Positions 1-64,000 of a stretch of 64,000 nt of DNA are shown here, one piece after another (positions within the stretch are counted from its first letter, which is position 1; each line of letters starts with the position of its first letter). Origin of the DNA: Eutreptiella sp. 'Long Island Sound 2002'. Lineage: Eukaryota; Euglenozoa; Euglenophyceae; Eutreptiales; Eutreptiaceae. The stretch lies in the NCBI GenBank assembly GCA_964036045.1, contig OZ038378.1, forward strand, positions 17,989,348 through 18,053,347, read 5' to 3'. A program made the translations under genes and the position numbers. The notes beneath the pieces were generated by a model. That model searched no databases. It worked only from the letters and a program-made list of their open reading frames with translations, and was not told the origin of the DNA.

Positions 1-656
1 CGCTGGGGTCTGGTGCTCGGGGACGAAGCTGGGTATGGTCGCGGTCCAGGATCTTGTTATCCCCCACACGAACCGCATACACATCCTGCCCGACCCTCCG
101 AACGATTACCCCCGGCACATACCAAGATGCCTGCCGATGCCTGGACAGGACATCCTTGTGGTGCCGCTCCACCCACACGGTGTCTTGGAGGGCATACTTC
201 TGGACTTTTCTTTGCTTGAAGTACTTGGCCCTCTTGTCATGCTCGTCCTGTAGTGCCTTGCACACCTTGGCCGCCGTGTCGTCCGCCTCAGCCATCATGG
301 CGTTCGCATCTCGGGCCACTTTGCCATGGTTCAACCACGGGAGAGTGCGTGACACTCGATCCCGTAGGAACAGGATTCGATGGGGCGACAGTCCAGTGGG
401 CCCCAGAAGGTCGTGATACGCTTGGAGTACCCTCCACAGCGAATTGTACCAATTCCGGCCCGGTTCGTGGATGTGCAGCTGGCGGAACTTCTCGAACATC
501 TGCCGCCCGGCCACCTCAGCCCGGCCATTCGACCGGCTGTGGTATGCCACGGTGTTGGCGTGCCGAATCCCCATGTGCTTGCACATCGTCTTGAACCACG
601 TCCCCACGAATTGACTCCCCCGATCGCTGCAGATGACAGCCAGGACATCAAAAATC
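1..656 (-). pseudogene. Integrase C-terminal fragment of Ty3/gypsy A1
   Basis: This segment aligns without gaps to 58,177-58,832 in copy A2 and differs at only a few bases. In the integrase frame it covers the catalytic-core end (ICSD.GSQF, then NGRAEVAGRQ with the catalytic Glu) and the basic C-terminal region that precedes the GPY/F and chromodomain part. Similarity to A2 stops abruptly at 656, where protease sequence begins. The piece is therefore fused out of frame to the protease and cannot make an enzyme. The left end continues beyond the window. Confidence 0.85.
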
Positions 657-898
657 TGCAGTGTTGGGTCACGGTTTCGTCGCCCAGGCATATAGTCACA
701 TCGACCCCCGCCAAAGGAATGGATGATACGCCCATCCCCTACTCTTCTGGCCACGGTCTTAGTTTTGTTGAAAGTCTTTAGCAGGCGCCGGGCCACTTTG
801 GAAAGTGTTGCACCGGTGTCAAGCACTGCTCGAAAAACTTGATCCCTGCTTTTCACGAGGATCCAGAAAACCAAGTCCTCCTCTTCGGAGCCGCCCCC
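657..898 (-). pseudogene. Retropepsin-type aspartic protease fragment of A1
   Basis: Directly after the gag TAG and in the same frame there is a short acidic linker, then a retropepsin-like sequence with the active-site motif LDTGAT (Asp-Thr-Gly at about 809-820) and a flap-like glycine-rich stretch. The enzyme would cleave the Gag-Pol polyprotein. About 80 residues are present before the sequence jumps into integrase at 657/656, so RT and RNase H are deleted. Family assignment rests on the motif and on its position between gag and integrase. Confidence 0.75.
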
Positions 899-901
899 CT
901 A
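899..901 (-). promoter_or_regulatory. In-frame gag-pol TAG stop (A1)
   Basis: The gag frame ends in TAG and the protease continues in exactly the same frame, with GGG as the next codon. This matches the gag-TAG-pol arrangement of the B elements at 63,232 and 27,821. It suggests that Pol is made by stop-codon readthrough rather than frameshifting. A possible short hairpin follows, but it is less convincing than the B-family structure. Confidence 0.5.
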
Positions 902-1150
902 CTCCTCATCAGGGAACTTTACATCCACCCCTGCAGCCATGAGGGACCTGGCCATCCAGGCCAAGCGCCTCTTCTTCGAGTTATTCCCCTCAGGGGTAGC
1001 GTTATCCCCCTGGGGGCGATTCTTAGGATCACCTGCGGCAGGAGCGGGTGTAGCAGCAGGAGTGGGTGTAGCAACGGGCGCTGATGAGCGCCTCTGGGGG
1101 TTAGGGGGTCCATTTTTGCCACCCCCCTTGCCACCTCCTTTACCACCTTT
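902..1150 (-). pseudogene. C-terminal end of A1 Gag
   Basis: This is a Gly/Lys-rich stretch (GGGKGGGKNG) followed by a Pro/Ala-rich linker and a basic-acidic tail ending FPDEE before TAG. It is the continuation of the Gag that breaks off at 32,257, because the frame joins in phase across the 12-bp TSD. The Gly/Lys tract lies downstream of the CCHC zinc knuckle encoded at about 32,362-32,403, which suits a nucleic-acid-binding nucleocapsid tail. Confidence 0.7.
1139..1150. repeat. Left TSD of the LINE (12 bp)
   Basis: TTTACCACCTTT here is repeated exactly at 32,257-32,268. It lies next to a T-run (1,148-1,157), which is the poly(A) end of a minus-strand LINE. Confidence 0.8.
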
Positions 1151-1912
1151 TTTTTTTGGTGAATGGGGGTTGCCCCCCGGCGAGCATAGCACAAAAGCGG
1201 CCTAACCACGGGCAAGTGAGCGTTCATGGCGAGCCGAAGTTCATCGAAGGACAGCAGCCATATGTACAGTAACTCAGGGGGTGTGACCCTGCTCCAAAAT
1301 GCACCAAAGACCTGGTTACTGTGGGCTGTGGCTTCGCCATTAGCCCTGTGGTTGGTGTTATGACGCAAGACGAATAAAAAAAAAAGGGACTCTATATATA
1401 TTTATATATATATATATATAGAAATCAGAAACAAACAATTAACCCCGGCCATAGATCATCTGGGGTATCATAAAAGACCTCCAGTTAAGTGGAAACCACT
1501 GACTTCTCCAAACGTCAGGGGAAAGTTCGGAAAGAATCTGAGAATCATGGAAACGTCCTCTCACTTCCAAAATCATCATCGAGTCACCACGCTATATGGG
1601 ATTCCGTACTCCAAAGTCCTGAATGGTGTACAAAAAGGAGCTGGAAGAGAGCATCAAAAATGCGCTGACACAAACGTGGTCCCATCTCGTCGATCTGTCA
1701 AATGGTGTCAAGAAGTTAGGGGGGGGGGGTGCAGATCGCAGGTGGTGAAGATGAGGAGGACGGGAAAGAAAGACAAATAGAAAAAAGAAAAAGAGGGGGG
1801 GAGAAACTCGTTACCCGGAGACCAAAGCGGGGCAGAAACCCCCCAGTCGCTTGCGGAGCTTAGCTTCTTTTCGCGATGGCTTTTTTAGGGTAACGTGTTC
1901 CTAAGTGGGTTG
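1151..1912 (-). other. LINE 3' UTR with poly(A) end
   Basis: This non-coding stretch lies between the ORF2 stop (TAA at 1,913-1,915) and the poly(A) tail (T-run at 1,148-1,157 on the plus strand). It contains an AT microsatellite and several G-runs. No gene was recognised. Short reading frames across it have no family resemblance. Confidence 0.6.
1392..1420. repeat. AT dinucleotide microsatellite
   Basis: An almost pure (TA)n run with one TTTA interruption, inside the LINE 3' UTR. Confidence 0.95.
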
Positions 1913-4723
1913 TTACGGTAAATTAAGTAGTTGGGATTTGGTTTTTTTGTTTTTGCTGTGAACTTGTCTGTGTTTGTGGGGGTGTTTATTGGCGACTGTT
2001 GTGTTTGTCCTTTTTGGGTAGGTCAACAAGGTGGGGTTGTGAGACGAAGTGCTGTAGATGGAGTATTGGTTGTTCCATGGGTTGTCTGCGCAATCTGGTT
2101 GGAGTAAGTGCAGATCGTTAATTGGGTTTTGTCTGAGCCAGGTTTGTGTCTCTTCTAGTGCTGTTTTGAGTCGTTTTCTTCTGTATTTAAAGGCTGTTTT
2201 TAGGTTTTGTAGGTGTTGGAAGTAGGGAGTGTCGGGTGGGATTTCTCTTAGTGCATTACTGAGTGAGTTGGGAATGGGCGTGCGGATGTAGTTTCTTCTT
2301 TCTCCTTTTGTTGCATGTAGCCACCAGTCGATGACTGTTTGTTTGAAGGGTTGTTGCCAGACCTCAAAAAAGAGGTCACGAACAGGTTTCGCTGTGCCGC
2401 ATTCGGTCACCGTTGTTATGGGGTCGAGGGGGTGATGAGTGTGGCATTTGGGCCATTGATATGTGTGGAGTTTGTAATGGGGAAGAAAACCAGTGCAACA
2501 GTACAGTCCGTTTGTCCATTTAGAAGGTAGTCTGGAAAACCACGATGTGTGGGCGTAGAAGTCGGTGCTAGAAGGTAGGTGTATGTTGTTGTGTTTATGG
2601 TTTGGAAGTAGGTGTTTGACAGTTTTGCGTGTAATGCGTCCTGGCAGTGGTGTATGATTGTGGTATATGAAGTGAAAAGTGTCAGGGTTGTGGTGTTCTG
2701 GGTGTTGGTGGAGGTTGAGTGATACCCATTTAGAAATTTTGTCAGAGTGCTCGTTGCCATCGAAGTCAGCGTGTCCTTTGATCCAGGTGAAAATTATGTG
2801 AAGGTGGGTGTTGTGAAGAAATTCCCAAATATAGTTGTACCAAAGAGCGAAGCAATTAGCGTTAGAAGCGAAGGGTTTAGTTTTTAATTGTTGTATTTGG
2901 TGGAGTGTGGAGCAAACCGACAGGTTGTCAATGGCAAAAATGATTGGTTGAGAGAGAGTGTCGACGTGTTGGAGGTAGGTAAACAGTATAATGGCATAAA
3001 TTTCTGCTGGGTAAGATCCTTTTATCGGTGATGTGTTGCAGATGGTTGTTGGCGGTGTAGTGTTGAAGGTGATGGCGGCGCCCGATGGCGTGTTCACTGT
3101 GGGGTCGTCCGACCCGTCGGTGTAGGCAATCGTAGCGTTAGGGTAGGCGTCGAGTGTGTCTAAAAGATCGTGGCATCCCCAGTAGTGCAGATGTTGAGGG
3201 TTTGGGGGAGAGAGATTGTTTTTCAGGGTAAACTGAATGAAATTTTGAGTGGTGGTGGTGCCAGTGAAAGAAAAAGGGAAGTTGGTCGTGTCGGGTAGTG
3301 AGAGAGACTTGGTAGGCTTGGAAATATCTTGGGATGTGGGGAGAGTAAGGAAGCGAAACTGGTGGTTGGGCGTGAGGATTGTAGACATGTCTGGGAAAGT
3401 AACTGTGGTTTTCTGAGGCGTGGGGTGGTCGACTGTGCCTCGGAACCATAGGGTCGTTTTTGTGGTGTGGGTGGTATTTCTCGTAATGGAATATGTTGGT
3501 GGGTCGCTGTTGGATTAGTAGTAAATAAAGGCGACTTCGATTGTTGTGTGTGTAGGGATTTGAGAAGGGAGACATGGGTTGACTGTGGGTATGTTGTGAG
3601 TGTGGAAACCTAAAAAGCTAGCAGAGTGGGCAGTCATGCGTTGCATGGTGTTGGGGTTAGTGGACTTGTAGCGCAAGGTGTACTTGACTCTTTCGTTGGT
3701 GTGGGAAGGTCCGTCGTCGTGTGTGTAGCGCAGTATATGGTTGATGGCTTGGATGTGGGTTACGATAGAAATTTTTGTGATGTTTAGACCTAGTGTGTGT
3801 GGGGGGAAGTATTTGGTTTTATTGGGGGTGCGAAAGGATAGTTTGCCTAACTTGGAGATATGACTCCAAATTGTGGTGTCCAGTTTGTCGAGGTCCTGTT
3901 GCGGGAGTGAGTTGTAGATTAATCGGTAGGTGAGGGTAGGTATCAGTTGTATGTTGGATAGTTTTATGACTTCGTTGTGTGTGAGAGGGAGGGTGGATAT
4001 GTTGGCGAAAAAGGCGTGAATGGTGTTGAGTAGAAGTTGGAGCATGCTGGGGTTTTGTTGTTTGTTGAAAAGGTAGGTGCCCAGGTATTTATAAAAAACC
4101 CTGGGGTCGCCGTCATTGGTAAAAGTACTGAAATGTTGGGTAGGACTAATACTAATGGTGATGTGGGTGGCGTTGTTGAGGGCGTGGAGTTCCGACTTCG
4201 TAGTGTTAAAAGAAAGGCCGTATCGAGGCCCTTGGACAAAGAGGAAGTGAAGCACTTTGTGTAGAGTGGCATGGGAGGTTGTTTGGAGGGCGATGTCGTC
4301 GATGAAGGAGAAAAGGTCGTTGAATTCGTGTTTAGGTAGGAGAGATTGTATGTGGTTAATGATGGGGTCGACAAAGAGGTTAAAGAGTATGGGGGACATG
4401 GGGCATCCTTGTCTAAGTCCCCTTATACAGTGGGCTGCAAAGAGGGCGAAGCCGTTGACGACGGGGAAGTCTTGGGGGCAGGCGTAGAGGTTTTGGATGA
4501 GGTTGATGATGGAGTGAGGTATGTTGTAGTTGGAGAGTATTTGCCATAAGGCTCGGTGAGGAACGGAGTTAAATGCTTTATTTAAATCAAGATACAAGTG
4601 GTACATGTCTGGCCGCAGTGATAGGTTGGCAATCATAGTGTATATGTGGTCTGTGGTTCTGTGGTTAGGAAGTCCGCCGTATTGTGTGTTGTTGGTGAGG
4701 TGGTACGTTGTGGTGTAGTAAGT
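1913..4723 (-). pseudogene. LINE ORF2, 3' part, copy A (RT palm/thumb and RNase H)
   Basis: This is the second half of ORF2. The RT part shows the conserved blocks LDLNKAFNSV (motif A Asp), LRQGCPMSPILFNLF (motif B) and FIDDIAL (motif C, FIDD in place of the common YADD). The RNase H1 part shows AYTDGSD, AEIYAI, AIDNLS and GHADFDGNEHSD, which carry the expected acidic residues and His. Compared with copy B, this copy has a nonsense change (CAA to TAA) at 3,515-3,517, just after the RT thumb. It retains the genuine ORF2 C-terminus, which copy B lacks. The reading frame joins in phase to 15,893 across the retroposon insertion. Confidence 0.85.
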
Positions 4724-4733
4724 GAGGGTGTGT
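4724..4733. repeat. Left TSD of T-poor retroposon (unit A copy)
   Basis: GAGGGTGTGT here and at 9,881-9,890 corresponds to GAGGGTCTGT at 15,891-15,900 (one mismatch). Deleting the insert with one TSD copy restores the LINE ORF2 frame. Confidence 0.7.
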
Positions 4734-5227
4734 TTACTCTTCTGGACGCGCGCGCTGGGGTCCTGTCCCAGAACGAAAAGAAAAAAGATAGGTAAAACGC
4801 GACGAAAAAATTTTCTGAATAGCTGAAAATAAAGCTAATTAGCATAAAAAACGCTTAGGCCAAAAAGCGCGCTGCGAAACGCGTAAAAACGCGACCTGAA
4901 ATTTTTCGACGTGAAAGAGGTGAATAGTTAGCGCCGTAACAACCGTAACGCTCGTAGGACCCTAAGGCCGTCACTCTCGTCGTCTAACTAGCCGTAGGCG
5001 CAAAGAAAAACGCGTCGCGAGCAGCGCGTAAAACTCGAAAGGTTTTTCTAAGCCGCCGCGTCCCTTCGCCCTGCTTCCCTTCCTTTTATTTCCTTCTCCA
5101 TGCACCTACCTCCCCTCCCTCCTGCCCCCCCTCACCCCTTTTCATCAGCTTAGGCGACCGGCCCTGGGGGAAAAGCGGTCAACCCCTAGCAAGCAAGACC
5201 ACCATCTTCGCGGTCGCGTGGCAACAC

Positions 5228-5328
5228 GTAAGTCAGAAATTTCACCTTGGTATTGCTGCTTGCCTGCGTGCGTGAGTTGCGTAGAGTTTGATTTTCTAAA
5301 GAGAAACATTTTGATTTTTGGTTTTCAG
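5228..5328 (+). other. Intron-like GT-AG segment in the retroposon leader (unit A)
   Basis: A strong 5' splice-site match (CAC/GTAAGT) at 5,228 is followed by a T-rich stretch ending TTTTGGTTTTCAG at 5,328, giving a 101-nt candidate intron. The same signals occur at 10,383-10,483. T-rich sequence here contrasts sharply with the T-depleted sequence downstream. It is a prediction from splice motifs only. Confidence 0.4.
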
Positions 5329-5399
5329 AAAGTTTTCAAAGGCACGGAGAAACGGCAGGGGTTTTTAGCAAAGGAAAAGAGGACAAAAGGAAAAACAAT

Positions 5400-7084
5400 T
5401 ACCAGCAGCGCAGACAACCGCACAGCACAGCCAACCAGCACAGCACCGCAGGGCAGCACGGCACCGCAGGACACGGCACAGGGCGCAGGACACCACAGGA
5501 CAACGCACAGCACAGCAAGACACCACGACACACCAGAGCAGCACCACCACACCGCGGAACGCCCAGGGAGACACCGAAACGCACAGGGACACGCCACAGC
5601 ACTAGGCACCAACAACAGCGCAGACCACACTGGCGCCGGACGACAGGCCGCAGGAGGGCAAAGCAAACACAAACAGCACCGCAAAACGACAGCAGAGCAC
5701 GACAGCACAGCACCACACGACAGCACAGCGCCACAGCACACGACACAGGGAAGCAGGGCACCACAGCCAGCACAACAAGGCACCGCAGCGCACAGAGCGG
5801 AGAAGACAGGGAACGAACAGCACGAGGAAAAGAGCACCACAGCACGCAGACACCACCACCGGGCAAAAAACAGCACAGCCAACCAACAGCACAACACAGC
5901 ATAGCACGACAGCCCACAGGAGGGCAAAGCAAACCCCAACAGCACCGCAACAGGACAGCAGAGCACAACAGCACAGCACCACGCGACAGCACAGCACCAG
6001 AGAACACGACACAGGAAAGCAGGGCACCACAGCAAACCACACCAACCACAGGGAAGCAGACCACGCGGCCAGACAGGGACACCGACACCGAGACACGCCA
6101 CAAGCAGACAACCACGGGCCACCAGACCCAGCGACGCACCACGGCACACCACAGGAAACAGCACAACACACAGCAGCGCACCACAGCACCAGGCGCCAGC
6201 AAGTGCACGCACCACACGAACAGCACAACGCGAGCGCAGCAACACAGCGAAGCACAGCACCGCACAGAGCGGAGAGGACAGGGACCGCACAGCACAGCAC
6301 CCCGGGACACACACAGCACAAAGCAGAGCGGCAAACAACAGCACGCACCGCCGCGCCACGACAAAATACACACAGCACAGAGCACACAGCGCGGGGGAAC
6401 ACCGCAAAACACAGCGCCGCAGAGCGAAGGGCGACAGGCAGCGCCAGAGGGCACGGCGCAACAAACAGCGGCACCAAACGAGCGCAACACAGCACACGAC
6501 AGCACAACACCGGGCGACACAACACGCAGACACAAAAGGGGGGGGGGGGGCAGCAACCACCAGGGAGCAGCCAACAGCCAGGCGGAAAGCACGAAAGAGG
6601 GACAAGCGCACGGAGAGCCGAGAAGCGGAAGGCCAACAAAGCAAACAACGCACAGCGCCGAGGCCCAGGGCACCCGGGGCCGGAAACCAGAGAAAGCCGG
6701 AGACAACGGGAGCGCACAAAGGAAGAAAAAAAAAAAAACACCCCAAGGCACCAAGCAGGAGCGACGAAAACCGCGAGACACAACTGGGGAGGTGGGGGGG
6801 GGAGCAACCACCAAAGAGCAGCCAAGGGCCAAGCGGGAGACACCAACCAGGCGCGAGCGCACGGAGAGCCAGGCAGCGGGAGGCCGAGAAAAACAACCAA
6901 AACACAGCGCCAAGGCAACGAGGAACGGCAACAGCAGCGAGAAAGAGGAGGGCAACCCCAGCCCGGAGGGGGCCAAGCAAACCAGAAAGACAGGACGTCC
7001 AAAGGAAAAGGTGAGGCGCACCAGAACGCGCCCAGGAGGCCGGCCCGCCCTACCTGGCCAAGCAAAGCACGCACACGCACACCA
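5400..7084 (+). other. T-depleted tract (unit A)
   Basis: By eye there are only about a dozen T in nearly 1.7 kb on the plus strand, including 417 consecutive bases without T at 6,368-6,784. The tract is made of degenerate CACAGCA/ACAGCACC-like words plus G- and A-runs. Every stop codon contains T, and its complement contains A, so all six frames stay open for long distances. The large reading frames here on both strands are therefore not evidence for proteins. Confidence 0.9.
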
Positions 7085-7271
7085 GCCGCCGTCCGGATGG
7101 ACGAGTGCGCGCCCGGAGGGTACCCAGCCCCTACCGGCTACGGAACAGCCGCCGTCCGGATGGACGAGTGCGCGCCCGGAGGGTACCCAGCCCCTGCCGG
7201 CTACGAACAGCCACCGTCCGGATGGACGAGTGCGCGCCCGGAGGGTACCCAGCCCCTGCCGGCTACGAACA
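7085..7271 (+). repeat. 62-63 bp tandem repeat, 3 copies
   Basis: Three near-identical units start at 7,085, 7,148 and 7,210 with the core CCGTCCGGATGGACGAGTG. Unit B of the duplication has only two copies (12,248-12,372), so copy number changed after or during duplication. Confidence 0.9.
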
Positions 7272-7317
7272 GCCACACACCACGCGCAACCCAAAGCACA
7301 GCACACAGAGCGAACAC

Positions 7318-7436
7318 ACCGGTGAACAGGAGCCCAGTGGCCCAAGACACCGCACGCGCGACACAACACACCGAGCAGGCACACCGGTGCACAGGAGCCA
7401 AGCGGCCCAGGACACCGCACACGCAACACAACACAC
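7318..7436 (+). repeat. Start of 65-bp minisatellite, truncated (unit A)
   Basis: Almost two 65-bp units (core ACCGGTGAACAGGAGCC) are present before the duplication junction switches back to LINE sequence at 7,436/7,437. Confidence 0.85.
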
Positions 7437-9880
7437 GTGCGGATGTAGTTTCTTCTTTCTCCTTTTGTTGCATGTAGCCACCAGTCGATGACTGTTTGTT
7501 TGAAGGGTTGTTGCCAGACCTCAAAAAAGAGGTCGCGAACAGGTTTCGCTGTGCCGCATTCGGTCACCGTTGTTATGGGGTCGAGGGGGTGATGAGTGTG
7601 GCATTTGGGGCATTGATATGTGTGGAGTTTGTAATGGGGAAGAAAACCAGTGCAACAGTACAGTCCGTTTGTCCATTTAGAAGGTAGTCTGGAAAACCAC
7701 GATGTGTGGGCGTAGAAGTCGGTGCTAGAAGGTAGGTGTATGTTGTTGTGTTTATGGTTTGGAAGTAGGTGTTTGACAGTTTTGCGTGTAATGCGTCCTG
7801 GCAGTGGTGTATGATTGTGGTATATGAAGTGAAAAGTGTCAGGGTTGTGGTGTTCTGGGTGTTGGTGGAGGTTGAGTGATACCCATTTAGAAATTTTGTC
7901 AGAGTGCTCGTTGCCATCGAAGTCAGCGTGTCCTTTGATCCAGGTGAAAATTATGTGAAGGTGGGTGTTGTGATGAAATTCCCAAATATAGTTGTACCAA
8001 AGAGCGAAGCAATTAGCGTTAGAAGCGAAGGGTTTAGTTTTTAATTGTTGTATTTGGTGGAGTGTGGGACAAACCGACAGGTTGTCAATGGCAAAAATGA
8101 TTGGTTGAGAGAGAGTGTCGACGTGTTGGAGGTAGGTAAACAGTATAATGGCATAAATTTCTGCTGGGTAAGATCCTTTTATCGGTGATGTGTTGCAGAT
8201 GGTTGTTGGCGGTGTAGTGTTGAAGGTGATGGCGGCGCCCGATGGCGTGTTCACTGTGGGGTCGTCCGACCCGTCGGTGTAGGCAATCGTAGCGTTAGGG
8301 TAGGCGTCGAGTGTGTCTAAAAGATCGTGCCATCCCCAGTAGTGCAGATGTTGAGGGTTTGGGGGAGAGAGATTGTTTTTCAGGGTAAACTGAATGAAAT
8401 TTTGAGTGGTGGTGGTGCCAGTGAAAGAAAAAGGGAAGTTGGTCGTGTCGGGTAGTGAGAGAGACTTGGTAGGCTTGGAAATATCTTGGGATGTGGGGAG
8501 AGTAAGGAAGCGAAACTGGTGGTTGGGCGTGAGGATTGTAGACATGTCTGGGAAAGTAACTGTGGTTTTCTGAGGCGTGGGGTGGTCGACTGTGCCTCGG
8601 AACCATAGGGTCGTTTTTGTGGTGTGGGTGGTATTTCTCGTAATGGAATATGTTGGTGGGTCGCTGTTGGATTGGTAGTAAATAAAGGCGACTTCGATTG
8701 TTGTGTGTGTAGGGATTTGAGAAGGGAGACATGGGTTGACTGTGGGTATGTTGTGAGTGTCGAAACCTAAAAAGCTAGCAGAGTGGGCAGTCATGCGTTG
8801 CATGGTGTTGGGGTTAGTGGACTTGTAGCGCAAGGTGTACTTGACTCTTTCGTTGGTGTGGGAAGGTCCGTCGTCGTGTGTGTAGCGCAGTATGTGGTTG
8901 ATGGCTTGGATGTGGGTTACGATAGAAATTTTCGTGATGTTTAGACCTAGTGTGTGTGGGGGGAAGTATTTGGTTTTATTGGGGGTGCGAAAGGATAGTT
9001 TGCCTAACTTACAGATATGACTCCAAATTGTGGTGTCCAGTTTGTCGAGGTCCTGTTGCGGGAGTGAGTTGTAGATTAATCGGTAGGTGAGGGTAGGTAT
9101 CAGTTGTATGTTGGATAGTTTTATGACTTCGTTGTGTGTGAGAGGGAGGGTGGATATGTTGGCGAAAAAGGCGTGAATGGTGTTAAGTAGAAGTTGGAGC
9201 ATGCTGGGATTTTGTTGTTTGTTGAAAAAGTAGGTGCCCAGGTATTTATAAAAAACCCTGGGGTCGCCGTCATCGGTAAAAGTACTGAAATGTTGGGTAG
9301 GACTAATACGAATGGTGATGTGGGTGGCGTTGTTGAGGGTGTGGAGTTCCGACTTCGTAGTGTTAAAAGAAAGGCCGTATCGAGGCCCTTGGACAAAGAG
9401 GAAGTGAAGCACTTTGTGTAGAGTGGCATGGGAGGTTGTTTGGAGGGCGATGTCGTCGATGAAGGAGAAAAGGTCGTTGAATTCGTGTTTAGGTAGGAGA
9501 GATTGTATGTGGTTAATGATGGGGTCGACAAAGAGGTTAAAGAGTATGGGGGACATGGGGCATCCTTGTCTAAGTCCCCTTATACAGTGGGCTGCAAAGA
9601 GGGCGAAGCCGTTGACGACGGGGAAGTCGTGGGGGCAGGCGTAGAGGTTTTGGATGAGGTTGATGATGGAGTGAGGTATGTTGTAGTTGGAGAGTATTTG
9701 CCATAAGGCTCGGTGAGGAACGGAGTTAAATGCTTTATTTAAATCAAGATACAAGTGGTACATGTCTGGCCGCAGTGATAGGTTGGCAATCATAGTGTAT
9801 ATGTGGTCTGTGGTTCTGTGGTTAGGAAGTCCGCCGTATTGTGTGTTGTTGGTGAGGTGGTACGTTGTGGTGTAGTAAGT
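7436..9880 (-). pseudogene. LINE ORF2, 3' part, copy B (truncated RNase H)
   Basis: This copy has the same RT and RNase H blocks as copy A (motif A LDLNKAFNSV, FIDD motif C, RNase H TDGSD and GHADFDGNEHSD) but no stop at the position where copy A has TAA. It ends about 120 codons before the true ORF2 stop, because the duplication starts inside RNase H. Downstream the frame runs into the T-depleted sequence of unit A, which gives a spurious 1,533-codon reading frame. Confidence 0.85.
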
Positions 9881-9890
9881 GAGGGTGTGT
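9881..9890. repeat. Left TSD of T-poor retroposon (unit B)
   Basis: GAGGGTGTGT, paired with GAGGGTCTGT at 15,891-15,900, flanks the complete 6-kb insert. Confidence 0.7.
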
Positions 9891-10382
9891 TTACTCTTCT
9901 GGACGCGCGCGCTGGGGTCCTGTCCCAGAACGAAATAAAAAGATAGGTAAAACGCGACGAAAAAATTTTCTGAATAGCTGAAAATAAAGCTAATTAGCAT
10001 AAAAAACGCTTAGGCCAAAAAGCGCGCTGCGAAACGCGTAAAAACGCGACCAGAAATTTTTCGACGTGAAAGAGGTGAATAGTTAGCGCCGTAACAACCG
10101 TAACGCTCGTAGGTCCCTAAGGCCGTCACTCTCGTCGTCTAACTAGCCGTAGGCGCAAAGAAAAACGCGTCGCGAGCAGCGCGTAAAACTCGAAAAGTTT
10201 TTCTAAGCCGCCGCGTCCCTTCGCCCTGCTTCCCTTCCTTTTTTTTCCTTCTCCATGCACCTACCTCCCCTCCCTCCTGCCCCCCCTCACCCCTTTTCAT
10301 CAGCTTAGGCGACCGGCCCTGGGGGAAAAGCGGTCAACCCCTAGCAAGCAAGACCACCATCTTCGCGGTCGCGTGGCAACAC

Positions 10383-10483
10383 GTAAGTCAGAAATTTCAC
10401 CTTGGTATTGCTGCTTGCCTGCGTGCGTGAGTTGCGTAGAGTTTGATTTTCTAAAGAGAAACATTTTGATTTTTGGTTTTCAG
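10383..10483 (+). other. Intron-like GT-AG segment (unit B)
   Basis: Same splice-like signals as 5,228-5,328: GTAAGT at 10,383 and TTTTCAG ending at 10,483. If this were spliced in the transcript that was copied, it should be absent. Its presence means the copied RNA was unspliced or the signals are not used. Confidence 0.4.
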
Positions 10484-10554
10484 AAAGTTTTCAAAGGCAC
10501 GGAGAAACGGCAGGGGTTTTTAGCAAAGGAAAAGAGGACAAAAGGAAAAACAAT

Positions 10555-12247
10555 TACCAGCAGCGCAGACAACCGCACAGCACAGCCAACCAGCACAGCA
10601 CCGCAGGGCAGCACGGCACCGCAGGACACGGCACAGGGCGCAGGACACCACAGGACAACGCACAGCACAGGAAGACACCACGACACACCAGAGCAGCACC
10701 ACCACTACGCGGAACGCCCAGGGAGACACCACAACGCACAGGGACACGCCACAGCACTAGGCACCAACAACAGCGCAGACCACACTGGCGCCGCACGACA
10801 GGCCGCAGGAGGGCAAAGCAAACACAAACAGCACCGCAAAACGACAGCAGAGCACCACAGCACAGCACCACACGACAGCACAGCGCCACAGCACACGACA
10901 CAGGGAAGCAGGGCACCACAGCCAGCACAACAAGGCACCGCAGCGCACAGAGCGGAGAAGACAGGGAACGAACAGCACGAGGAAAAGAGCACCACAGCAC
11001 GCAGACACCACCAAAGGGCAAAAAACAGCACAGCCAACCAACAGCACAACACAGCACAGCACGACAGCCCACAGGAGGGCAAAGCAAACCCCAACAGCAC
11101 CGCAACAGGACAGCAGAGTACAACAGCACAGCACCACGCGACAGCACAGCACCACAGAACACGACACAGGAAAGCAGGGCACCACAGCAAACCACACCAA
11201 CCACAGGGAAGCAGACCACGCGGCCAGACAGGGACACCGACACCGAAACACGCCACAAGCAGACAACCACGGGCCACCAGACCCAGCGACGCACCACGGC
11301 ACACCACAGGAAACAGCACAACACACAGCAGCGCACCACAGCACCAGGCGCCAGCAAGTGCACGCACCACACGAACAGCACAACGCGAGCGCAGCAACAC
11401 AGCGAAGCACAGCACCGCACAGAGCGGAGAGGACAGGGACCGCACAGCACAGCACCCCGGGACACACACAGCACAAAGCAGAGCGTCAAACAACAGCACG
11501 CACCGCCGCGCCACGACAAAATACACACAGCACAGAGCACACAGCGCGGGGGAACACCGCAAAACACAGCGCCGCAGAGCGAAGGGCGACAGGCAGCGCC
11601 AGAGGGCACGGCGCAACAAACAGCGGCACCAAACGAGCGCAACACAGCACACGACAGCACAACACCGGGCGACACAACACGCAGACACAAAAAGGGGGGG
11701 GGGGGGGGGCAGCAACCACCAGGGAGCAGCCAACAGCCAGGCGGAAAGCACGAAAGAGGGACAAGCGCACGGAGAGCCGAGAAGCGGAAGGCCAACAAAG
11801 CAAACAACGCACAGCGCCGAGGCCCAGGGCACCCGGGGCCGGAAACCAGAGAAAGCCGGAGACAACGGGAGCGCACAAAGGAAGAAGAAAAAAAAAAAAA
11901 CACCCCAAGGCACCAAGCAGGAGCGACGAAAACCGCGAGACACAACTGGGGAGGTGGGGGGGGGGAGCAACCACCAAAGAGCAGCCAAGGGCCAAGCGGG
12001 AGACACCAACCAGGCGCGAGCGCACGGAGAGCCAGGCAGCGGGAGGCCGAGAAAAACAACCAAAACACAGCGCCAAGGCAACGAGGAACGGCAACAGCAG
12101 CGAGAAAGAGGAGGGCAACCCCAGCCCGGAGGGGGCCAAGCAAACCAGAAAGACAGGACGGCCAAAGGAAAAGGTGAGGCGCACCAGAACGCGCCCAGGA
12201 GGCCGGCCCGCCCGACCTGGCCAAGCAAAGCACGCACACGCACACCA
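10555..12247 (+). other. T-depleted tract (unit B)
   Basis: Same composition as 5,400-7,084. A single T that creates an in-frame TAG in unit A (about 5,902) is C here. The plus-strand frame is therefore open from 10,373 to 12,556, and would encode only residues whose codons lack T (His, Gln, Thr, Ala, Gly, Ser, Lys, Asn, Arg, Glu, Asp, Pro). I interpret this as compositional, not coding. Confidence 0.85.
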
Positions 12248-12372
12248 GCCGCCGTCCGGATGGACGAGTGCGCGCCCGGAGGGTACGCAGCCCCTACCGG
12301 CTACGGAACAGCCGCCGTCCGGATGGACGAGTGCGCGCCCGGAGGGTACCTAGCCCCTGCCGGCTACGAACA
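12248..12372 (+). repeat. 62-63 bp tandem repeat, 2 copies
   Basis: Two units starting at 12,248 and 12,311, homologous to the three at 7,085-7,271. Confidence 0.9.
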
Positions 12373-12418
12373 GCCACACACCAGGCGCAACCCAAAGCAC
12401 AGCACACAGAGCGAACAC

Positions 12419-15316
12419 ACCGGTGAACAGGAGCCCAGTGGCCCAAGACACCGCACGCGCGACACAACACACCGAGCAGGCACACCGGTGCACAGGAGCC
12501 AAGTGGCCCAGGACACCGCACACGCAACACAACACACCGAGCGGGCGCACCGGTGAACGGGAGCCAAGTGGCCCAGGACGCCGCAAACGCGAAACAACGC
12601 ACCGAGCGGGCACACCGGTGAACAGGAGCCAGGAGGCCCAGAACACCGCACACGCAAAACAACACACCGAGCGGGCACACCGGTGAACGGGAGCCAGCAG
12701 GCCAAGGACACTGCACACCCAACACAACACACCGAGCGGGCACACCGGTGAACAGGAGCCAGGAGGCCCAGGACACCGCACACGCAAAACAACACACCGA
12801 GCGGGCACACCGGTGAACAGGAGCCAGGAGGCCCAGGACACCGCACACACAACACAACACACCGCGCGGGCACACCGGTGAACAGGAGCCAGGTGTCCCA
12901 GGACACCGCACACGCGAAACAACACACAAAGCGGGCACACCGGTGAACAGGAGCCAGGAGGCCCAGGACACCACACAGACAAAACAACACACCGAGCGAA
13001 CACACCGGTGAACAGGAGCCAAGTGGCCCAGGACACCGCACACCCACCACAACACACCGAGCGGGCACACCGGTGAACAGGAGTCAGGAGCCCCAGGACA
13101 CCGCACACGCAAAACAACACAGCGAGCTGGCGCACCGGTGCACAGGAGCCAAGTGGCCCAGGACACCGCACACGCAACACAACACACCGAGCGGGCACAC
13201 CGGTGAACAAGAGCCGGGAGGCCCAGGACACCGCACACACAAAACAACACACCGAGCGGGAACACCGGTGAACAGGAGCCAGGAGGCCCAGGACACCGCA
13301 CACACAACACAACACAAGGCGCGGGCACACCAGTGAACAGGAGCCAAGTGGCCCAGGACACCGCACACGCAACACAACACACAGAGTGGGCACACCGGTG
13401 AACAGGAGCCAGGAGGCCCAGGACACCGCACACACGAAACAACACACCGAGCGGGCACACCGGAGAATAGGGGCCAGGAGGCCCAGGACACCGCACACGC
13501 AACACAACACACCGCGCGGGCACACCGGTGAACAGGAGCCAAGTGGCCCAGGACACCGCACACGCAACGCAACACACAGAGCGGGCACACCGGTGAACAG
13601 GAGCCAGGAGGCCCAGGACACCGCAGACACAAAACAACACACTGAGCGGGCACACCGGTGAACAGGAGCCCGGTGGCCCTGGACACCGCACACGCAACAC
13701 AACACACCGAGCACAGCGGTGAACAGGAGCCAGGAGGCCCTGGACACCGCACACGCAAAACAACACACCGAGCGGGCACACCGGTGAACGGGAGCCAAGT
13801 GGCCCAGGACACTGCACACGCAACACAACCCACCCAGCGGGCACACCGGTGAACAGGAGCCAGGAGGCCCAGGACACCGTACACGCAACACAACACACCG
13901 AGCGGGCACACCGGTGAACAGGAGCCAGGTGGCCCAGGACACCGCACACGCGAAACAACACACAGAGCGGGCACACCGGTGAACAGGAGCCAGGTGTCCC
14001 AGGACACCGCGCACGCAACACAACACACCGAGCGGGCACACCGGTGAACAAGAGCCAGGAGGCCCTGGACACCGCACACGCAAAACAACACACCGAGCGG
14101 GCACACCGGTGAACGGGAGCCAAGTGGCCCAGGACACCGCACACGCAACACAACCCACCGAGCGGGCACACCGGTGACCAAGAGCCAGGAGGCCCAGGAC
14201 ACCGTACACGCAACAGAACACACCGAGCGGGCACACCGGTGAACAGGAGCCAGGTGGCCCAGGACACCGCACACGCGAAACAACACACCAAGCGGGCACA
14301 CCGGTGAACAGGAGCCAGGAGGCCCAGGACACCGTACACGCAACAGAACACACCGAGCGGGCACACCGGTGAACAGGAGCCAGGTGGCCCAGGACACCGC
14401 ACACGCAACACAACACACCGCGCGGGCACACCGGTGAACGGGAGCGAGGAGGCCCAGGACACCGCGCCTGCAACACAACACACCGAGCGCGCACACCGGT
14501 GAACGGGAGCCAAGTGGCCCAGGACACCGCGCACGCAACACAACACACCGAGCGGGCACACCGGTGAACAAGAGCCAGGAGGCCCAGGACACCGCACACG
14601 CAAAACAACACACCGAGCGGGCACACCGGTGAACGGGAGCCAAGTGGCCCAGGACACCGCACACGCAACACAACCCACCGAGCGGGCACACCGGTGACCA
14701 AGAGCCAGGAGGCCCAGGACACCGTACACGCAACAGAACACACCGAGCGGGCACACCGGTGAACAGGAGCCAGGTGGCCCAGGACACCGCACACGCGAAA
14801 CAACACACCAAGCGGGCACACCGGTGAACAGGAGCCAGGAGGCCCAGGACACCGTACACGCAACAGAACACACCGAGCGGGCACACCGGTGAACAGGAGC
14901 CAGGTGGCCCAGGACACCGCACACGCAACACAACACACCGCGCGGGCACACCGGTGAACGGGAGCGAGGAGGCCCAGGACACCGCGCCTGCAACACAACA
15001 CACCGAGCGCGCACACCGGTGAACGGGAGCCAAGTGGCCCAGGACACCGCACACGCAACACAACCCACCGAGCGGGCACACCGGTGAACAGGAGCCAGGA
15101 GGCCCAGGACACCGTACACGCAACAGAACACACCGAGCGGGCACACCGGTGAACAGGAGCCAGGTCGCCCACGACACCGCACATGCGAAACAACACACTG
15201 AGCAGGCACACCGGTGAACAGGAGCCAGGTGGCCCAGGACACCGCACACGCAAAACAACACACTCAGCGGGCACACCGGTGAACAGGAGCCAAGTGGCCC
15301 AGGACACTGCACACAC
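12419..15316 (+). repeat. 65-bp minisatellite, about 44 units
   Basis: The unit reads roughly ACCGGTGAACAGGAGCC, then a variable AGGAGG/AAGTGG/AGGTGG word, then CCCAGGACACCGCACACGC. Starts at 12,541, 12,606, 12,671 and 12,736 give exactly 65-bp spacing. Variant units form an eight-unit, 520-bp higher-order block repeated at least once (diagnostic GGTGACCAAG at about 14,173 and 14,693). Since 65 is not a multiple of 3, any long reading frame cycles through three phases. The large minus-strand frames here are artefacts of few A on that strand. Confidence 0.95.
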
Positions 15317-15890
15317 GTAGGGCGGCCGAGGGACAGGAAAGAACCAACACCCCATGGGTCGGACACACTGGGGCGACCCAGCCGACCCACCGGGCCAGTG
15401 GCAGGAGCGGTACTCCACGGCCACTGATCCGAGCCCGGCCAGGCTGCATCGGGGACCAGGGCAAACGTCACCCGGAGCCATGGAAGCAACCGGTGACAGG
15501 CGAGCCGGTACACAGTCCAGGAGGGGGTCGCCTGCCAAGCGGAGCGGCCCCGCAACTCAAGCCACAAGGGTGAGGCGGTCGTACCGTAGACAAGCGGGAG
15601 CAATACCCCTTGTGGTGAGAGATACTCCACATGGCTGGGCAGCCCCCAGAGCTGCCGCCCAAAGGAGGGGGCAAGTGGCCCTACTCATGGACACATGTGG
15701 GGACACCCTCCCACCTGGGACACATGGACCGGGTGGCCGCGACAATGCCTTCCCAAGCACATGCGGGAGCGGCTCAAGAGGCACCTAACATAGGGCAGTG
15801 GGAGGGACAGGACGTCCCCTTGGTAAGACCTTCTTCCTGCATTGTCAAAGGAGGCATCCCGAGCTCCCGAAGATACCTACCTACCTACCT
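15317..15890 (+). other. GC-rich 3' domain and (ACCT)4 tail of the T-poor retroposon
   Basis: This non-repetitive, GC-rich segment is still poor in T and lies between the minisatellite and the LINE. It ends in four ACCT units at 15,875-15,890, directly followed by the TSD. In LINE-mobilised RNAs the 3' end is what the reverse transcriptase recognises, so this segment is the best candidate for that role. Confidence 0.5.
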
Positions 15891-15900
15891 GAGGGTCTGT
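15891..15900. repeat. Right TSD of T-poor retroposon
   Basis: GAGGGTCTGT, one mismatch from the left copies. It codes for the last residues of the ORF2 segment before the break (Gln-Thr-Leu). Confidence 0.7.
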
Positions 15901-16832
15901 GCACCGTAAGAAGCTATGATTTTGTAAAGTGTGTTAAGGAGTGCTATTGGTCTGTAGTTTGTAGGATTTTGGGGGTCGCCTTATTTGTAAAGTAGAAAAA
16001 TTTTTGCTTTAAGCCAGTGAAAAGGAATGTGGTCGGCGATAAGGAGGGAACACAGGCTGTAAATGTAGGTTTGGATATCGGGGGGGCAGATGGAGAAAAG
16101 GTAGAGAGATGTGTCGTCGAAACCAGGTGCGGTGTGTGGTTTAGCGTTCGACAAAAGAAGGTTGAAGAAGTCTCTGGTAAGGTGCGGTAGTGGAGCGTCG
16201 TTGGGTATTTTTGGGGAGTTAGTCATGAGTGTGTCGATGAAGGCTGGCTCTGTGTCGAAATCTGGGGGGCCTCCCAGGGAAGAGAGGGCGTGTCCCATAG
16301 ATTTGCACATTTCGTAAGGGTCGGTGGTGAGCTGACCAGTTTGGTCATAGAGAGAGATGGGGGTGGTGTTTCTGGGGTTGAGAATGTTGTTGATTGTCTT
16401 TTTTATGCGTTTGTGAGAAATGAGGGAGTGGTGGAGTTTCTTGTGCGCTTGTGCTTGTTTCTTTGAGGTCCAGTCATTGAGTAGTGTTTGAAGTTTTTTT
16501 GTTTTGTGTGCACTGGAGGCAGTAGAAGGTAAGTTATTTACAGCGTCAAGGAACTGTTTCTCCACGCTGGTTGGTTTGTGTTCGTGTGCTTGATGAGTCA
16601 CTTTTTTGTAGGTGTTGACTAGTTGGGTGAAAAGGAAGTCAGTCAGAGGAATAATTTGTTCAATGGGCTGTTGGAAGAGAGTGTCGTGGTGTTTGGAGAG
16701 CCAGTCGTTAAGAGGTTTACTGAGGGTAGGTAAGCGGCCGAGGCCTACGACTTCCGTTGTGCAGCCGGCTTCTGTGGCACGCCGACAACTGTCGGTCCAC
16801 AAATTTTTCGCAGGCACGTAACCGTACATCAC

Positions 16833-17357
16833 TCCGCTCTTTTTCGCAGACCCATCATTCGCTCGACTGATTCCCCAAGGCTACACGAAGTAATCGTAAG
16901 TCAGGTCACGTTTTCCTGCAGGTTTCTGCTTCTATTCATCAACTGCGGACCACAGCTTCGTCACAGTGTTCACTTACCGCTTTGTTACTCATTGCTTGCT
17001 CAGTTGCATTGGCTGTGCCTTTTTACCCCCCCCCCCCCCCAGCGACAGCAGCCTGCCGGCTGGATTTCCTGATTTTTTTGTCCTTCTACTGTTCGCCCCC
17101 CTGTCAGAGCCCCTACCCCCCTTGTATTCCCTCTGGTCCATCCTGGGGGGACCCCCCCCGCCCGCCCCATGCAGCCCCCTCCGATGCACTCACACCACAG
17201 CCCAGGTGACGTTTTCACGTACAGACTTCAGGTACATGTCCACAGTGCAGTACGTCGGTGGACGTAGATGGATGCGCTGAACTTCTTCACTCCAGGACTC
17301 AGGCAGCTACAACGGACAGGTCAGGGCCGCACCACGTTGTAGTCCGACCACCTTTGG
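16833..17357. other. Closed, C-rich segment between endonuclease and RT of the LINE
   Basis: No ORF2-frame coding is seen here. It contains a run of 16 C near 17,026 and C-rich stretches unlike the flanking G-poor LINE coding strand. Similar words (AGGTCACGTTTTC near 16,913 and AGGTGACGTTTTC near 17,204) lie near both ends. This is either a decayed linker or another small insertion. Confidence 0.35.
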
Positions 17358-18400
17358 TCATAGTGGGCCGCAGGTTTCCGCAAGTGTCCATAAGTTCCCT
17401 CCATGTAAATACGTCCCGCGATTGAACCACAGTGAACTCTGAAGATGTTGAGATGTCAAAAGAGGTTTACTGAGGGACGTAAAATGTGACTTTTCTTCTT
17501 TGCTTAGGGGGCGGTAGTGAATGGAATTGTGTGGAATGTTGTATATGTTAATCGGGTTGGTAGGGATGGCTATGGAAGTGGATACGGTTCGGTGGTCGGA
17601 GATGTCGTTGTGAATATCAATGAAGGTGTTGAAAGGTTTGAAAATGGTGTCTGAAGAAGGAGAGGAGAGAATCAAGTCGATGCGTGTGTGAGACGGGAGC
17701 CTTTTGTTTGCAGGGCGCGTCCACTGTTTTGTCTCTGGGTGGTCCTTACGATACAGGTCAATGAGGGTTGGTGTGGTGGTGGGATTGGTGGGGTGTACCT
17801 GGTCGTGGAGCCAAGGCCAGTATTTATTGTGTTTGATATTAGCCGTGTCTAGAGAAGGTTGGAGATATGTGTTGAAGTCGCCGAGCATGATGCGGCACCG
17901 CTGGTCTTGTTGGAGGGCGGAGATTGTTTTCTCTAGCCTGTGTCGGAGATGAGCGTGATGTGATTTGTACACGTTAATGATACGGAGTGTGTGGTAGCCT
18001 GGTATAGTAAGGTCGATGGCAATAAGGCATCCATTGACCTTGTCGTGTTTGATTTGCGTGACGAAAGGAGATAGGGAAGAGTGAATGATACCCGCTGTGC
18101 GGTTGGATTTGTCAGAAGATATGTTTGTGAAAGTGTGTAGGTTTAGAAGTGAATGTAAGGAGGGGGCGGTAGGTATTTCCTGTAAACAAAGTATGTCGGT
18201 TCCTTGTTGTTGGTGTCGTAGTATAATGGCGTCTAGGTTGTCAATTTTTTTTGCAGTGTTGTGAGTAGTGAGTGTTAAACGTGTTTTAGAGTGGATTAAG
18301 TTGTCTGTTGGTGTGGTAGGTTTAGGTGCTTTGTGAATGTTGGTATCGTAACTTGGTGGTTGGGGGACTCCCGGTGGAAGGGGGATATCAATTGACGGCA

Positions 18401-20336
18401 TCATGATGATGAGGGAGATGGGAGCACGTGTCTAACACTGACCACTTCCGAGACATTCCTTGATCTTGACGAGTCCTCGAGTCTAACGTGAGGCCGTTTT
18501 GGCAGTCGTGGCCCGAATGGGTCAAGAAGGAAGCACTTGCAAAAAGATAAACTCTTCATCCGGTCATGACAGAGATCAGTCAGGCCACTTGCTGGCGACT
18601 GATAGGGCAGAGTGACACTAGCCGTGCAAACGAGTACCCGGTGGTGGCTTGGATGAATCAAAATCTTGACATCCCGAAGATGAGTGAACGAAATCCACAC
18701 GGCGTGCGGGAAGCATTGTGAGGAGAGTGTACGTTCCAGTGTGTTCGCATTGTTTTCGATGCGTGGCACAATATCTTGCGAGGTGATGCATCGCGAGTGG
18801 TTAGATGTAATCGCTTCGAGAAATAGCAGCATGATAAACGGATCATACCGTTGGTATTGAGAGGAGTGAGGACGGAGAGAATCCGCATCTCTGAGTAGTG
18901 ACATAGTGAAGACATTGAGAACTGGATGAAAGAAAGAGTGTGGGTGGGTGGGGAGTCATTGGGGCTTGGCAAAGATCAATCTCTCATTGATGGAGCGCAA
19001 TTGTTTCTCGGAGCCAAATTCTTTGGCGGCCAAGAGTGTGGCTTCCCATTTAGAAGTGGCATGGTCTTTCAGAATTGAATCAATGATGTTTTGTTTTTTC
19101 AAGAGGTTGGGCGAGCCGGATGTAAAAGTGATGCCTTGAAATTTTTCTTGGTGTGCTAGGATACTGGATCCCAGGTTTTGGAAGAGCGCTTCAAAATATT
19201 GGTGTGATTTGGCACTTGGGTTGCATTCCAGCGGTTGGATGGAGATGAAGGTACCAAAAAGTGAAGTTGCTTTGTTGATGTCTCTAAAACTTATGGAGCG
19301 TGGAGCACAAATGACCACCGATTCGGCGTTGGTTGGTGTGTAGGAGGGTTTAGCCCGGTAGCTTAGTGAAGCGTCGGACAAAACTGCATATGTGTTATCG
19401 TGATTGAAAAACTGAGGCCCGCTTTCTTGCATTGTTCGTTCATCCATTTGAGTTTTGAAACTCGTGTTTCGGTGGTGCTTGGAATGGAGTGGACATCCAG
19501 ATGCATCAATACCGAGTATTTGGTGCGTAGAATTGCGAATTGCAGAATCGAATTCATTTTTTCAAGAGAGACCACTCGATTTAGAAGCTCCGTGGGTTCG
19601 AGCTTGACTCCGTTTTTCGCGGAGCTTTTTGAGGCGGAGATCATGAAAGTATTTTCATGGGCGGAGAGGTTGTAGGGGAAAGCCATAATGAGTGGATTCC
19701 TGTCTGGTGGGTAATGGAATTGAACGGTTTTGGCAATTTGGGAGGAGAGGGCTGAGTTGGTTTCGATGTCGAAACAAGCATGGGTGCTGCCAATGGGCGA
19801 GCCCCTTTTTTTTATCTCACCGCGGTAGTGTGCGCAATTGGTGGAGGTAATGGATGAGGCATCTTGGAGGTCGGGTTTGATTAATTTGTTGAAAAATTGG
19901 AAAGCATCTTCCTCGGTGAGGACTTCGAGGTCTCGCGAAATGTCAATTCTGACATAATCAGTGATTGGTGGTGTGTGACGGGCTTCTTGTTGCGGAGAGA
20001 TAAAAGCCTCGGCTTGTGCTAGGTCATGGCCCGGCGAAATAGGAGAGAATTTGGGCGGTGTGTATTGGAACTCCGAAAGGTTGTCCAAAGTAATCATAAT
20101 ATATCCCTCCGGGTGTGGGGCGGAGCAAGTGTCAAAAGGTTTTTGATCATTCTTGAGGACCATATTCAACGGAACAAAGTTTTGGGAGATTTTTTGGTCA
20201 ACCATAAACCTCCTTGCTTTGGCGTAGGCTTGAGAGTAATCCCAAATCCCGGTCGTGGCTTCACACACTCTCGGGTCTGACACCAAAAGAATAAGCGTAC
20301 CCCTTACATGTATTATAGCACGCGCAAGCGACGCCA
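18401..20336 (-). pseudogene. LINE ORF1, C-terminal two-thirds
   Basis: This is the continuation of the ORF that starts at 32,150, split by LTR element B1. On removing B1 and one 5-bp TSD the frame runs on through LLNALA/SLARAII. No known domain (RRM, CCHC, esterase) was recognised. The frame shifts near 19,400. An in-frame TGA lies at 18,956-18,958, but the same frame remains open to the real stop at 18,401-18,403, which overlaps the ORF2 ATG. That overlap and the position upstream of an APE-RT ORF identify it as ORF1; its biochemical role is unknown. Confidence 0.65.
20332..20336. repeat. TSD of LTR element B1 (left)
   Basis: CGCCA here and CGCTA at 31,236-31,240 flank the element, with one mismatch. 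Five base pairs is the usual Ty3/gypsy TSD length, and the LINE ORF1 frame is restored by removing the element. Confidence 0.75.
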
Positions 20337-20870
20337 TGAAAGTGCTGCCCTAGGTCGTGGATGGTGCCGGAGGGCTCAGGGCCGGCAAGACCAGGGGGGC
20401 AGGCACGCGAGGAGTCGACCCGAACGCTGCTGTTGGGGGCAGAACCGGATACACGGGCACCAACGGAGGCAAGAGCGGCGACAACGGAGGCAAGATCCAT
20501 GCTGATTGTTATCCGGCAAAAAATCCCAGTCTATGAAGAAAATTGATGCGGATATTCCTAAGTACACCTGAGTGTCCATATCTATCTGAAAAGATTTATA
20601 AAAATCCGATTGTGAAAAAATATTTGGCCCATTTGGCTCGCGCGCGCGCGTCAGCGGCAATTGGCGATTCCGGGTAAATGATCGGAACGCGGCGGATCTA
20701 CGATGAATGGACCGCGGAATCAGATCCGGCACATCAGAAATATATAGGTCTGATCCTGAGACTGAGCTGCGGGGCGGCGATTCCGCCGAAGCAGAGAAAA
20801 TGGCCAAAATGTAGCCAATCTGGGGCAGATCTGCGAAAATCTGAGCAGATGGGGGTTAGCTGCACTTACA
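20337..20870 (-). repeat. 3' LTR of B1
   Basis: 534 bp, TGTAAGTGC...CACTTTCA on the minus strand. It is nearly identical to 30,702-31,235 and to the 533-bp LTR at 59,830-60,362. It still has the ATG used by gag in B2. Confidence 0.9.
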
Positions 20871-20880
20871 CTCCCCCTCC
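20871..20880 (-). other. Polypurine tract of B1
   Basis: GGAGGGGGAG on the minus strand directly abuts the 3' LTR. This is the standard plus-strand priming site for LTR element replication and confirms orientation. Confidence 0.75.
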
Positions 20881-22676
20881 AAAAACACACTGGGGTGTGT
20901 CTCTACGTCAACGAAGAACGTAGTGCGGGTAAGTCCCAGAAAAAATAGAAATGTAGCCTCGATGGGGCGAAATCTGCTTGATCCGACCTGATTTGGGCTG
21001 AATTGGCACTGAATCAGGATGGATGAACCTGAAATGAGACAGAATGAGGAGTGACGAACAGTCCTCCGGGCAGTAAAACATTAGGTTAAGGGCTAAAAAG
21101 CATGTAAACGTATCGAGAATCGATACCAAACCATGCCCTGGTTGAGAATGAGGTAGATTATTGGTGGATTGAGTGGGAGAATCAAGAAATGGAGTGACAT
21201 CTCGGCGCTCTGGCACAGTTTAGCTGTCGCGGGCACGCTACGGTGTCCTCCACGTACTCTACATCGTGTTACTCCCGCTTTTCTCGTTCTGAAAAGTGCA
21301 GCATGTGCCTCAGATTTGGCGCATCTGGTGGATGATCACAAGATTCAGCAAGGTTGAGAATCAATTTGAGCAGAGATGAAGGAGATGAAACAATCACAGA
21401 GAGGGAAAACAAATACAAATGTAGTCTGCAACCCCTAAGTGAACAGAAAAACATCAGCGTCAACGAAGTTAGGCAAAGCCGTAAACAGATCTTCGAGGAA
21501 TGAGAGGAGATGACAAGGAAATCAACCTAAACTGTCCTAAAATGAGCAAATTCCCTAAGATGAAGGTGAAATGAAGCGGAATGTCTAGAACTGAAACTAC
21601 TAACACCTTCGTTTAGACTAGAGTTAATATATATTGTCGTTCATTCAGCTGAATTGTGCTTTCCGGCACGTTGGTTCGCGAGCATCCAACAGATTCCATG
21701 AAAATGTGGATCATGTGATGATGCATCATGATGGGACATGATGGCCCTGGATCCTTGGCATGTAACGCGCCGAAGGTTCGCTGAAGGCGCTTTACTGACA
21801 GTATATAACTGAGAGACACCGAATAGTCCTTTATTTACAGTGGCGGCTGTGTCAATCGACTTGGACAAGGCCCATCTTTCGATTGAGTCCCACAAGACAC
21901 TTGGATTCACCATTTTCGACAGTTTCAGGTCGGATTGAGCTCACATTGGCGTGTGCCAAAAATACAACGAAGCTTACGGACCTCAGAGGTTGCTGTTAGA
22001 AGTCCCTAGAGCTCCTATATGAAGGTTGTCTCAACAATTGACGTCAGGGTTTTGCGCAACAGTGGCAGAATGATGGACAAACCCGAGGAATTCAAGGTAA
22101 ATTCAAGGAATCTGGATCTGAATCTGGACTTTGGCTTCAGCATCACGGCAAATGAAGGTAAGATCTGAGTTCTACTACAGGGGGTGCCTGTAGGGGTGAA
22201 TGTCGCTGGCCAGCGTTTTTACTATGTACATTTGCTTCCATCTGCACGATTAGCCAAATTCCAAAGATGCACAGACCAACAGAGACAAGATTACCCTGGA
22301 CCTGCCTGAATTAAGCCTGAGTTTGGTTTTTTCTGGACACGGCAGCACACTCCGTGGCTTTCGGCAGCGTATCTATGCCTTGTCTGCCGAACGGAGACCA
22401 AAGAAAAGTTGATTGACGTCAAATTATCAAACATTCGCAGTTCTCCACATCATGTCGTAATCAGGAAGAATGAACAGTGGATTGAGCAGAATGTGGTTTT
22501 TTCAAGTCGTCAGAACACTCACATTGGAATAAGTGGTCGACGGGGCGAGGCTGGAGCTTTTGTAGGAGTGGGACATGTAGGAGGGCTTCGAGCCTACACC
22601 CTTGAGCCCTAGCGACGAGTGCCATGACGCCCTGGATAGACGACTGTTACCCAGATTATGGCGTCGGCGACTCAAG
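20881..22676 (-). other. B1 3' non-coding region
   Basis: About 1.8 kb lies between the end of pol and the PPT. No reading frame with family resemblance, no tandem repeat and no RNA gene was recognised in it. Confidence 0.5.
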
Positions 22677-25600
22677 TCACGACGGGTCTCCCTCAATTCG
22701 GCCAAGCACGAATACATGTGACCACCAACCTGTCTGGTGGGGCCCTCGTACGGCTTGGGTGCTGTAAATCAGCGGCCGAACTCGAAGCTTGGTCCTCATT
22801 TGGCTCCTGGGCTGGCCTGACCGCAGGAGGGGAGATCGACGGATCAGCCCTGGAAGGCTTTTTCCGTCGCTCTCCACCTGTCTGTCGGGTTTCGACAGAC
22901 AGTCTGTCAGGAGTACGCCAATTTCGGGGTGCTTCTTGAGGAAGTCGATGAACCCCTTGGTGTACCCATGGACAAAAGAATGGGCTGGTTCCCAGTTGTT
23001 GTGACTGGAATCAAAGCCCCTCCACTCACATAGAAATTCCCATTCGCCCTTTTCGTCACGTCTTGCCCCTAAAATCCTCTTGAGTTCGTACTTCCCCCCT
23101 TCGATGACCCGATCGGACAAAAATTTCGAAGTCCAAAAAAGGGGTTTAACCCGATCCTTGGGGGAGGGGATCTCTCTCTTGAGGCGATCGCCCGAAACTT
23201 CAATTTCCCTGCTGACATCCACACGAATCCTCCACCTGTTCTCACCTAGACGCGCTGTAACAGCGAATGGCCCCTCCCACAAGGGAAGAAGCTTATCATC
23301 TCCGTCCAGGGTGGTTTCGGATTTTTGAAGCCAAACTCGATCATCGACTTCAAAATTGTGGGGGTTTTTTCGGCCTTGATTCTGGACCCAAAGCCAGTCA
23401 GCTTGATGCTTATCGATTAATTTCGAGACAGTTTTTTCTGCTCGTTGGATTTCGTCCAAAAACAACGAAGCATCTTTACAAGGGCGAGGATTATTCAACG
23501 GCATGTTCCACCAACACTTCTTTCGTCCAAAGACAATTTCATTTGGAGAAAGGCCATGGTACAATGGCGTGTTGTGGCAATGCGAAGAGAACTTCAAGCC
23601 AATGGAAGTCTTTCTCACTGGCGAGCTCCTTACGAAGCATATTTATAATAGAGCGGCCGGCTCTTTCGCCAGGCAGCGCTCGATGTGCGTGGATTTCACA
23701 TCTCAGGTGGTGGATTCCAAGGCGAGCACATAATTCCTTCCACCATTCGGAGGTGTACTCTTTGCCTGAGTCCGTAACCACCTCGGATGGGACGTCCCAA
23801 CCTCCCATCCAGGTCTGCGCGCACCATTTGGCGGCAGCTTTGCCAGTCATTGACTCGACGTTGCAAGGCAACACCTGAATGTAGCCAGAATGACGGCATT
23901 GTATAAGGAGCACTCGATTGACCTTTTTGTTGGTCCAATGGCACTCTTCGTCGTCGAGTTCACCAAGATGGAAAAAATCAGTGGTGACTCTGTTAAAGAG
24001 GCGCTCCGGAATAGGGTGTGGCCTCAGATGGCCGTGCTTCTTCGCGCTGGGGGGCGTCGAGACAGCACATTGGGCACATCCGGCGGCTACTTTCATACAA
24101 TGAGTATATAGCCTTGAGCCGAACAACCTATGTTTAATAATCGACCATAATCTACGGCCATGTGCGTGGGGGGACTCCCATTTGTGCCACCAGTTTAACA
24201 CTCGGGGGGCCAGGGCGTCTGGTACGCACAATTTACCCTCCATCCACAGCTTCCCCCCATCCAACGAATATTCAGAATAAATTCCATCCTTGTGAGCATC
24301 TTTGGATTTGAGATTCTCAAAGACCTCTTTAAACATGGAATCATGCAGATAATCGTTCGTCCAGTCACGGATGATAAGGGAATCTTTCGGCAGGGGTGGA
24401 GTTTTGGCCGGATCTCGACGCTTAATGCCCTGAATCAACCGAAATCCACTTACAGGTCGGGTATACTCGAACCGTTTCACACTCCCTGAGGAGGGATCGG
24501 TGACTTTCTCCACGACTTTCAGTGATTTGGTGATAATCTCATGGGCATGCGCCGGATCTGAGAAGGCCGTGATATCATGACACGGTAATGCGTGCTGTTT
24601 AACAGAGCATTGCATGCATTCACGTCGAATGAGCTTTTTTTCTTCTTGATCCCACTCGATTACGACGTGGCGTTCCTGCTCCGTACCATGGATGTTGGTA
24701 CTTTGCAGCCCCTCTGAAGCGGGATAAGCCCATCGGCTCAGAGCATCCGCTACCGTGTTGTGTTTTCCAGGCAAATACGACACATGGAGGTCAAACAGAC
24801 TGAGAAATTCATGCCATCTGGCCCGTCGACCAGCTGGGCTCGCGATAGTATCAATGTGTTCGGTGGCCCAATACTCCAGAGATCGATGATCCGTCAGGAT
24901 CTCGACTCGATTGGTGCCAACCCACGATTGGTACTTCTTCAGAGCGCAGATTATGGCATAAGTCTCTTGCTCCCGCGGTGACCATTGCATCTGGCGTGGA
25001 GCTAGCTTCCGAGACCAAAATGCAAGAGGGTAATGATCACCTGTGGCTTCATCAACCTGTTCAAGGACAGCTCCGATCGCGTACCTAGAAGCGTCGGTTC
25101 TTATGTAGAAGGGTCGGTCGAATTTCGGCACATGCAACGTGGCGACTTCGCAGAGGGCCGCCTTCAAGTTATGGAAGGCCTCCTCGCACTCGTCAGTCCA
25201 CTTGACACGAACCTTTGAACCTGCCTTGCCCGCATCTCTCCCTACCTTCAATAGTTCAGTGAGGGGGGCAGCAAATTTGGCATAATTCGGCACAAAAGTG
25301 TGGTAAAAATTGCAACAACCCAGGAATCCTCTCAATTCCGTGATCGTCTCAGGGCGCTTCCACTTCTGAATAGCGACGAGCTTCCCTGGACTGGGTCGTC
25401 GGGTGCCATTCTCAAGGAGAGAACCACAAAATTCGACTGATTTTAAAAATAGTTTTCCCTTCTTTGGCCCACAAATCAGCTGATTGGCATCAAGAATGTC
25501 CAAAATCTGGTTCAGCTGCTTTTCATGTAGGGCCACCAGCTCGGCTTCGGTCAGTCCCTCCCCCTCTGTCGCGATGATTATGTCATCTATGTACACACTC

Positions 25601-27818
25601 ATGAAGGCACGAAGCTCAGGATGAGCTGTAAAAAGCACATCCTCCATCATTCTTTGAAAAAACGAAGGGGCGTTCTTCAGGCCCATGGGCATGACCGTCC
25701 ACTGGACTGGGCCACATGGCGTGCACATACAGGTGAGAGGTCGGCTGTCCATCCTCAACGGCATTTGGTGAAAGCCGTGACGGAGATCCAGCACAGAAAA
25801 CAAACGACCTCTTGCCCTCTTGGCGATTTCCTCCTCAATGAGGGGCAGGGGGTGTGAATCCGCCTTGGTTTCGGCGTTGAGGTTGCGAAAATCAACAACC
25901 ATTCGCCAACCATCAATAGTGTTCTGGTCTGCAGGCGGCGGCTTCGGGACTGTGAAGGGTGCACAGCACCACTCGCTGGTCATACAACCCTCAAGCCAAC
26001 CAAATTCCCTGAGATTTCTCTCGATTTTTTTTCTGAGTATCTCATGTTTCTGTCCATGGTTCTCATAAGGACGCTGTTTCTTCGCCTTGTACCCTTCACG
26101 AAGCTCGATGAAGGCTTCACCGAACTGCCCACGGACAGGGGGGTCTTTGATCAACTTCCCCGAAAGGGTTGTGTCCTTCCGTTCCTCAAAAATCTTGTCT
26201 CTTTTCTTGGAACACAACTCAGTGTCCACCTGATCACCAGGAATTACTGTCGAAAAACTTTGGCGATTTCTTCGGCCTTGGCAGGAAGAATCTTCTTACG
26301 GATGTCCCTAAAAAGGTCCGTATCAACTGCCTCTTGAAGATAGGTGGGTCGAGTGTCGATATTCCAGAGATTCTCTTCGGGATCCAGCTCCTCGAAAGGA
26401 TCTATGAAAGCTTCCACACGGGGTTTTTCATAAAAAACTCTGAATTTGCGGCGCGAAGAAAATTTTTTTGTCGTCCGTGCGCCGTAGATTCTTTTGGATG
26501 TAGATCGTATTGGGGAAGAGGGAGACGAGGCGGATCCATTTGACGTTGGATCACCTTGGGCATCTGACGGACAAAAATCAGAAAAAATAGATTCATCATC
26601 AGTACCACGCTCAACCTCAGATTCAGACCCAACACAGGAATCAGTACTAGAATCAGCAGAATCAGAGTCAGAAAGCTTTCCATCCACCAGGAATGCAAGC
26701 GAACTCCAGGGCCGCTGTGGCAGGGGACCTGTGTCGTCCCTGGCATACAGCTTAATCTTCCTGGGAAGTTCGATGTAATCTACACAAATGTCTTGCAATT
26801 CCTGAAACCAAGGCTTGTCGTCCCACAAGGGCACAACTAAAATCGCCTGGGTTTTATCTTGCTTGATTTTGTGGATGACCTGCTGGATTAAGTGAAACGG
26901 AGGATTAATCCATAACTTCTTGTCCCATTTATGGGTCCAAGCGTCGCCAAAGTGCTTGTCAAAGCGCTTGTTCTCGCGGTTAGCAAGGGCATCACACTGT
27001 GGCCAAAAGGAATGGTGTTCATAAAAATATTCACAAATTGCATCGCGCCATTTGTCGACAACTCTGTAGGATGAAGAGTGCCAGCGCGAAGGGCGTCGCG
27101 GCTGGGAGTCCCTACGAAGACATTCTAACTCTCGGGAGTAATCGGCACTCCCATTCACCTCTGCAATGGTGACATCTTCGCCAAACTTTGGTGTAACCTT
27201 TTGCTTCAAAAATTCTTCTGCACTTTCAAACCCTGCGTGCAAAAAATGAAATTCAGGACGCTCCAAGGGACCTGACTCCAGCAAAAAACAACGCCGACGA
27301 CCTACGGGCGCCACCCTGTTCTTGCAAAGCCAAGGATGGCCCAAGTAAAGGTCATACTTTATGTCGGCACGATAGAAGTAGTCATCCTTAAGGATAACTT
27401 CCTCCACATTGCCATCTTCCCAAAGGTCTTGAGCGACCAAATGAGTTGATATATAACAACCGCGTTGCCCACCTGCGAGAGAATGTCCAGAAACTCCCTC
27501 GAGGGTAACAGGATGAGGCGAATCAAACACGCAGTCGTCAGGCAAAAAAGAATTGGATTGGAGATTTACCTCCGATCCATTGTCACACAAACAAGTGGCG
27601 TGGTGGAAATTGCCCTTGCAATCAGAGACCCACAGCTTTGTGACAAACTGACGGGCCCTGTGCTTGGACTGTACACCAACCTCGTCCACTACAACAGAAG
27701 GATCCGCTGCCGGATCCAGGGGAGAGGAGACAAGCGACCCTACATCAAGTAGTGGTCGAGAAGGAATCTGGGGATCATGCCTGAAATCGCCTGGGGAGGG
27801 GCAATTTTCGTGGCTCCC
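22677..27818 (-). pseudogene. Pol of B1: PR, NPPF domain, RT, RNase H, integrase, chromodomain
   Basis: Domains in order: a retropepsin-like stretch with CDNGSEVNL (Asn where DTG/DSG is usual); a Dam/DIRS methyltransferase-like block with LWINPPFHLI (NPPF at 26,895-26,906) and ILVVPLW; RT with LDLRHGFHQM and YIDDI; RNase H with RTDASRYAIGA, EQETYA and TDHRSLEYW; integrase with a HHCC zinc finger and Asp-Asp-Glu residues (TTDFF, VVTDSGKEY, ERAGRS); then LPLWEGPF (GPY/F) and a chromodomain (FLCEWRGF, NNWEP). It reads in frame after the gag TAG. Frameshifts lie near 26,235 (PR-NPPF to RT) and near 23,580 (inside integrase), so it is inactive. Confidence 0.88.
26700..27060 (-). other. NPPF (Dam/DIRS methyltransferase-like) domain in B1 pol
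   Basis: This covers about 120 residues between protease and RT: an Asn-rich FDKHFGDAW block, LWINPPF, a helix with KIKQDKT, a hydrophobic strand ILVVPLW, then WFQEL. The order resembles phage Dam-type N6-adenine methyltransferases (motif IV [DN]PP[YF]) and the methyltransferase-like segment of DIRS elements. No clear S-adenosylmethionine motif I was seen, so enzymatic activity is uncertain. Confidence 0.6.
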
Positions 27819-27821
27819 CTA
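27784..27821 (-). promoter_or_regulatory. gag TAG and potential pseudoknot in B1
   Basis: Stop TAG at 27,821-27,819. GGGGAG (27,819-27,814) can pair with CTCCCC (27,798-27,793). AAATTGCC (27,807-27,800) can pair with GGCGATTT (27,791-27,784), with one G-U pair where B2 has G-C. The arms alternate, as in an H-type pseudoknot. Confidence 0.55.
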
Positions 27822-30800
27822 GGCGTTCTGACCTCCAGTGGCCGCGTTAACATTATTGACACACCCTGATTCGTCGACCCACTCATCTTGGAGCGGATCA
27901 TCTGCTGGATTCAAGGCATTTTCGACATAATCTCGGTCCGCATCGGACACCTGATCTGCACCTGAGACCTGATCCACACGATGGTTGCCCTTTCCACGTC
28001 CACGGCCACGGCCGCCGGATGATGGACCTCCACCCTCGCCACGCCCTCTGCCCTTACCAGAGAAAGGGGTTCCCGAAGGATTTCCCTTACCTTTACCCTG
28101 GAATCCTAGAGCATTTCCCTTGTTTGCACCGGATTGAGGGGTTTGGCCTGGATTTCGATTTCCGCCTCCGGCGTTGCTATTGGGATTTTTCTGGCCGTTC
28201 AGCTGCCCACCGGAGCCGGATGGAGTCCGATTTCCTGTGCCTTGGGACCCGCCAGGGCCTCCAGGATTTTGGTTTCCACTGGAGGGGGTCGGATTCCCTT
28301 TTCCAGCCTTCCCACCGTGCACCTGTCTGTCAGTCCTGTCTGAATTCTGCGAATTACTGATACTTTCACCAATCACCTTGTGATCGTAAGGAGACCATCG
28401 GTGATTATCAGTAGAATGCGACTTAGCTCGGTTCGCAGAACCTAAAAGAAGGCAGATGCTACAGTGCTGCTGAACATTCCGGGTGTCATTCACCTTTTTG
28501 TTGCCCTTTTGGGCCCCATTTTGGGTGTTTTGCTGGGTATTCTTGTTTCCCCCAAGACCCTCATGGAAATTCTGGTTGGCGGCGTCGGCGAGCCGCTCAA
28601 CCTCCTCCCAGAGTTCCTTCGGGGTGTACGAAAACACCCAGTTTTTGGCCGTCAGGCGATGGCCATGGAAGCTGACTCCCCTGTTGAGGACTTGGACAAA
28701 CAAGTCCCGATCCTCGTGCTCATGAAACTTTATTTTCCACATCTCTTCGGTGAATTTCACCTTAGAAAAGGACGTGGGGGAGCACTTTTGAAGTGCCTCC
28801 CTGACGGAAAACTTGTTGGCAGAGGCATCGAAGCCTTCCACCCCCGCCCACCAGGTCTTGACCTTTTCTTCGGACTGTTTGTTCCGAAGGGTGGCGGCAG
28901 TTTCTGAGGGGATCTTGTCAAAAATCAGACTTTTCAGCTCGGCACTAGAAAATGTTTCGCCTGAATGTTCAGCTTCTTCCACTAAATTCCACTAAATTCC
29001 ACTAAAAGCGCTGTTTTTTGTCTTGCACTTCGTGCAAGATTAATCGCGAGAATGAAGGAAAATTCTTCAACATTTGGTGGTAGTGGTCCTCTGGCAGCCG
29101 GGATCCACGTACCCCCAACTGTTCCCACACCTCATCAAAGGTAAGGGGGGAACTTGTATCCTCGCGATCACTCCAAGTCCTGAGCCAAGTGTTGGCCGGC
29201 GGTCCCTCAAGGCAGTCCAAGAGGGCCATCAGGAACTGATCATCTTGGAGTTTTTGAGTCTTAACCCACAGTTTAAATTCCCGTTGGAACTGAGGCCAAC
29301 GTCGGGGGTTCCCATTATACTTCGGTTGCTTGGCAACCTGACGAAGTCGCAAGGAAGTAGGGTTAAGAAGCGGATCCAGCCCAACACCGGCCGTAATGGC
29401 AGACACCTTGGCGGCATCATTCGCCACACCAGCTCCGGCGAGGGTCTGGGCGAGCAACAGCTGGGCTAAGGTATTGAAAATCAGCAGCAGGAGGGGCAGT
29501 ACGGGAGGCAGTTCGCTTGGCATTCTGAGCCTCAGTCCTAGCCTTCGCCGTCCTACTCTCAGAACGAGAGATTTTAACCCTTTCCTTTAGCTTGGTCCTG
29601 CTGATCCTTGCATCGGTGGTCCTGGAGTCCACCGAAGGAGCAATTGAAAAAATTTCTGTCGCCTCCTCCGATGGCTCTGTTGCTTGTCCCACCGATGAGG
29701 CGCCCTCAGACCGCATGTGCGTCTTGAAAAGATTTTTTATTCCCAGCGTTTGAATGATGAGGCGCATTTGATCTTTGAGCTCTTGGAGCTCAGCATCTCG
29801 CTGGAATCTGCAGGAGCAGTCGGCCGGACAGTACATGCCGTGTCCTGAAGGGCCTGAGCAGGCTGTCGGACCGCTGATCTCGGTGGTCCGCAGCCAGGAG
29901 TCCACTTGGGGAGCTCCTTCAGCCCTGATTTCCAGGCTTGCCTGCCTGGCCGCCTCTAAAATTCCCTCCTCAACCGCGGCGGCTAGATCGTCGCGGATGG
30001 AAACAGGGGGATGAGGGGCGGAGGGCCCGGGAACAGGTGCCCGGACCTTCTCCTTCGGGAAGGGGCTTGCCTCCCAGATCTGCAAAAAAATGGCAAAAGA
30101 GTCATCTTCTTGAGAACGCCACCACATCCTGGGATTAATTTCGTTCTGAAGGAGGAAAAAATATTCCGTTCAAAAATCAGAGGCGATTCTTTCTTGTTCG
30201 ATCAGCTTAGACGAGGCTAAGTAACAAAGGGCCTCAAGGGCCTCAAGGCTACGGGTCACTTCTGGGGACAAATGGTCGTCCCAGTGTGCCCAAGAGGCTG
30301 GTCGATTATAGCTAGGTACCTCACCTGGACCGCCCATCTCAATGTCGTTCAGATCGGCGTCCATGGTCTCAAATGTTGGACATCCGTAAGGAAGGTTGGT
30401 ACCTGCCAGCTCTGTAAGCTCCACCGGAGCATTGCCATCGTCGTAGGCCGGCGGATTCCAGCTGCCCGATGGCCACTTTCGATTGGGATGATGGTAATCT
30501 GGGTCCCCACAGCTGCTGATGTGCGCCCTTCTTGGGCAGCTTCGACTTGCGCAAGGCATTCCTCTCAAGGCCTCGTTCGCACAGCACCATGGTATCGTAA
30601 TCGTTACTTCTCCAGAAGCGGCGGGGTCTACGGGGCCGTACTGGGGAGCGGGCTGTGGATGGGATGCCACTGAAGCAGCATTCAGGTAGCCTCTGCTACC
30701 ATGAAAGTGCTGCCCTAGGTCGTGGATGGTGCCGGAGGGCTCAGGGCCGGCAAGACCAGGTGGGCAGGCACGCGAGGAGTCGACCCGAACGCTGCTGTTG

Positions 30801-30865
30801 GGGGCAGAACCGGATACACGGGCACCAACGGAGGCAAGAGCGGCGACAACGGAGGCAAGATCTAT
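27819..30865 (-). pseudogene. Gag of B1 (start lost, frameshifted)
   Basis: Homologous along its length to the intact 1,011-codon Gag of B2 (60,199-63,234). Pieces lie at 30,670-30,170, 30,127-29,417, 29,523-29,002 and 28,982-27,819 in shifting frames. It includes the capsid-like region (NGNPRRWPQFQREFKLW), a Cys/His cluster (HCSICLLLGS then H and H) and a Gly/Asn-rich, RGRG-containing tail. The initiation codon inside the 5' LTR is ATA (30,865-30,863), where B2 and the 3' LTR have ATG. It ends in TAG in frame with pol. Confidence 0.85.
30690..30701 (-). other. Primer-binding site of B1 (initiator tRNA-Met type)
   Basis: TGGTAGCAGAGG directly follows the 5' LTR end. It is the complement of CCTCTGCTACCA, the 3' end of initiator tRNA-Met in many eukaryotes. 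It is also inside the gag reading frame. Confidence 0.8.
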
Positions 30866-31235
30866 GCTGATTGTTATCCGGCAAAAAATCCCAGTCTATG
30901 AAGAAAATTGATGCGGATATTCCTAAGTACATCTGAGTGTCCATATCTATCTGAAAAGATTTATAAAAATCCGATTGTGAAAAAATATTTGGCCCATTTG
31001 GCTCGCGCGCGCGCGTCAGCGGCAATTGGCGATTCCGGGTAAATGATCGGAACGCGGCGGATCTACGATGAATGGACCGCGGAATCAGATCCGGCACATC
31101 AGAAATATATAGGTCTGATCCTGAGACTGAGCTGCGGGGCGGCGATTCCGCCGAAGCAGAGAAAATGGCCAAAATGTAGCCAATCTGGGGCAGATCTGCG
31201 AAAATCTGAGCAGATGGGGGTTAGCTGCACTTACA
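30702..31235 (-). repeat. 5' LTR of B1
   Basis: 534 bp, same ends as the 3' LTR. It contains the 5' end of gag; its gag start codon is mutated to ATA. Confidence 0.9.
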
Positions 31236-31240
31236 CGCTA
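31236..31240. repeat. TSD of LTR element B1 (right)
   Basis: CGCTA, partner of CGCCA at 20,332-20,336. Confidence 0.75.
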
Positions 31241-32150
31241 AAGCATTGAGCAACATGGACACGTGTGCGGATGTGTTGTGCGAGGCGTCCTTGTTGAAGT
31301 CGTAATTTGTGGTGGGAGTGAAGATGAAAGTTCTTGTTTGGGACTCGTAGAGGTTGGCCATGATGTTGAGGGTCGTGATATTTTGGGGAGTGACCAATTT
31401 GCATTTTTGATGGCTCGTGCATGGTCTTCCGTTGGGTACGGGGCGGAGTACTCGTACTTCTCGTTGAAATTGTGTTGGTAGTCAGTGCCTCCAAAATGTA
31501 TTTCATGAGGTTGTTTGTGAAATTGGGCGATGATGTCCTTGGTTGGTAACATGGTAATGTAGTCGGAGTATACACGGTTGTCTTGAGATTGGAATTGATA
31601 GACTTCCGGAAATTTTTCATCTTGAAGGTCTTGGTGGAGTTGGGATGGAGAGTTGTCGTTGGGGCCGTTCACAAAAACGTTGGTGGTTTGGTGGGTTTCC
31701 AAGTCTTCCATAGGGATGAAAGTGAAACTCTTGTTGCGCTTTTCTGAAAGTTTGGCAAAATCCACCGTTGGCTTTTCATTGTAATGAAGTTGGGTGTTGA
31801 TGACGATGTCGTCGTTGACAGCCTCTTTCGTTTCACGGTTTGGTTGCGGAGTGGTTTTTTGAGTTCCATTTTGTCTTGTGGCGCTTGGATTTGCCGTTTG
31901 GGCTTGAACTCGCATTCTGGCTTGGAATTGCGTCTGGAGTGTTTTTCTCGGCGTTTGTTTTCTGATTTGATTTGGGAGTTTGGGGTTGTTGATCATTCTC
32001 CTTTCCTTTTTCATCTGTTCTGCTTTCGCGAAGAGCCGCGTTGCGTCTGTGATCCCTCAGCTGTTGGTCGCTTTTCTCGAACTGCGCCACGCGATTTGCG
32101 ACGGACTTGCTCGGATCTGCGGCTTTTGGCACGGTGCGATCTTTGCCCAT
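31241..32150 (-). pseudogene. LINE ORF1, N-terminal part
   Basis: ATG at 32,150 opens a Lys/Arg/Gln/Asn-rich, low-hydrophobic N-terminus (MGKDRTVPKAADPSK), typical of nucleic-acid-binding ORF1 tails. After a frameshift near 31,900 a more ordinary sequence follows (VDFAKLSEKRNKSFTFIPME and onward). Another shift near 31,440 precedes the junction residues LLNALA at the B1 insertion. No zinc knuckle was recognised. The protein continues at 20,336. The 5' UTR of the LINE is 32,151-32,256. Confidence 0.6.
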
Positions 32151-32256
32151 GATGGATTTTTTGGACAGCTGTTGTTGAAATTATGATCAGCGTGTGCGCC
32201 AGGAAATTGCGGATCGAGTGATACCGAAAAAAAATTGACACTCAGAAAGTGTGTCT

Positions 32257-32268
32257 TTTACCACCTTT
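32257..32268. repeat. Right TSD of the LINE (12 bp)
   Basis: TTTACCACCTTT, identical to 1,139-1,150. It encodes Lys-Gly-Gly-Lys of A1 Gag in phase on both sides. Confidence 0.8.
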
Positions 32269-32892
32269 ATCCCCATTCGGGGGATTTCTGGTGGGTGTTT
32301 GGGTCTTCTGGCGTTCTGCCTCCTGACGCTTGAGTGCGTCACTCTCGCGTTTCTTTATGTGGCATTTGTCCTCGTAGTGACGACGTTTGCCACAATAGCC
32401 ACAGGTGATGGTACACCTGAAATCGTCCTGATGGGTCACAGGTTTCCCATCGTTGGTATGCTGCTGTCGTTTCATCTGCACCATACAGCTACTGCGGTGA
32501 TCGCAGTCCAAGGCATGACAAGGCCCCCCCTTGTCATTGACAGGTTTGCAGTAGAACAGAGGGGGTGTTCCTGCATCAGGATTAACCTCATTCATGGCAC
32601 GTAGGTTACCCCTCCCCTTACCACCTCCCTGGTTGGCGGTAATGGGATTTTTAGGTCCTTTCCCTTCGCCAGGTTCGGGGGTAGGGGTACCACCTCGACC
32701 AAAGTGCTTCTTGAGGAATTTCTCCATGTGGGAGTCATTCTCCCTCTCAAGAGCCAGCTCAATCAAGAGATCCACCAGTTCATTGTACAAGTGGGTCCAC
32801 CTCTTCCTCTCAGAGGTAGAGCGGCAATCATCCCACGTACGTTGGGGGATCTTACTCATGAGCCACAGGTGGGGCTCAGTGGCTCCGTAGGA
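32269..32892 (-). pseudogene. A1 Gag, middle part with CCHC zinc knuckle
   Basis: It starts with the region encoded by the 61-bp repeat (YGATEPHLWLMSK) and continues with a helical segment (NELVDLLIELALERE). This aligns with NSLVDLLYELALQRR in the gag of element D at about 41,560. A CCHC knuckle, CGYCGKRRHYEDKC (CX2CX4HX4C), is encoded at about 32,362-32,403, preceded by a further Cys/His-rich block. The knuckle would bind genomic RNA. The piece ends at the LINE insertion and continues at 1,150. Confidence 0.8.
32832..32892. repeat. 61-bp direct repeat, left
   Basis: This 61-bp segment differs from 34,432-34,492 at one base. It lies in A1 gag coding sequence and flanks the T-poor insert. Confidence 0.9.
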
Positions 32893-34431
32893 ACGCCGCC
32901 CAGAAGGGGAGCAGGGAGGCCGCGGCGCGACGCCCCCCCCCCCGCCCCTCCACCGGCCCGCAAGCCGCGGAGGCCCCGGCCCCCACCCCCCGAGGCAGGG
33001 GAGATGGTCCCCCCCCCGCCCGAGAGAGGAGCCGGAGCGCGACCCGCCCCCCCCGCCCCAGCCGCCGGCTCCCATGGGGGCCGCGAAGAACAAGCGAGCC
33101 CGCGCCTACGCACCAGGACGCCGCACAGATCGTACCCAGAGAAGCCTGGTGAGCACGAACCGGAGTGGTATGGGGGGCCACGCCCCCCATGGACAGCACA
33201 ACGCCAGTGACAGCCGCTTTGTTGCCTGCCCGGGGAAGGCAGAGGGACGGAATGAGGCAGAGCGACTCCCCGCCCTACAGGCCCCCCCCCGGCCGCGCAA
33301 CCGGGGGGTACGGCGCACGCCCCCCCCCCCCCAGCCCGCCCCCCAGCACATGAACGCCACGGACCCGCCCCGCGGCGCGCAGCCCCCACAGGGCGTGCCG
33401 GCCGAGGGGACAGAGCATGGCCCCCACACCCGCACGCCGGCGCCCGAAACACGTGGATCGCGGACCCCGACAGCCCGCCCAGTGGGCGGGCAGTCGGGGG
33501 AGGGGGAGCGCATGACCCCAGACGCCCCTCGCAACGGTAGAAGGCACCCCCCCCAGGGACGCCCTGCCGCCACCCCCACAACCCCAAGCCAAGTAGGGGG
33601 GAACCGGGACCGGACCGCCCCCCCCCAAGCACGCCAGACGGAGCAAGGGACCGGGGCAGGATACGCGGAGGGGCACGGACCACGTGGAACGGCCCTACCA
33701 GCGCCCAGTGCCTTGACCACGCGAGGTGCGCACGCCACACCACCCAGGGGGGGGGGAGCGGACACCGCGAGAGCGCGAGCGCAAACACACGAAAGGGACA
33801 CGCGGGGACTACCAGAAGGGCAACCGGACCGAGCGCGCGGAAGGCACAGACCGCGTGGAATGGCGTACCAGCGAGCGAGGGTAAGGGACACCCAGACGGG
33901 ACGGTCCGCCACACGCAGCGCGGAACACGCGGGGCGGGGAGGGGGAAACGAGAGAGACACAACACCAGGTACCGGCCCAAACCCCCCGAACCGGCCGCGA
34001 GGGCCGCGCACACACAGACGGGGCACTGCACCCGCCAAGGCAGCAGTGGCGCACAGCGCCACGCCCCAACCCCTAGGCTAGGCAGCCTCCGCGCCAGCCC
34101 AAGGGGGTCCCACTGGCGACAAACTAGTAACACAGGCCCGGTGGCGCCGGCGCCCCGGGCGACCACGCATTAGGGGGGGGACGCAGTGGGTAAGCGCCTG
34201 CAGCCACGGCTGCGAATTGATGCACAGACCGGGGAGTGGCGAAACGGGAAGCCGGGGAAGGACGGGGCTCCGAGCTCTCTGAACCCGGGGGACTCCGCCA
34301 CCAGGCAGGAGGTGCGTCTTGGAGGGCCCCCCACTAGGACCCGGTGGGGAGGATATCACCTGGCCCGACCAGGTGGCCCCCCGGGGCCGAAAGGCGTCTA
34401 GTACCCGCAAAATCAAACCTCAAACCTCAAA
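32893..34431 (+). mobile_element. Second T-poor, GC-rich insert (1.54 kb) in A1 gag
   Basis: It interrupts A1 Gag between two 61-bp direct repeats. The plus strand is poor in T, rich in C and G, and ends in an A-rich tail with repeated CAAACCT words (34,408-34,431). Direct repeats plus an A-rich 3' end fit insertion by LINE-type reverse transcription with an unusually long TSD. Long reading frames on both strands follow from composition and resemble no family. It shares style, not obvious sequence, with the 6-kb retroposon at 9,891-15,890. Confidence 0.6.
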
Positions 34432-34492
34432 CCCACGTACGTTGGGGGATCCTACTCATGAGCCACAGGTGGGGCTCAGTGGCTCCGTAGGA
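34432..34492. repeat. 61-bp direct repeat, right
   Basis: Partner of 32,832-32,892, one mismatch. Confidence 0.9.
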
Positions 34493-35855
34493 GCCCACAT
34501 TCATCCGCGAAAACAGATACTCCAATCGCACACGTATTCAGAGATTCGCGCAGCGGAAGGAAACTCAGGGAGCATAGGTAGCTCCTCTATCTGTCTGCGC
34601 ACACTGAGGTCAGTCTCATAGACTGGGAATGTTTTCTCCAACCTCAGGAGTACCTCTGCCCAGGTGGAACAGGTTTTCACAATCTGTTTCATCTGTTTTC
34701 GCAAAATTTTCTTTTTGCATGAGCGTTTCAGCAGTGAGCATTTGGTGGCCACATCCACATGGGATTGGCCAGTCAGCAAAAGGAACTCAGCAAATTCTTC
34801 TGCCCATTCGGGCAGATTTTTGAGGTCGAACTCTTGCAGTTGCAGCTGGATGTTCGCCTGGGCAATAGGTCTGCCCGTCTTCCCACCCCCCGGAGTTAGG
34901 CCTGAAGGCGACACGCCGGCAAGAGGTGTCAGGGCTGACAGCCCTCTTTTCTCAATCTCTGTGACAGGCGCGTCCTGTAGTTCAGCCATGGGCACTGTCC
35001 TGGCACGGGGGTGAAAGGGGCCGGGGCAGGTGACCTTGGGCAACAGCCTTGAGACCCTTGATCTCTTAAGATCTTCGGCCAGGGTACTCAGTCCGGGAGA
35101 GGGGGAGGACAACTCCGGCTTGGGTAAGGGTTCTGCAATACCCAGTTTCGCCTTAATGGCCTCCGATAGGGCCGTCACGTCTGGATCTTCTGATCCAGAC
35201 AGAAGTTTGGCCAACAGTTCGGTCGTATGATCCAGGGCACCGTAGGTTGGCCTTGGATGATGTTGTTCCTCAACTCGAGTCGGGCCCTCTTCGGGAGCCC
35301 CTGGGGTTGGACAACATGCTCTTGGATACTCGGGTCTCGGTCGTCTTGGCAGGGATGCTGTCTCGGCTCTGTCGGACGGCGGGCCAGAGTGCGTGTAGGA
35401 CCCTAGGTCTGTACGTGGTCTGGATCCGTGTACTGCCAATGGCTCCTCCCCATCTTCTCCACGAATGGATTTGTAGTACTCCTCATGGAGGATGTATTCA
35501 TCCATCTTCTTCCTCAGCTCCTCGTATTCCTCAGGGCCTCCAATCGCTGTTGAGGATGATGCCGGACAGGCGGATCGGGAAACTGAGGCTGCTACGCGCC
35601 TGTGGAGATGAGAGAGGCTGTCTCCACCGTGGGCCGCTAAGGCCTCGGTGGTAAGGATTTTTTTTCTTCCGGCCTTCTGCGATCTGGATCTCCTTGGGAC
35701 CCAGATGCGCCACTGAGATGTTGTGGAGCTCGGTAAGGTGGTTCACTCATAGGGTGGGCCATGCTGCCCATTTGTACTTGGACAGTTCTTATGGGCCAAG
35801 TCCTGACGCTTGGCGTGGACATGATGAACTTGTTGTTGAGCTTTGTGTGCTGCAC
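34493..35855 (-). pseudogene. A1 Gag, N-terminal part (capsid-like region)
   Basis: A long open stretch (35,505-34,501) contains a Pro/Ser/Glu-rich N-terminal segment and a capsid-like helical region (EEFAEFLLLTGQSHVD, then LRLEKTFPVYETDL). The latter aligns with FLRST and MLEKLYPTYVTDL of element D Gag. Upstream codons continue in the same frame to about 35,650. A run of eight A near 35,669 marks a frameshift into a start-containing frame (35,855-35,637). Gag coats the element RNA and forms the particle. Another frame break lies just before the 61-bp repeat. Confidence 0.7.
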
Positions 35856-38496
35856 TTCTTCTCAGGGTCGGTTCAAAAGGTCACAAGGGACTGTCGCTGC
35901 TACCGGAAAGATGTCCTTGATTTATGCCCTAGATATTTTGATGAAATCCTGCAAGTTTTGAAGTTGAAAACCCAAACCAAAGCAGCAAGTAGAGCAAGAA
36001 CAGGATGTGGATCGAATCAATGACTGGTTTTGGAATCCAGTGTAACACAGAAGGGCTGCAGATAGACAATGCAGGTATGAACACAAAGATTCAATCACAA
36101 ATGGATAATACAAAAGATTTTATATGAAAACTGGACTGACTCAGGCCTCCAGGATAGCATTAAGCACTTCATGCGCACCCTTTTGGGTGAAAGGGTGCTG
36201 GTTAGGAATGTGGAGCATAGATGTCAGGCCAACACAGAAAATGACTTGGTCAAGCAACTGAATTCAGAAACAGTTAAAAAGTAGGACCACAATAAGTGGT
36301 AGAAACATTTGAGTATAGGGGTCTTGGGGTGGGAGACCACTAGGCTTAACCTCCAAGGCCTAAAGCATGAAATGTCTATTTTATTTCGGTATATCCTCCA
36401 TGAAGGAAGGTACCTCCGCTCAGTTGAGTGGTAGGGGTGAACTTCATGGGGGGACTAGGGTTATTACCCTAGTTACTTTGAGAAAGTGTACCAAAGGCTT
36501 CAAAAGGGTGATAAAAATACTTAAGTTAGTCATAGCATCAACAAAAGGGTTTTAAGGGGGGCTTGGCCTGGATCAAGCCCTCCAAGAAAGACATGGCAGT
36601 GACTTTTTCTTACTTGCGGTTCTAAAAAAAACAATGAAACCTTGCATGGTTTTACAAAACAGGAGTCATCAACGTTTTGAAAAAAAAAGACATTGCACGG
36701 TTTTAAAAAACATAAGACTCTGCATGGTTTTACAAAACAAAAGAATGCAACCTTTGACAAGAATAAAATACATTACACGGTTTTTGCAGGAAAACAGGTG
36801 ACACATGCTTTTTGAAAGTTTTTTTAGGGTGTGCCCTCATTATCCCCGGGGTTGTCGTATTCATCCCCACCTTGCCCTGATGGTGCCCAGGGTGGCGCTG
36901 AACTGGCAACGGGGGATGAATGGGTCCCTTTACCTTATCACCATAGTAATGGAGACCGGCAGTGTTGAGCACTTTTTTTTCCCTTGCCAAGTACACGGAT
37001 AAAAAACTTGCAAATGGTGTGCATGACAATGGCACGCCGGCACAATTTCATGACACACGGAGATCTGGAAGGACCGTCGGACTAAATGCACATGTGGGTG
37101 ACACAGACTCAAAGTATAGTGCTTTGCTTGTGTCTATAGAACACCAAAGAGGCAAAACATGCATGGGACCCCCAAAGAGTGAATGACATCCGTCCAAACA
37201 ACATCAAGAAACACAACAAGCCATCTAGTGCCATGTATTGGAACAAAGTTTGATGGCTAGAGGACTACATATTTCGCTACATGTTACCACTTTTGCGCGA
37301 CATAATACCACATTTGTAGCACAATTTTGTTTCATTGCTCCTTGATACTTAATCCCCCAGGGTGCTTTAATTACTCCTTTTCGGTGGATTTATCACCCCA
37401 TTGGGTAGTGTGGGGTGGTTATTACCCCTTTTTTGTGGGGGGAGAGGGAGATAAGGCCCATCTTAGGGTGAACTAGGAGCCATATTGCCATAAGATAGAT
37501 TGAATCGTGTGCATATATTGTGCAGTATGTAGTACACTAGTAGGAAGGCCAGCGGGCTTTGCTTCAGATCCATTGCAAATATGGAGGAGAAGAGAGGATG
37601 GAGGATCACAGACCAACAACGGGTGTTTTTCTCTCATTGCTCTCTCAAGGTGTGTTGTGTACAATGTCTCACCTGGCCGGAGACAAATATTATCTCATCT
37701 TTTTGATAAAGCTGAAGAAGGAAATTGAAAGTAAGCTTTTCAGGATTTTGATTGTTGTTTGGATGGAGAATGTTTAAAAGACGCGAAAGTTTAGCAAACA
37801 AAGCTACAACATTGACATATGTTAAGGACTACGACAACCTTGCCGCTAAGGATTGATTTGGTGTTGTTGCTAGTTGGTGATATTTTCAAACATGATACTT
37901 AGGACCAGAACGTGATTGCAACAAAAAAAGACTATCAATTGGAAAGGTACTTTGTGAATCCTATGTTTTCGCCAACCAAGCTGCCAACCAACAACCAAAA
38001 GATTACCATTTGAGAACAAGAAAACTCCACGGTTTCATTCACCACGTATCCGTGACAGTTCCACACAATCTCCTATCATACAAATTAGAAAAGCCTCGTC
38101 AATGCAGCACAGGCATGATATTTTGAAGTTCATTAATTCGGAGCTTAAAATTCCTCTCTAGCCGGGCAAAATTGTCCTGAGCAAAATATAGTTGTCTATC
38201 TGAAAAATGGTTGGTACCCTACACAAAGTAAGAAAAAGTGCTTTTCCAATGCTTTAGGGTATACGTTAGTTGTATTAGAGGTGCTGTAAGCACTCTTGCA
38301 TTTTTATCTTAGTATTGGCCTAACCAAAATGGGTGATAACACCTTTCGACCTATAGAACCAAACACTCAATCAGGATGTAGTGTTGACCCCTTAATCCCC
38401 AAGCAATGTGCACTAAAACATCTTTTCCTGAGTAGACTGAGGCACGGATATACTGAGGCAGAGCCTATGAGTTTATCTATGTTTTCTCATGAATTC
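35856..38496. other. Unrecognised non-coding DNA
   Basis: About 2.6 kb without a recognisable gene. A weak PBS-like word (GGTAGCAG on the minus strand at about 35,896-35,903) could mark the upstream end of A1, but no LTR could be defined. The rest has mixed composition with A- and T-runs and one patch of degenerate tandem repeats. Confidence 0.5.
36635..36790. repeat. Degenerate tandem repeat
   Basis: Three to four imperfect units around CATGGTTTTACAAAAC and CACGGTTTTAAAAAAC, separated by A-rich spacers. Confidence 0.5.
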
Positions 38497-38582
38497 TTAG
38501 CTATCCTAGTGGTATGCACCCTAGGGGCTGGGGTGCCTCTTTTTGAGAGGTCCTTGGTTCAATACCCAGTCAGCCTAGCTAA
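38497..38582 (+). other. tRNA-like sequence, possible SINE head
   Basis: An A-box-like word (TAGCTATCCTAGTGG) and a B-box-like word (GGTTCAATACC, 38,556-38,566) are correctly ordered, with outer 7-bp arms TTAGCTA/TAGCTAA and a small hairpin CCTCT/AGAGG where a long variable arm would be. The T-arm does not abut the 3' acceptor arm and the anticodon loop lacks U33, so it is not a working tRNA. A tRNA-derived SINE remnant is the most likely reading. Confidence 0.3.
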
Positions 38583-38659
38583 GTAGGAAGTTCCCATGTG
38601 ACATGGCAGTGACCTCAGCGCCACAAGCCATGCCACCTCAGCACCTATAGGACCCTTGA

Positions 38660-39228
38660 CATACCCTTGACAACTCTCTTGGCCTCACCACCTTCGATAA
38701 CTATTCCCCCGTCAAGACAAATGGCACTGCCATTATTGTCCACAAGCATCTCGCTCCCTTTTGCCGCAAAACCCACCACACTAACATTCATGGTTGTCTC
38801 ACTACCATAGACATCACCCTACCGGGATACCCCAAATTTCGCATCTTCAATATTTAGCAAACCCACATCGAATCACATCAACAACGCCTCGCCCACGTCA
38901 TCACCACTCTCCAGCAAAGGGAACCAATTCACCTCCTCATTGGAGACATGAACATCCACCTACAACCACACTTAGACACCGACAACATCAAACATCCAAA
39001 ATCTTTGCCTTGGCTCTATAATCAACTACACCCCCCAAACCCAGACACTACCCCCCAGATACGTGACCTTTTTCGATCCCAAAACCCCCATGTCCGCCAA
39101 TGGACAAGACCCCGTAACAAACGCCTACCCGACTCCCAATCTCGCATTGATCTCATTATCGCTTCTACTTCCTTCATTTCCATCTTCAATCCACAAAACA
39201 CCTTTATCAACACCACCATTAATAACAG
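38660..39228 (+). pseudogene. Endonuclease fragment of a second LINE
   Basis: In one plus-strand frame with a single stop, it matches the APE domain of the LINE at 17,358-18,404 but is clearly diverged: GCLTTIDITLPGY, LLIGDMNIHLQP (GDMN in place of GDFN), NIKHPKSLPWL and RIDLII. It breaks off where the LTR of element D begins. No matching LINE sequence was found after the element at 55,974. Confidence 0.75.
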
Positions 39229-40024
39229 TGAGATTGAGCCCCATGGAGTGTATATTGTGAACTCAGAGTGTACGTTATTTGAACTCAGAGCAGATTCAGA
39301 TCATTCATCATCATTCATCATCATCATCATTCATCATGCATCATGTGTCATGTGTCATGCATCATGTGTCATGACATGCTGGCGCCCTAGCATGTGTTTT
39401 TCACATTCCAACCTAAAACTTCACTTTCGCTCAGAACTAACACAACCACAACCCCACTCTTATGGGTTCCTAAGAAGGTTATACTATTCATTTTTCATAA
39501 CTCTTTGAATTTGGATGATCACATTTTTGGCATCATGGATTGTCATGCATGTCATGCATGATCGACTCATTTTGTGAGTGATACCACACATACTACCTTC
39601 GAAGGAGTCTAAGGCCCCTAAGGGACCTCTATTTACTCTACAACCCTTTTCCATGGTTGTCCCTACTTCTACATGTATTTTAAGGCCTATTTGGTGGGTC
39701 CCAAGCATGTTTCATGTATTGGGGGATCCCAAGAGTATACCTAGGCCTATGCCAAGCCCCAAACACAAGAGGAGAGAAGAGAGATAGATGGAGGAGAGGC
39801 GCCTGGCGGCGACACCAGGGAGCATGTGGTGCTTCCTAGGTAAGTCCTAACTAGGTGTATTTTACTACAAGAGGGATAATTGTATGGTGAGAGTGGAAGA
39901 GAGGTAAGGAATGAACATGAGTGTAATTAATGATTGTGTTTCATAGTCCCTTTTTGCTATGGACTAAGCTGGAAGACTACAATACTATGAGCCCATTACT
40001 TTGCTGTTGTTGAGGAGGGTGCCA
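39229..40024 (+). repeat. 5' LTR of element D
   Basis: It starts TGAGATTG. The first 589 bp (to 39,817) are shared with 55,384-55,973. The end is placed near 40,024 (GCCA), because an initiator-Met PBS lies at 40,033. It contains a CAT/ATC-rich microsatellite near 39,303-39,372 and a splice-donor-like CTAG/GTAAGT at about 39,840. Confidence 0.7.
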
Positions 40025-40032
40025 AATCTAAC

Positions 40033-40043
40033 TGGTAGCAGAG
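40033..40043 (+). other. Primer-binding site of element D (initiator tRNA-Met type)
   Basis: TGGTAGCAGAG has the same first 11 bases as the PBS of B1 and B2 and matches the 3' end of initiator tRNA-Met. Confidence 0.7.
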
Positions 40044-40166
40044 AAAACCTGCTCTGCCTAAATCCAGTATTCCTTGGATTTAATTTCGATTCAATTCCAG
40101 CCTGGAAATTTAGTAAGGGACGGAGAAGAATTCCTGAACTCAGAAAATCGAGTCTGAAAAATTGGA

Positions 40167-42164
40167 ATGGACCCTGTGAGAACTCCAAGCAGCCCAGAAG
40201 CTACAGGCGCTTCTGAAAACGACGTGCAAGTCATGATACCAGTCTCCGATGAGGAACTAGTCGCGCCTACCATGGCCGGGTTTGGAACCCCAGAAGTACC
40301 TCTAGACGGATCTCGATTCGAAGCCTATCGTTTTCCTGCGCCTACATGTCCTGAGTATGCTGAAGCTGTAGCTTCACGCCCAGTGCCTTCAGCGAGTAGC
40401 ATGACGACAGCTGAGCTAGCGAATGCTATGGAGGTCGTACCGTTGCTCAACCAGAGTGGTCGGTTGCAACAAATGGTTCAACAAATCGAACACCATGAAG
40501 GTTCATTCACTAATCCCCCACAGAATCAAGAGTGGGGGACCACATCGTCTTCGACTAATCCTTTCCAATCTGTGCCATGGCGTTCTAATGTGACTTACGC
40601 CACTATGCCTCAACCCCCTATCCGTGGAGAACCTATTGTTCATGGAGTGCCTACCGGAGTTCCTGAGCCTAAGTTTTTCTCTGAGCCTCAAGCTCCCAAA
40701 AGGACTCATGTTTTCGAAGCCTCTCCTTCTTCGCAAGAGAGCACTATCCTTTTGTCGACCTTGCAACAACTCAAGGGTCGTCTTGAAAACTTAGAAAATA
40801 GGAATAGTGCTAACTTAACCACTAACCCTTGTGTACCTTACCACCCCTCGCCTCTAACCCGAGTGTGCACTGGGCTTGCCGGTGTGCCTCCTGGAGTCAA
40901 GTCGCCCTTTATACCCTGTACCAAAGCACCCAAACCCGTGGCGTGCTTTACCACTACCTACGAAGTATACACCCTCGACCGAGCCCTTGCCCTAGGACTC
41001 GGTCCACTAGCGCCTATGGCGCTACTCCCCGACCCCACACAACCGGTGCCACATACCGGTAGAGGAACCAAAGTTTTTTTCAAACCCCAAACCGAAACCA
41101 AACTACCCAAGTTTTCGGGTAGAGACCTCGACATTTACGCCGAAAATTTTTTGAGGTTCTTGAGGTCGACATGACAACGAGACCCCAACGAAAGAGCCAA
41201 AGCGGACCTTGTTATCAACGGTTATGATAACAAGGACGTAAAAGAAGCGGTTTCGGGGGCACTCAAGAAAAGTGACTCTTGGGTAAGGTTCCTTATTATG
41301 CTCGAAAAGCTCTACCCTACTTACGTTACCGACCTAGAGCTTATTCAAGAGATAGAGCGTATCCCTCCGTTGAAGGAATACCCTACAACCGCGGACATAG
41401 GCCAATACGTCCAAAATTTTACTACGCTTACGGACCAACTGGCTACGTCCTACTACGACGACTCCAAAGCCCTCCTACACCTCCTACCTCGTGTTCCGCC
41501 CAAAACCATGGACGAAATACGTGCTACTCCCGAGAGGTTGTCTAGAATACACACTTTCAACTCTCTCGTTGACCTCCTCTACGAGTTGGCCCTCCAGAGA
41601 AGGTCTGACGCTACTTCGAAGAACTTGCACTCGATGGCTCAGCTCAAGTGGCTAGACGGCAACACCAACGCCGACTCCAACGCCCCTATGAACCAAGAAG
41701 AAGCTTCTGCCCACTCGCTATGTGAGGAGTGCTTCGTGTCTTTCCAACAAGCACGAGGACAAGCAAACGGCAACCGTGGTGGTGGCGGTCGTGGCCGTGG
41801 AAAAGGTGGACGAGGCAAAGGACAAGGCCAAGGGCAGTGGTATTGGCGAAGGGAAGTCGAGGAGGACAACTCCACCACGCCCAAGTTCTTCGCCATCGTG
41901 TTTTGCCCCAATTGTGGGACAAAACACAACGTAAGAGACAAGGCGTGGCAAGACAGCCTTGACGCGAGAAAAGAAGAGCAAAAGCAAACGAAGAAAGGTC
42001 AAGGCAAGGAGGGAAAGGACCAAGCGAAAGGAGGAGAAGAAGGAAGTGGAGGAAAAGCGAACGGAGGAAAGGCGAACGAAGGAAAAGGAGGCAAAGGAAA
42101 AGACGACGACAAAGGAAAGCCTCAAGAGAAGAAACGCTTGGAAGAGTTGACGGAAGGAGAGTGA
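40167..42164 (+). pseudogene. Gag of element D
   Basis: One frame of about 665 codons is interrupted by a single TGA at 41,172-41,174 in the capsid-like region (FLRST, stop, QRDPNERAK). Related A1 Gag has Gly at this point, so it is probably a nonsense mutation. The rest includes MLEKLYPTYVTDL and NSLVDLLYELALQRR (shared with A1), a RGRGKGGRGKGQG nucleic-acid-binding stretch, and a CPNCGTKHNVRDKAW knuckle-like Cys/His group. It ends with TGA at 42,162. The same frame is open for 30 more Lys/Glu-rich codons to a TAG at 42,253, so the true end may be either. Confidence 0.8.
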
Positions 42165-42299
42165 GAAAAGAAGCGAAAAAGAGTTCTCAAGCTCGAAAGA
42201 CAAGCTAAGAACCTCAAGGACGTTCTCGCGGGTCAAACGCCGGGGGAAGCCTAGGTGGACACCGAGACGACGCGCCGAGGTGTGGCAAGCACGGCGAGA

Positions 42300-42971
42300 A
42301 ACGGTGCACAAGAACAGCTGCTCACAAATGCATTAATAGGCTGAAACCAGCGTGAAAGACACATTGGGATAGTGAGTCACAAGTCTTCAAAACGAATCAT
42401 TGTTTACCATAGCCCCGTGCATAACTCATGCCAATTCGAACCTCACACCTTTCGCTGTTCCAAAGACTCGCTCAACATTGCACATGTCCACGTTAGTAGA
42501 CAAACATTCAATCACACAGATAACCATTGACCACCCATGCTGGCATGCACCTACAGTACGCATGGTAGACCAGTCAGAATGCACCTCTGCAGAACTCGAT
42601 CCCGAAGGTTCCAAAAATTCAGTACTTCATTAAAACTGCTAATCATGTTCAAAAAATATTGAAATACCTGCAGGAACAAGAGTTCACTTCACGATCCCAC
42701 TTTGGAACAGGCGATTCTGGGAGCGGTGGTTTTTGACTGGCGCCACGGGTCGCATGTGCGCTTCAGCACCAGTGACAGTTGCTGCGGCGCTACCACAATT
42801 TAGGTGACAACTCGCGGTGCTGAAAAGCCAAGCATATTTTATCCAACCTTCCGTCGGGGCTACAACCTCAGCAAAACAAAACACACTGTGTATTTACCAA
42901 ACCATAAGAGAGAAAAAGTCCCACACCCTCCCACTCCAGCTCCTTCTCTCCAGGGGATATCTCGGGGCCAC
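42300..42971 (-). other. 3' non-coding region of the Penelope-like element
   Basis: About 0.67 kb between the RT stop (TGA at 42,972-42,974) and resumption of element D gag sequence. No coding or repeat structure was recognised. The boundary with element D is uncertain by tens of bases. Confidence 0.4.
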
Positions 42972-44921
42972 TCAGGATCTCACGGGCAATGCGGGTAGGA
43001 CCGAGTCCACGTTGTCTAGCAACAACAGGTCACCGTCCGTTCGAAGGGACCGTGCTTGTTTCTGCCACTCATAGATCATATGCAGGGGGAAAAAATGCTG
43101 CATCTCCCAGAAATCATATAATCGCCTGAGGCGTGTCTTCCACCACGACCCTGGGACACGTCGGTGGACCAACCCCCACACCATTGACCGACAGTTCAGG
43201 AGGACGTCCTCAGAGTTCCAGGCGTACCATACGCATTTTAGGAAGATCGCAGGGAGCAGTGATTGCCAAACTAACCTCGCATTAGGGGACAGGGGATCAA
43301 CCCACTTGCTCCATTCGAGGTCGCTCGTGTCGTCAGACCCGTCAAGGTCGGACAACGACAAGCATACCCCCTTCCGCAACATCGAAATACGCTGTGGGAG
43401 GACACGGAGCAGGCATCTCCCCCAATTCACGCTACCCTGTGGGTGCGGTTCCCACTTAAGCGGGATGCCGTAGGCGGATCGGAGAAAACACGCCACCCCA
43501 AATTCGGCCCAAGGGCGAATGTGAGGGGGCATTCGGGACATCAGCAGATAAATGTTATCCCTGTACCTACCCATTAGCACAAACGGTAGAGAGGGGCCAT
43601 CTATAGGGGAGTCAGAGGTGCACCAGGGTGGGGGGTTTCGTAATTCTCCAACAATGCCTTTGAGAACCTCGAAGCCTTTCAGGTGCTCTCCGACCTTGTG
43701 TTTATCCCTTTGCGGGGTGTACCGCAGGATTGTACTCAGTCGTCCCGCCGGCGCACCGTCCCATGGCGTGGACTTAACCAGAAAGAGAGGGACGTCGTCC
43801 ACCTGTAGTACGGCCACCAGAGATTCTACTGGGGCCCACCACCCACGGAAGCCATTGGAATGTAGCTGCTCCCAAGACACAAGGTGGGGGAGTCTCGCTC
43901 GCATTATACCTTCACAAACCACCATCTCTGGACCATTCACCGGGGAAGCAGAAAAATCTGTAGGCCCGGTCACAAAGCCCTGCACTGACGGAGCCTGCAG
44001 AAGCTGTGAGGGGCCTTGGGTATGCGGGGGCAGAGACTGGCGCCCAGAAGGAGAGTTGGTGGCTATGCACTGATTACAGGCACTTTCAAAATAGGTCCGC
44101 ACGTTCTGCTCACCCATCAGTTGGGTGTGTTCCTTCCACAGAGCCCAGAGCTCAGCGATCTGGGCTGTAATAAAACCCCCAATAGGGACCCCCTTCCCCC
44201 CCTGGCGGAGTATTAGACTACCCAAGACAAACAATACATTCTGTAGCAAATCGAATTTCACAAACCTGGCGAGGTGGTCGTCATTTACCACTGTGAACTG
44301 GCGGTCAGCCGACTTTCCGAGGCGGTCCAGGCAGTTAGCCTCTTTTGATAGCGAAAACCACAGAGTTTTCCGGCGAAGTTTTTTCTTGCACTCACCCACC
44401 GCCCAGGAGACTGCCTGCAACGCTTCTTCCCCTGGAATCTCCCAAAACATGTCAGACATGTCTTGTTCCAGCAGGGAGAGGGATTCCATGGACGCTTGCA
44501 TTCTGTGGGCTGACCAGACCAGGTCTCTGACTCCTACTAGTTTCGCAAATCCTAGACCTCCTGGAAGCATGGTGCAATGGCAGACCAAGAGTTACAGACA
44601 TCTTCCCATCAGTTTGCTCCATGCCCTCAAGGGGTGGGCTGCAAATGAGATGACGTCTCTCCAACGAATGACACGTGGCACCGCCGTTTCCTCACTTTTC
44701 CATTTGAGCAACCCGAAAATGGATGGCGGTCCGAACCGTTGTTTTTTTGCTTTCGCTGGGTTAGACACATCACCGATCCGTACAGATACCCCATCAATAG
44801 TAACGCAAAACCCATGGGGTTCGGGTACTGGGGGTTCAGGCATCCCGGAATCATCGTCGCAGCCGGGTGAAAGCAGGTCCATAACCGATGGTGTGACGTT
44901 GTCGGGTGTGAGGTTGGGTGG
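42972..44921 (-). pseudogene. Divergent reverse transcriptase of the Penelope-like element
   Basis: N-terminal RT residues (VPRVIRWRDVISFAAHPL) run in frame, past a TAA at 44,592, into motif A (EQDMSDMFWEIP, Asp at residue 43 or 46 after the stop), motif B (KGVPIGGFITAQIAELW) and motif C, RYRDN, at residues 341-345. Motif C keeps the first Asp but has Asn for the second. About 200 residues separate motifs B and C, much more than usual. The enzyme would copy the element RNA at a nicked target. Stops make this copy inactive. Family placement rests on these motifs and on the upstream GIY-YIG domain. Confidence 0.65.
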
Positions 44922-45764
44922 CTATCTGCGGAAGGCATCTGCATCGCCCAGGACCCCGCACTCATTGGCTGAGTCGAGCAACTGTATGAGTGTTGTGGCC
45001 TGGGCATCACGTGGTGTAGGGCCCCATCCCGCAAGTGTGAACCGTTTGCCGAACAGAATTCCATCACACATGCGAATGTCATCCAGCACCCTAAACACCG
45101 CATAATTGCGGTGGACTTTTTTGTCCCATATCCCCCCACAAAACTTGTGCCACCACAGCCAATCTCTTGCCTCTAGTCCTAGGCTCTCATCAAGCCAGTG
45201 ACATTTGGACACCGACTGAGAGATATCGTCCCAGGTCACTGAAGCAATGTCATTGAGCAAGACCTGCACCCTGCTGTCAGGCAATAATCGTTCTGCCTTG
45301 GAGAAAGACCCTTCACCAGGTTGAAAAGACGGGCATTTGATATTCTGTAGGCTTTCAACAAATGACTCAAAGGAGTTGGTGAGGGAAGCGGGGGAGCGGA
45401 AAACACGATTTCGTGCGTTGCACGCCAGCGTGGAACCCAGACTGTTGCCAAGTAGCGACGTCCACTGCTTGGTGGATCGCAGGATGATGTGTCCTGTCGA
45501 GCTTCTCAGAACAGGGGAGGAGTCAAAGAGTTGCGGGCAATCACAGTGTTGCCCCGTGACGTTGATTCGAACCCGTTGCTCGATGAAACTCCATAGAGCG
45601 GGGAACGGGGACTCCGGACTGTCAGGTAATCGTAAAAGCCGTGCACCTGTATGGTCGTCAACTGGCTTCCATGTGGCAAAGGGCACTTCATTCTGTGCTG
45701 CCTGCAAATAGTCAGCGACTCTATGCTGTGCCGTCCCTCGGGAAACCTTGGCTAGGGACGCTAC
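44922..45764 (-). pseudogene. Linker region with CxC motif (Penelope-like element)
   Basis: In frame between the GIY-YIG ORF (stop TGA at 45,765) and RT (TAG at 44,922), about 260 residues. It contains HCDCPQLF followed by GHIILRSTKQW and ACNARNRVFRS. A Cys-x-Cys motif in the segment between endonuclease and RT has been noted in permuted Penelope-like elements. No enzymatic fold was recognised. Trp-rich stretches (WLWWHKFCGGIWDKKVHRNY) follow. Confidence 0.5.
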
Positions 45765-46817
45765 TCAGGGGGACGGGGATGCAATTGAGTTCACGATTTT
45801 CTTAAGCCAGCTCTGAAAGCCACTGGGGATCACAACGTCAGAGATTGCCTTCCGGACCACCCGAGTGACAGTGTCAAGAACCTCTTGGTGGTAGGATGGC
45901 ACCCTCACTACTATCCTCCTCGGCAGGTCTACCCCCCAAAATTGGTGCACTTCTCGCTTGATCTTTCGGAATAGGCGCTCGACGACTGCTGTGTGCAAAT
46001 GACCGTGCACCTGTGTCATCAATTCCAGAGCCGTGGAAAGTTCACCGGCCGTAAATTTTTTGCTGATCAGGAACTCGGCTTTACTCTGCAGGGTCCTGTG
46101 CTGTTCATCAGGGATTTTGTCTGTGGAAATGAATTCCCACGTAAGTCTATTTAAACCGCCAAAAGGGACCCTTTGGTTAAGGGTAGGGGCAAAGGCACGG
46201 TCCCAATACCGTTCACGCTCACACGCTCTGCTGGCATTGACCATCTCAATTGGGAAAATTGTGACATGGTGGCAACCATGTCTGGCCAACACTCTCTGTA
46301 AGGAAGGCAGCTTTCCTTGTTTGACCGCATTTGCTTTTCTCTTGCACTTTTGCCCTACATAATGGTTGCGCAACGTGCGCGCTTTCGGGCAATGTTCCCG
46401 GAAGCGGTCAATCAGCGGCCGCATACCTTCAATGGCACCACACTGTCCCACATATGTGGGGAATGGGCCACATACGGCGCAAATTACACAGCCTGGCGCA
46501 GTCAAATCGTAGTCTGGGTCAACAGAAGATAGGCGCGCAATGCGTGCTAACTTACTGTCTGGCGACCGGACCAGCAACTTGTTTGTTTGCCGCAGATTGG
46601 CTGCAATCTGGTGCCACTTGTTGCACCGCGTGGCAAAGAGGCGTTCTCTTTCACGTGCTAGTTTGTCCCACTCATTCCAGAAAGCAGAGACTCTCATGGG
46701 GGGGTGTAAGGATGGGCTCTCATATGTTTCGCTGTCGTTGAGGTTGGTAAACACCTTTGGACAGGAAAGATTACGTACTGGGGGTGTGGAGTTCACACCC
46801 CAGTGTGCAAAAGGCAA
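45765..46817 (-). pseudogene. GIY-YIG endonuclease domain (Penelope-like element)
   Basis: A 350-residue segment. GIY-YIG signature features lie in order: PTYVGQCG (residues 120-127, the YIG half), IDRFREHC (Arg and His near 138-142), a helix before HGCHHVTIFPIE, and ERERYWDRAF with a candidate metal-binding Glu near 200-202, then LNQ (Asn 214). A Cys cluster (CVICAVC) precedes the fold. Such domains nick DNA to prime reverse transcription. Upstream codons are open to the TGA at 46,866, so the Met at 46,817 is arbitrary. Confidence comes from the motif order; no profile search could be run. Confidence 0.65.
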
Positions 46818-46865
46818 TGGTGGGGGACGGAGAACAAAGGGTGCGCCACCATCGTCGGCATCTGC

Positions 46866-48188
46866 TCATACCAATGGCGACTCATGCAACAACACTGTAC
46901 CCTTCGGTCTCTTACACATTCGTGTCAAAATCTCACGTAAATCCTGAAAAGGTAAGTCATCTCCCACGGGACTGGTTCCAGTGTCAACTATCAGGAGCTC
47001 CCATGGTCTGTGGTCCCAGTGCCACCGTTCCGATATCCCGTCATAAGACCGGACCTTGATTTTTGGAAGGGAGCATAAGACCTTTGAACTCCCAGCGACC
47101 ACCCAGCTCTCAACCCATTTACTCCTCTCAGAAAAGGAAGATCTATCTAGCAGGATGACAAATCGACACCGGCTGTCGGAATTTACCCATTGGTCGAGAC
47201 AATTGAACACGTCTGTGTCGGGTTCACAATATAAATCAGAGCGGATGAAAAACTGTGTCCACTGCTCTCCTTTTCCTAGTGCACGTAGGATCTGTTGATC
47301 GAGGGGTCCGGACAGAGACCCCATACCATCACAGAGCAAGGGGGACATAGAAAACTCCACAGTGAATGTGGCGAGGGGTGACGACCAAAGTGAGACCGAG
47401 ATCTGTAACGAGTTCCGTAAAAACTGCTCCCAGCCACCACTTAGTCTAAGGCACACCCTGTCGTAGCTTTTACATTTCGTCAAGTTTTTGGCAAACAGCC
47501 TTGCGCTTACAGAAAAATTGGGCCTTTGAACAGGGGAGGCGTCGCCCCACCGCGTGTTTTTCGAGGATTTGAGATTGCATTCCCACAATCTTTTGAAACC
47601 TCGGTGATGCAACGGTACCCAGTCGTCAACGGAGGCTTCCTTGTCCGTGAGCCACAATCTAGCAAGCCGTCGGGGAGAGATATCAGGTCCATCTTGCGGT
47701 GAAGAATTTTCACATTGCATAATCGGTATGTGAGTATGCGAACCAGCCCTATACTCAGCCGGTTGTTGTGAAGGTGCAACCTGGGGGTGTATGTGCTCGT
47801 CCGAGATATTCTCCCAGGAGTCGTGCACCACCTCTATCAGACGTGGTTCAGGCGGGGGTGGGGTTGGATGCGTGTCCATTGTAGCAGAATCTAAGTCATC
47901 ATCGCTGGAGTCTGGGCCGTCAAATAACTCTGGCATTTCATCTGGTGCGTCAGAGATGTCAACAGGCTCTAGTCGGGGCGACGAGTCGTTGGCTTTGATT
48001 TCATTTCTGGTAATGCAGTGCAAAGCCGAGCATTCCTCTTCAACCCAATTCAGTAGTTGAGTGAGTCCGTACAGGGATCTCTCTTGAGCTTGGATAGAGG
48101 ACACCAGATGTTCAACCAGGCGGCGGACGTCGTCGGGTAAAGTATCCATAGACGGCAAAAAAGCGCGGGAGCTGTGGTCCTGGTTCAA
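46866..48188 (-). pseudogene. N-terminal extension 2 of the Penelope-like ORF, unknown function
   Basis: About 440 residues in the same frame as the downstream GIY-YIG domain. The first 130 residues are acidic and Pro-rich (PELFDGPDSSDDDLDS, then TPPPPEP). The second half looks globular and Trp-rich (LRLSGGWEQFLRNSL, QQILRALGKGEQWTQF, RFVILLDRSSFSERSKWV). I do not recognise the fold. It ends at an isolated TGA, after which the frame is open into the GIY-YIG segment. Confidence 0.5.
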
Positions 48189-48248
48189 GGACTAGAAACG
48201 GTAGCTAGCGGCTGGGCGCTAGGTACCAAAGCGAGCTTACTACTTCAC

Positions 48249-49298
48249 TCACAAGATGTCGTCGTCCGACGAATGGGCGTCAGTAAAAGCATCAGTGAGA
48301 ACATCGGCATCGTTCTTGCTCGCGGGCACCGGCACGTGGGTTGTGGCATCGCTGCTTTCCCCTATAGCCGTATCCGTAGGCAACTCGGGGTCAGGTGGAC
48401 TCTTTGCATCAGCAGTTGCCCCATCTTCCATTTCCTGGTTGGCTAACACGTCCGGGGTCATAGGCGAGGCTTCTCTCCCCACGGCATTCCCCTCGTGTGC
48501 CAGCTGGTTGTTCACCGCGAGGTTGAAGGCGGGCTCCAATGAAATGGGTCCACTGGATCCTCGGTTGCCTGTGATGGTCTTAGCTCCCGCTCCCACAGCG
48601 TCCATCAGGTTCCCACGCTTAGCAGGTGGGTTTAGTCCGGAGGCTTTCTGTTTGGCCGCTTGTTGGGAGCAAAAACACAGGGACAGTGGTACATCAAAGC
48701 GATCGCCGCCACATGATTCAGCTGGGATAGATTCGCCTCTCCGTAAAGTCTTGCCAGTCCATCGCGGCATGCCGACCGACCAAATCAGGACTCGGCTTGG
48801 TCCCGACGTACCGGAAGAAGGAATGCCGCAGACGCGTGCCATGACCGCTGAACATTGAGACGAATTCTCAGGGAAATGGGTCGTTCTGACCACAATATAG
48901 CATCCGTGGACATTGCCTGTAGCATGAGAAACAGCCGCGATAAGGGAAGAACGTTGCATGTCGTCCGAGACGGCCCCTTGTTCGCATAGCTGGTGGGCGA
49001 TAGACATGAGGACTTTCTTGCTGCAATTGCCCAGTGGGAAGAGCTCGTCGTACTCGGTATCATCTCCACTAGTCCGCCTGTCAGAAGCCTCACTGCAGCG
49101 TTTTCTCAAAGAAGCTTTTGCACTGTGGCTGCGGGAATCCGGCGAAATTGTGGGGCCTACCTTAGGAGTTCTCAGAGGCTCATCACTATGTAGCTTCGGT
49201 GTCATATTCACCGACGGGGGGAGCTCTGGCTTTTCCTTCCGGGCTGGCACGGTCTTCTGGATTTGCTCGTCCGTCCATCCTTGTCCTTTGAGAACCAT
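48249..49298 (-). pseudogene. N-terminal extension 1 of the Penelope-like ORF, unknown function
   Basis: About 349 residues beginning MVLKGQGWTDEQIQK. It includes KVLMSIAHQLCEQG and CYIVVRTTHFP, and a disordered acidic C-terminus ending SSDDDIL. The following segment has several stops but starts with GTGAGT. An 81-nt GT-AG intron ending in CACAG near 48,170 would rejoin the frame to the next piece. The 5' boundary with element D protease sequence is near 49,300. Confidence 0.45.
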
Positions 49299-50348
49299 TG
49301 CTACCTATTGAGGGTCGCTATCAATGGTGTATGGGTGGACGCATACCTTGATACCGGCGCTACAATCTCCCTAGTCTCCTCTAGGTTCGTACACTACGAG
49401 GACCTAGTTCCCAAAAATATTTGTGGCGTAAAAACAGGAGAAGGGGGAGTCACTCTCACCGAAGGCGAGATAGAAGGAGAAGTACAAGTGGGGGACCGAA
49501 AGGTACTTCAAAAGTTTCAAGCGTTCCACACAGACACCTTTGAGGCCGTATTGGGGAGGGACTTCTTTGCGCAAAACGAGTGGATAAAATATTTATCCCT
49601 TCAAGAGCCCACTCACTTGTTGGTGGTGAACGAAGAGCAAGAATGGGAAGCAATACCCCTCAAGGAGACAAAGTGTCCAAGACCTACGCTCAAGACTCTC
49701 AAGAGTTTTCCGTTGGCACTCAATAGCGAGGTGAAGCAAGAGAGTATCCTCGCTACCTTAAGCCTACACCGAACGGAGAACTACACTCTCGACTCCGCCG
49801 CCAAGCGTGACGCGTTTCGAGAACTTGGCCTTAACCCGAACACGTGTAACGGCGACTTTGTCGAACTCTTTGCGTCCAAAGAGAACGCCGACGCGGAGTA
49901 CTTTTGTACTCCCAAAACCAACAACACGTGGTGGTATGACTGGGGAAAGTTGGGAGCTTGGAAGATGCTCTACGCCAACCCCCCTTTCTCAAAAATACTC
50001 CACACGTTGGTAAAAGTTTATGTGGACCAAGCTACGGTCGCGTTGGTTATTCCCGAAGGGAAGAAGTGGGAAGAAAAAGAAAAACTATGGGGGCCTATAC
50101 TCGAAAGGTTGACGGTGACAAAGTTGCTCTTACCTGACGTTCGTCTTTACCGACTTAGCCCAAAAGAAGAGGTTTTGCCAAAGCCCCGTTGGCGAACTGC
50201 TATGTACCTAGTCTCGGGGAAGAACGTGTGGTCTAACCCCGTGGAAAACGTGTCTAAAGCACCACCGTGGGTACGGAAAAGAAGAGATGATGAAAAGGTT
50301 TCCGGACGTGGACGAGAGCAAGGAAGAGTACAAGTTCGAGACGCCTAA
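49263..50348 (+). pseudogene. Element D pol, part 1: protease and NPPF domain
   Basis: The retropepsin part is clear: VDAYLDTGATISLVSS (Asp-Thr-Gly near 49,350) and FEAVLGRDFF. Next is the methyltransferase-like block: GDFVELFASKENADAEYF, a Trp pair, LYANPPFSKILHTLVK (NPPF encoded at 49,977-49,988), ALVIPEGKKW and LLLPDVRLYRL. The same block occurs in B1 pol, and a similar one follows RNase H in DIRS elements. The real start of pol is upstream of the Penelope-like insertion; codons before about 49,300 may belong to that insert. Confidence 0.8.
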
Positions 50349-51420
50349 GTTTCAAGTCGAAGACGTGGTTCAGGAAAATCCGAAAGAGGCAAGAGAAACT
50401 CAAGAAAAGAGCGAAGAAACCTCCGACGAAAGCGGAAGTATATCCGAAGCCCTTTGCGAGTCGACCATACCCTTTTCAAACGACTCCTACACCACTATGG
50501 ACTACGACGACTTGGTGGCCAACCTGTTCTTGGAAGAAGTAGAACCTCTGGAGGCTCCTTCGACTCCTTCCGAAACTCCTGACCCCGAAAAACTTCTTTC
50601 ACACGTTTCCGTCCCACTAGAATCAATGACGAGCGAAGGAGACGAACGTGAACTCCGTCTCCTACACGCACGCCCGAGTAAAAATTCGTTCCCTTCTTCA
50701 AAGGAAGATTTGGAAGAAACTCGTCACCTTCTACTAAATCAAATTGACAGACTCAAAAAACTGGAGCTAAAAGAAAAATGGAAAAGCATGGTCTACCTAG
50801 ACGAGTACGACGGAGAAGATGGGACGTATTTCGATGTCGGCAAAATATTGGTCATGCTTCACGAACTACACGAAGCATTGGAACAGGAAGAACAAAAAAT
50901 CAAAGGAGACAAAGAAAAAAAAGAAGAAAGAAAAGATCAATTACGCCGGAAAGACATCAAGAGACTAAGAAAGAAAGTCAAAGAAAAGAAGAAAATTGAT
51001 CACCAAGAGAATCAGATGATTTTGGACCCCGAACAGGTCCTAGCCCTCAAGAAATTGACGAAGCAAGATGAAAAATCTAAGAAACAAGAATTAGGTGCGT
51101 CCAATCTACACGCATCTGAAGACCTCAAGATTTCGCTCGACAAAATGGATGTTGACGAGAGGACCAAGAAAATCATCGTGCATTTCACTGACATTTTTGG
51201 TCCGTTACCTCCACCCGGATCGGTGAAGAAACTCGTGACCATGGACCTAGAACTAAGAGAAGATTTCTCAAAGATCGAGTTTGATGTCGACCGTACCCAG
51301 CATCAAAAGATGACATGGCTGAGATTACTCGCCAAATCAAAGAATGCATGGAGGCCGGTTTGGTTTACGAGTACAAAAAGACGCACTATCCTAAGCATTG
51401 CAGTCCATGCTTCCTGGTAG
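50287..51420 (+). pseudogene. Element D pol, part 2: charged linker and RT N-terminus
   Basis: It overlaps part 1 in a different frame, so an indel near 50,300 separates them. It is strongly charged: an acidic Ser/Glu/Pro stretch, then a Lys/Glu-rich likely coiled coil (EEQKIKGDKEKKEERKDQLR). It ends in RT entry sequence (FTDIFGPLPPPGSVKKLV). The next indel near 51,300 leads into part 3. No enzymatic role is evident for the linker. Confidence 0.65.
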
Positions 51421-52700
51421 CTAAACCAGGGAGCACTGCGAAAAGATTGGTGGTCGACTACAAAAAGGTCAACCAGAAAAAGAAATTGCACAGCGGTTCG
51501 TTGCCCCTGATGGAGAACACCGTGGAAACCGCTGCTGGATGCAGATACAAAACTAAAATGGACAAGCGGTCCGGTTTGTGGCAAATTGACCTAACGGAGC
51601 GTGCCCAAGATCTAACGGCATTCATTGCTCCGGATGCACGGGTCTACAACTGGCGGGTAATGCCATTTGGTATTGCTAACGCCCTGGCGTTGTTCCAGGA
51701 GCTGATGAATCAAATCATCGCCCTGTGTAAACGACGACCGGCCGTCCAAGAGCTCCTACAGCGTGGTGCTGTCCTGGAGGCTCACATCGACGATGTCATC
51801 CTAGGGACGAACACCATCGATGACCATCTCCTACTACTCCGAGAATTCTACACCGTCTGTCAAGAAAATCACCTCCGCATCAAGATGGAGAAATGCGAAT
51901 TTCTCAAGACGGAAACAGACTACCTCGGATTCCACATCGGAGATGGATGGTGGAAACGGCAGGATCAAAAGATGAAGCCCCTAATGGACTTCAACCTAAC
52001 GGATTCTATGTCTAAAGCTGAAGGAGTTCAGAAAATCCGACAATTCATCGGATCCTGTAATTTTTACAGGCGGCATCTCCGAAATTTCACGGAAGCCAGC
52101 GCACCACTAACGGATCTCATCAAGAAGGAGACTCCGTGGCGCTGGCGACCTATTGAAAAGCAAGCAATCGAAGATGTTAAGAAGAAAATCCGAGAATGCC
52201 TAGTACTTGGAGTACCCCAACGCTACGGCGAGATGATTCTAATCACGGATGCCAGTAACGTTGGAGGAGGAGGGACATTATTACAGTGGCAAAAGCTAAC
52301 TACGGATCAATGTAAAGACATTGATTATCGCCTAAGAGTTCAAGGTGTCACAAGAGAAGGATTCATGAAATCTGACTATGACTCCCAAGAATGGCGCCTA
52401 GTTCCACTTGGCCACTGGAATTGGAAGTGGAATGCAGCCCGCTCACACTATCACACCTACGAGCAGGAGCTGTTAGCTGGAGTTCTAGTGTTGGCTAGTC
52501 AACACAGGATCCTGGGTACCCATCCCATCACGTGGCCATGTGATCAGGATTCCGTGAAGTACTTTATGGAAAGACCACCGCCAGATGGAAAACGTCTACG
52601 ACAGTGGTGGGTCTACCTGAGCCAACTACGACTCGCTACATTCCACATCCGGGGAATTAAAAACGAACTCTGTGATTATCTATCACGGAATTGTTTTCCA
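51315..52700 (+). pseudogene. Element D pol, part 3: reverse transcriptase and RNase H
   Basis: RT blocks: SPCFLVAKPGSTAKRLVVDY, motif A region KMDKRSGLWQIDL, WRVMPFGIANALALFQ, and motif C HIDDVILG (HIDD instead of YIDD). The connection follows (IRQFIGSCNFYRRHLRNF), then RNase H with ILITDASNVGGGG, YEQELLAG, CDQDSVKYF and GIKNELCDYLSR. All catalytic acids appear to be present. A frameshift near 52,690 separates this from the integrase zinc finger. Confidence 0.85.
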
Positions 52701-53160
52701 TTCCCTGGTGGGGGCAGACACCGAGATGATGGCCCAAGAAGCTTTCGCCAAGATGGATCAACATCTCGATCTCTTTACGAGGAAAGAAAAACTGATGTCC
52801 TGGAGTATGAAAGACCTGACGGCGGAATACTCGGACATCTTGGACCAGTTGACGATTGGAAGCTCAAAGATCCCGGATGGAGTACAATGGTCCCGCACGT
52901 CAACTCACCTATACAGGGAAGACCTCATTTGTGTCCCCAAAGACTACGAAGAAACTATGTTGGAATGGGCACACAAAACGGATGGTCACCCTGGGGTGGA
53001 GAGAACTCTTTGGTTCTTCGGGAAGTATTTCTTCGCTCTTTGCTGTCGTGGATTTCCAGGGGAACTCCGAGGCTGGGGGACAGGTTTCACCAATCTAGGG
53101 AGGGAGAGAGATGAGCGGTGTGTAACTGGCACGCGTGTGAGTGTCAACAGCCCCAACTGA
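52672..53160 (+). pseudogene. Element D integrase N-terminal remnant (zinc-finger half)
   Basis: LICVPKDYEETMLEWAHKTDGHPGVERTLWFFGKYF matches the first half of the HHCC zinc finger of Ty3/gypsy integrases (His-His pair, GHPG, Thr). The Cys pair is not in proper context, and no DDE core or C-terminal domain follows. Integrase is therefore truncated and the element could not integrate on its own. Confidence 0.65.
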
Positions 53161-55373
53161 ACTGTGTTGCCTAGGAGAGAAGTGAAACACTACTGCTAAG
53201 CAAGCAGATTCTTACGGGTGGTGAACACCTGGTTCCATTTTGCAACAGTCAAGCATCCACCACCGGAGGGGTAGGGTTGGTGTTCCCCAGGGCTGTGACC
53301 TCCCCCAAGAACTGGGTGGGCTGCAGGACAAGCAGAGTTTGCATGAGCCGCCCAACCACAACTAGGGCTACCCCCTTGGCTGCAAACCTCCCCGCCTTGG
53401 GCACCCAGCGTCAAAGACGCTAACGCCTGATCCTACACCGCAAGACACCCTGATCCTACAACTTCCCACACACACGCCCACGCCAAGGCAAGTCAAGTTG
53501 TAGCTAACACCAAGCATTCCTGAACAAACAGTGAACGCTTTGGGTGCATCTCGCCTCCGGTCCGATGACACCCGTGCAAGTGTGGACACGGAACCAAAGC
53601 TCAACGTGATCCGTGCAGAGTGAGTGAATGGCGCGCAAAAGTGTGTTGTGTTGAGTATGTGTGTGCAGTGCTGTGCGTCGATGTGCGGTGCAGGGCGAGC
53701 ATGTGTGTGAATCTACCTCAGGGTCTCTACCTTGGGGCTACCCAAAAAAAAAAAGAGAGAGGGTCACACACGGGGAGACCAGGAAAAAACCGTCGGGGAT
53801 CACATGGGCGTGGGAACAAGGGCCAGCGTACGCTGACCAACGCGAACGCGCTTGCCCATTCCAATCCCCTGCCTTCCGGGTCTCCCACTCGCTGATCCTA
53901 ACGCTCTACAAAGGAGTAGCCCTTTGCAGGAGCGCCCCTTGCTAACGCCTCCAACCCACATCCCACTCTCCACTCCACACTCCTCCCACACCTGTGCAAC
54001 TCAAACCGAACAACTTTCAAGTGAGGAATTTCACCCCAGAGTTTCATTGGACTTTTTGAGTTGCAACGGTCCTACACTCTCTAATACACGCTGCATGTGT
54101 GAGCGGCACGGTGAAACATATGAGTGTTTTAAGTGCCTGCACGTGAACATATGTATGCACAAGACGTCTCACGAGGCGTTCGACCAAAACCACTCAACAG
54201 GGAACACTAACGTACATAGCGGCGCCTCCGCTATGCATGCATGCTGTCCTACAGAGCGAGCAAGGAAGGTTCTCCCTACCTCCCAAACCTTGAATGTTTC
54301 CCTTATGAAGGGTTTACTCTATCTTACTCGGATTCGGAGTTTTTACGTGTGCACGACGCGGCGTACGCTGCTATTTTGCATGCGTGACGGCCTGTTTCCC
54401 TCCTGAATCCTGCCTGAATGCCAGCCTAAGCCAGACCTTGCGAGGCACCAAGAGCGTGCAAAAGACTGCAAAGCAAGGTAAGAACACGCTACGCGTGTTG
54501 TGCAGGCTCTAACCAACACGTATGGTTGATTTCTGTTGTGCTATGTGTGGCTGATGTTCAAACTCGCCTATTAAGCGCACAGTGGTGAATTGATGCGCGC
54601 AAAACGTACAGTTACCCTATGGCTGTACTGTGCACCCTCCCCGCGCAAAAATTTTTGCCTGTCTGTAAGTCTCACTTTATAAAATCGTTTTTTTCGCTGC
54701 TCGTTGTTTTCCAAATTCTTTGTTTTACAAAACTGCGCTTTTTGCAGCTTCAGAAGCGCTTTTTACAAAAGTTCAAGAGTTTTTGGACTTTGGAGACTTT
54801 GCCCCCAGTCCTGCACGGCGGACACGCGCTGTTACGGGAGTCGCCAGAACTCCCAGCGCTACACTTTGCGCTTTTCAGGTGTCCAAATTGTTTTTTCAAG
54901 TTTTTGTTCCTGGCGAGTCGGAAGCTCGGCTACGGTTCATTTTGAAATGCATTTCAAGCGCTATTCGTTGCTGATTTCACTTTGATTTTCAAAAAATCGG
55001 TATCTGCATTTGTTATGTAAGGCTTCCCTAAGGATTCCTACGCCTTGTCCATGCTTTATATATCACTTTGAGCACAATCGTTCTGGAACTTCTGGTATTT
55101 GCATTTTTAGCTCCAAACTATTCACCTATTGTGCTGTGGTAGGAGTGGTATAGTAAGAAAGGTAACTCACATGTATGCTTTCCGAAGTTATTCCACTCAT
55201 TCTTTACTGTGGTACTGAGGTGCAGTGATCATACTTGGTATTGAAGGTAGTCCAGTTCTGGACTGAATAGTAAATGCTAAGAGATTTCACAGGGCTGCAT
55301 ATGATTATGGCCACAATATCATTTTTCAGCCTATTTTTCTGAGTATTTACTCCTGAAGTCCAGGGCTTCAGTC
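53161..55373 (+). other. Non-retroviral 3' part of element D
   Basis: This occupies the place of the integrase core and 3' UTR. It has mixed composition, an A-run at about 53,741-53,753, and one open frame with a Cys/His cluster (annotated separately). No LTR-element domain was recognised in the remainder; the segment 54,450-55,370 is AT-richer and apparently non-coding. Confidence 0.5.
53852..54406 (+). CDS. Hypothetical ORF with B-box-like Cys/His cluster
   Basis: A 184-codon frame. A Pro/Ser-rich N-terminus is followed by CERHGETYECFKCLHVN and ICMHKTSHEAF: CX2H, CX2C, CX2H and His at spacings close to a B-box or related treble-clef zinc-binding module. The rest is unremarkable. It lies in the integrase-replacing segment of element D on the element's coding strand. 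It may be captured host coding sequence or chance. No promoter, intron or homologue can be shown here. Confidence 0.3.
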   Translation: MPIPIPCLPGLPLADPNALQRSSPLQERPLLTPPTHIPLSTPHSSHTCATQTEQLSSEEFHPRVSLDFLSCNGPTLSNTRCMCERHGETYECFKCLHVNICMHKTSHEAFDQNHSTGNTNVHSGASAMHACCPTERARKVLPTSQTLNVSLMKGLLYLTRIRSFYVCTTRRTLLFCMRDGLFPS

Positions 55374-55383
55374 GGGGGGGGAG
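55374..55383 (+). other. Polypurine tract of element D
   Basis: GGGGGGGGAG directly precedes the TG of the 3' LTR. Confidence 0.8.
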
Positions 55384-55973
55384 TGAGATTGAGCCCCATG
55401 GAGTATATATTTTGAACTCAGAGTGTACTTTATTTGAACTCAGAGCAGATTCAGATCATTCATCATCATTCATCATCATCATCATTCATCATGCATCATG
55501 TGTCATGTGTCATGCATCATGTGTCATGACATGCTGGCGCCCTAGCATGTGTTTTTCACATTCCAACCCAAAAATCTCACTTTCGCTCGGAACTAACACA
55601 ACCATAACCCCACTCTTATGGGTTCCTAAGAAGGTTATACTATTCATTTTTCATAACTCTTTGAATTTGGATGATCACATTTTTGACATCATGGATTGTC
55701 ATGCATGTCATGCATGATCGACTCATTTTGTGAGTGATACCACACATACTACCTTCGAAGGAGTCTAAGGCCCCTAAGGGACCTCTATTTACTCTACAAC
55801 CCTTTTCCATGGTTGTCCCTACTTCTACATGTGATTTAAGGCCTATTTGGTGGGTCCCAAGCATGTTTCATGTATTGGGGGATCCCAAGAGTATACCTAG
55901 GCCTAAGCCAAGCCCCAAACACAAGAGGAGAGAAGAGAGATAGATAGAGGAGAGGCGCCTGGCGGCGACACCA
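55384..55973 (+). repeat. 3' LTR of element D, truncated
   Basis: 590 bp matching 39,229-39,817, with about ten differences by eye. The remaining roughly 200 bp of the 5' LTR (39,818-40,024) have no counterpart after 55,973. The LTR is therefore cut short and the original flank is lost. Confidence 0.8.
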
Positions 55974-57881
55974 GTAAAGAAGGTCCCTACCAGGACCGGC
56001 CCCCGCTGTGCCCCTTCCGCCTGTAACCCCTGCTGACTTGCTCCTGATCAACGATTGCATTTATCAAAATCCAGGGTTCCAATTCCAAAAATATAGAAAA
56101 TACTATCCTCCTTCAACCCTGAACAGCAACCAGATCCCACAAATACAGCAATAGCCCAATTCACAATCCAATACGGGCTGCGGGCTTCCGTTCAGCACAC
56201 CGGTCGTCTCACGGTGGCGGGCATGTACAAGAATTGCACCAAAGAGGAAAGCCCTGAAATTGGCATATTAACACAAATAAAGCATAGTTGGGGAAAGATG
56301 GAAACTTATACAATCACAGCCATAGACCCCTCATTCCCTGGACTCAAGACCTTCCCTTGACTCACCAACATGATGCCCTGAACCCGGTCCAATAAGATGG
56401 TTAAATGCCATATGTCAAAAGTCATTACATAAACCCCAAAAATGTGTTCATCCCAAGCCTCTAAATCCTAGCCCAATAGGGGAGGTGGCGTGTCATGGCC
56501 TAGAGTGGCACTCAGGACCATGCCCTACCCACATACCATGCATATAACACATACCCTCAAAAGTGGCTCCCACCATGGTATGCCATGCCCCTCCATGGAC
56601 ATAACTTCACGTTAGAAATACGTGGGAAACCAAGGAAAGTATCTATGCAACCCCAACACTCATGCGGTACACTCGAAAGTCGCAATAAAATATTCGGTTG
56701 CACGGTCCAAGAGTTATACATCACTTTCTACCCTCTTGACCATTATCCCTTGCTACACCGGGCACGTGTACACACCACAGGCGTTTGATGCTTCCTAAAT
56801 TAAGTTGAGACTAAGGCGCTTGCAACCCAACCTTTCTTTATTCTCTTTCCTCACACTCGCGCGTAGATATGGCCCTTCAAAGTGGTCCCACGATTCACTT
56901 TTGTTTCCCTTATATCTCCAAGTCAAATGGGTGGCAAGTATAAGGGAAACCTGATTCGGGCATAGGGAAAAGAGTATGACCACTCGAAGAAGACCAAATC
57001 AAGTGCGGCGATGTCGAAGTCAAAAATCCGATTTCGACATCGCGAAAAATTCAGAATAAAATTTCGAGTGCATATTTAGAAAATTCTGGAAGCAACGAAC
57101 CCTTTACTGATGAAATCTGACCCTTCATCGGGGTTTCCGCCAAAATATCTGGAAATAACAGTTAACCAATCGGTGAACGCAAAATCGCGAGCCAACTGAC
57201 AGTCGCCGATACATTGACCATCAGAACGAAAGGCTGAAAAATTACGGAAACGTTATGATAATAAAACCCTGTTGATTCCTGATATTCTGATATATAAATC
57301 TCCGCTGGCGGCGCCTCGGTACTGATTATGGCCGCTCGTAGCCGGAATGGCCAAACCTATCACACTATCACATCGGGTTAGTTCAGGTGGACGGGAGAGT
57401 ATGATATCAGCCAATGGCGGCTTGCCGGCACATAGATACACACCCCAAGTGACCCGGAGATGGCCACGGGGGTCCGAACCGGCTTCACCCCCCTTCTCAG
57501 AGCGTTGTTACCGTTCGGAAGTCATTGAAGAGGGGACGGGAGGACCTCAATGGGCTCCAACCCCCCCCCCCCATGTCCCAAGGACACATGGAGACCCCAC
57601 ACACGTCGTAGGCGTCCCCCATGCCCCAAGGGAGGGGTGAGGACACTGATAATCAGCGCCCTACGCCATATTCGGTCTCCTCTTGATCTACAACATGGAC
57701 CAAGGGGATCAAAGATAGAGAAACGTCGTCGGTCGACCTAAATAAGTATACCACAATGAAATATATATGTGGAGATCGAGTGAAGGGGGTATATGGCCGA
57801 TCAAGGCCGAAAAATCCCCGGATGAACGCCCTCACCCGTCTCCTCAATCACAGAAACAAACAAAATGCCAAGGGGGATCCA
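55974..57881. other. Unrecognised non-coding DNA, including the probable A2 3' LTR region
   Basis: No gene recognised in 1.9 kb. A run of 14 C at 57,560-57,573 (G-run on the minus strand) lies downstream of the A2 pol end and could be the A2 polypurine tract, but an LTR could not be delimited. A perfect-looking inverted repeat is annotated separately. Confidence 0.5.
57008..57043. other. Inverted repeat (14-bp arms)
   Basis: GCGATGTCGAAGTC and GATTTCGACATCGC, complementary except one position that would be G-U in RNA, with an 8-nt loop. No poly-T follows. Function unknown. Confidence 0.55.
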
Positions 57882-59829
57882 TTACGGTGCTACAGCAGCA
57901 ACCAAATGGACCAACACGTCCTTGACATCCAAAGAAATATTCTTTTTCTTCAGGTAGTCCATCCAGACCGTGGTGTACCTCGGCACAAAACTGCTCGGAG
58001 GCTCCCACGAATCCCTGGATGCGGCGAATCCCTTCCAACGGACTTTATAAAGCGTACCCCAGGCGTCCCCGGGTCCGGCTTGTCCGCCAGGATCTTCTCA
58101 GCGGTGAAGTCGTCGTCCTCACCCTCGTCGTCCGAGTCCACATCGCCGGCCGTGAACTCGAAGGTGACGGGACGTCCGCTGGGGTCTGGTGCTCGGGGAC
58201 GAAGCTGGGTATGGTCGCGGTCCAGGATCTTGTTATCCCCCACACGAACCGGATACACATCCTGCCCGACCTTCCGCACGATTACCCACGGCACATACCA
58301 AGATGCCTGCCGATGCCTGGACAGGACATCCTTGTGGTGCCGCTCCACCCACACGGTGTCTTGGAGAGTATACTTCTGGACTTTTCCCTGCTTGAAGTAC
58401 TTGGCCCTCTTGTCATGCTCGTCCTGAAGTGCCTTGCACACCTTGGCCGCCGTGTCGTCCGCCTCAGCCATCATGGCGTTCGCATCCCGGGCCACTTTGC
58501 CATGGTTCAACCACGGGAGAGTGCGTGACACTCGATCCCGTAGGAACAGGATGCGATGGGGCGACAGTCCAGTGGGCCCCGGAAGGTCGTGATACGCTTG
58601 GAGTACCCTCCACAGCGAATTGTACCAATTCCGGCCCGGTTCGTTGATGTGCAGCTGGCGGAACTTCTCGAACATCTGCCGCCCGGCCACCTCAGCCCGG
58701 CCATTCGACCGGCTGTGGTAGGCCACGGTCTTGGCGTGCCGAATCCCCATGTGCTTGCACATCGTCTTGAACCACGTACCCACGAATTGACTGCCCAGAT
58801 CGCTGCAGATGACAGCCGGGACATCAAAAATCGTCAGCCAATGCCTGATCATGGCATTAGCGACGGTCTTGGCCTGCAGACCCACTCCATGCTTGTCCTT
58901 CTTGTCCTTCTTCTTGGACTTCTTGCCAGGGACCGCCACGATATACCCACTGTGCCTATCCACCGCCAGGATGACACAGTCGTAGGTCTCTCCTTCCACG
59001 GTGACCTCAGGCATGGCGAATACATCCATGGCCACGGACCGCATAGGGGCCTCCGGTATAGCCGTATACACCGGGTTGCCCGCTGTGGAGTGGTTGGGGC
59101 TCTTCGTGGCCCGACACACGGCACAGTCGCTGCAGTACCTATCCAGGATGGCGTAGTACCCCGGAGGGAACTTGAAACGCCACTCCAGGTCCTGCTGCAT
59201 CTTGTCTCGGCCAGGGTGCATGAGCTGGGCGTTGTGCCAATGGTCGATGAGCTCCTCCACTCGGTTTTCGGGCACCAGCAGCTTGTCCTTGAGGAACAAC
59301 TTGTCGTCATCCTCGGTCAAGCCCTCGGGCCATTCGTCGTCCGACGGGGCGCTCACGGCATTCCAGTATTTGCTCCAGTGTTCGGATGCCGCGTAGTCAT
59401 CTGACCAGTCCTCTGTGAGCACCGACCTGACTAGCTCTACAGGGGCCACCATCCATTGCTCGAGGGTTTCCTCTCGAATAGCTTGGACGCGGGCACCCCG
59501 GAACTTGGCCAGGTCCATACGGTTTGCCATCACCACAAAGCACTTGACCCCCTCTTGCTCCATGGCCTTCTCCATCTCGATGATGCGCTTGGCCTCCTCG
59601 GTTTCCTCGGCGTCGCCATGGCTGGATATGTCCATCCAAGCCTTGCCCGCGGGGTAGACCCATCGACTGAGGCAATCTGCCACAGTGTTGTCCTTCCCTG
59701 GGACGTATACGACGCTGAGGTCGAACTTGGCGAACGTCTCATGCCATCGGGCCCTCCTTGCCGCCGGTCCCGAGGGGGTGTCGACGTGCTCCTTGTGCCA
59801 GCTCTGCAAGGACTGATGGTCCGTACAAA
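57882..59829 (-). pseudogene. Pol of Ty3/gypsy A2: RNase H end, integrase, chromodomain
   Basis: This starts inside RNase H (CTDHQSLQSW, DNTVADCLSRW). It continues with a complete integrase: HHCC finger (HWHNAQLMHPG, then CSDCAVC) and DDE residues in VAMDVFAMPE, VICSDLGSQF and NGRAEVAGRQ. The C-terminal basic and GPY/F-type region follows. A one-base frameshift near 58,053 separates it from a chromodomain (LYKVRWKGF, RDSWEP), ending with TAA at 57,882-57,884. The integrase would insert the element DNA and the chromodomain would guide it to modified histones. The upstream part of A2 is cut off by insertion of B2 at 59,829. Confidence 0.88.
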
Positions 59830-60362
59830 TGTAAGTGCGGCTAACCCCCATCTGCTCAGATTTTAGCAGATCTGCCCCAGATTGGCTACATTTTGGTCAT
59901 TTTCTTTGCTTCGGCGGAATCGCCGCCTCGCAGCTCAGTCTCAGGATCAGACCTATATATTTCTGATATGCCGGATCTGATTCCGCGGTCCATTCTCCGT
60001 AAATCCGCCGCGTTCCGATCATTTACCTGGAATCGCCATTTGCCGCTGACGAGCGCTCGCGGGCCAGATCGGCCAAATATTTTTCACAATCGGATTTATA
60101 TAAATCTTTTCAGATAGTTTTGGACACTCAGATGTACTTAGAATAATCCGCATCAATTTTCTTCATAGACTGGGATTTTCTGCCGGATAACAATCAGCAT
60201 GGATCTTGCTTCTGTTGTTGCTGCTCTCGCCTCCGTTGGTGTCCGTGTATCCGGTTCTACCCCCAACAGCAGCGTTCAGGTCGACTCCTCGCGTGCCTGC
60301 CCCACTGGTCTTGCCAGCCCCGAGCCCTCCGGCACCTTCCACGACCCAGGGCAGCACTTTCA
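59830..60362 (+). repeat. 5' LTR of B2
   Basis: TGTAAGTGC...CACTTTCA, 533 bp. It contains the gag ATG at 60,199, so the last 164 bp of the LTR are protein-coding. Confidence 0.9.
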
Positions 60363-63234
60363 TGGTAGCAGAGGCTACCTGAATGTTGCTTCACAGCCCT
60401 TCAGTCCACAGCCCGCTCCCCAGTACGGCCCCGTAGACCCCGCCGCTACTGGAGAAGTAACGATTACGCTGCCATGGTGCTGCGCGAACGAGGCCTTGAG
60501 AGGAATGCCTTGCGCAAGCCCAAGCTGCCCAAGAAGGGCGCACATCAGCAGCTGTGGAGGCCCAGATTACCATTATGATCCCAGTCGAAATTGGCCATCG
60601 AGCAGCTGGAATCCGCCGGCCTACGCCGATGGCAACGCCCCGGTGGAGCTCACGGACCTGGCAGGTACCAACCTTCCTTACGGAGGTCCAACATTTGAGA
60701 CCATTGACGCCGATGTGAACGACATTGAGATGGGTGGTCCAGGTGAGGTACCTAGCTATAATCGACCAGCCTCTTGGGCACAATGGGACGACCATTTGTC
60801 CCTAGAAGTGACCCGTAACCTTGAGGCCCTTGAGGCCCTTTGTCTCTTAGCCACGTCTAAGCTGATCGGACAAGAAAGAATCGCCTCTGATTTTTTAATG
60901 GAATATTTTTTCCTCCTTCAGGACGAAATTAATACCAGGATGTGGTGGCGTTCTCAAGAAGATGACTCTTTTGCCATTTTTTTGCAGATCTGGAAGGCAA
61001 GCCCCTTCCCGAAAGAGAAGGGCACGGCACCTGTTCCCGGGCCCTCCGCCCCTCATCCTCCTGTTTCCATCCGCGACGATCTAGCCGCCGCGGTTGAGGA
61101 GGGAATTTTAGAGGCGGCCAGGCAGGCAAGCCTGGAAAATAGGGCTGAAGGAGCTCCCCAAGTGGACTCCTGGCTGCGGACCACCGAGATCAGCGGTCCG
61201 ACAGCCTGCTCAGGCCCTTCAGGACACGGTATGTACTGTCCTGCCGACTGCTCCTGCAGATTCCAGCGAGATGCTGAGCTCCAAACGCTCAAAGATCAAA
61301 TGCACCTCATCGTTGAAACGCTGGGAATAAAAAATCTTTTCAAGACGCACATGCGGTCTGAGGGCGCATCATCGGTGGAACAAGCAACAGAACCGTCGGA
61401 GGAGGCGACAGGAATTTTTTCAATTGCTCCTTCGGTGGACTCCAGGACCACCGATGCAAGGATTAGCAGGACCAAGCTAAAGGAAAGGGTTAAAATCTCT
61501 CGATCTGAGAGTAGGACGGCGAAGGCTAGGACTGAGGCTCAGAATGCCAAGCGAACTGCCTCCCGTACTGCCCCTCCTGCTGCTGATTCCAATGCCTTAG
61601 CCCAGCTGTTGCTCGCCCAGACCCTCGCCGGAGCTGGTGTGGCGAATGATGCCGCCAAGGTGTCTGCCATTACGGCCGGTGTTGGGCTGGATTCGCTTCT
61701 TAATCCTACGTCATTTCGACTTCGTCAGGTTGCCAAGCAACCGAAGTATAATGGGAACCCCCGACGTTGGCCTCAGTTCCAACGGGAATTTAAACTGTGG
61801 GTTAAGACTCAAAAACTCAAAGATGATCAGTTCCTGATGGCCCTCTTGGATTGCCTTGAGGGACCGCCGGCCAACACTTGGCTCAGGACGTGGAGTGATC
61901 GCGAGGATACAAGTTCCCCCCTTACCTTTGATGAGGTGTGGGAACAGCTGGAGGTACGTGGATCCCGGCTGCCAGAGGACCATTACCACCAAATGTTGAA
62001 GAATTTTCCTTCATTCTCGCGATTAATCTTGCACGAAGTGCAAGACAAAAAACAGCGCTTCTGGAATTTAGTGGAAGAAGCTGAACATTCAGGCGAAACA
62101 TTTTCTAGTGCCGAGCTGAAAAAACCGATTTTTGACAAGATCCCCTCAGAAACTGCCGCCACCCTTCGGAACAAACAGTCCGAAGAAAAGGTCAAGACCT
62201 GGTGGGCGGAGGTGGAAGGCTTCGATGCCTCTGCCAACAGGTTCTCCGTCAGGGAGGCACTTCAAAAGTGCTCCCCCACGTCCTTCACCAAGGTGAAATT
62301 CACTGAGGAGACGTGGAAAATCAAGTTTAATGAACATGAGGATCGGGACTTGTTTGTCCAAGTCCTCAACAGGGGAGTAAGCTTCCATGGCCATCGCCTG
62401 AAGGCCAAAAACTGGGTGTTTTCGTTCACCCCGAAAGAACTCTGGGAAGAGGTTGAGCGGCTCGCCGACGCCGCCAATCAGAATTTCCATGAGGGTCTTG
62501 GGGGAAACAAGAATACCCAGCAAAACACCCAAAATGGGGCCCAAAAGGGCAAAAAAAAGGTGAATGACACCCGGAATGTTCAGGATCACTGTAGCATCTG
62601 CCTTCTTCTAGGTTCTACGAACCGAGCTAAGACACATTCTACTGGTAATCACCGATGGTCTCCTTACGATCACAAGGTGATTGGTGAAAATATCAGTAAT
62701 CCGCAGAATTCAGACAGGAATGACAGACAGGTGCATGGTGGGAAGGCTGGAAAAGGGAATCCGACCCCCTCCGGTGGAAACAAAATTACTGGAGGCCCTG
62801 GCGGGTCCCAAGGCACAGGAAATCGGACTCCATCCGGCTCCGGTGGGCAGCCGAACGGCCAGAAAAACCCCAATAGCAACGCCGGAGGCGGAAATCGAAA
62901 TCCAGGCCAAACCCCTCAATCCGGTACAAACAAGGGAAATGCTCCACGATTGCAGGGTAAAGGTAAGGGAAATCCTTCGGGAACCCCCTTCTCTGGTAAG
63001 GGCAGAGGGCGTGGCGACGGTGGAGGTCCATCATCCGGCGGCCGTGGCCGTGGACGTGGAAAGGGCAACCATCGTGTGGATCAGGTCTCAGGTGCAGATC
63101 AGGTGTCCGATGCGGATCGAGATTATGTCGAAAATGCCTTGAATCCAGCAGATGATCCGCTCCAAGATGAGTGGGTCGACGAATCAGGGTGTGTTCACAA
63201 TGTTAACGCAGTCACTGGAGGTCAGAACGCCTAG
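60199..63234 (+). CDS. Gag polyprotein of B2 (intact)
   Basis: 1,011 codons from ATG at 60,199, inside the LTR, to TAG at 63,232. The first 55 residues (MDLASVVAALASVG onward) are LTR-encoded, and the frame passes straight through the PBS. The N-terminal third is Pro/Ser-rich with a Cys cluster (HGMYCPADCSCRFQ). A capsid-like helical region follows at about residues 520-760 (NGNPRRWPQFQREFKLW, LHEVQDKKQRFW). A Cys/His group HCSICLLLGS with later His residues, then a Gly/Asn-rich tail with RGRGRGKG for RNA binding, complete it. The only credible start is the LTR ATG, because B1 shows ATA at the same site and is decayed. It forms the virus-like particle. Confidence 0.85.
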   Translation: MDLASVVAALASVGVRVSGSTPNSSVQVDSSRACPTGLASPEPSGTFHDPGQHFHGSRGYLNVASQPFSPQPAPQYGPVDPAATGEVTITLPWCCANEALRGMPCASPSCPRRAHISSCGGPDYHYDPSRNWPSSSWNPPAYADGNAPVELTDLAGTNLPYGGPTFETIDADVNDIEMGGPGEVPSYNRPASWAQWDDHLSLEVTRNLEALEALCLLATSKLIGQERIASDFLMEYFFLLQDEINTRMWWRSQEDDSFAIFLQIWKASPFPKEKGTAPVPGPSAPHPPVSIRDDLAAAVEEGILEAARQASLENRAEGAPQVDSWLRTTEISGPTACSGPSGHGMYCPADCSCRFQRDAELQTLKDQMHLIVETLGIKNLFKTHMRSEGASSVEQATEPSEEATGIFSIAPSVDSRTTDARISRTKLKERVKISRSESRTAKARTEAQNAKRTASRTAPPAADSNALAQLLLAQTLAGAGVANDAAKVSAITAGVGLDSLLNPTSFRLRQVAKQPKYNGNPRRWPQFQREFKLWVKTQKLKDDQFLMALLDCLEGPPANTWLRTWSDREDTSSPLTFDEVWEQLEVRGSRLPEDHYHQMLKNFPSFSRLILHEVQDKKQRFWNLVEEAEHSGETFSSAELKKPIFDKIPSETAATLRNKQSEEKVKTWWAEVEGFDASANRFSVREALQKCSPTSFTKVKFTEETWKIKFNEHEDRDLFVQVLNRGVSFHGHRLKAKNWVFSFTPKELWEEVERLADAANQNFHEGLGGNKNTQQNTQNGAQKGKKKVNDTRNVQDHCSICLLLGSTNRAKTHSTGNHRWSPYDHKVIGENISNPQNSDRNDRQVHGGKAGKGNPTPSGGNKITGGPGGSQGTGNRTPSGSGGQPNGQKNPNSNAGGGNRNPGQTPQSGTNKGNAPRLQGKGKGNPSGTPFSGKGRGRGDGGGPSSGGRGRGRGKGNHRVDQVSGADQVSDADRDYVENALNPADDPLQDEWVDESGCVHNVNAVTGGQNA
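60363..60374 (+). other. Primer-binding site of B2 (initiator tRNA-Met type)
   Basis: TGGTAGCAGAGG directly after the LTR; it also encodes Gag residues Gly-Ser-Arg. Confidence 0.85.
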
Positions 63235-63269
63235 GGGAGCCACGAAAATCGCCCCTCCCCAGGCGATTT
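63232..63269 (+). promoter_or_regulatory. gag TAG readthrough site with potential H-type pseudoknot (B2)
   Basis: TAG is followed by GGG with pol in the same frame. Stem 1 pairs GGGGAG (63,234-63,239) with CTCCCC (63,255-63,260). Stem 2 pairs AAATCGCC (63,246-63,253) with GGCGATTT (63,262-63,269). The arms alternate (1, 2, 1', 2'), the geometry of an H-type pseudoknot like those promoting readthrough in gammaretroviruses. Confidence 0.65.
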
Positions 63270-64000
63270 CAGGCATGATCCCCAGATTCCTGCTCGACCA
63301 CTACTTGATGTAGGGTCGCTTGTCTCCTCTCCCCTGGATCCGGCAGCGGATCCTTCTGTTGTAGTGGACGAGGTTGGTGTACAGTCCAAGCACAGGGCCC
63401 GTCAGTTTGTCACAAAGCTGTGGGTCTCTGATCGCAAGGGCAATTTCCACCTCGCCACTTGTTTGTGTGACAATGGATCGGAGGTAAATCTCCAATCCAA
63501 TTCTTTCTTACCCGACGACTGCGTGTTTGAGTCGCCTCATCCTGTTACCCTCGAGGGAGTTTCTGGACATTCTCTCGCAGGTGGGCAACGCGGTTGTTAT
63601 ATATCAACTCATTTGGTCGCTCAAGACCTTTGGGAAGAAGGCAATGTGGAGGAAGTTATCCTTAAGGATGACTACTTCTATCGTGCCAACATAAAGTATG
63701 ACCTTTACTTGGGCCATCCTTGGCTTAGCAAGAACAGGGTGGCGCCCGTAGGTCATCGGCGTTGTTTTTTGCTGGAGTCAGGTCCCTTGGAGCGTCCTGA
63801 ATTTCGTTTTTTGCAAGCAGGGTTTAAAAGTGCAGAAGAATTTTTGAAGCGAAAGGTTACACCAAAATTTGGTGAAGATGTCACCATTGCAGAGGTGATT
63901 GGGAGTGCCGATTACTCCCGAGAGTTAGAATGTCTTCGTAGGGACTCCCAGCCACGACGCCGTTCGCGCTGGCACTCTTCATCCTACAGAGTTGTCGACA
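63235..64000 (+). CDS. Pol of B2, N-terminal part (partial)
   Basis: This is open from the codon after the gag TAG to the window end, with no stop. A linker (about 45 codons) is followed by retropepsin-like sequence with CLCDNGSEVNLQSN (DNG instead of DTG, as in B1), SLAGGQRGCY and YDLYLGHPWL. It then enters the segment preceding the NPPF domain (RRSRWHSSSYRVVD). There is no obvious internal start, so expression probably depends on readthrough of the TAG. Confidence 0.8.

Follow-up and report, generated by a model that had tools for sequence, protein, structure and literature searches.

A high-copy composite retroposon with a nearly T-free core in Eutreptiella

The genome of Eutreptiella sp. 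'Long Island Sound 2002' contains a high-copy family of composite retroposons, about 5-9 kb in length, that consist of a 5′ module, a 1.7-kb core, tandem repeats, a 3′ module, and an (ACCT)n-like tail. The modules and the tail recur in differing flanks, T is nearly absent from the sense strand of the core, and changes that are shared among copies of the core are deficient in T, a deficit seen in neither the 5′ nor the 3′ module. Core DNA that has already been inserted gains T at a normal rate. Comparison of the copies suggests, with a rough probability of 0.55, that the core of the source elements is likely held U-free by selection on the RNA, most likely against splicing or another process that reads U. 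It is an even bet that the core is a kilobase-scale RNA domain that tolerates A, C, or G at most positions and from which U is purged in the lineages that are still copying, and the rule likely concerns one letter, not a sequence. A mobile RNA that tolerates nearly any change but U would be a rare, countable readout of host RNA processing, and the thousands of natural copies make the U rule testable by counting.

Architecture and insertion site of the window copy

The window is the whole stretch of 64,000 nucleotides that was analysed, starting at position 17,989,348 of its contig. The element, its host LINE, and a local duplicate are placed in it as follows.

4734..7436, + strand: tandem duplicate, with the 5′ portion of the element
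7442..9880, - strand: downstream part of the host LINE, with its reverse transcriptase and RNase H regions
9881..9890, + strand: left target-site repeat GAGGGTGTGT, pairing with 15,891-15,900 with one mismatch
9891..9903, + strand: CGCGCGCGCTGGGG, 13-nt spacer from the target repeat to the conserved 5′ start
9904..10521, + strand: 5′ module of normal T content, 96-100% identity among 40 places scored
10383..10483, + strand: predicted GT-AG intron-like unit of 101 nt (GTAAGT ... TTTTCAG) within the 5′ module
10522..12246, + strand: T-free core with ~270-bp internal repeats (consensus of 34 copies, 2 T in 1,744)
12169..12179, + strand: AAAAGGTGAGG, splice-donor-like, with the sole GT of the core and one of its two conserved T
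12246..12375, + strand: 62-bp tandem repeats, 2.1 units in the window copy
12398..15314, + strand: 65-bp VNTR, 44.9 units in the window copy, array length differing among copies
15317..15874, + strand: 3′ module, 12% T, with a 144-aa open frame lacking coding constraint
15875..15890, + strand: (ACCT)4 tail
15891..15900, + strand: right target-site repeat GAGGGTCTGT
15901..16880, - strand: upstream part of the host LINE frame that the element interrupts

The original prediction, made from the letters of the window, described an insertion flanked by a 10-bp repeat with one mismatch, ending in (ACCT)4, and restoring a LINE frame upon excision. The repeat and the tail were found on checking, and joining the flanks in silico produces a single 696-aa open frame spanning the junction. 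An RVT_1 domain was scored with Pfam on the other LINE copy, at 3,515-4,834. The second core in the window, at 5,400-7,084, does not stem from a second insertion, as it belongs to a 5.16-kb local tandem duplication that took in the LINE together with the 5′ portion of the element (2,279-7,436 and 7,436-12,602), at whose junction, position 7,436, a VNTR unit is joined to LINE sequence. T is involved in 6 of the 16 core changes between the tandem duplicates, and the duplicate in the window gains T freely.

By module, the window copy has 23% T in the 5′ module, 0.7% in the core, 3% in the VNTR, and 12% in the 3′ module. Its core has gained T relative to the consensus. A T content below about 1% had been claimed for both cores and was confirmed by counts of 12 in 1,693 bases at 10,555-12,247 and 12 in 1,685 at 5,400-7,084; the 417-nt T-free run described at 6,368-6,784 was confirmed to the base, and a run of 424 nt lies in the other core (11,523-11,946). 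Of all 1,693-base stretches in the window, those of the element have the fewest T, so the near-absence of T is not due to chance. The minisatellite that follows the core is T-poor, as described, with 91 T in 2,917 bases at 12,398-15,314, and its unit consensus, derived from 446 units, has one T, CACCGGTGAAC.

Copies, ends, and T content across the family

Searches were made in the window's own genome, which comprises 2,280,300,865 bases in 2,205 contigs. First-look candidates, counted as lower bounds, numbered at least 2,802 for the 5′ module, at least 4,305 for the core, and at least 1,768 for the 3′ module. Forty candidates were scored in each module search, and identity among the matches listed was 96-100%, 84-100%, and 98-100%, respectively. 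The claim of a mobile, strand-asymmetric retroposon family is upheld by these numbers, the ends of the element being far from single-copy, and by the common 3′ tail and differing flanks of the copies. A local rearrangement or a lone satellite was rejected as an alternative, as the copies sit in different flanks.

Both ends were recognized by pattern in 13 complete copies, the window copy included, among 20 stretches (L009-L028). These copies have an identical module order, span 5,005-8,702 nt between the 5′ start and the tail, contain 22-67 VNTR unit anchors each, and end in an (ACCT)n-like tail, which outside the window has 3-5 units, some with one altered base. Exact target repeats of 10-15 bp flank four of them, the window copy has a repeat of 10-11 bp with one mismatch, one copy has a weak repeat (9 bp, one mismatch), and none was found for the other seven; in a cross-paired null, scores of 9 or more were reached in 2 of 156 cases. 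The spacer between the target repeat and the 5′ start is 1 to 16 nt long in the other copies that bear target repeats. Two pairs that share flanks, L012/L023 and L021/L022, are duplicated loci. Searched at the protein level, the 3′ frame returned 83 clusters, of which 28 extend past the 3′ module and across the tail to unrelated sequence. Among the 83, copies truncated at the 5′ end, in which the junction of unrelated sequence with the 3′ module varies in position, were spotted by eye rather than counted systematically (P0015, P0017, P0039, P0046, P0059, P0063, P0070, and P0078).

The consensus of the core, built from 34 copies, has 2 T in 1,744 positions, and all 31 readable copies retain both. 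The neighbouring modules of these elements are richer, with 22-23% T on the 5′ side and 11-13% on the 3′ side, and at the border between the 5′ module and the core the T content jumps from 22-23% to near zero. The longest T-free runs in the core are 937 nt (L009) and 954 nt (L040). In the first set of bounded cores, 15 of 19 have 0.18-0.71% T, and the remaining four (L015, L016, L020, and L024) have 1.6-2.1%, most of it supplied by one common nested insert of ~120 bp with ~25 T; this subfamily has been copied onward despite the T in its core. Among 18 further stretches, the cores of L031, L036, and L042 carry 35-37 T, consistent with the presence of that insert, and three others are mixed, two of them (L030 with 49 T and L039 with 58 T) without a bounded core end and the third (L046) with 184 T. 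When columns common to most copies are considered, T numbers 3-15 in 33 of 34 cores, 24 in L030, and 2 in the consensus. Some T also persists in the 62-bp repeats and the VNTR. The rule that excludes U is not absolute, because the T-bearing nested insert was copied on and the VNTR unit keeps one T among its 65 positions.

With private changes other than to T taken as a measure of age, the T count of a core shows a weak positive correlation with age (Spearman 0.45 for all 34 cores and 0.40 without L030). The corresponding intercepts are 7.1 and 6.2 T, and a T-free birth of the copies is therefore not shown.

Private and shared changes in the core

If the birth state of the core or a general bias acted alone, changes to T would be equally frequent among shared and private changes. 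Shared changes would be those of the source elements, and private ones would mostly have arisen after insertion. In a strict set of 33 cores, 130 of 543 private changes were to T, compared with 9 of 124 changes shared by at least two copies (p=1.3e-5) and 1 of 54 common to at least three (p=2e-5), where these and the other p-values assume that changes are independent. The same pattern was obtained from 34 cores under a looser filter (169/805 private, 14/236 shared) and from a tree, on which 191 of 1,184 terminal changes but only 7 of 118 internal ones were to T (p=0.002). Cores without a boundary (L010, L023, and L028) were left out, as were the duplicates L022 (of L021) and the window tandem duplicate (of the window copy), and L046, which is mostly foreign. 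L030, with 227 private non-T changes, is mosaic or misaligned and was kept in the tree and the 34-core counts but not in the strict set.

The nine shared changes to T occur mostly in pairs of copies; four are CpG C>T changes in otherwise unremarkable pairs, and one, also at CpG, is common to three copies. Parallel mutation may therefore explain several of them. Along consecutive parts of the core, shared changes to T number 0/17, 1/15, 4/39, and 4/53, a gradient that is suggestive only. Since the core copies are the best matches to the 5′ module of the window, the test is carried by a few close subfamilies.

Decay of CpG is expected to affect both strands alike. At CpG sites in the core, private changes comprise 40 C>T and 38 G>A, whereas shared changes comprise 5 C>T and 31 G>A (p=0.00016), and from this asymmetry the loss is confined to T on the sense strand.

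The adjoining modules served as controls, with a gap filter looser than that of the strict core set; under that filter, 17 cores gave 69/363 private and 4/97 shared changes to T. Among changes from non-T bases, those to T in the 5′ module made up 29/94 of the private and 7/20 of the shared ones, and in the 3′ module 22/96 and 7/13, the latter a difference in the opposite direction (p=0.039). Shared changes to T in the core differ from those of the two modules pooled (14/33) with p=5.6e-6, whereas the private rates, 24% in the core and 27% in the modules, are similar (p=0.44). A reverse transcriptase biased against T was rejected as the cause, as it would also affect the 5′ and 3′ modules, with their 14 of 33 shared changes to T.

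An unrelated T-poor family, here family B, is present in the window at 32,893-34,430 (5.4% T) and has at least 5,572 first-look candidates, of which 40 were scored and found to be 92-100% identical. Nineteen copies put through the same strict test showed no significant T deficit (116/359 private, 12/55 shared; p=0.16), which speaks against a genome-wide or methodological strand bias, although family B leans in the same direction as the core, with p=0.057 in its first 1,150 columns.

Possible causes of the deficit and relation to known elements

Selection on the RNA was one of the causes put forward in the original prediction, and it is the one favoured by the comparison of private and shared changes. 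In this reading, a LINE would mobilize the RNA of the element in trans by target-primed reverse transcription, and U would be purged from the source RNAs by selection, not by a local mutational process. With less confidence, the spliceosome may be proposed as the reader of U. A spliceosomal donor (GU), a branch point, and a U-rich tract all require U. The core is CAG-rich and is placed between the acceptor of the conserved intron-like unit and its own single GTGAG donor near the 3′ border; GTAAGT is present in 22 of 22 rows of the unit and TTTTCAG in 19 of 22, rows that include duplicated copies. In a post hoc comparison, 50 of 130 private changes to T but 0 of 9 shared ones place the T after a G (p=0.026), and a GT or branch-like context, picked after the data had been seen, likewise accounts for 0 of 9 shared changes (p=0.013). 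Shared T changes are also scarce outside the GT context, a scarcity that splice donors by themselves leave unexplained, and the stop-codon and ATG contexts of the T changes revealed nothing clear. Avoidance of splicing is the most likely reader of U in these data, tentatively so and with the odds against it. If it is correct, splice-proofing would offer intron-sized non-coding RNA a route past the spliceosome; another reader would point to an unknown U-directed process, and a rule at the level of the letter would imply a host process that senses single U residues in the transcript of the element.

T in the core could also be converted to C with no selection involved, by a mutational process acting there alone, such as directional hypermutation or template-strand base editing within an RNA-DNA hybrid, and the confinement of the effect to a single region and the sense strand is as expected of a strand-specific, editing-like process. 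This account is nonetheless improbable, given that both consensus T are intact in all readable copies, that only two private T>C changes occur, that private changes to T arise at the same rate as in other modules, and that T jumps so abruptly at the module border. Directional hypermutation, as originally suggested, is contradicted by the two retained T and by the normal T of the adjoining modules. It is also unlikely, to a lesser degree, that the composition is simply inherited by a young core grown from T-free, CACAGCA-like words, with the shared differences arising from shuffling of internal repeats. The internal repeats are ~73% identical and strongly word-like in composition, and growth from such words, another of the original suggestions, fits the origin of the core, with repeat copies ~27% diverged; it does not account for the lack of T, as neutral divergence adds T. 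Furthermore, the best internal-repeat pair differs at 59 sites, only 2 of them with T and 23 of them AG differences, whereas transitions predominate among the isolated shared changes of the strict set (77 of 115 non-T changes). Shared C>T changes number 6 against 48 G>A, and the 5:31 asymmetry at shared CpG sites is unexpected from either shuffling or youth.

An RNA nearly free of U had also been expected to be largely single-stranded, and folding predictions agree, with 65% of the core unpaired (-0.186 kcal/mol per nt) compared with 39% for window positions 20,001-30,000 (-0.30). Selection could act on openness itself, for reverse transcription or protein loading, with the lack of U as a by-product, and passages of PMC8770142 discuss structure-poor, A-rich RNA as an aid to cDNA synthesis. 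Low structure does not appear to be what is selected, however: C>U changes are near-neutral for folding (mean predicted effect +0.09) yet depleted when shared, and A>G changes, which stabilize by 1.2 kcal/mol on average, are common among shared changes, leaving this account quite improbable. Least credible of all is that the core is a coding exon that lacks T through avoidance of stop codons or an amino-acid bias. In the absence of T all six frames are open, but none has a synonymous excess (z -1.6 to +1.1), gaps are not in threes (10 of 38 are multiples of three), A and G runs are variable, and 91 of 130 private T changes create no stop. The 144-aa frame of the 3′ module has an N/S of 3.08 against 2.62 expected and shows no coding constraint either.

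The open-access literature, searched partly with narrow terms, yielded no retroposon described as T-free or U-free. LINEs and SINEs with short-repeat tails have a fixed 3′ end, partial target repeats, and 5′-truncated copies. The present element resembles them in its 3′ end at a tandem repeat, in the target repeats of some copies, and in its 5′ truncations, and it differs in being far longer (5.0-8.7 kb), with no protein seen. The common short-repeat 3′ end, the unrelated flanks, and the 5′ truncations are features of target-primed reverse transcription by non-LTR elements. A SINE transcribed as an RNA polymerase III gene was rejected, as the window contains neither a tRNA (ARAGORN) nor an Rfam match that would mark a tRNA-, 5S-, or 7SL-like head and the 5′ module contains 19 overlapping TTTT matches. 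An autonomous LINE was rejected as well, as the frames of the element are T-poor repeats and the core and the 3′ frame lack synonymous constraint; Pfam scoring covered frames outside the element.

SVA elements have a poly(A) tail, in contrast to the (ACCT)n tail of the present element, which moreover has a 1.7-kb T-free core before its VNTR. In architecture the element is similar to SVA and LAVA, described in PMC4432496 as hominoid VNTR-composite non-LTR retrotransposons, reportedly mobilized by LINEs in trans, with a 5′ domain, a central VNTR of variable length, and a unique 3′ domain. The mark of VNTR composites, a central VNTR that is flanked by unique 5′ and 3′ domains and differs in length from copy to copy, is found here too. 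A second parallel is with HUSH surveillance, which according to passages of PMC8770142 follows the sense-strand A content of retroelements, including the protein-coding L1 ORF2 with 41% A and 20% T. Both cases involve a sense-strand bias of A over T that an RNA-linked host system could read and in which composition, not sequence, matters; unlike L1 ORF2, the core of the present element has ~0.1% T in its consensus and is non-coding.

A second T-poor retroposon family

A second T-poor retroposon, family B, lies on the forward strand at 32,893-34,430 of the window and bears no relation to the main element with the T-free core. Its consensus contains 5.4% T and ends in an (AAACCTC)n-like tail, with a target repeat of ~60 bp. 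The window copy, whose 5′ end is cut compared with other copies, is inserted in a Gypsy-like gag frame. A genome search with family B returned 5,572 first-look candidates, and identity among the 40 scored was 92-100%.

Nested and neighboring insertions

Four genomic copies of the main element, L015, L016, L020, and L024, constitute one subfamily whose core contains a nested SINE-like insert of ~120 bp, reading GGTGGCACAGTGC...poly(A), that travels within the core. The LINE hosting the main element also holds a third insertion at 16,710-17,476, bounded by the repeats AAGAGGTTTACTGAGGG at 16,710-16,726 and 17,460-17,476. The sense strand of this LINE at 7,442-9,880 (-) contains little G (12%) and abundant C (35%), which is another strong strand bias.

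Duplicated stretches

Two pairs of related stretches occur in the window:
2,279-7,436 and 7,436-12,602, a 5.16-kb tandem duplication
27,053-31,235 and 59,830-64,000, an inverted pair of Gypsy-like stretches

The tandem duplication can serve as a clock for T gain; its duplicates differ by 40 substitutions over ~4.8 kb of aligned columns, repeat arrays excluded, distributed by aligned segment as 19/2,457, 5/664, and 16/1,691. The inverted Gypsy-like pair shares 95% identity across 4.2 kb.
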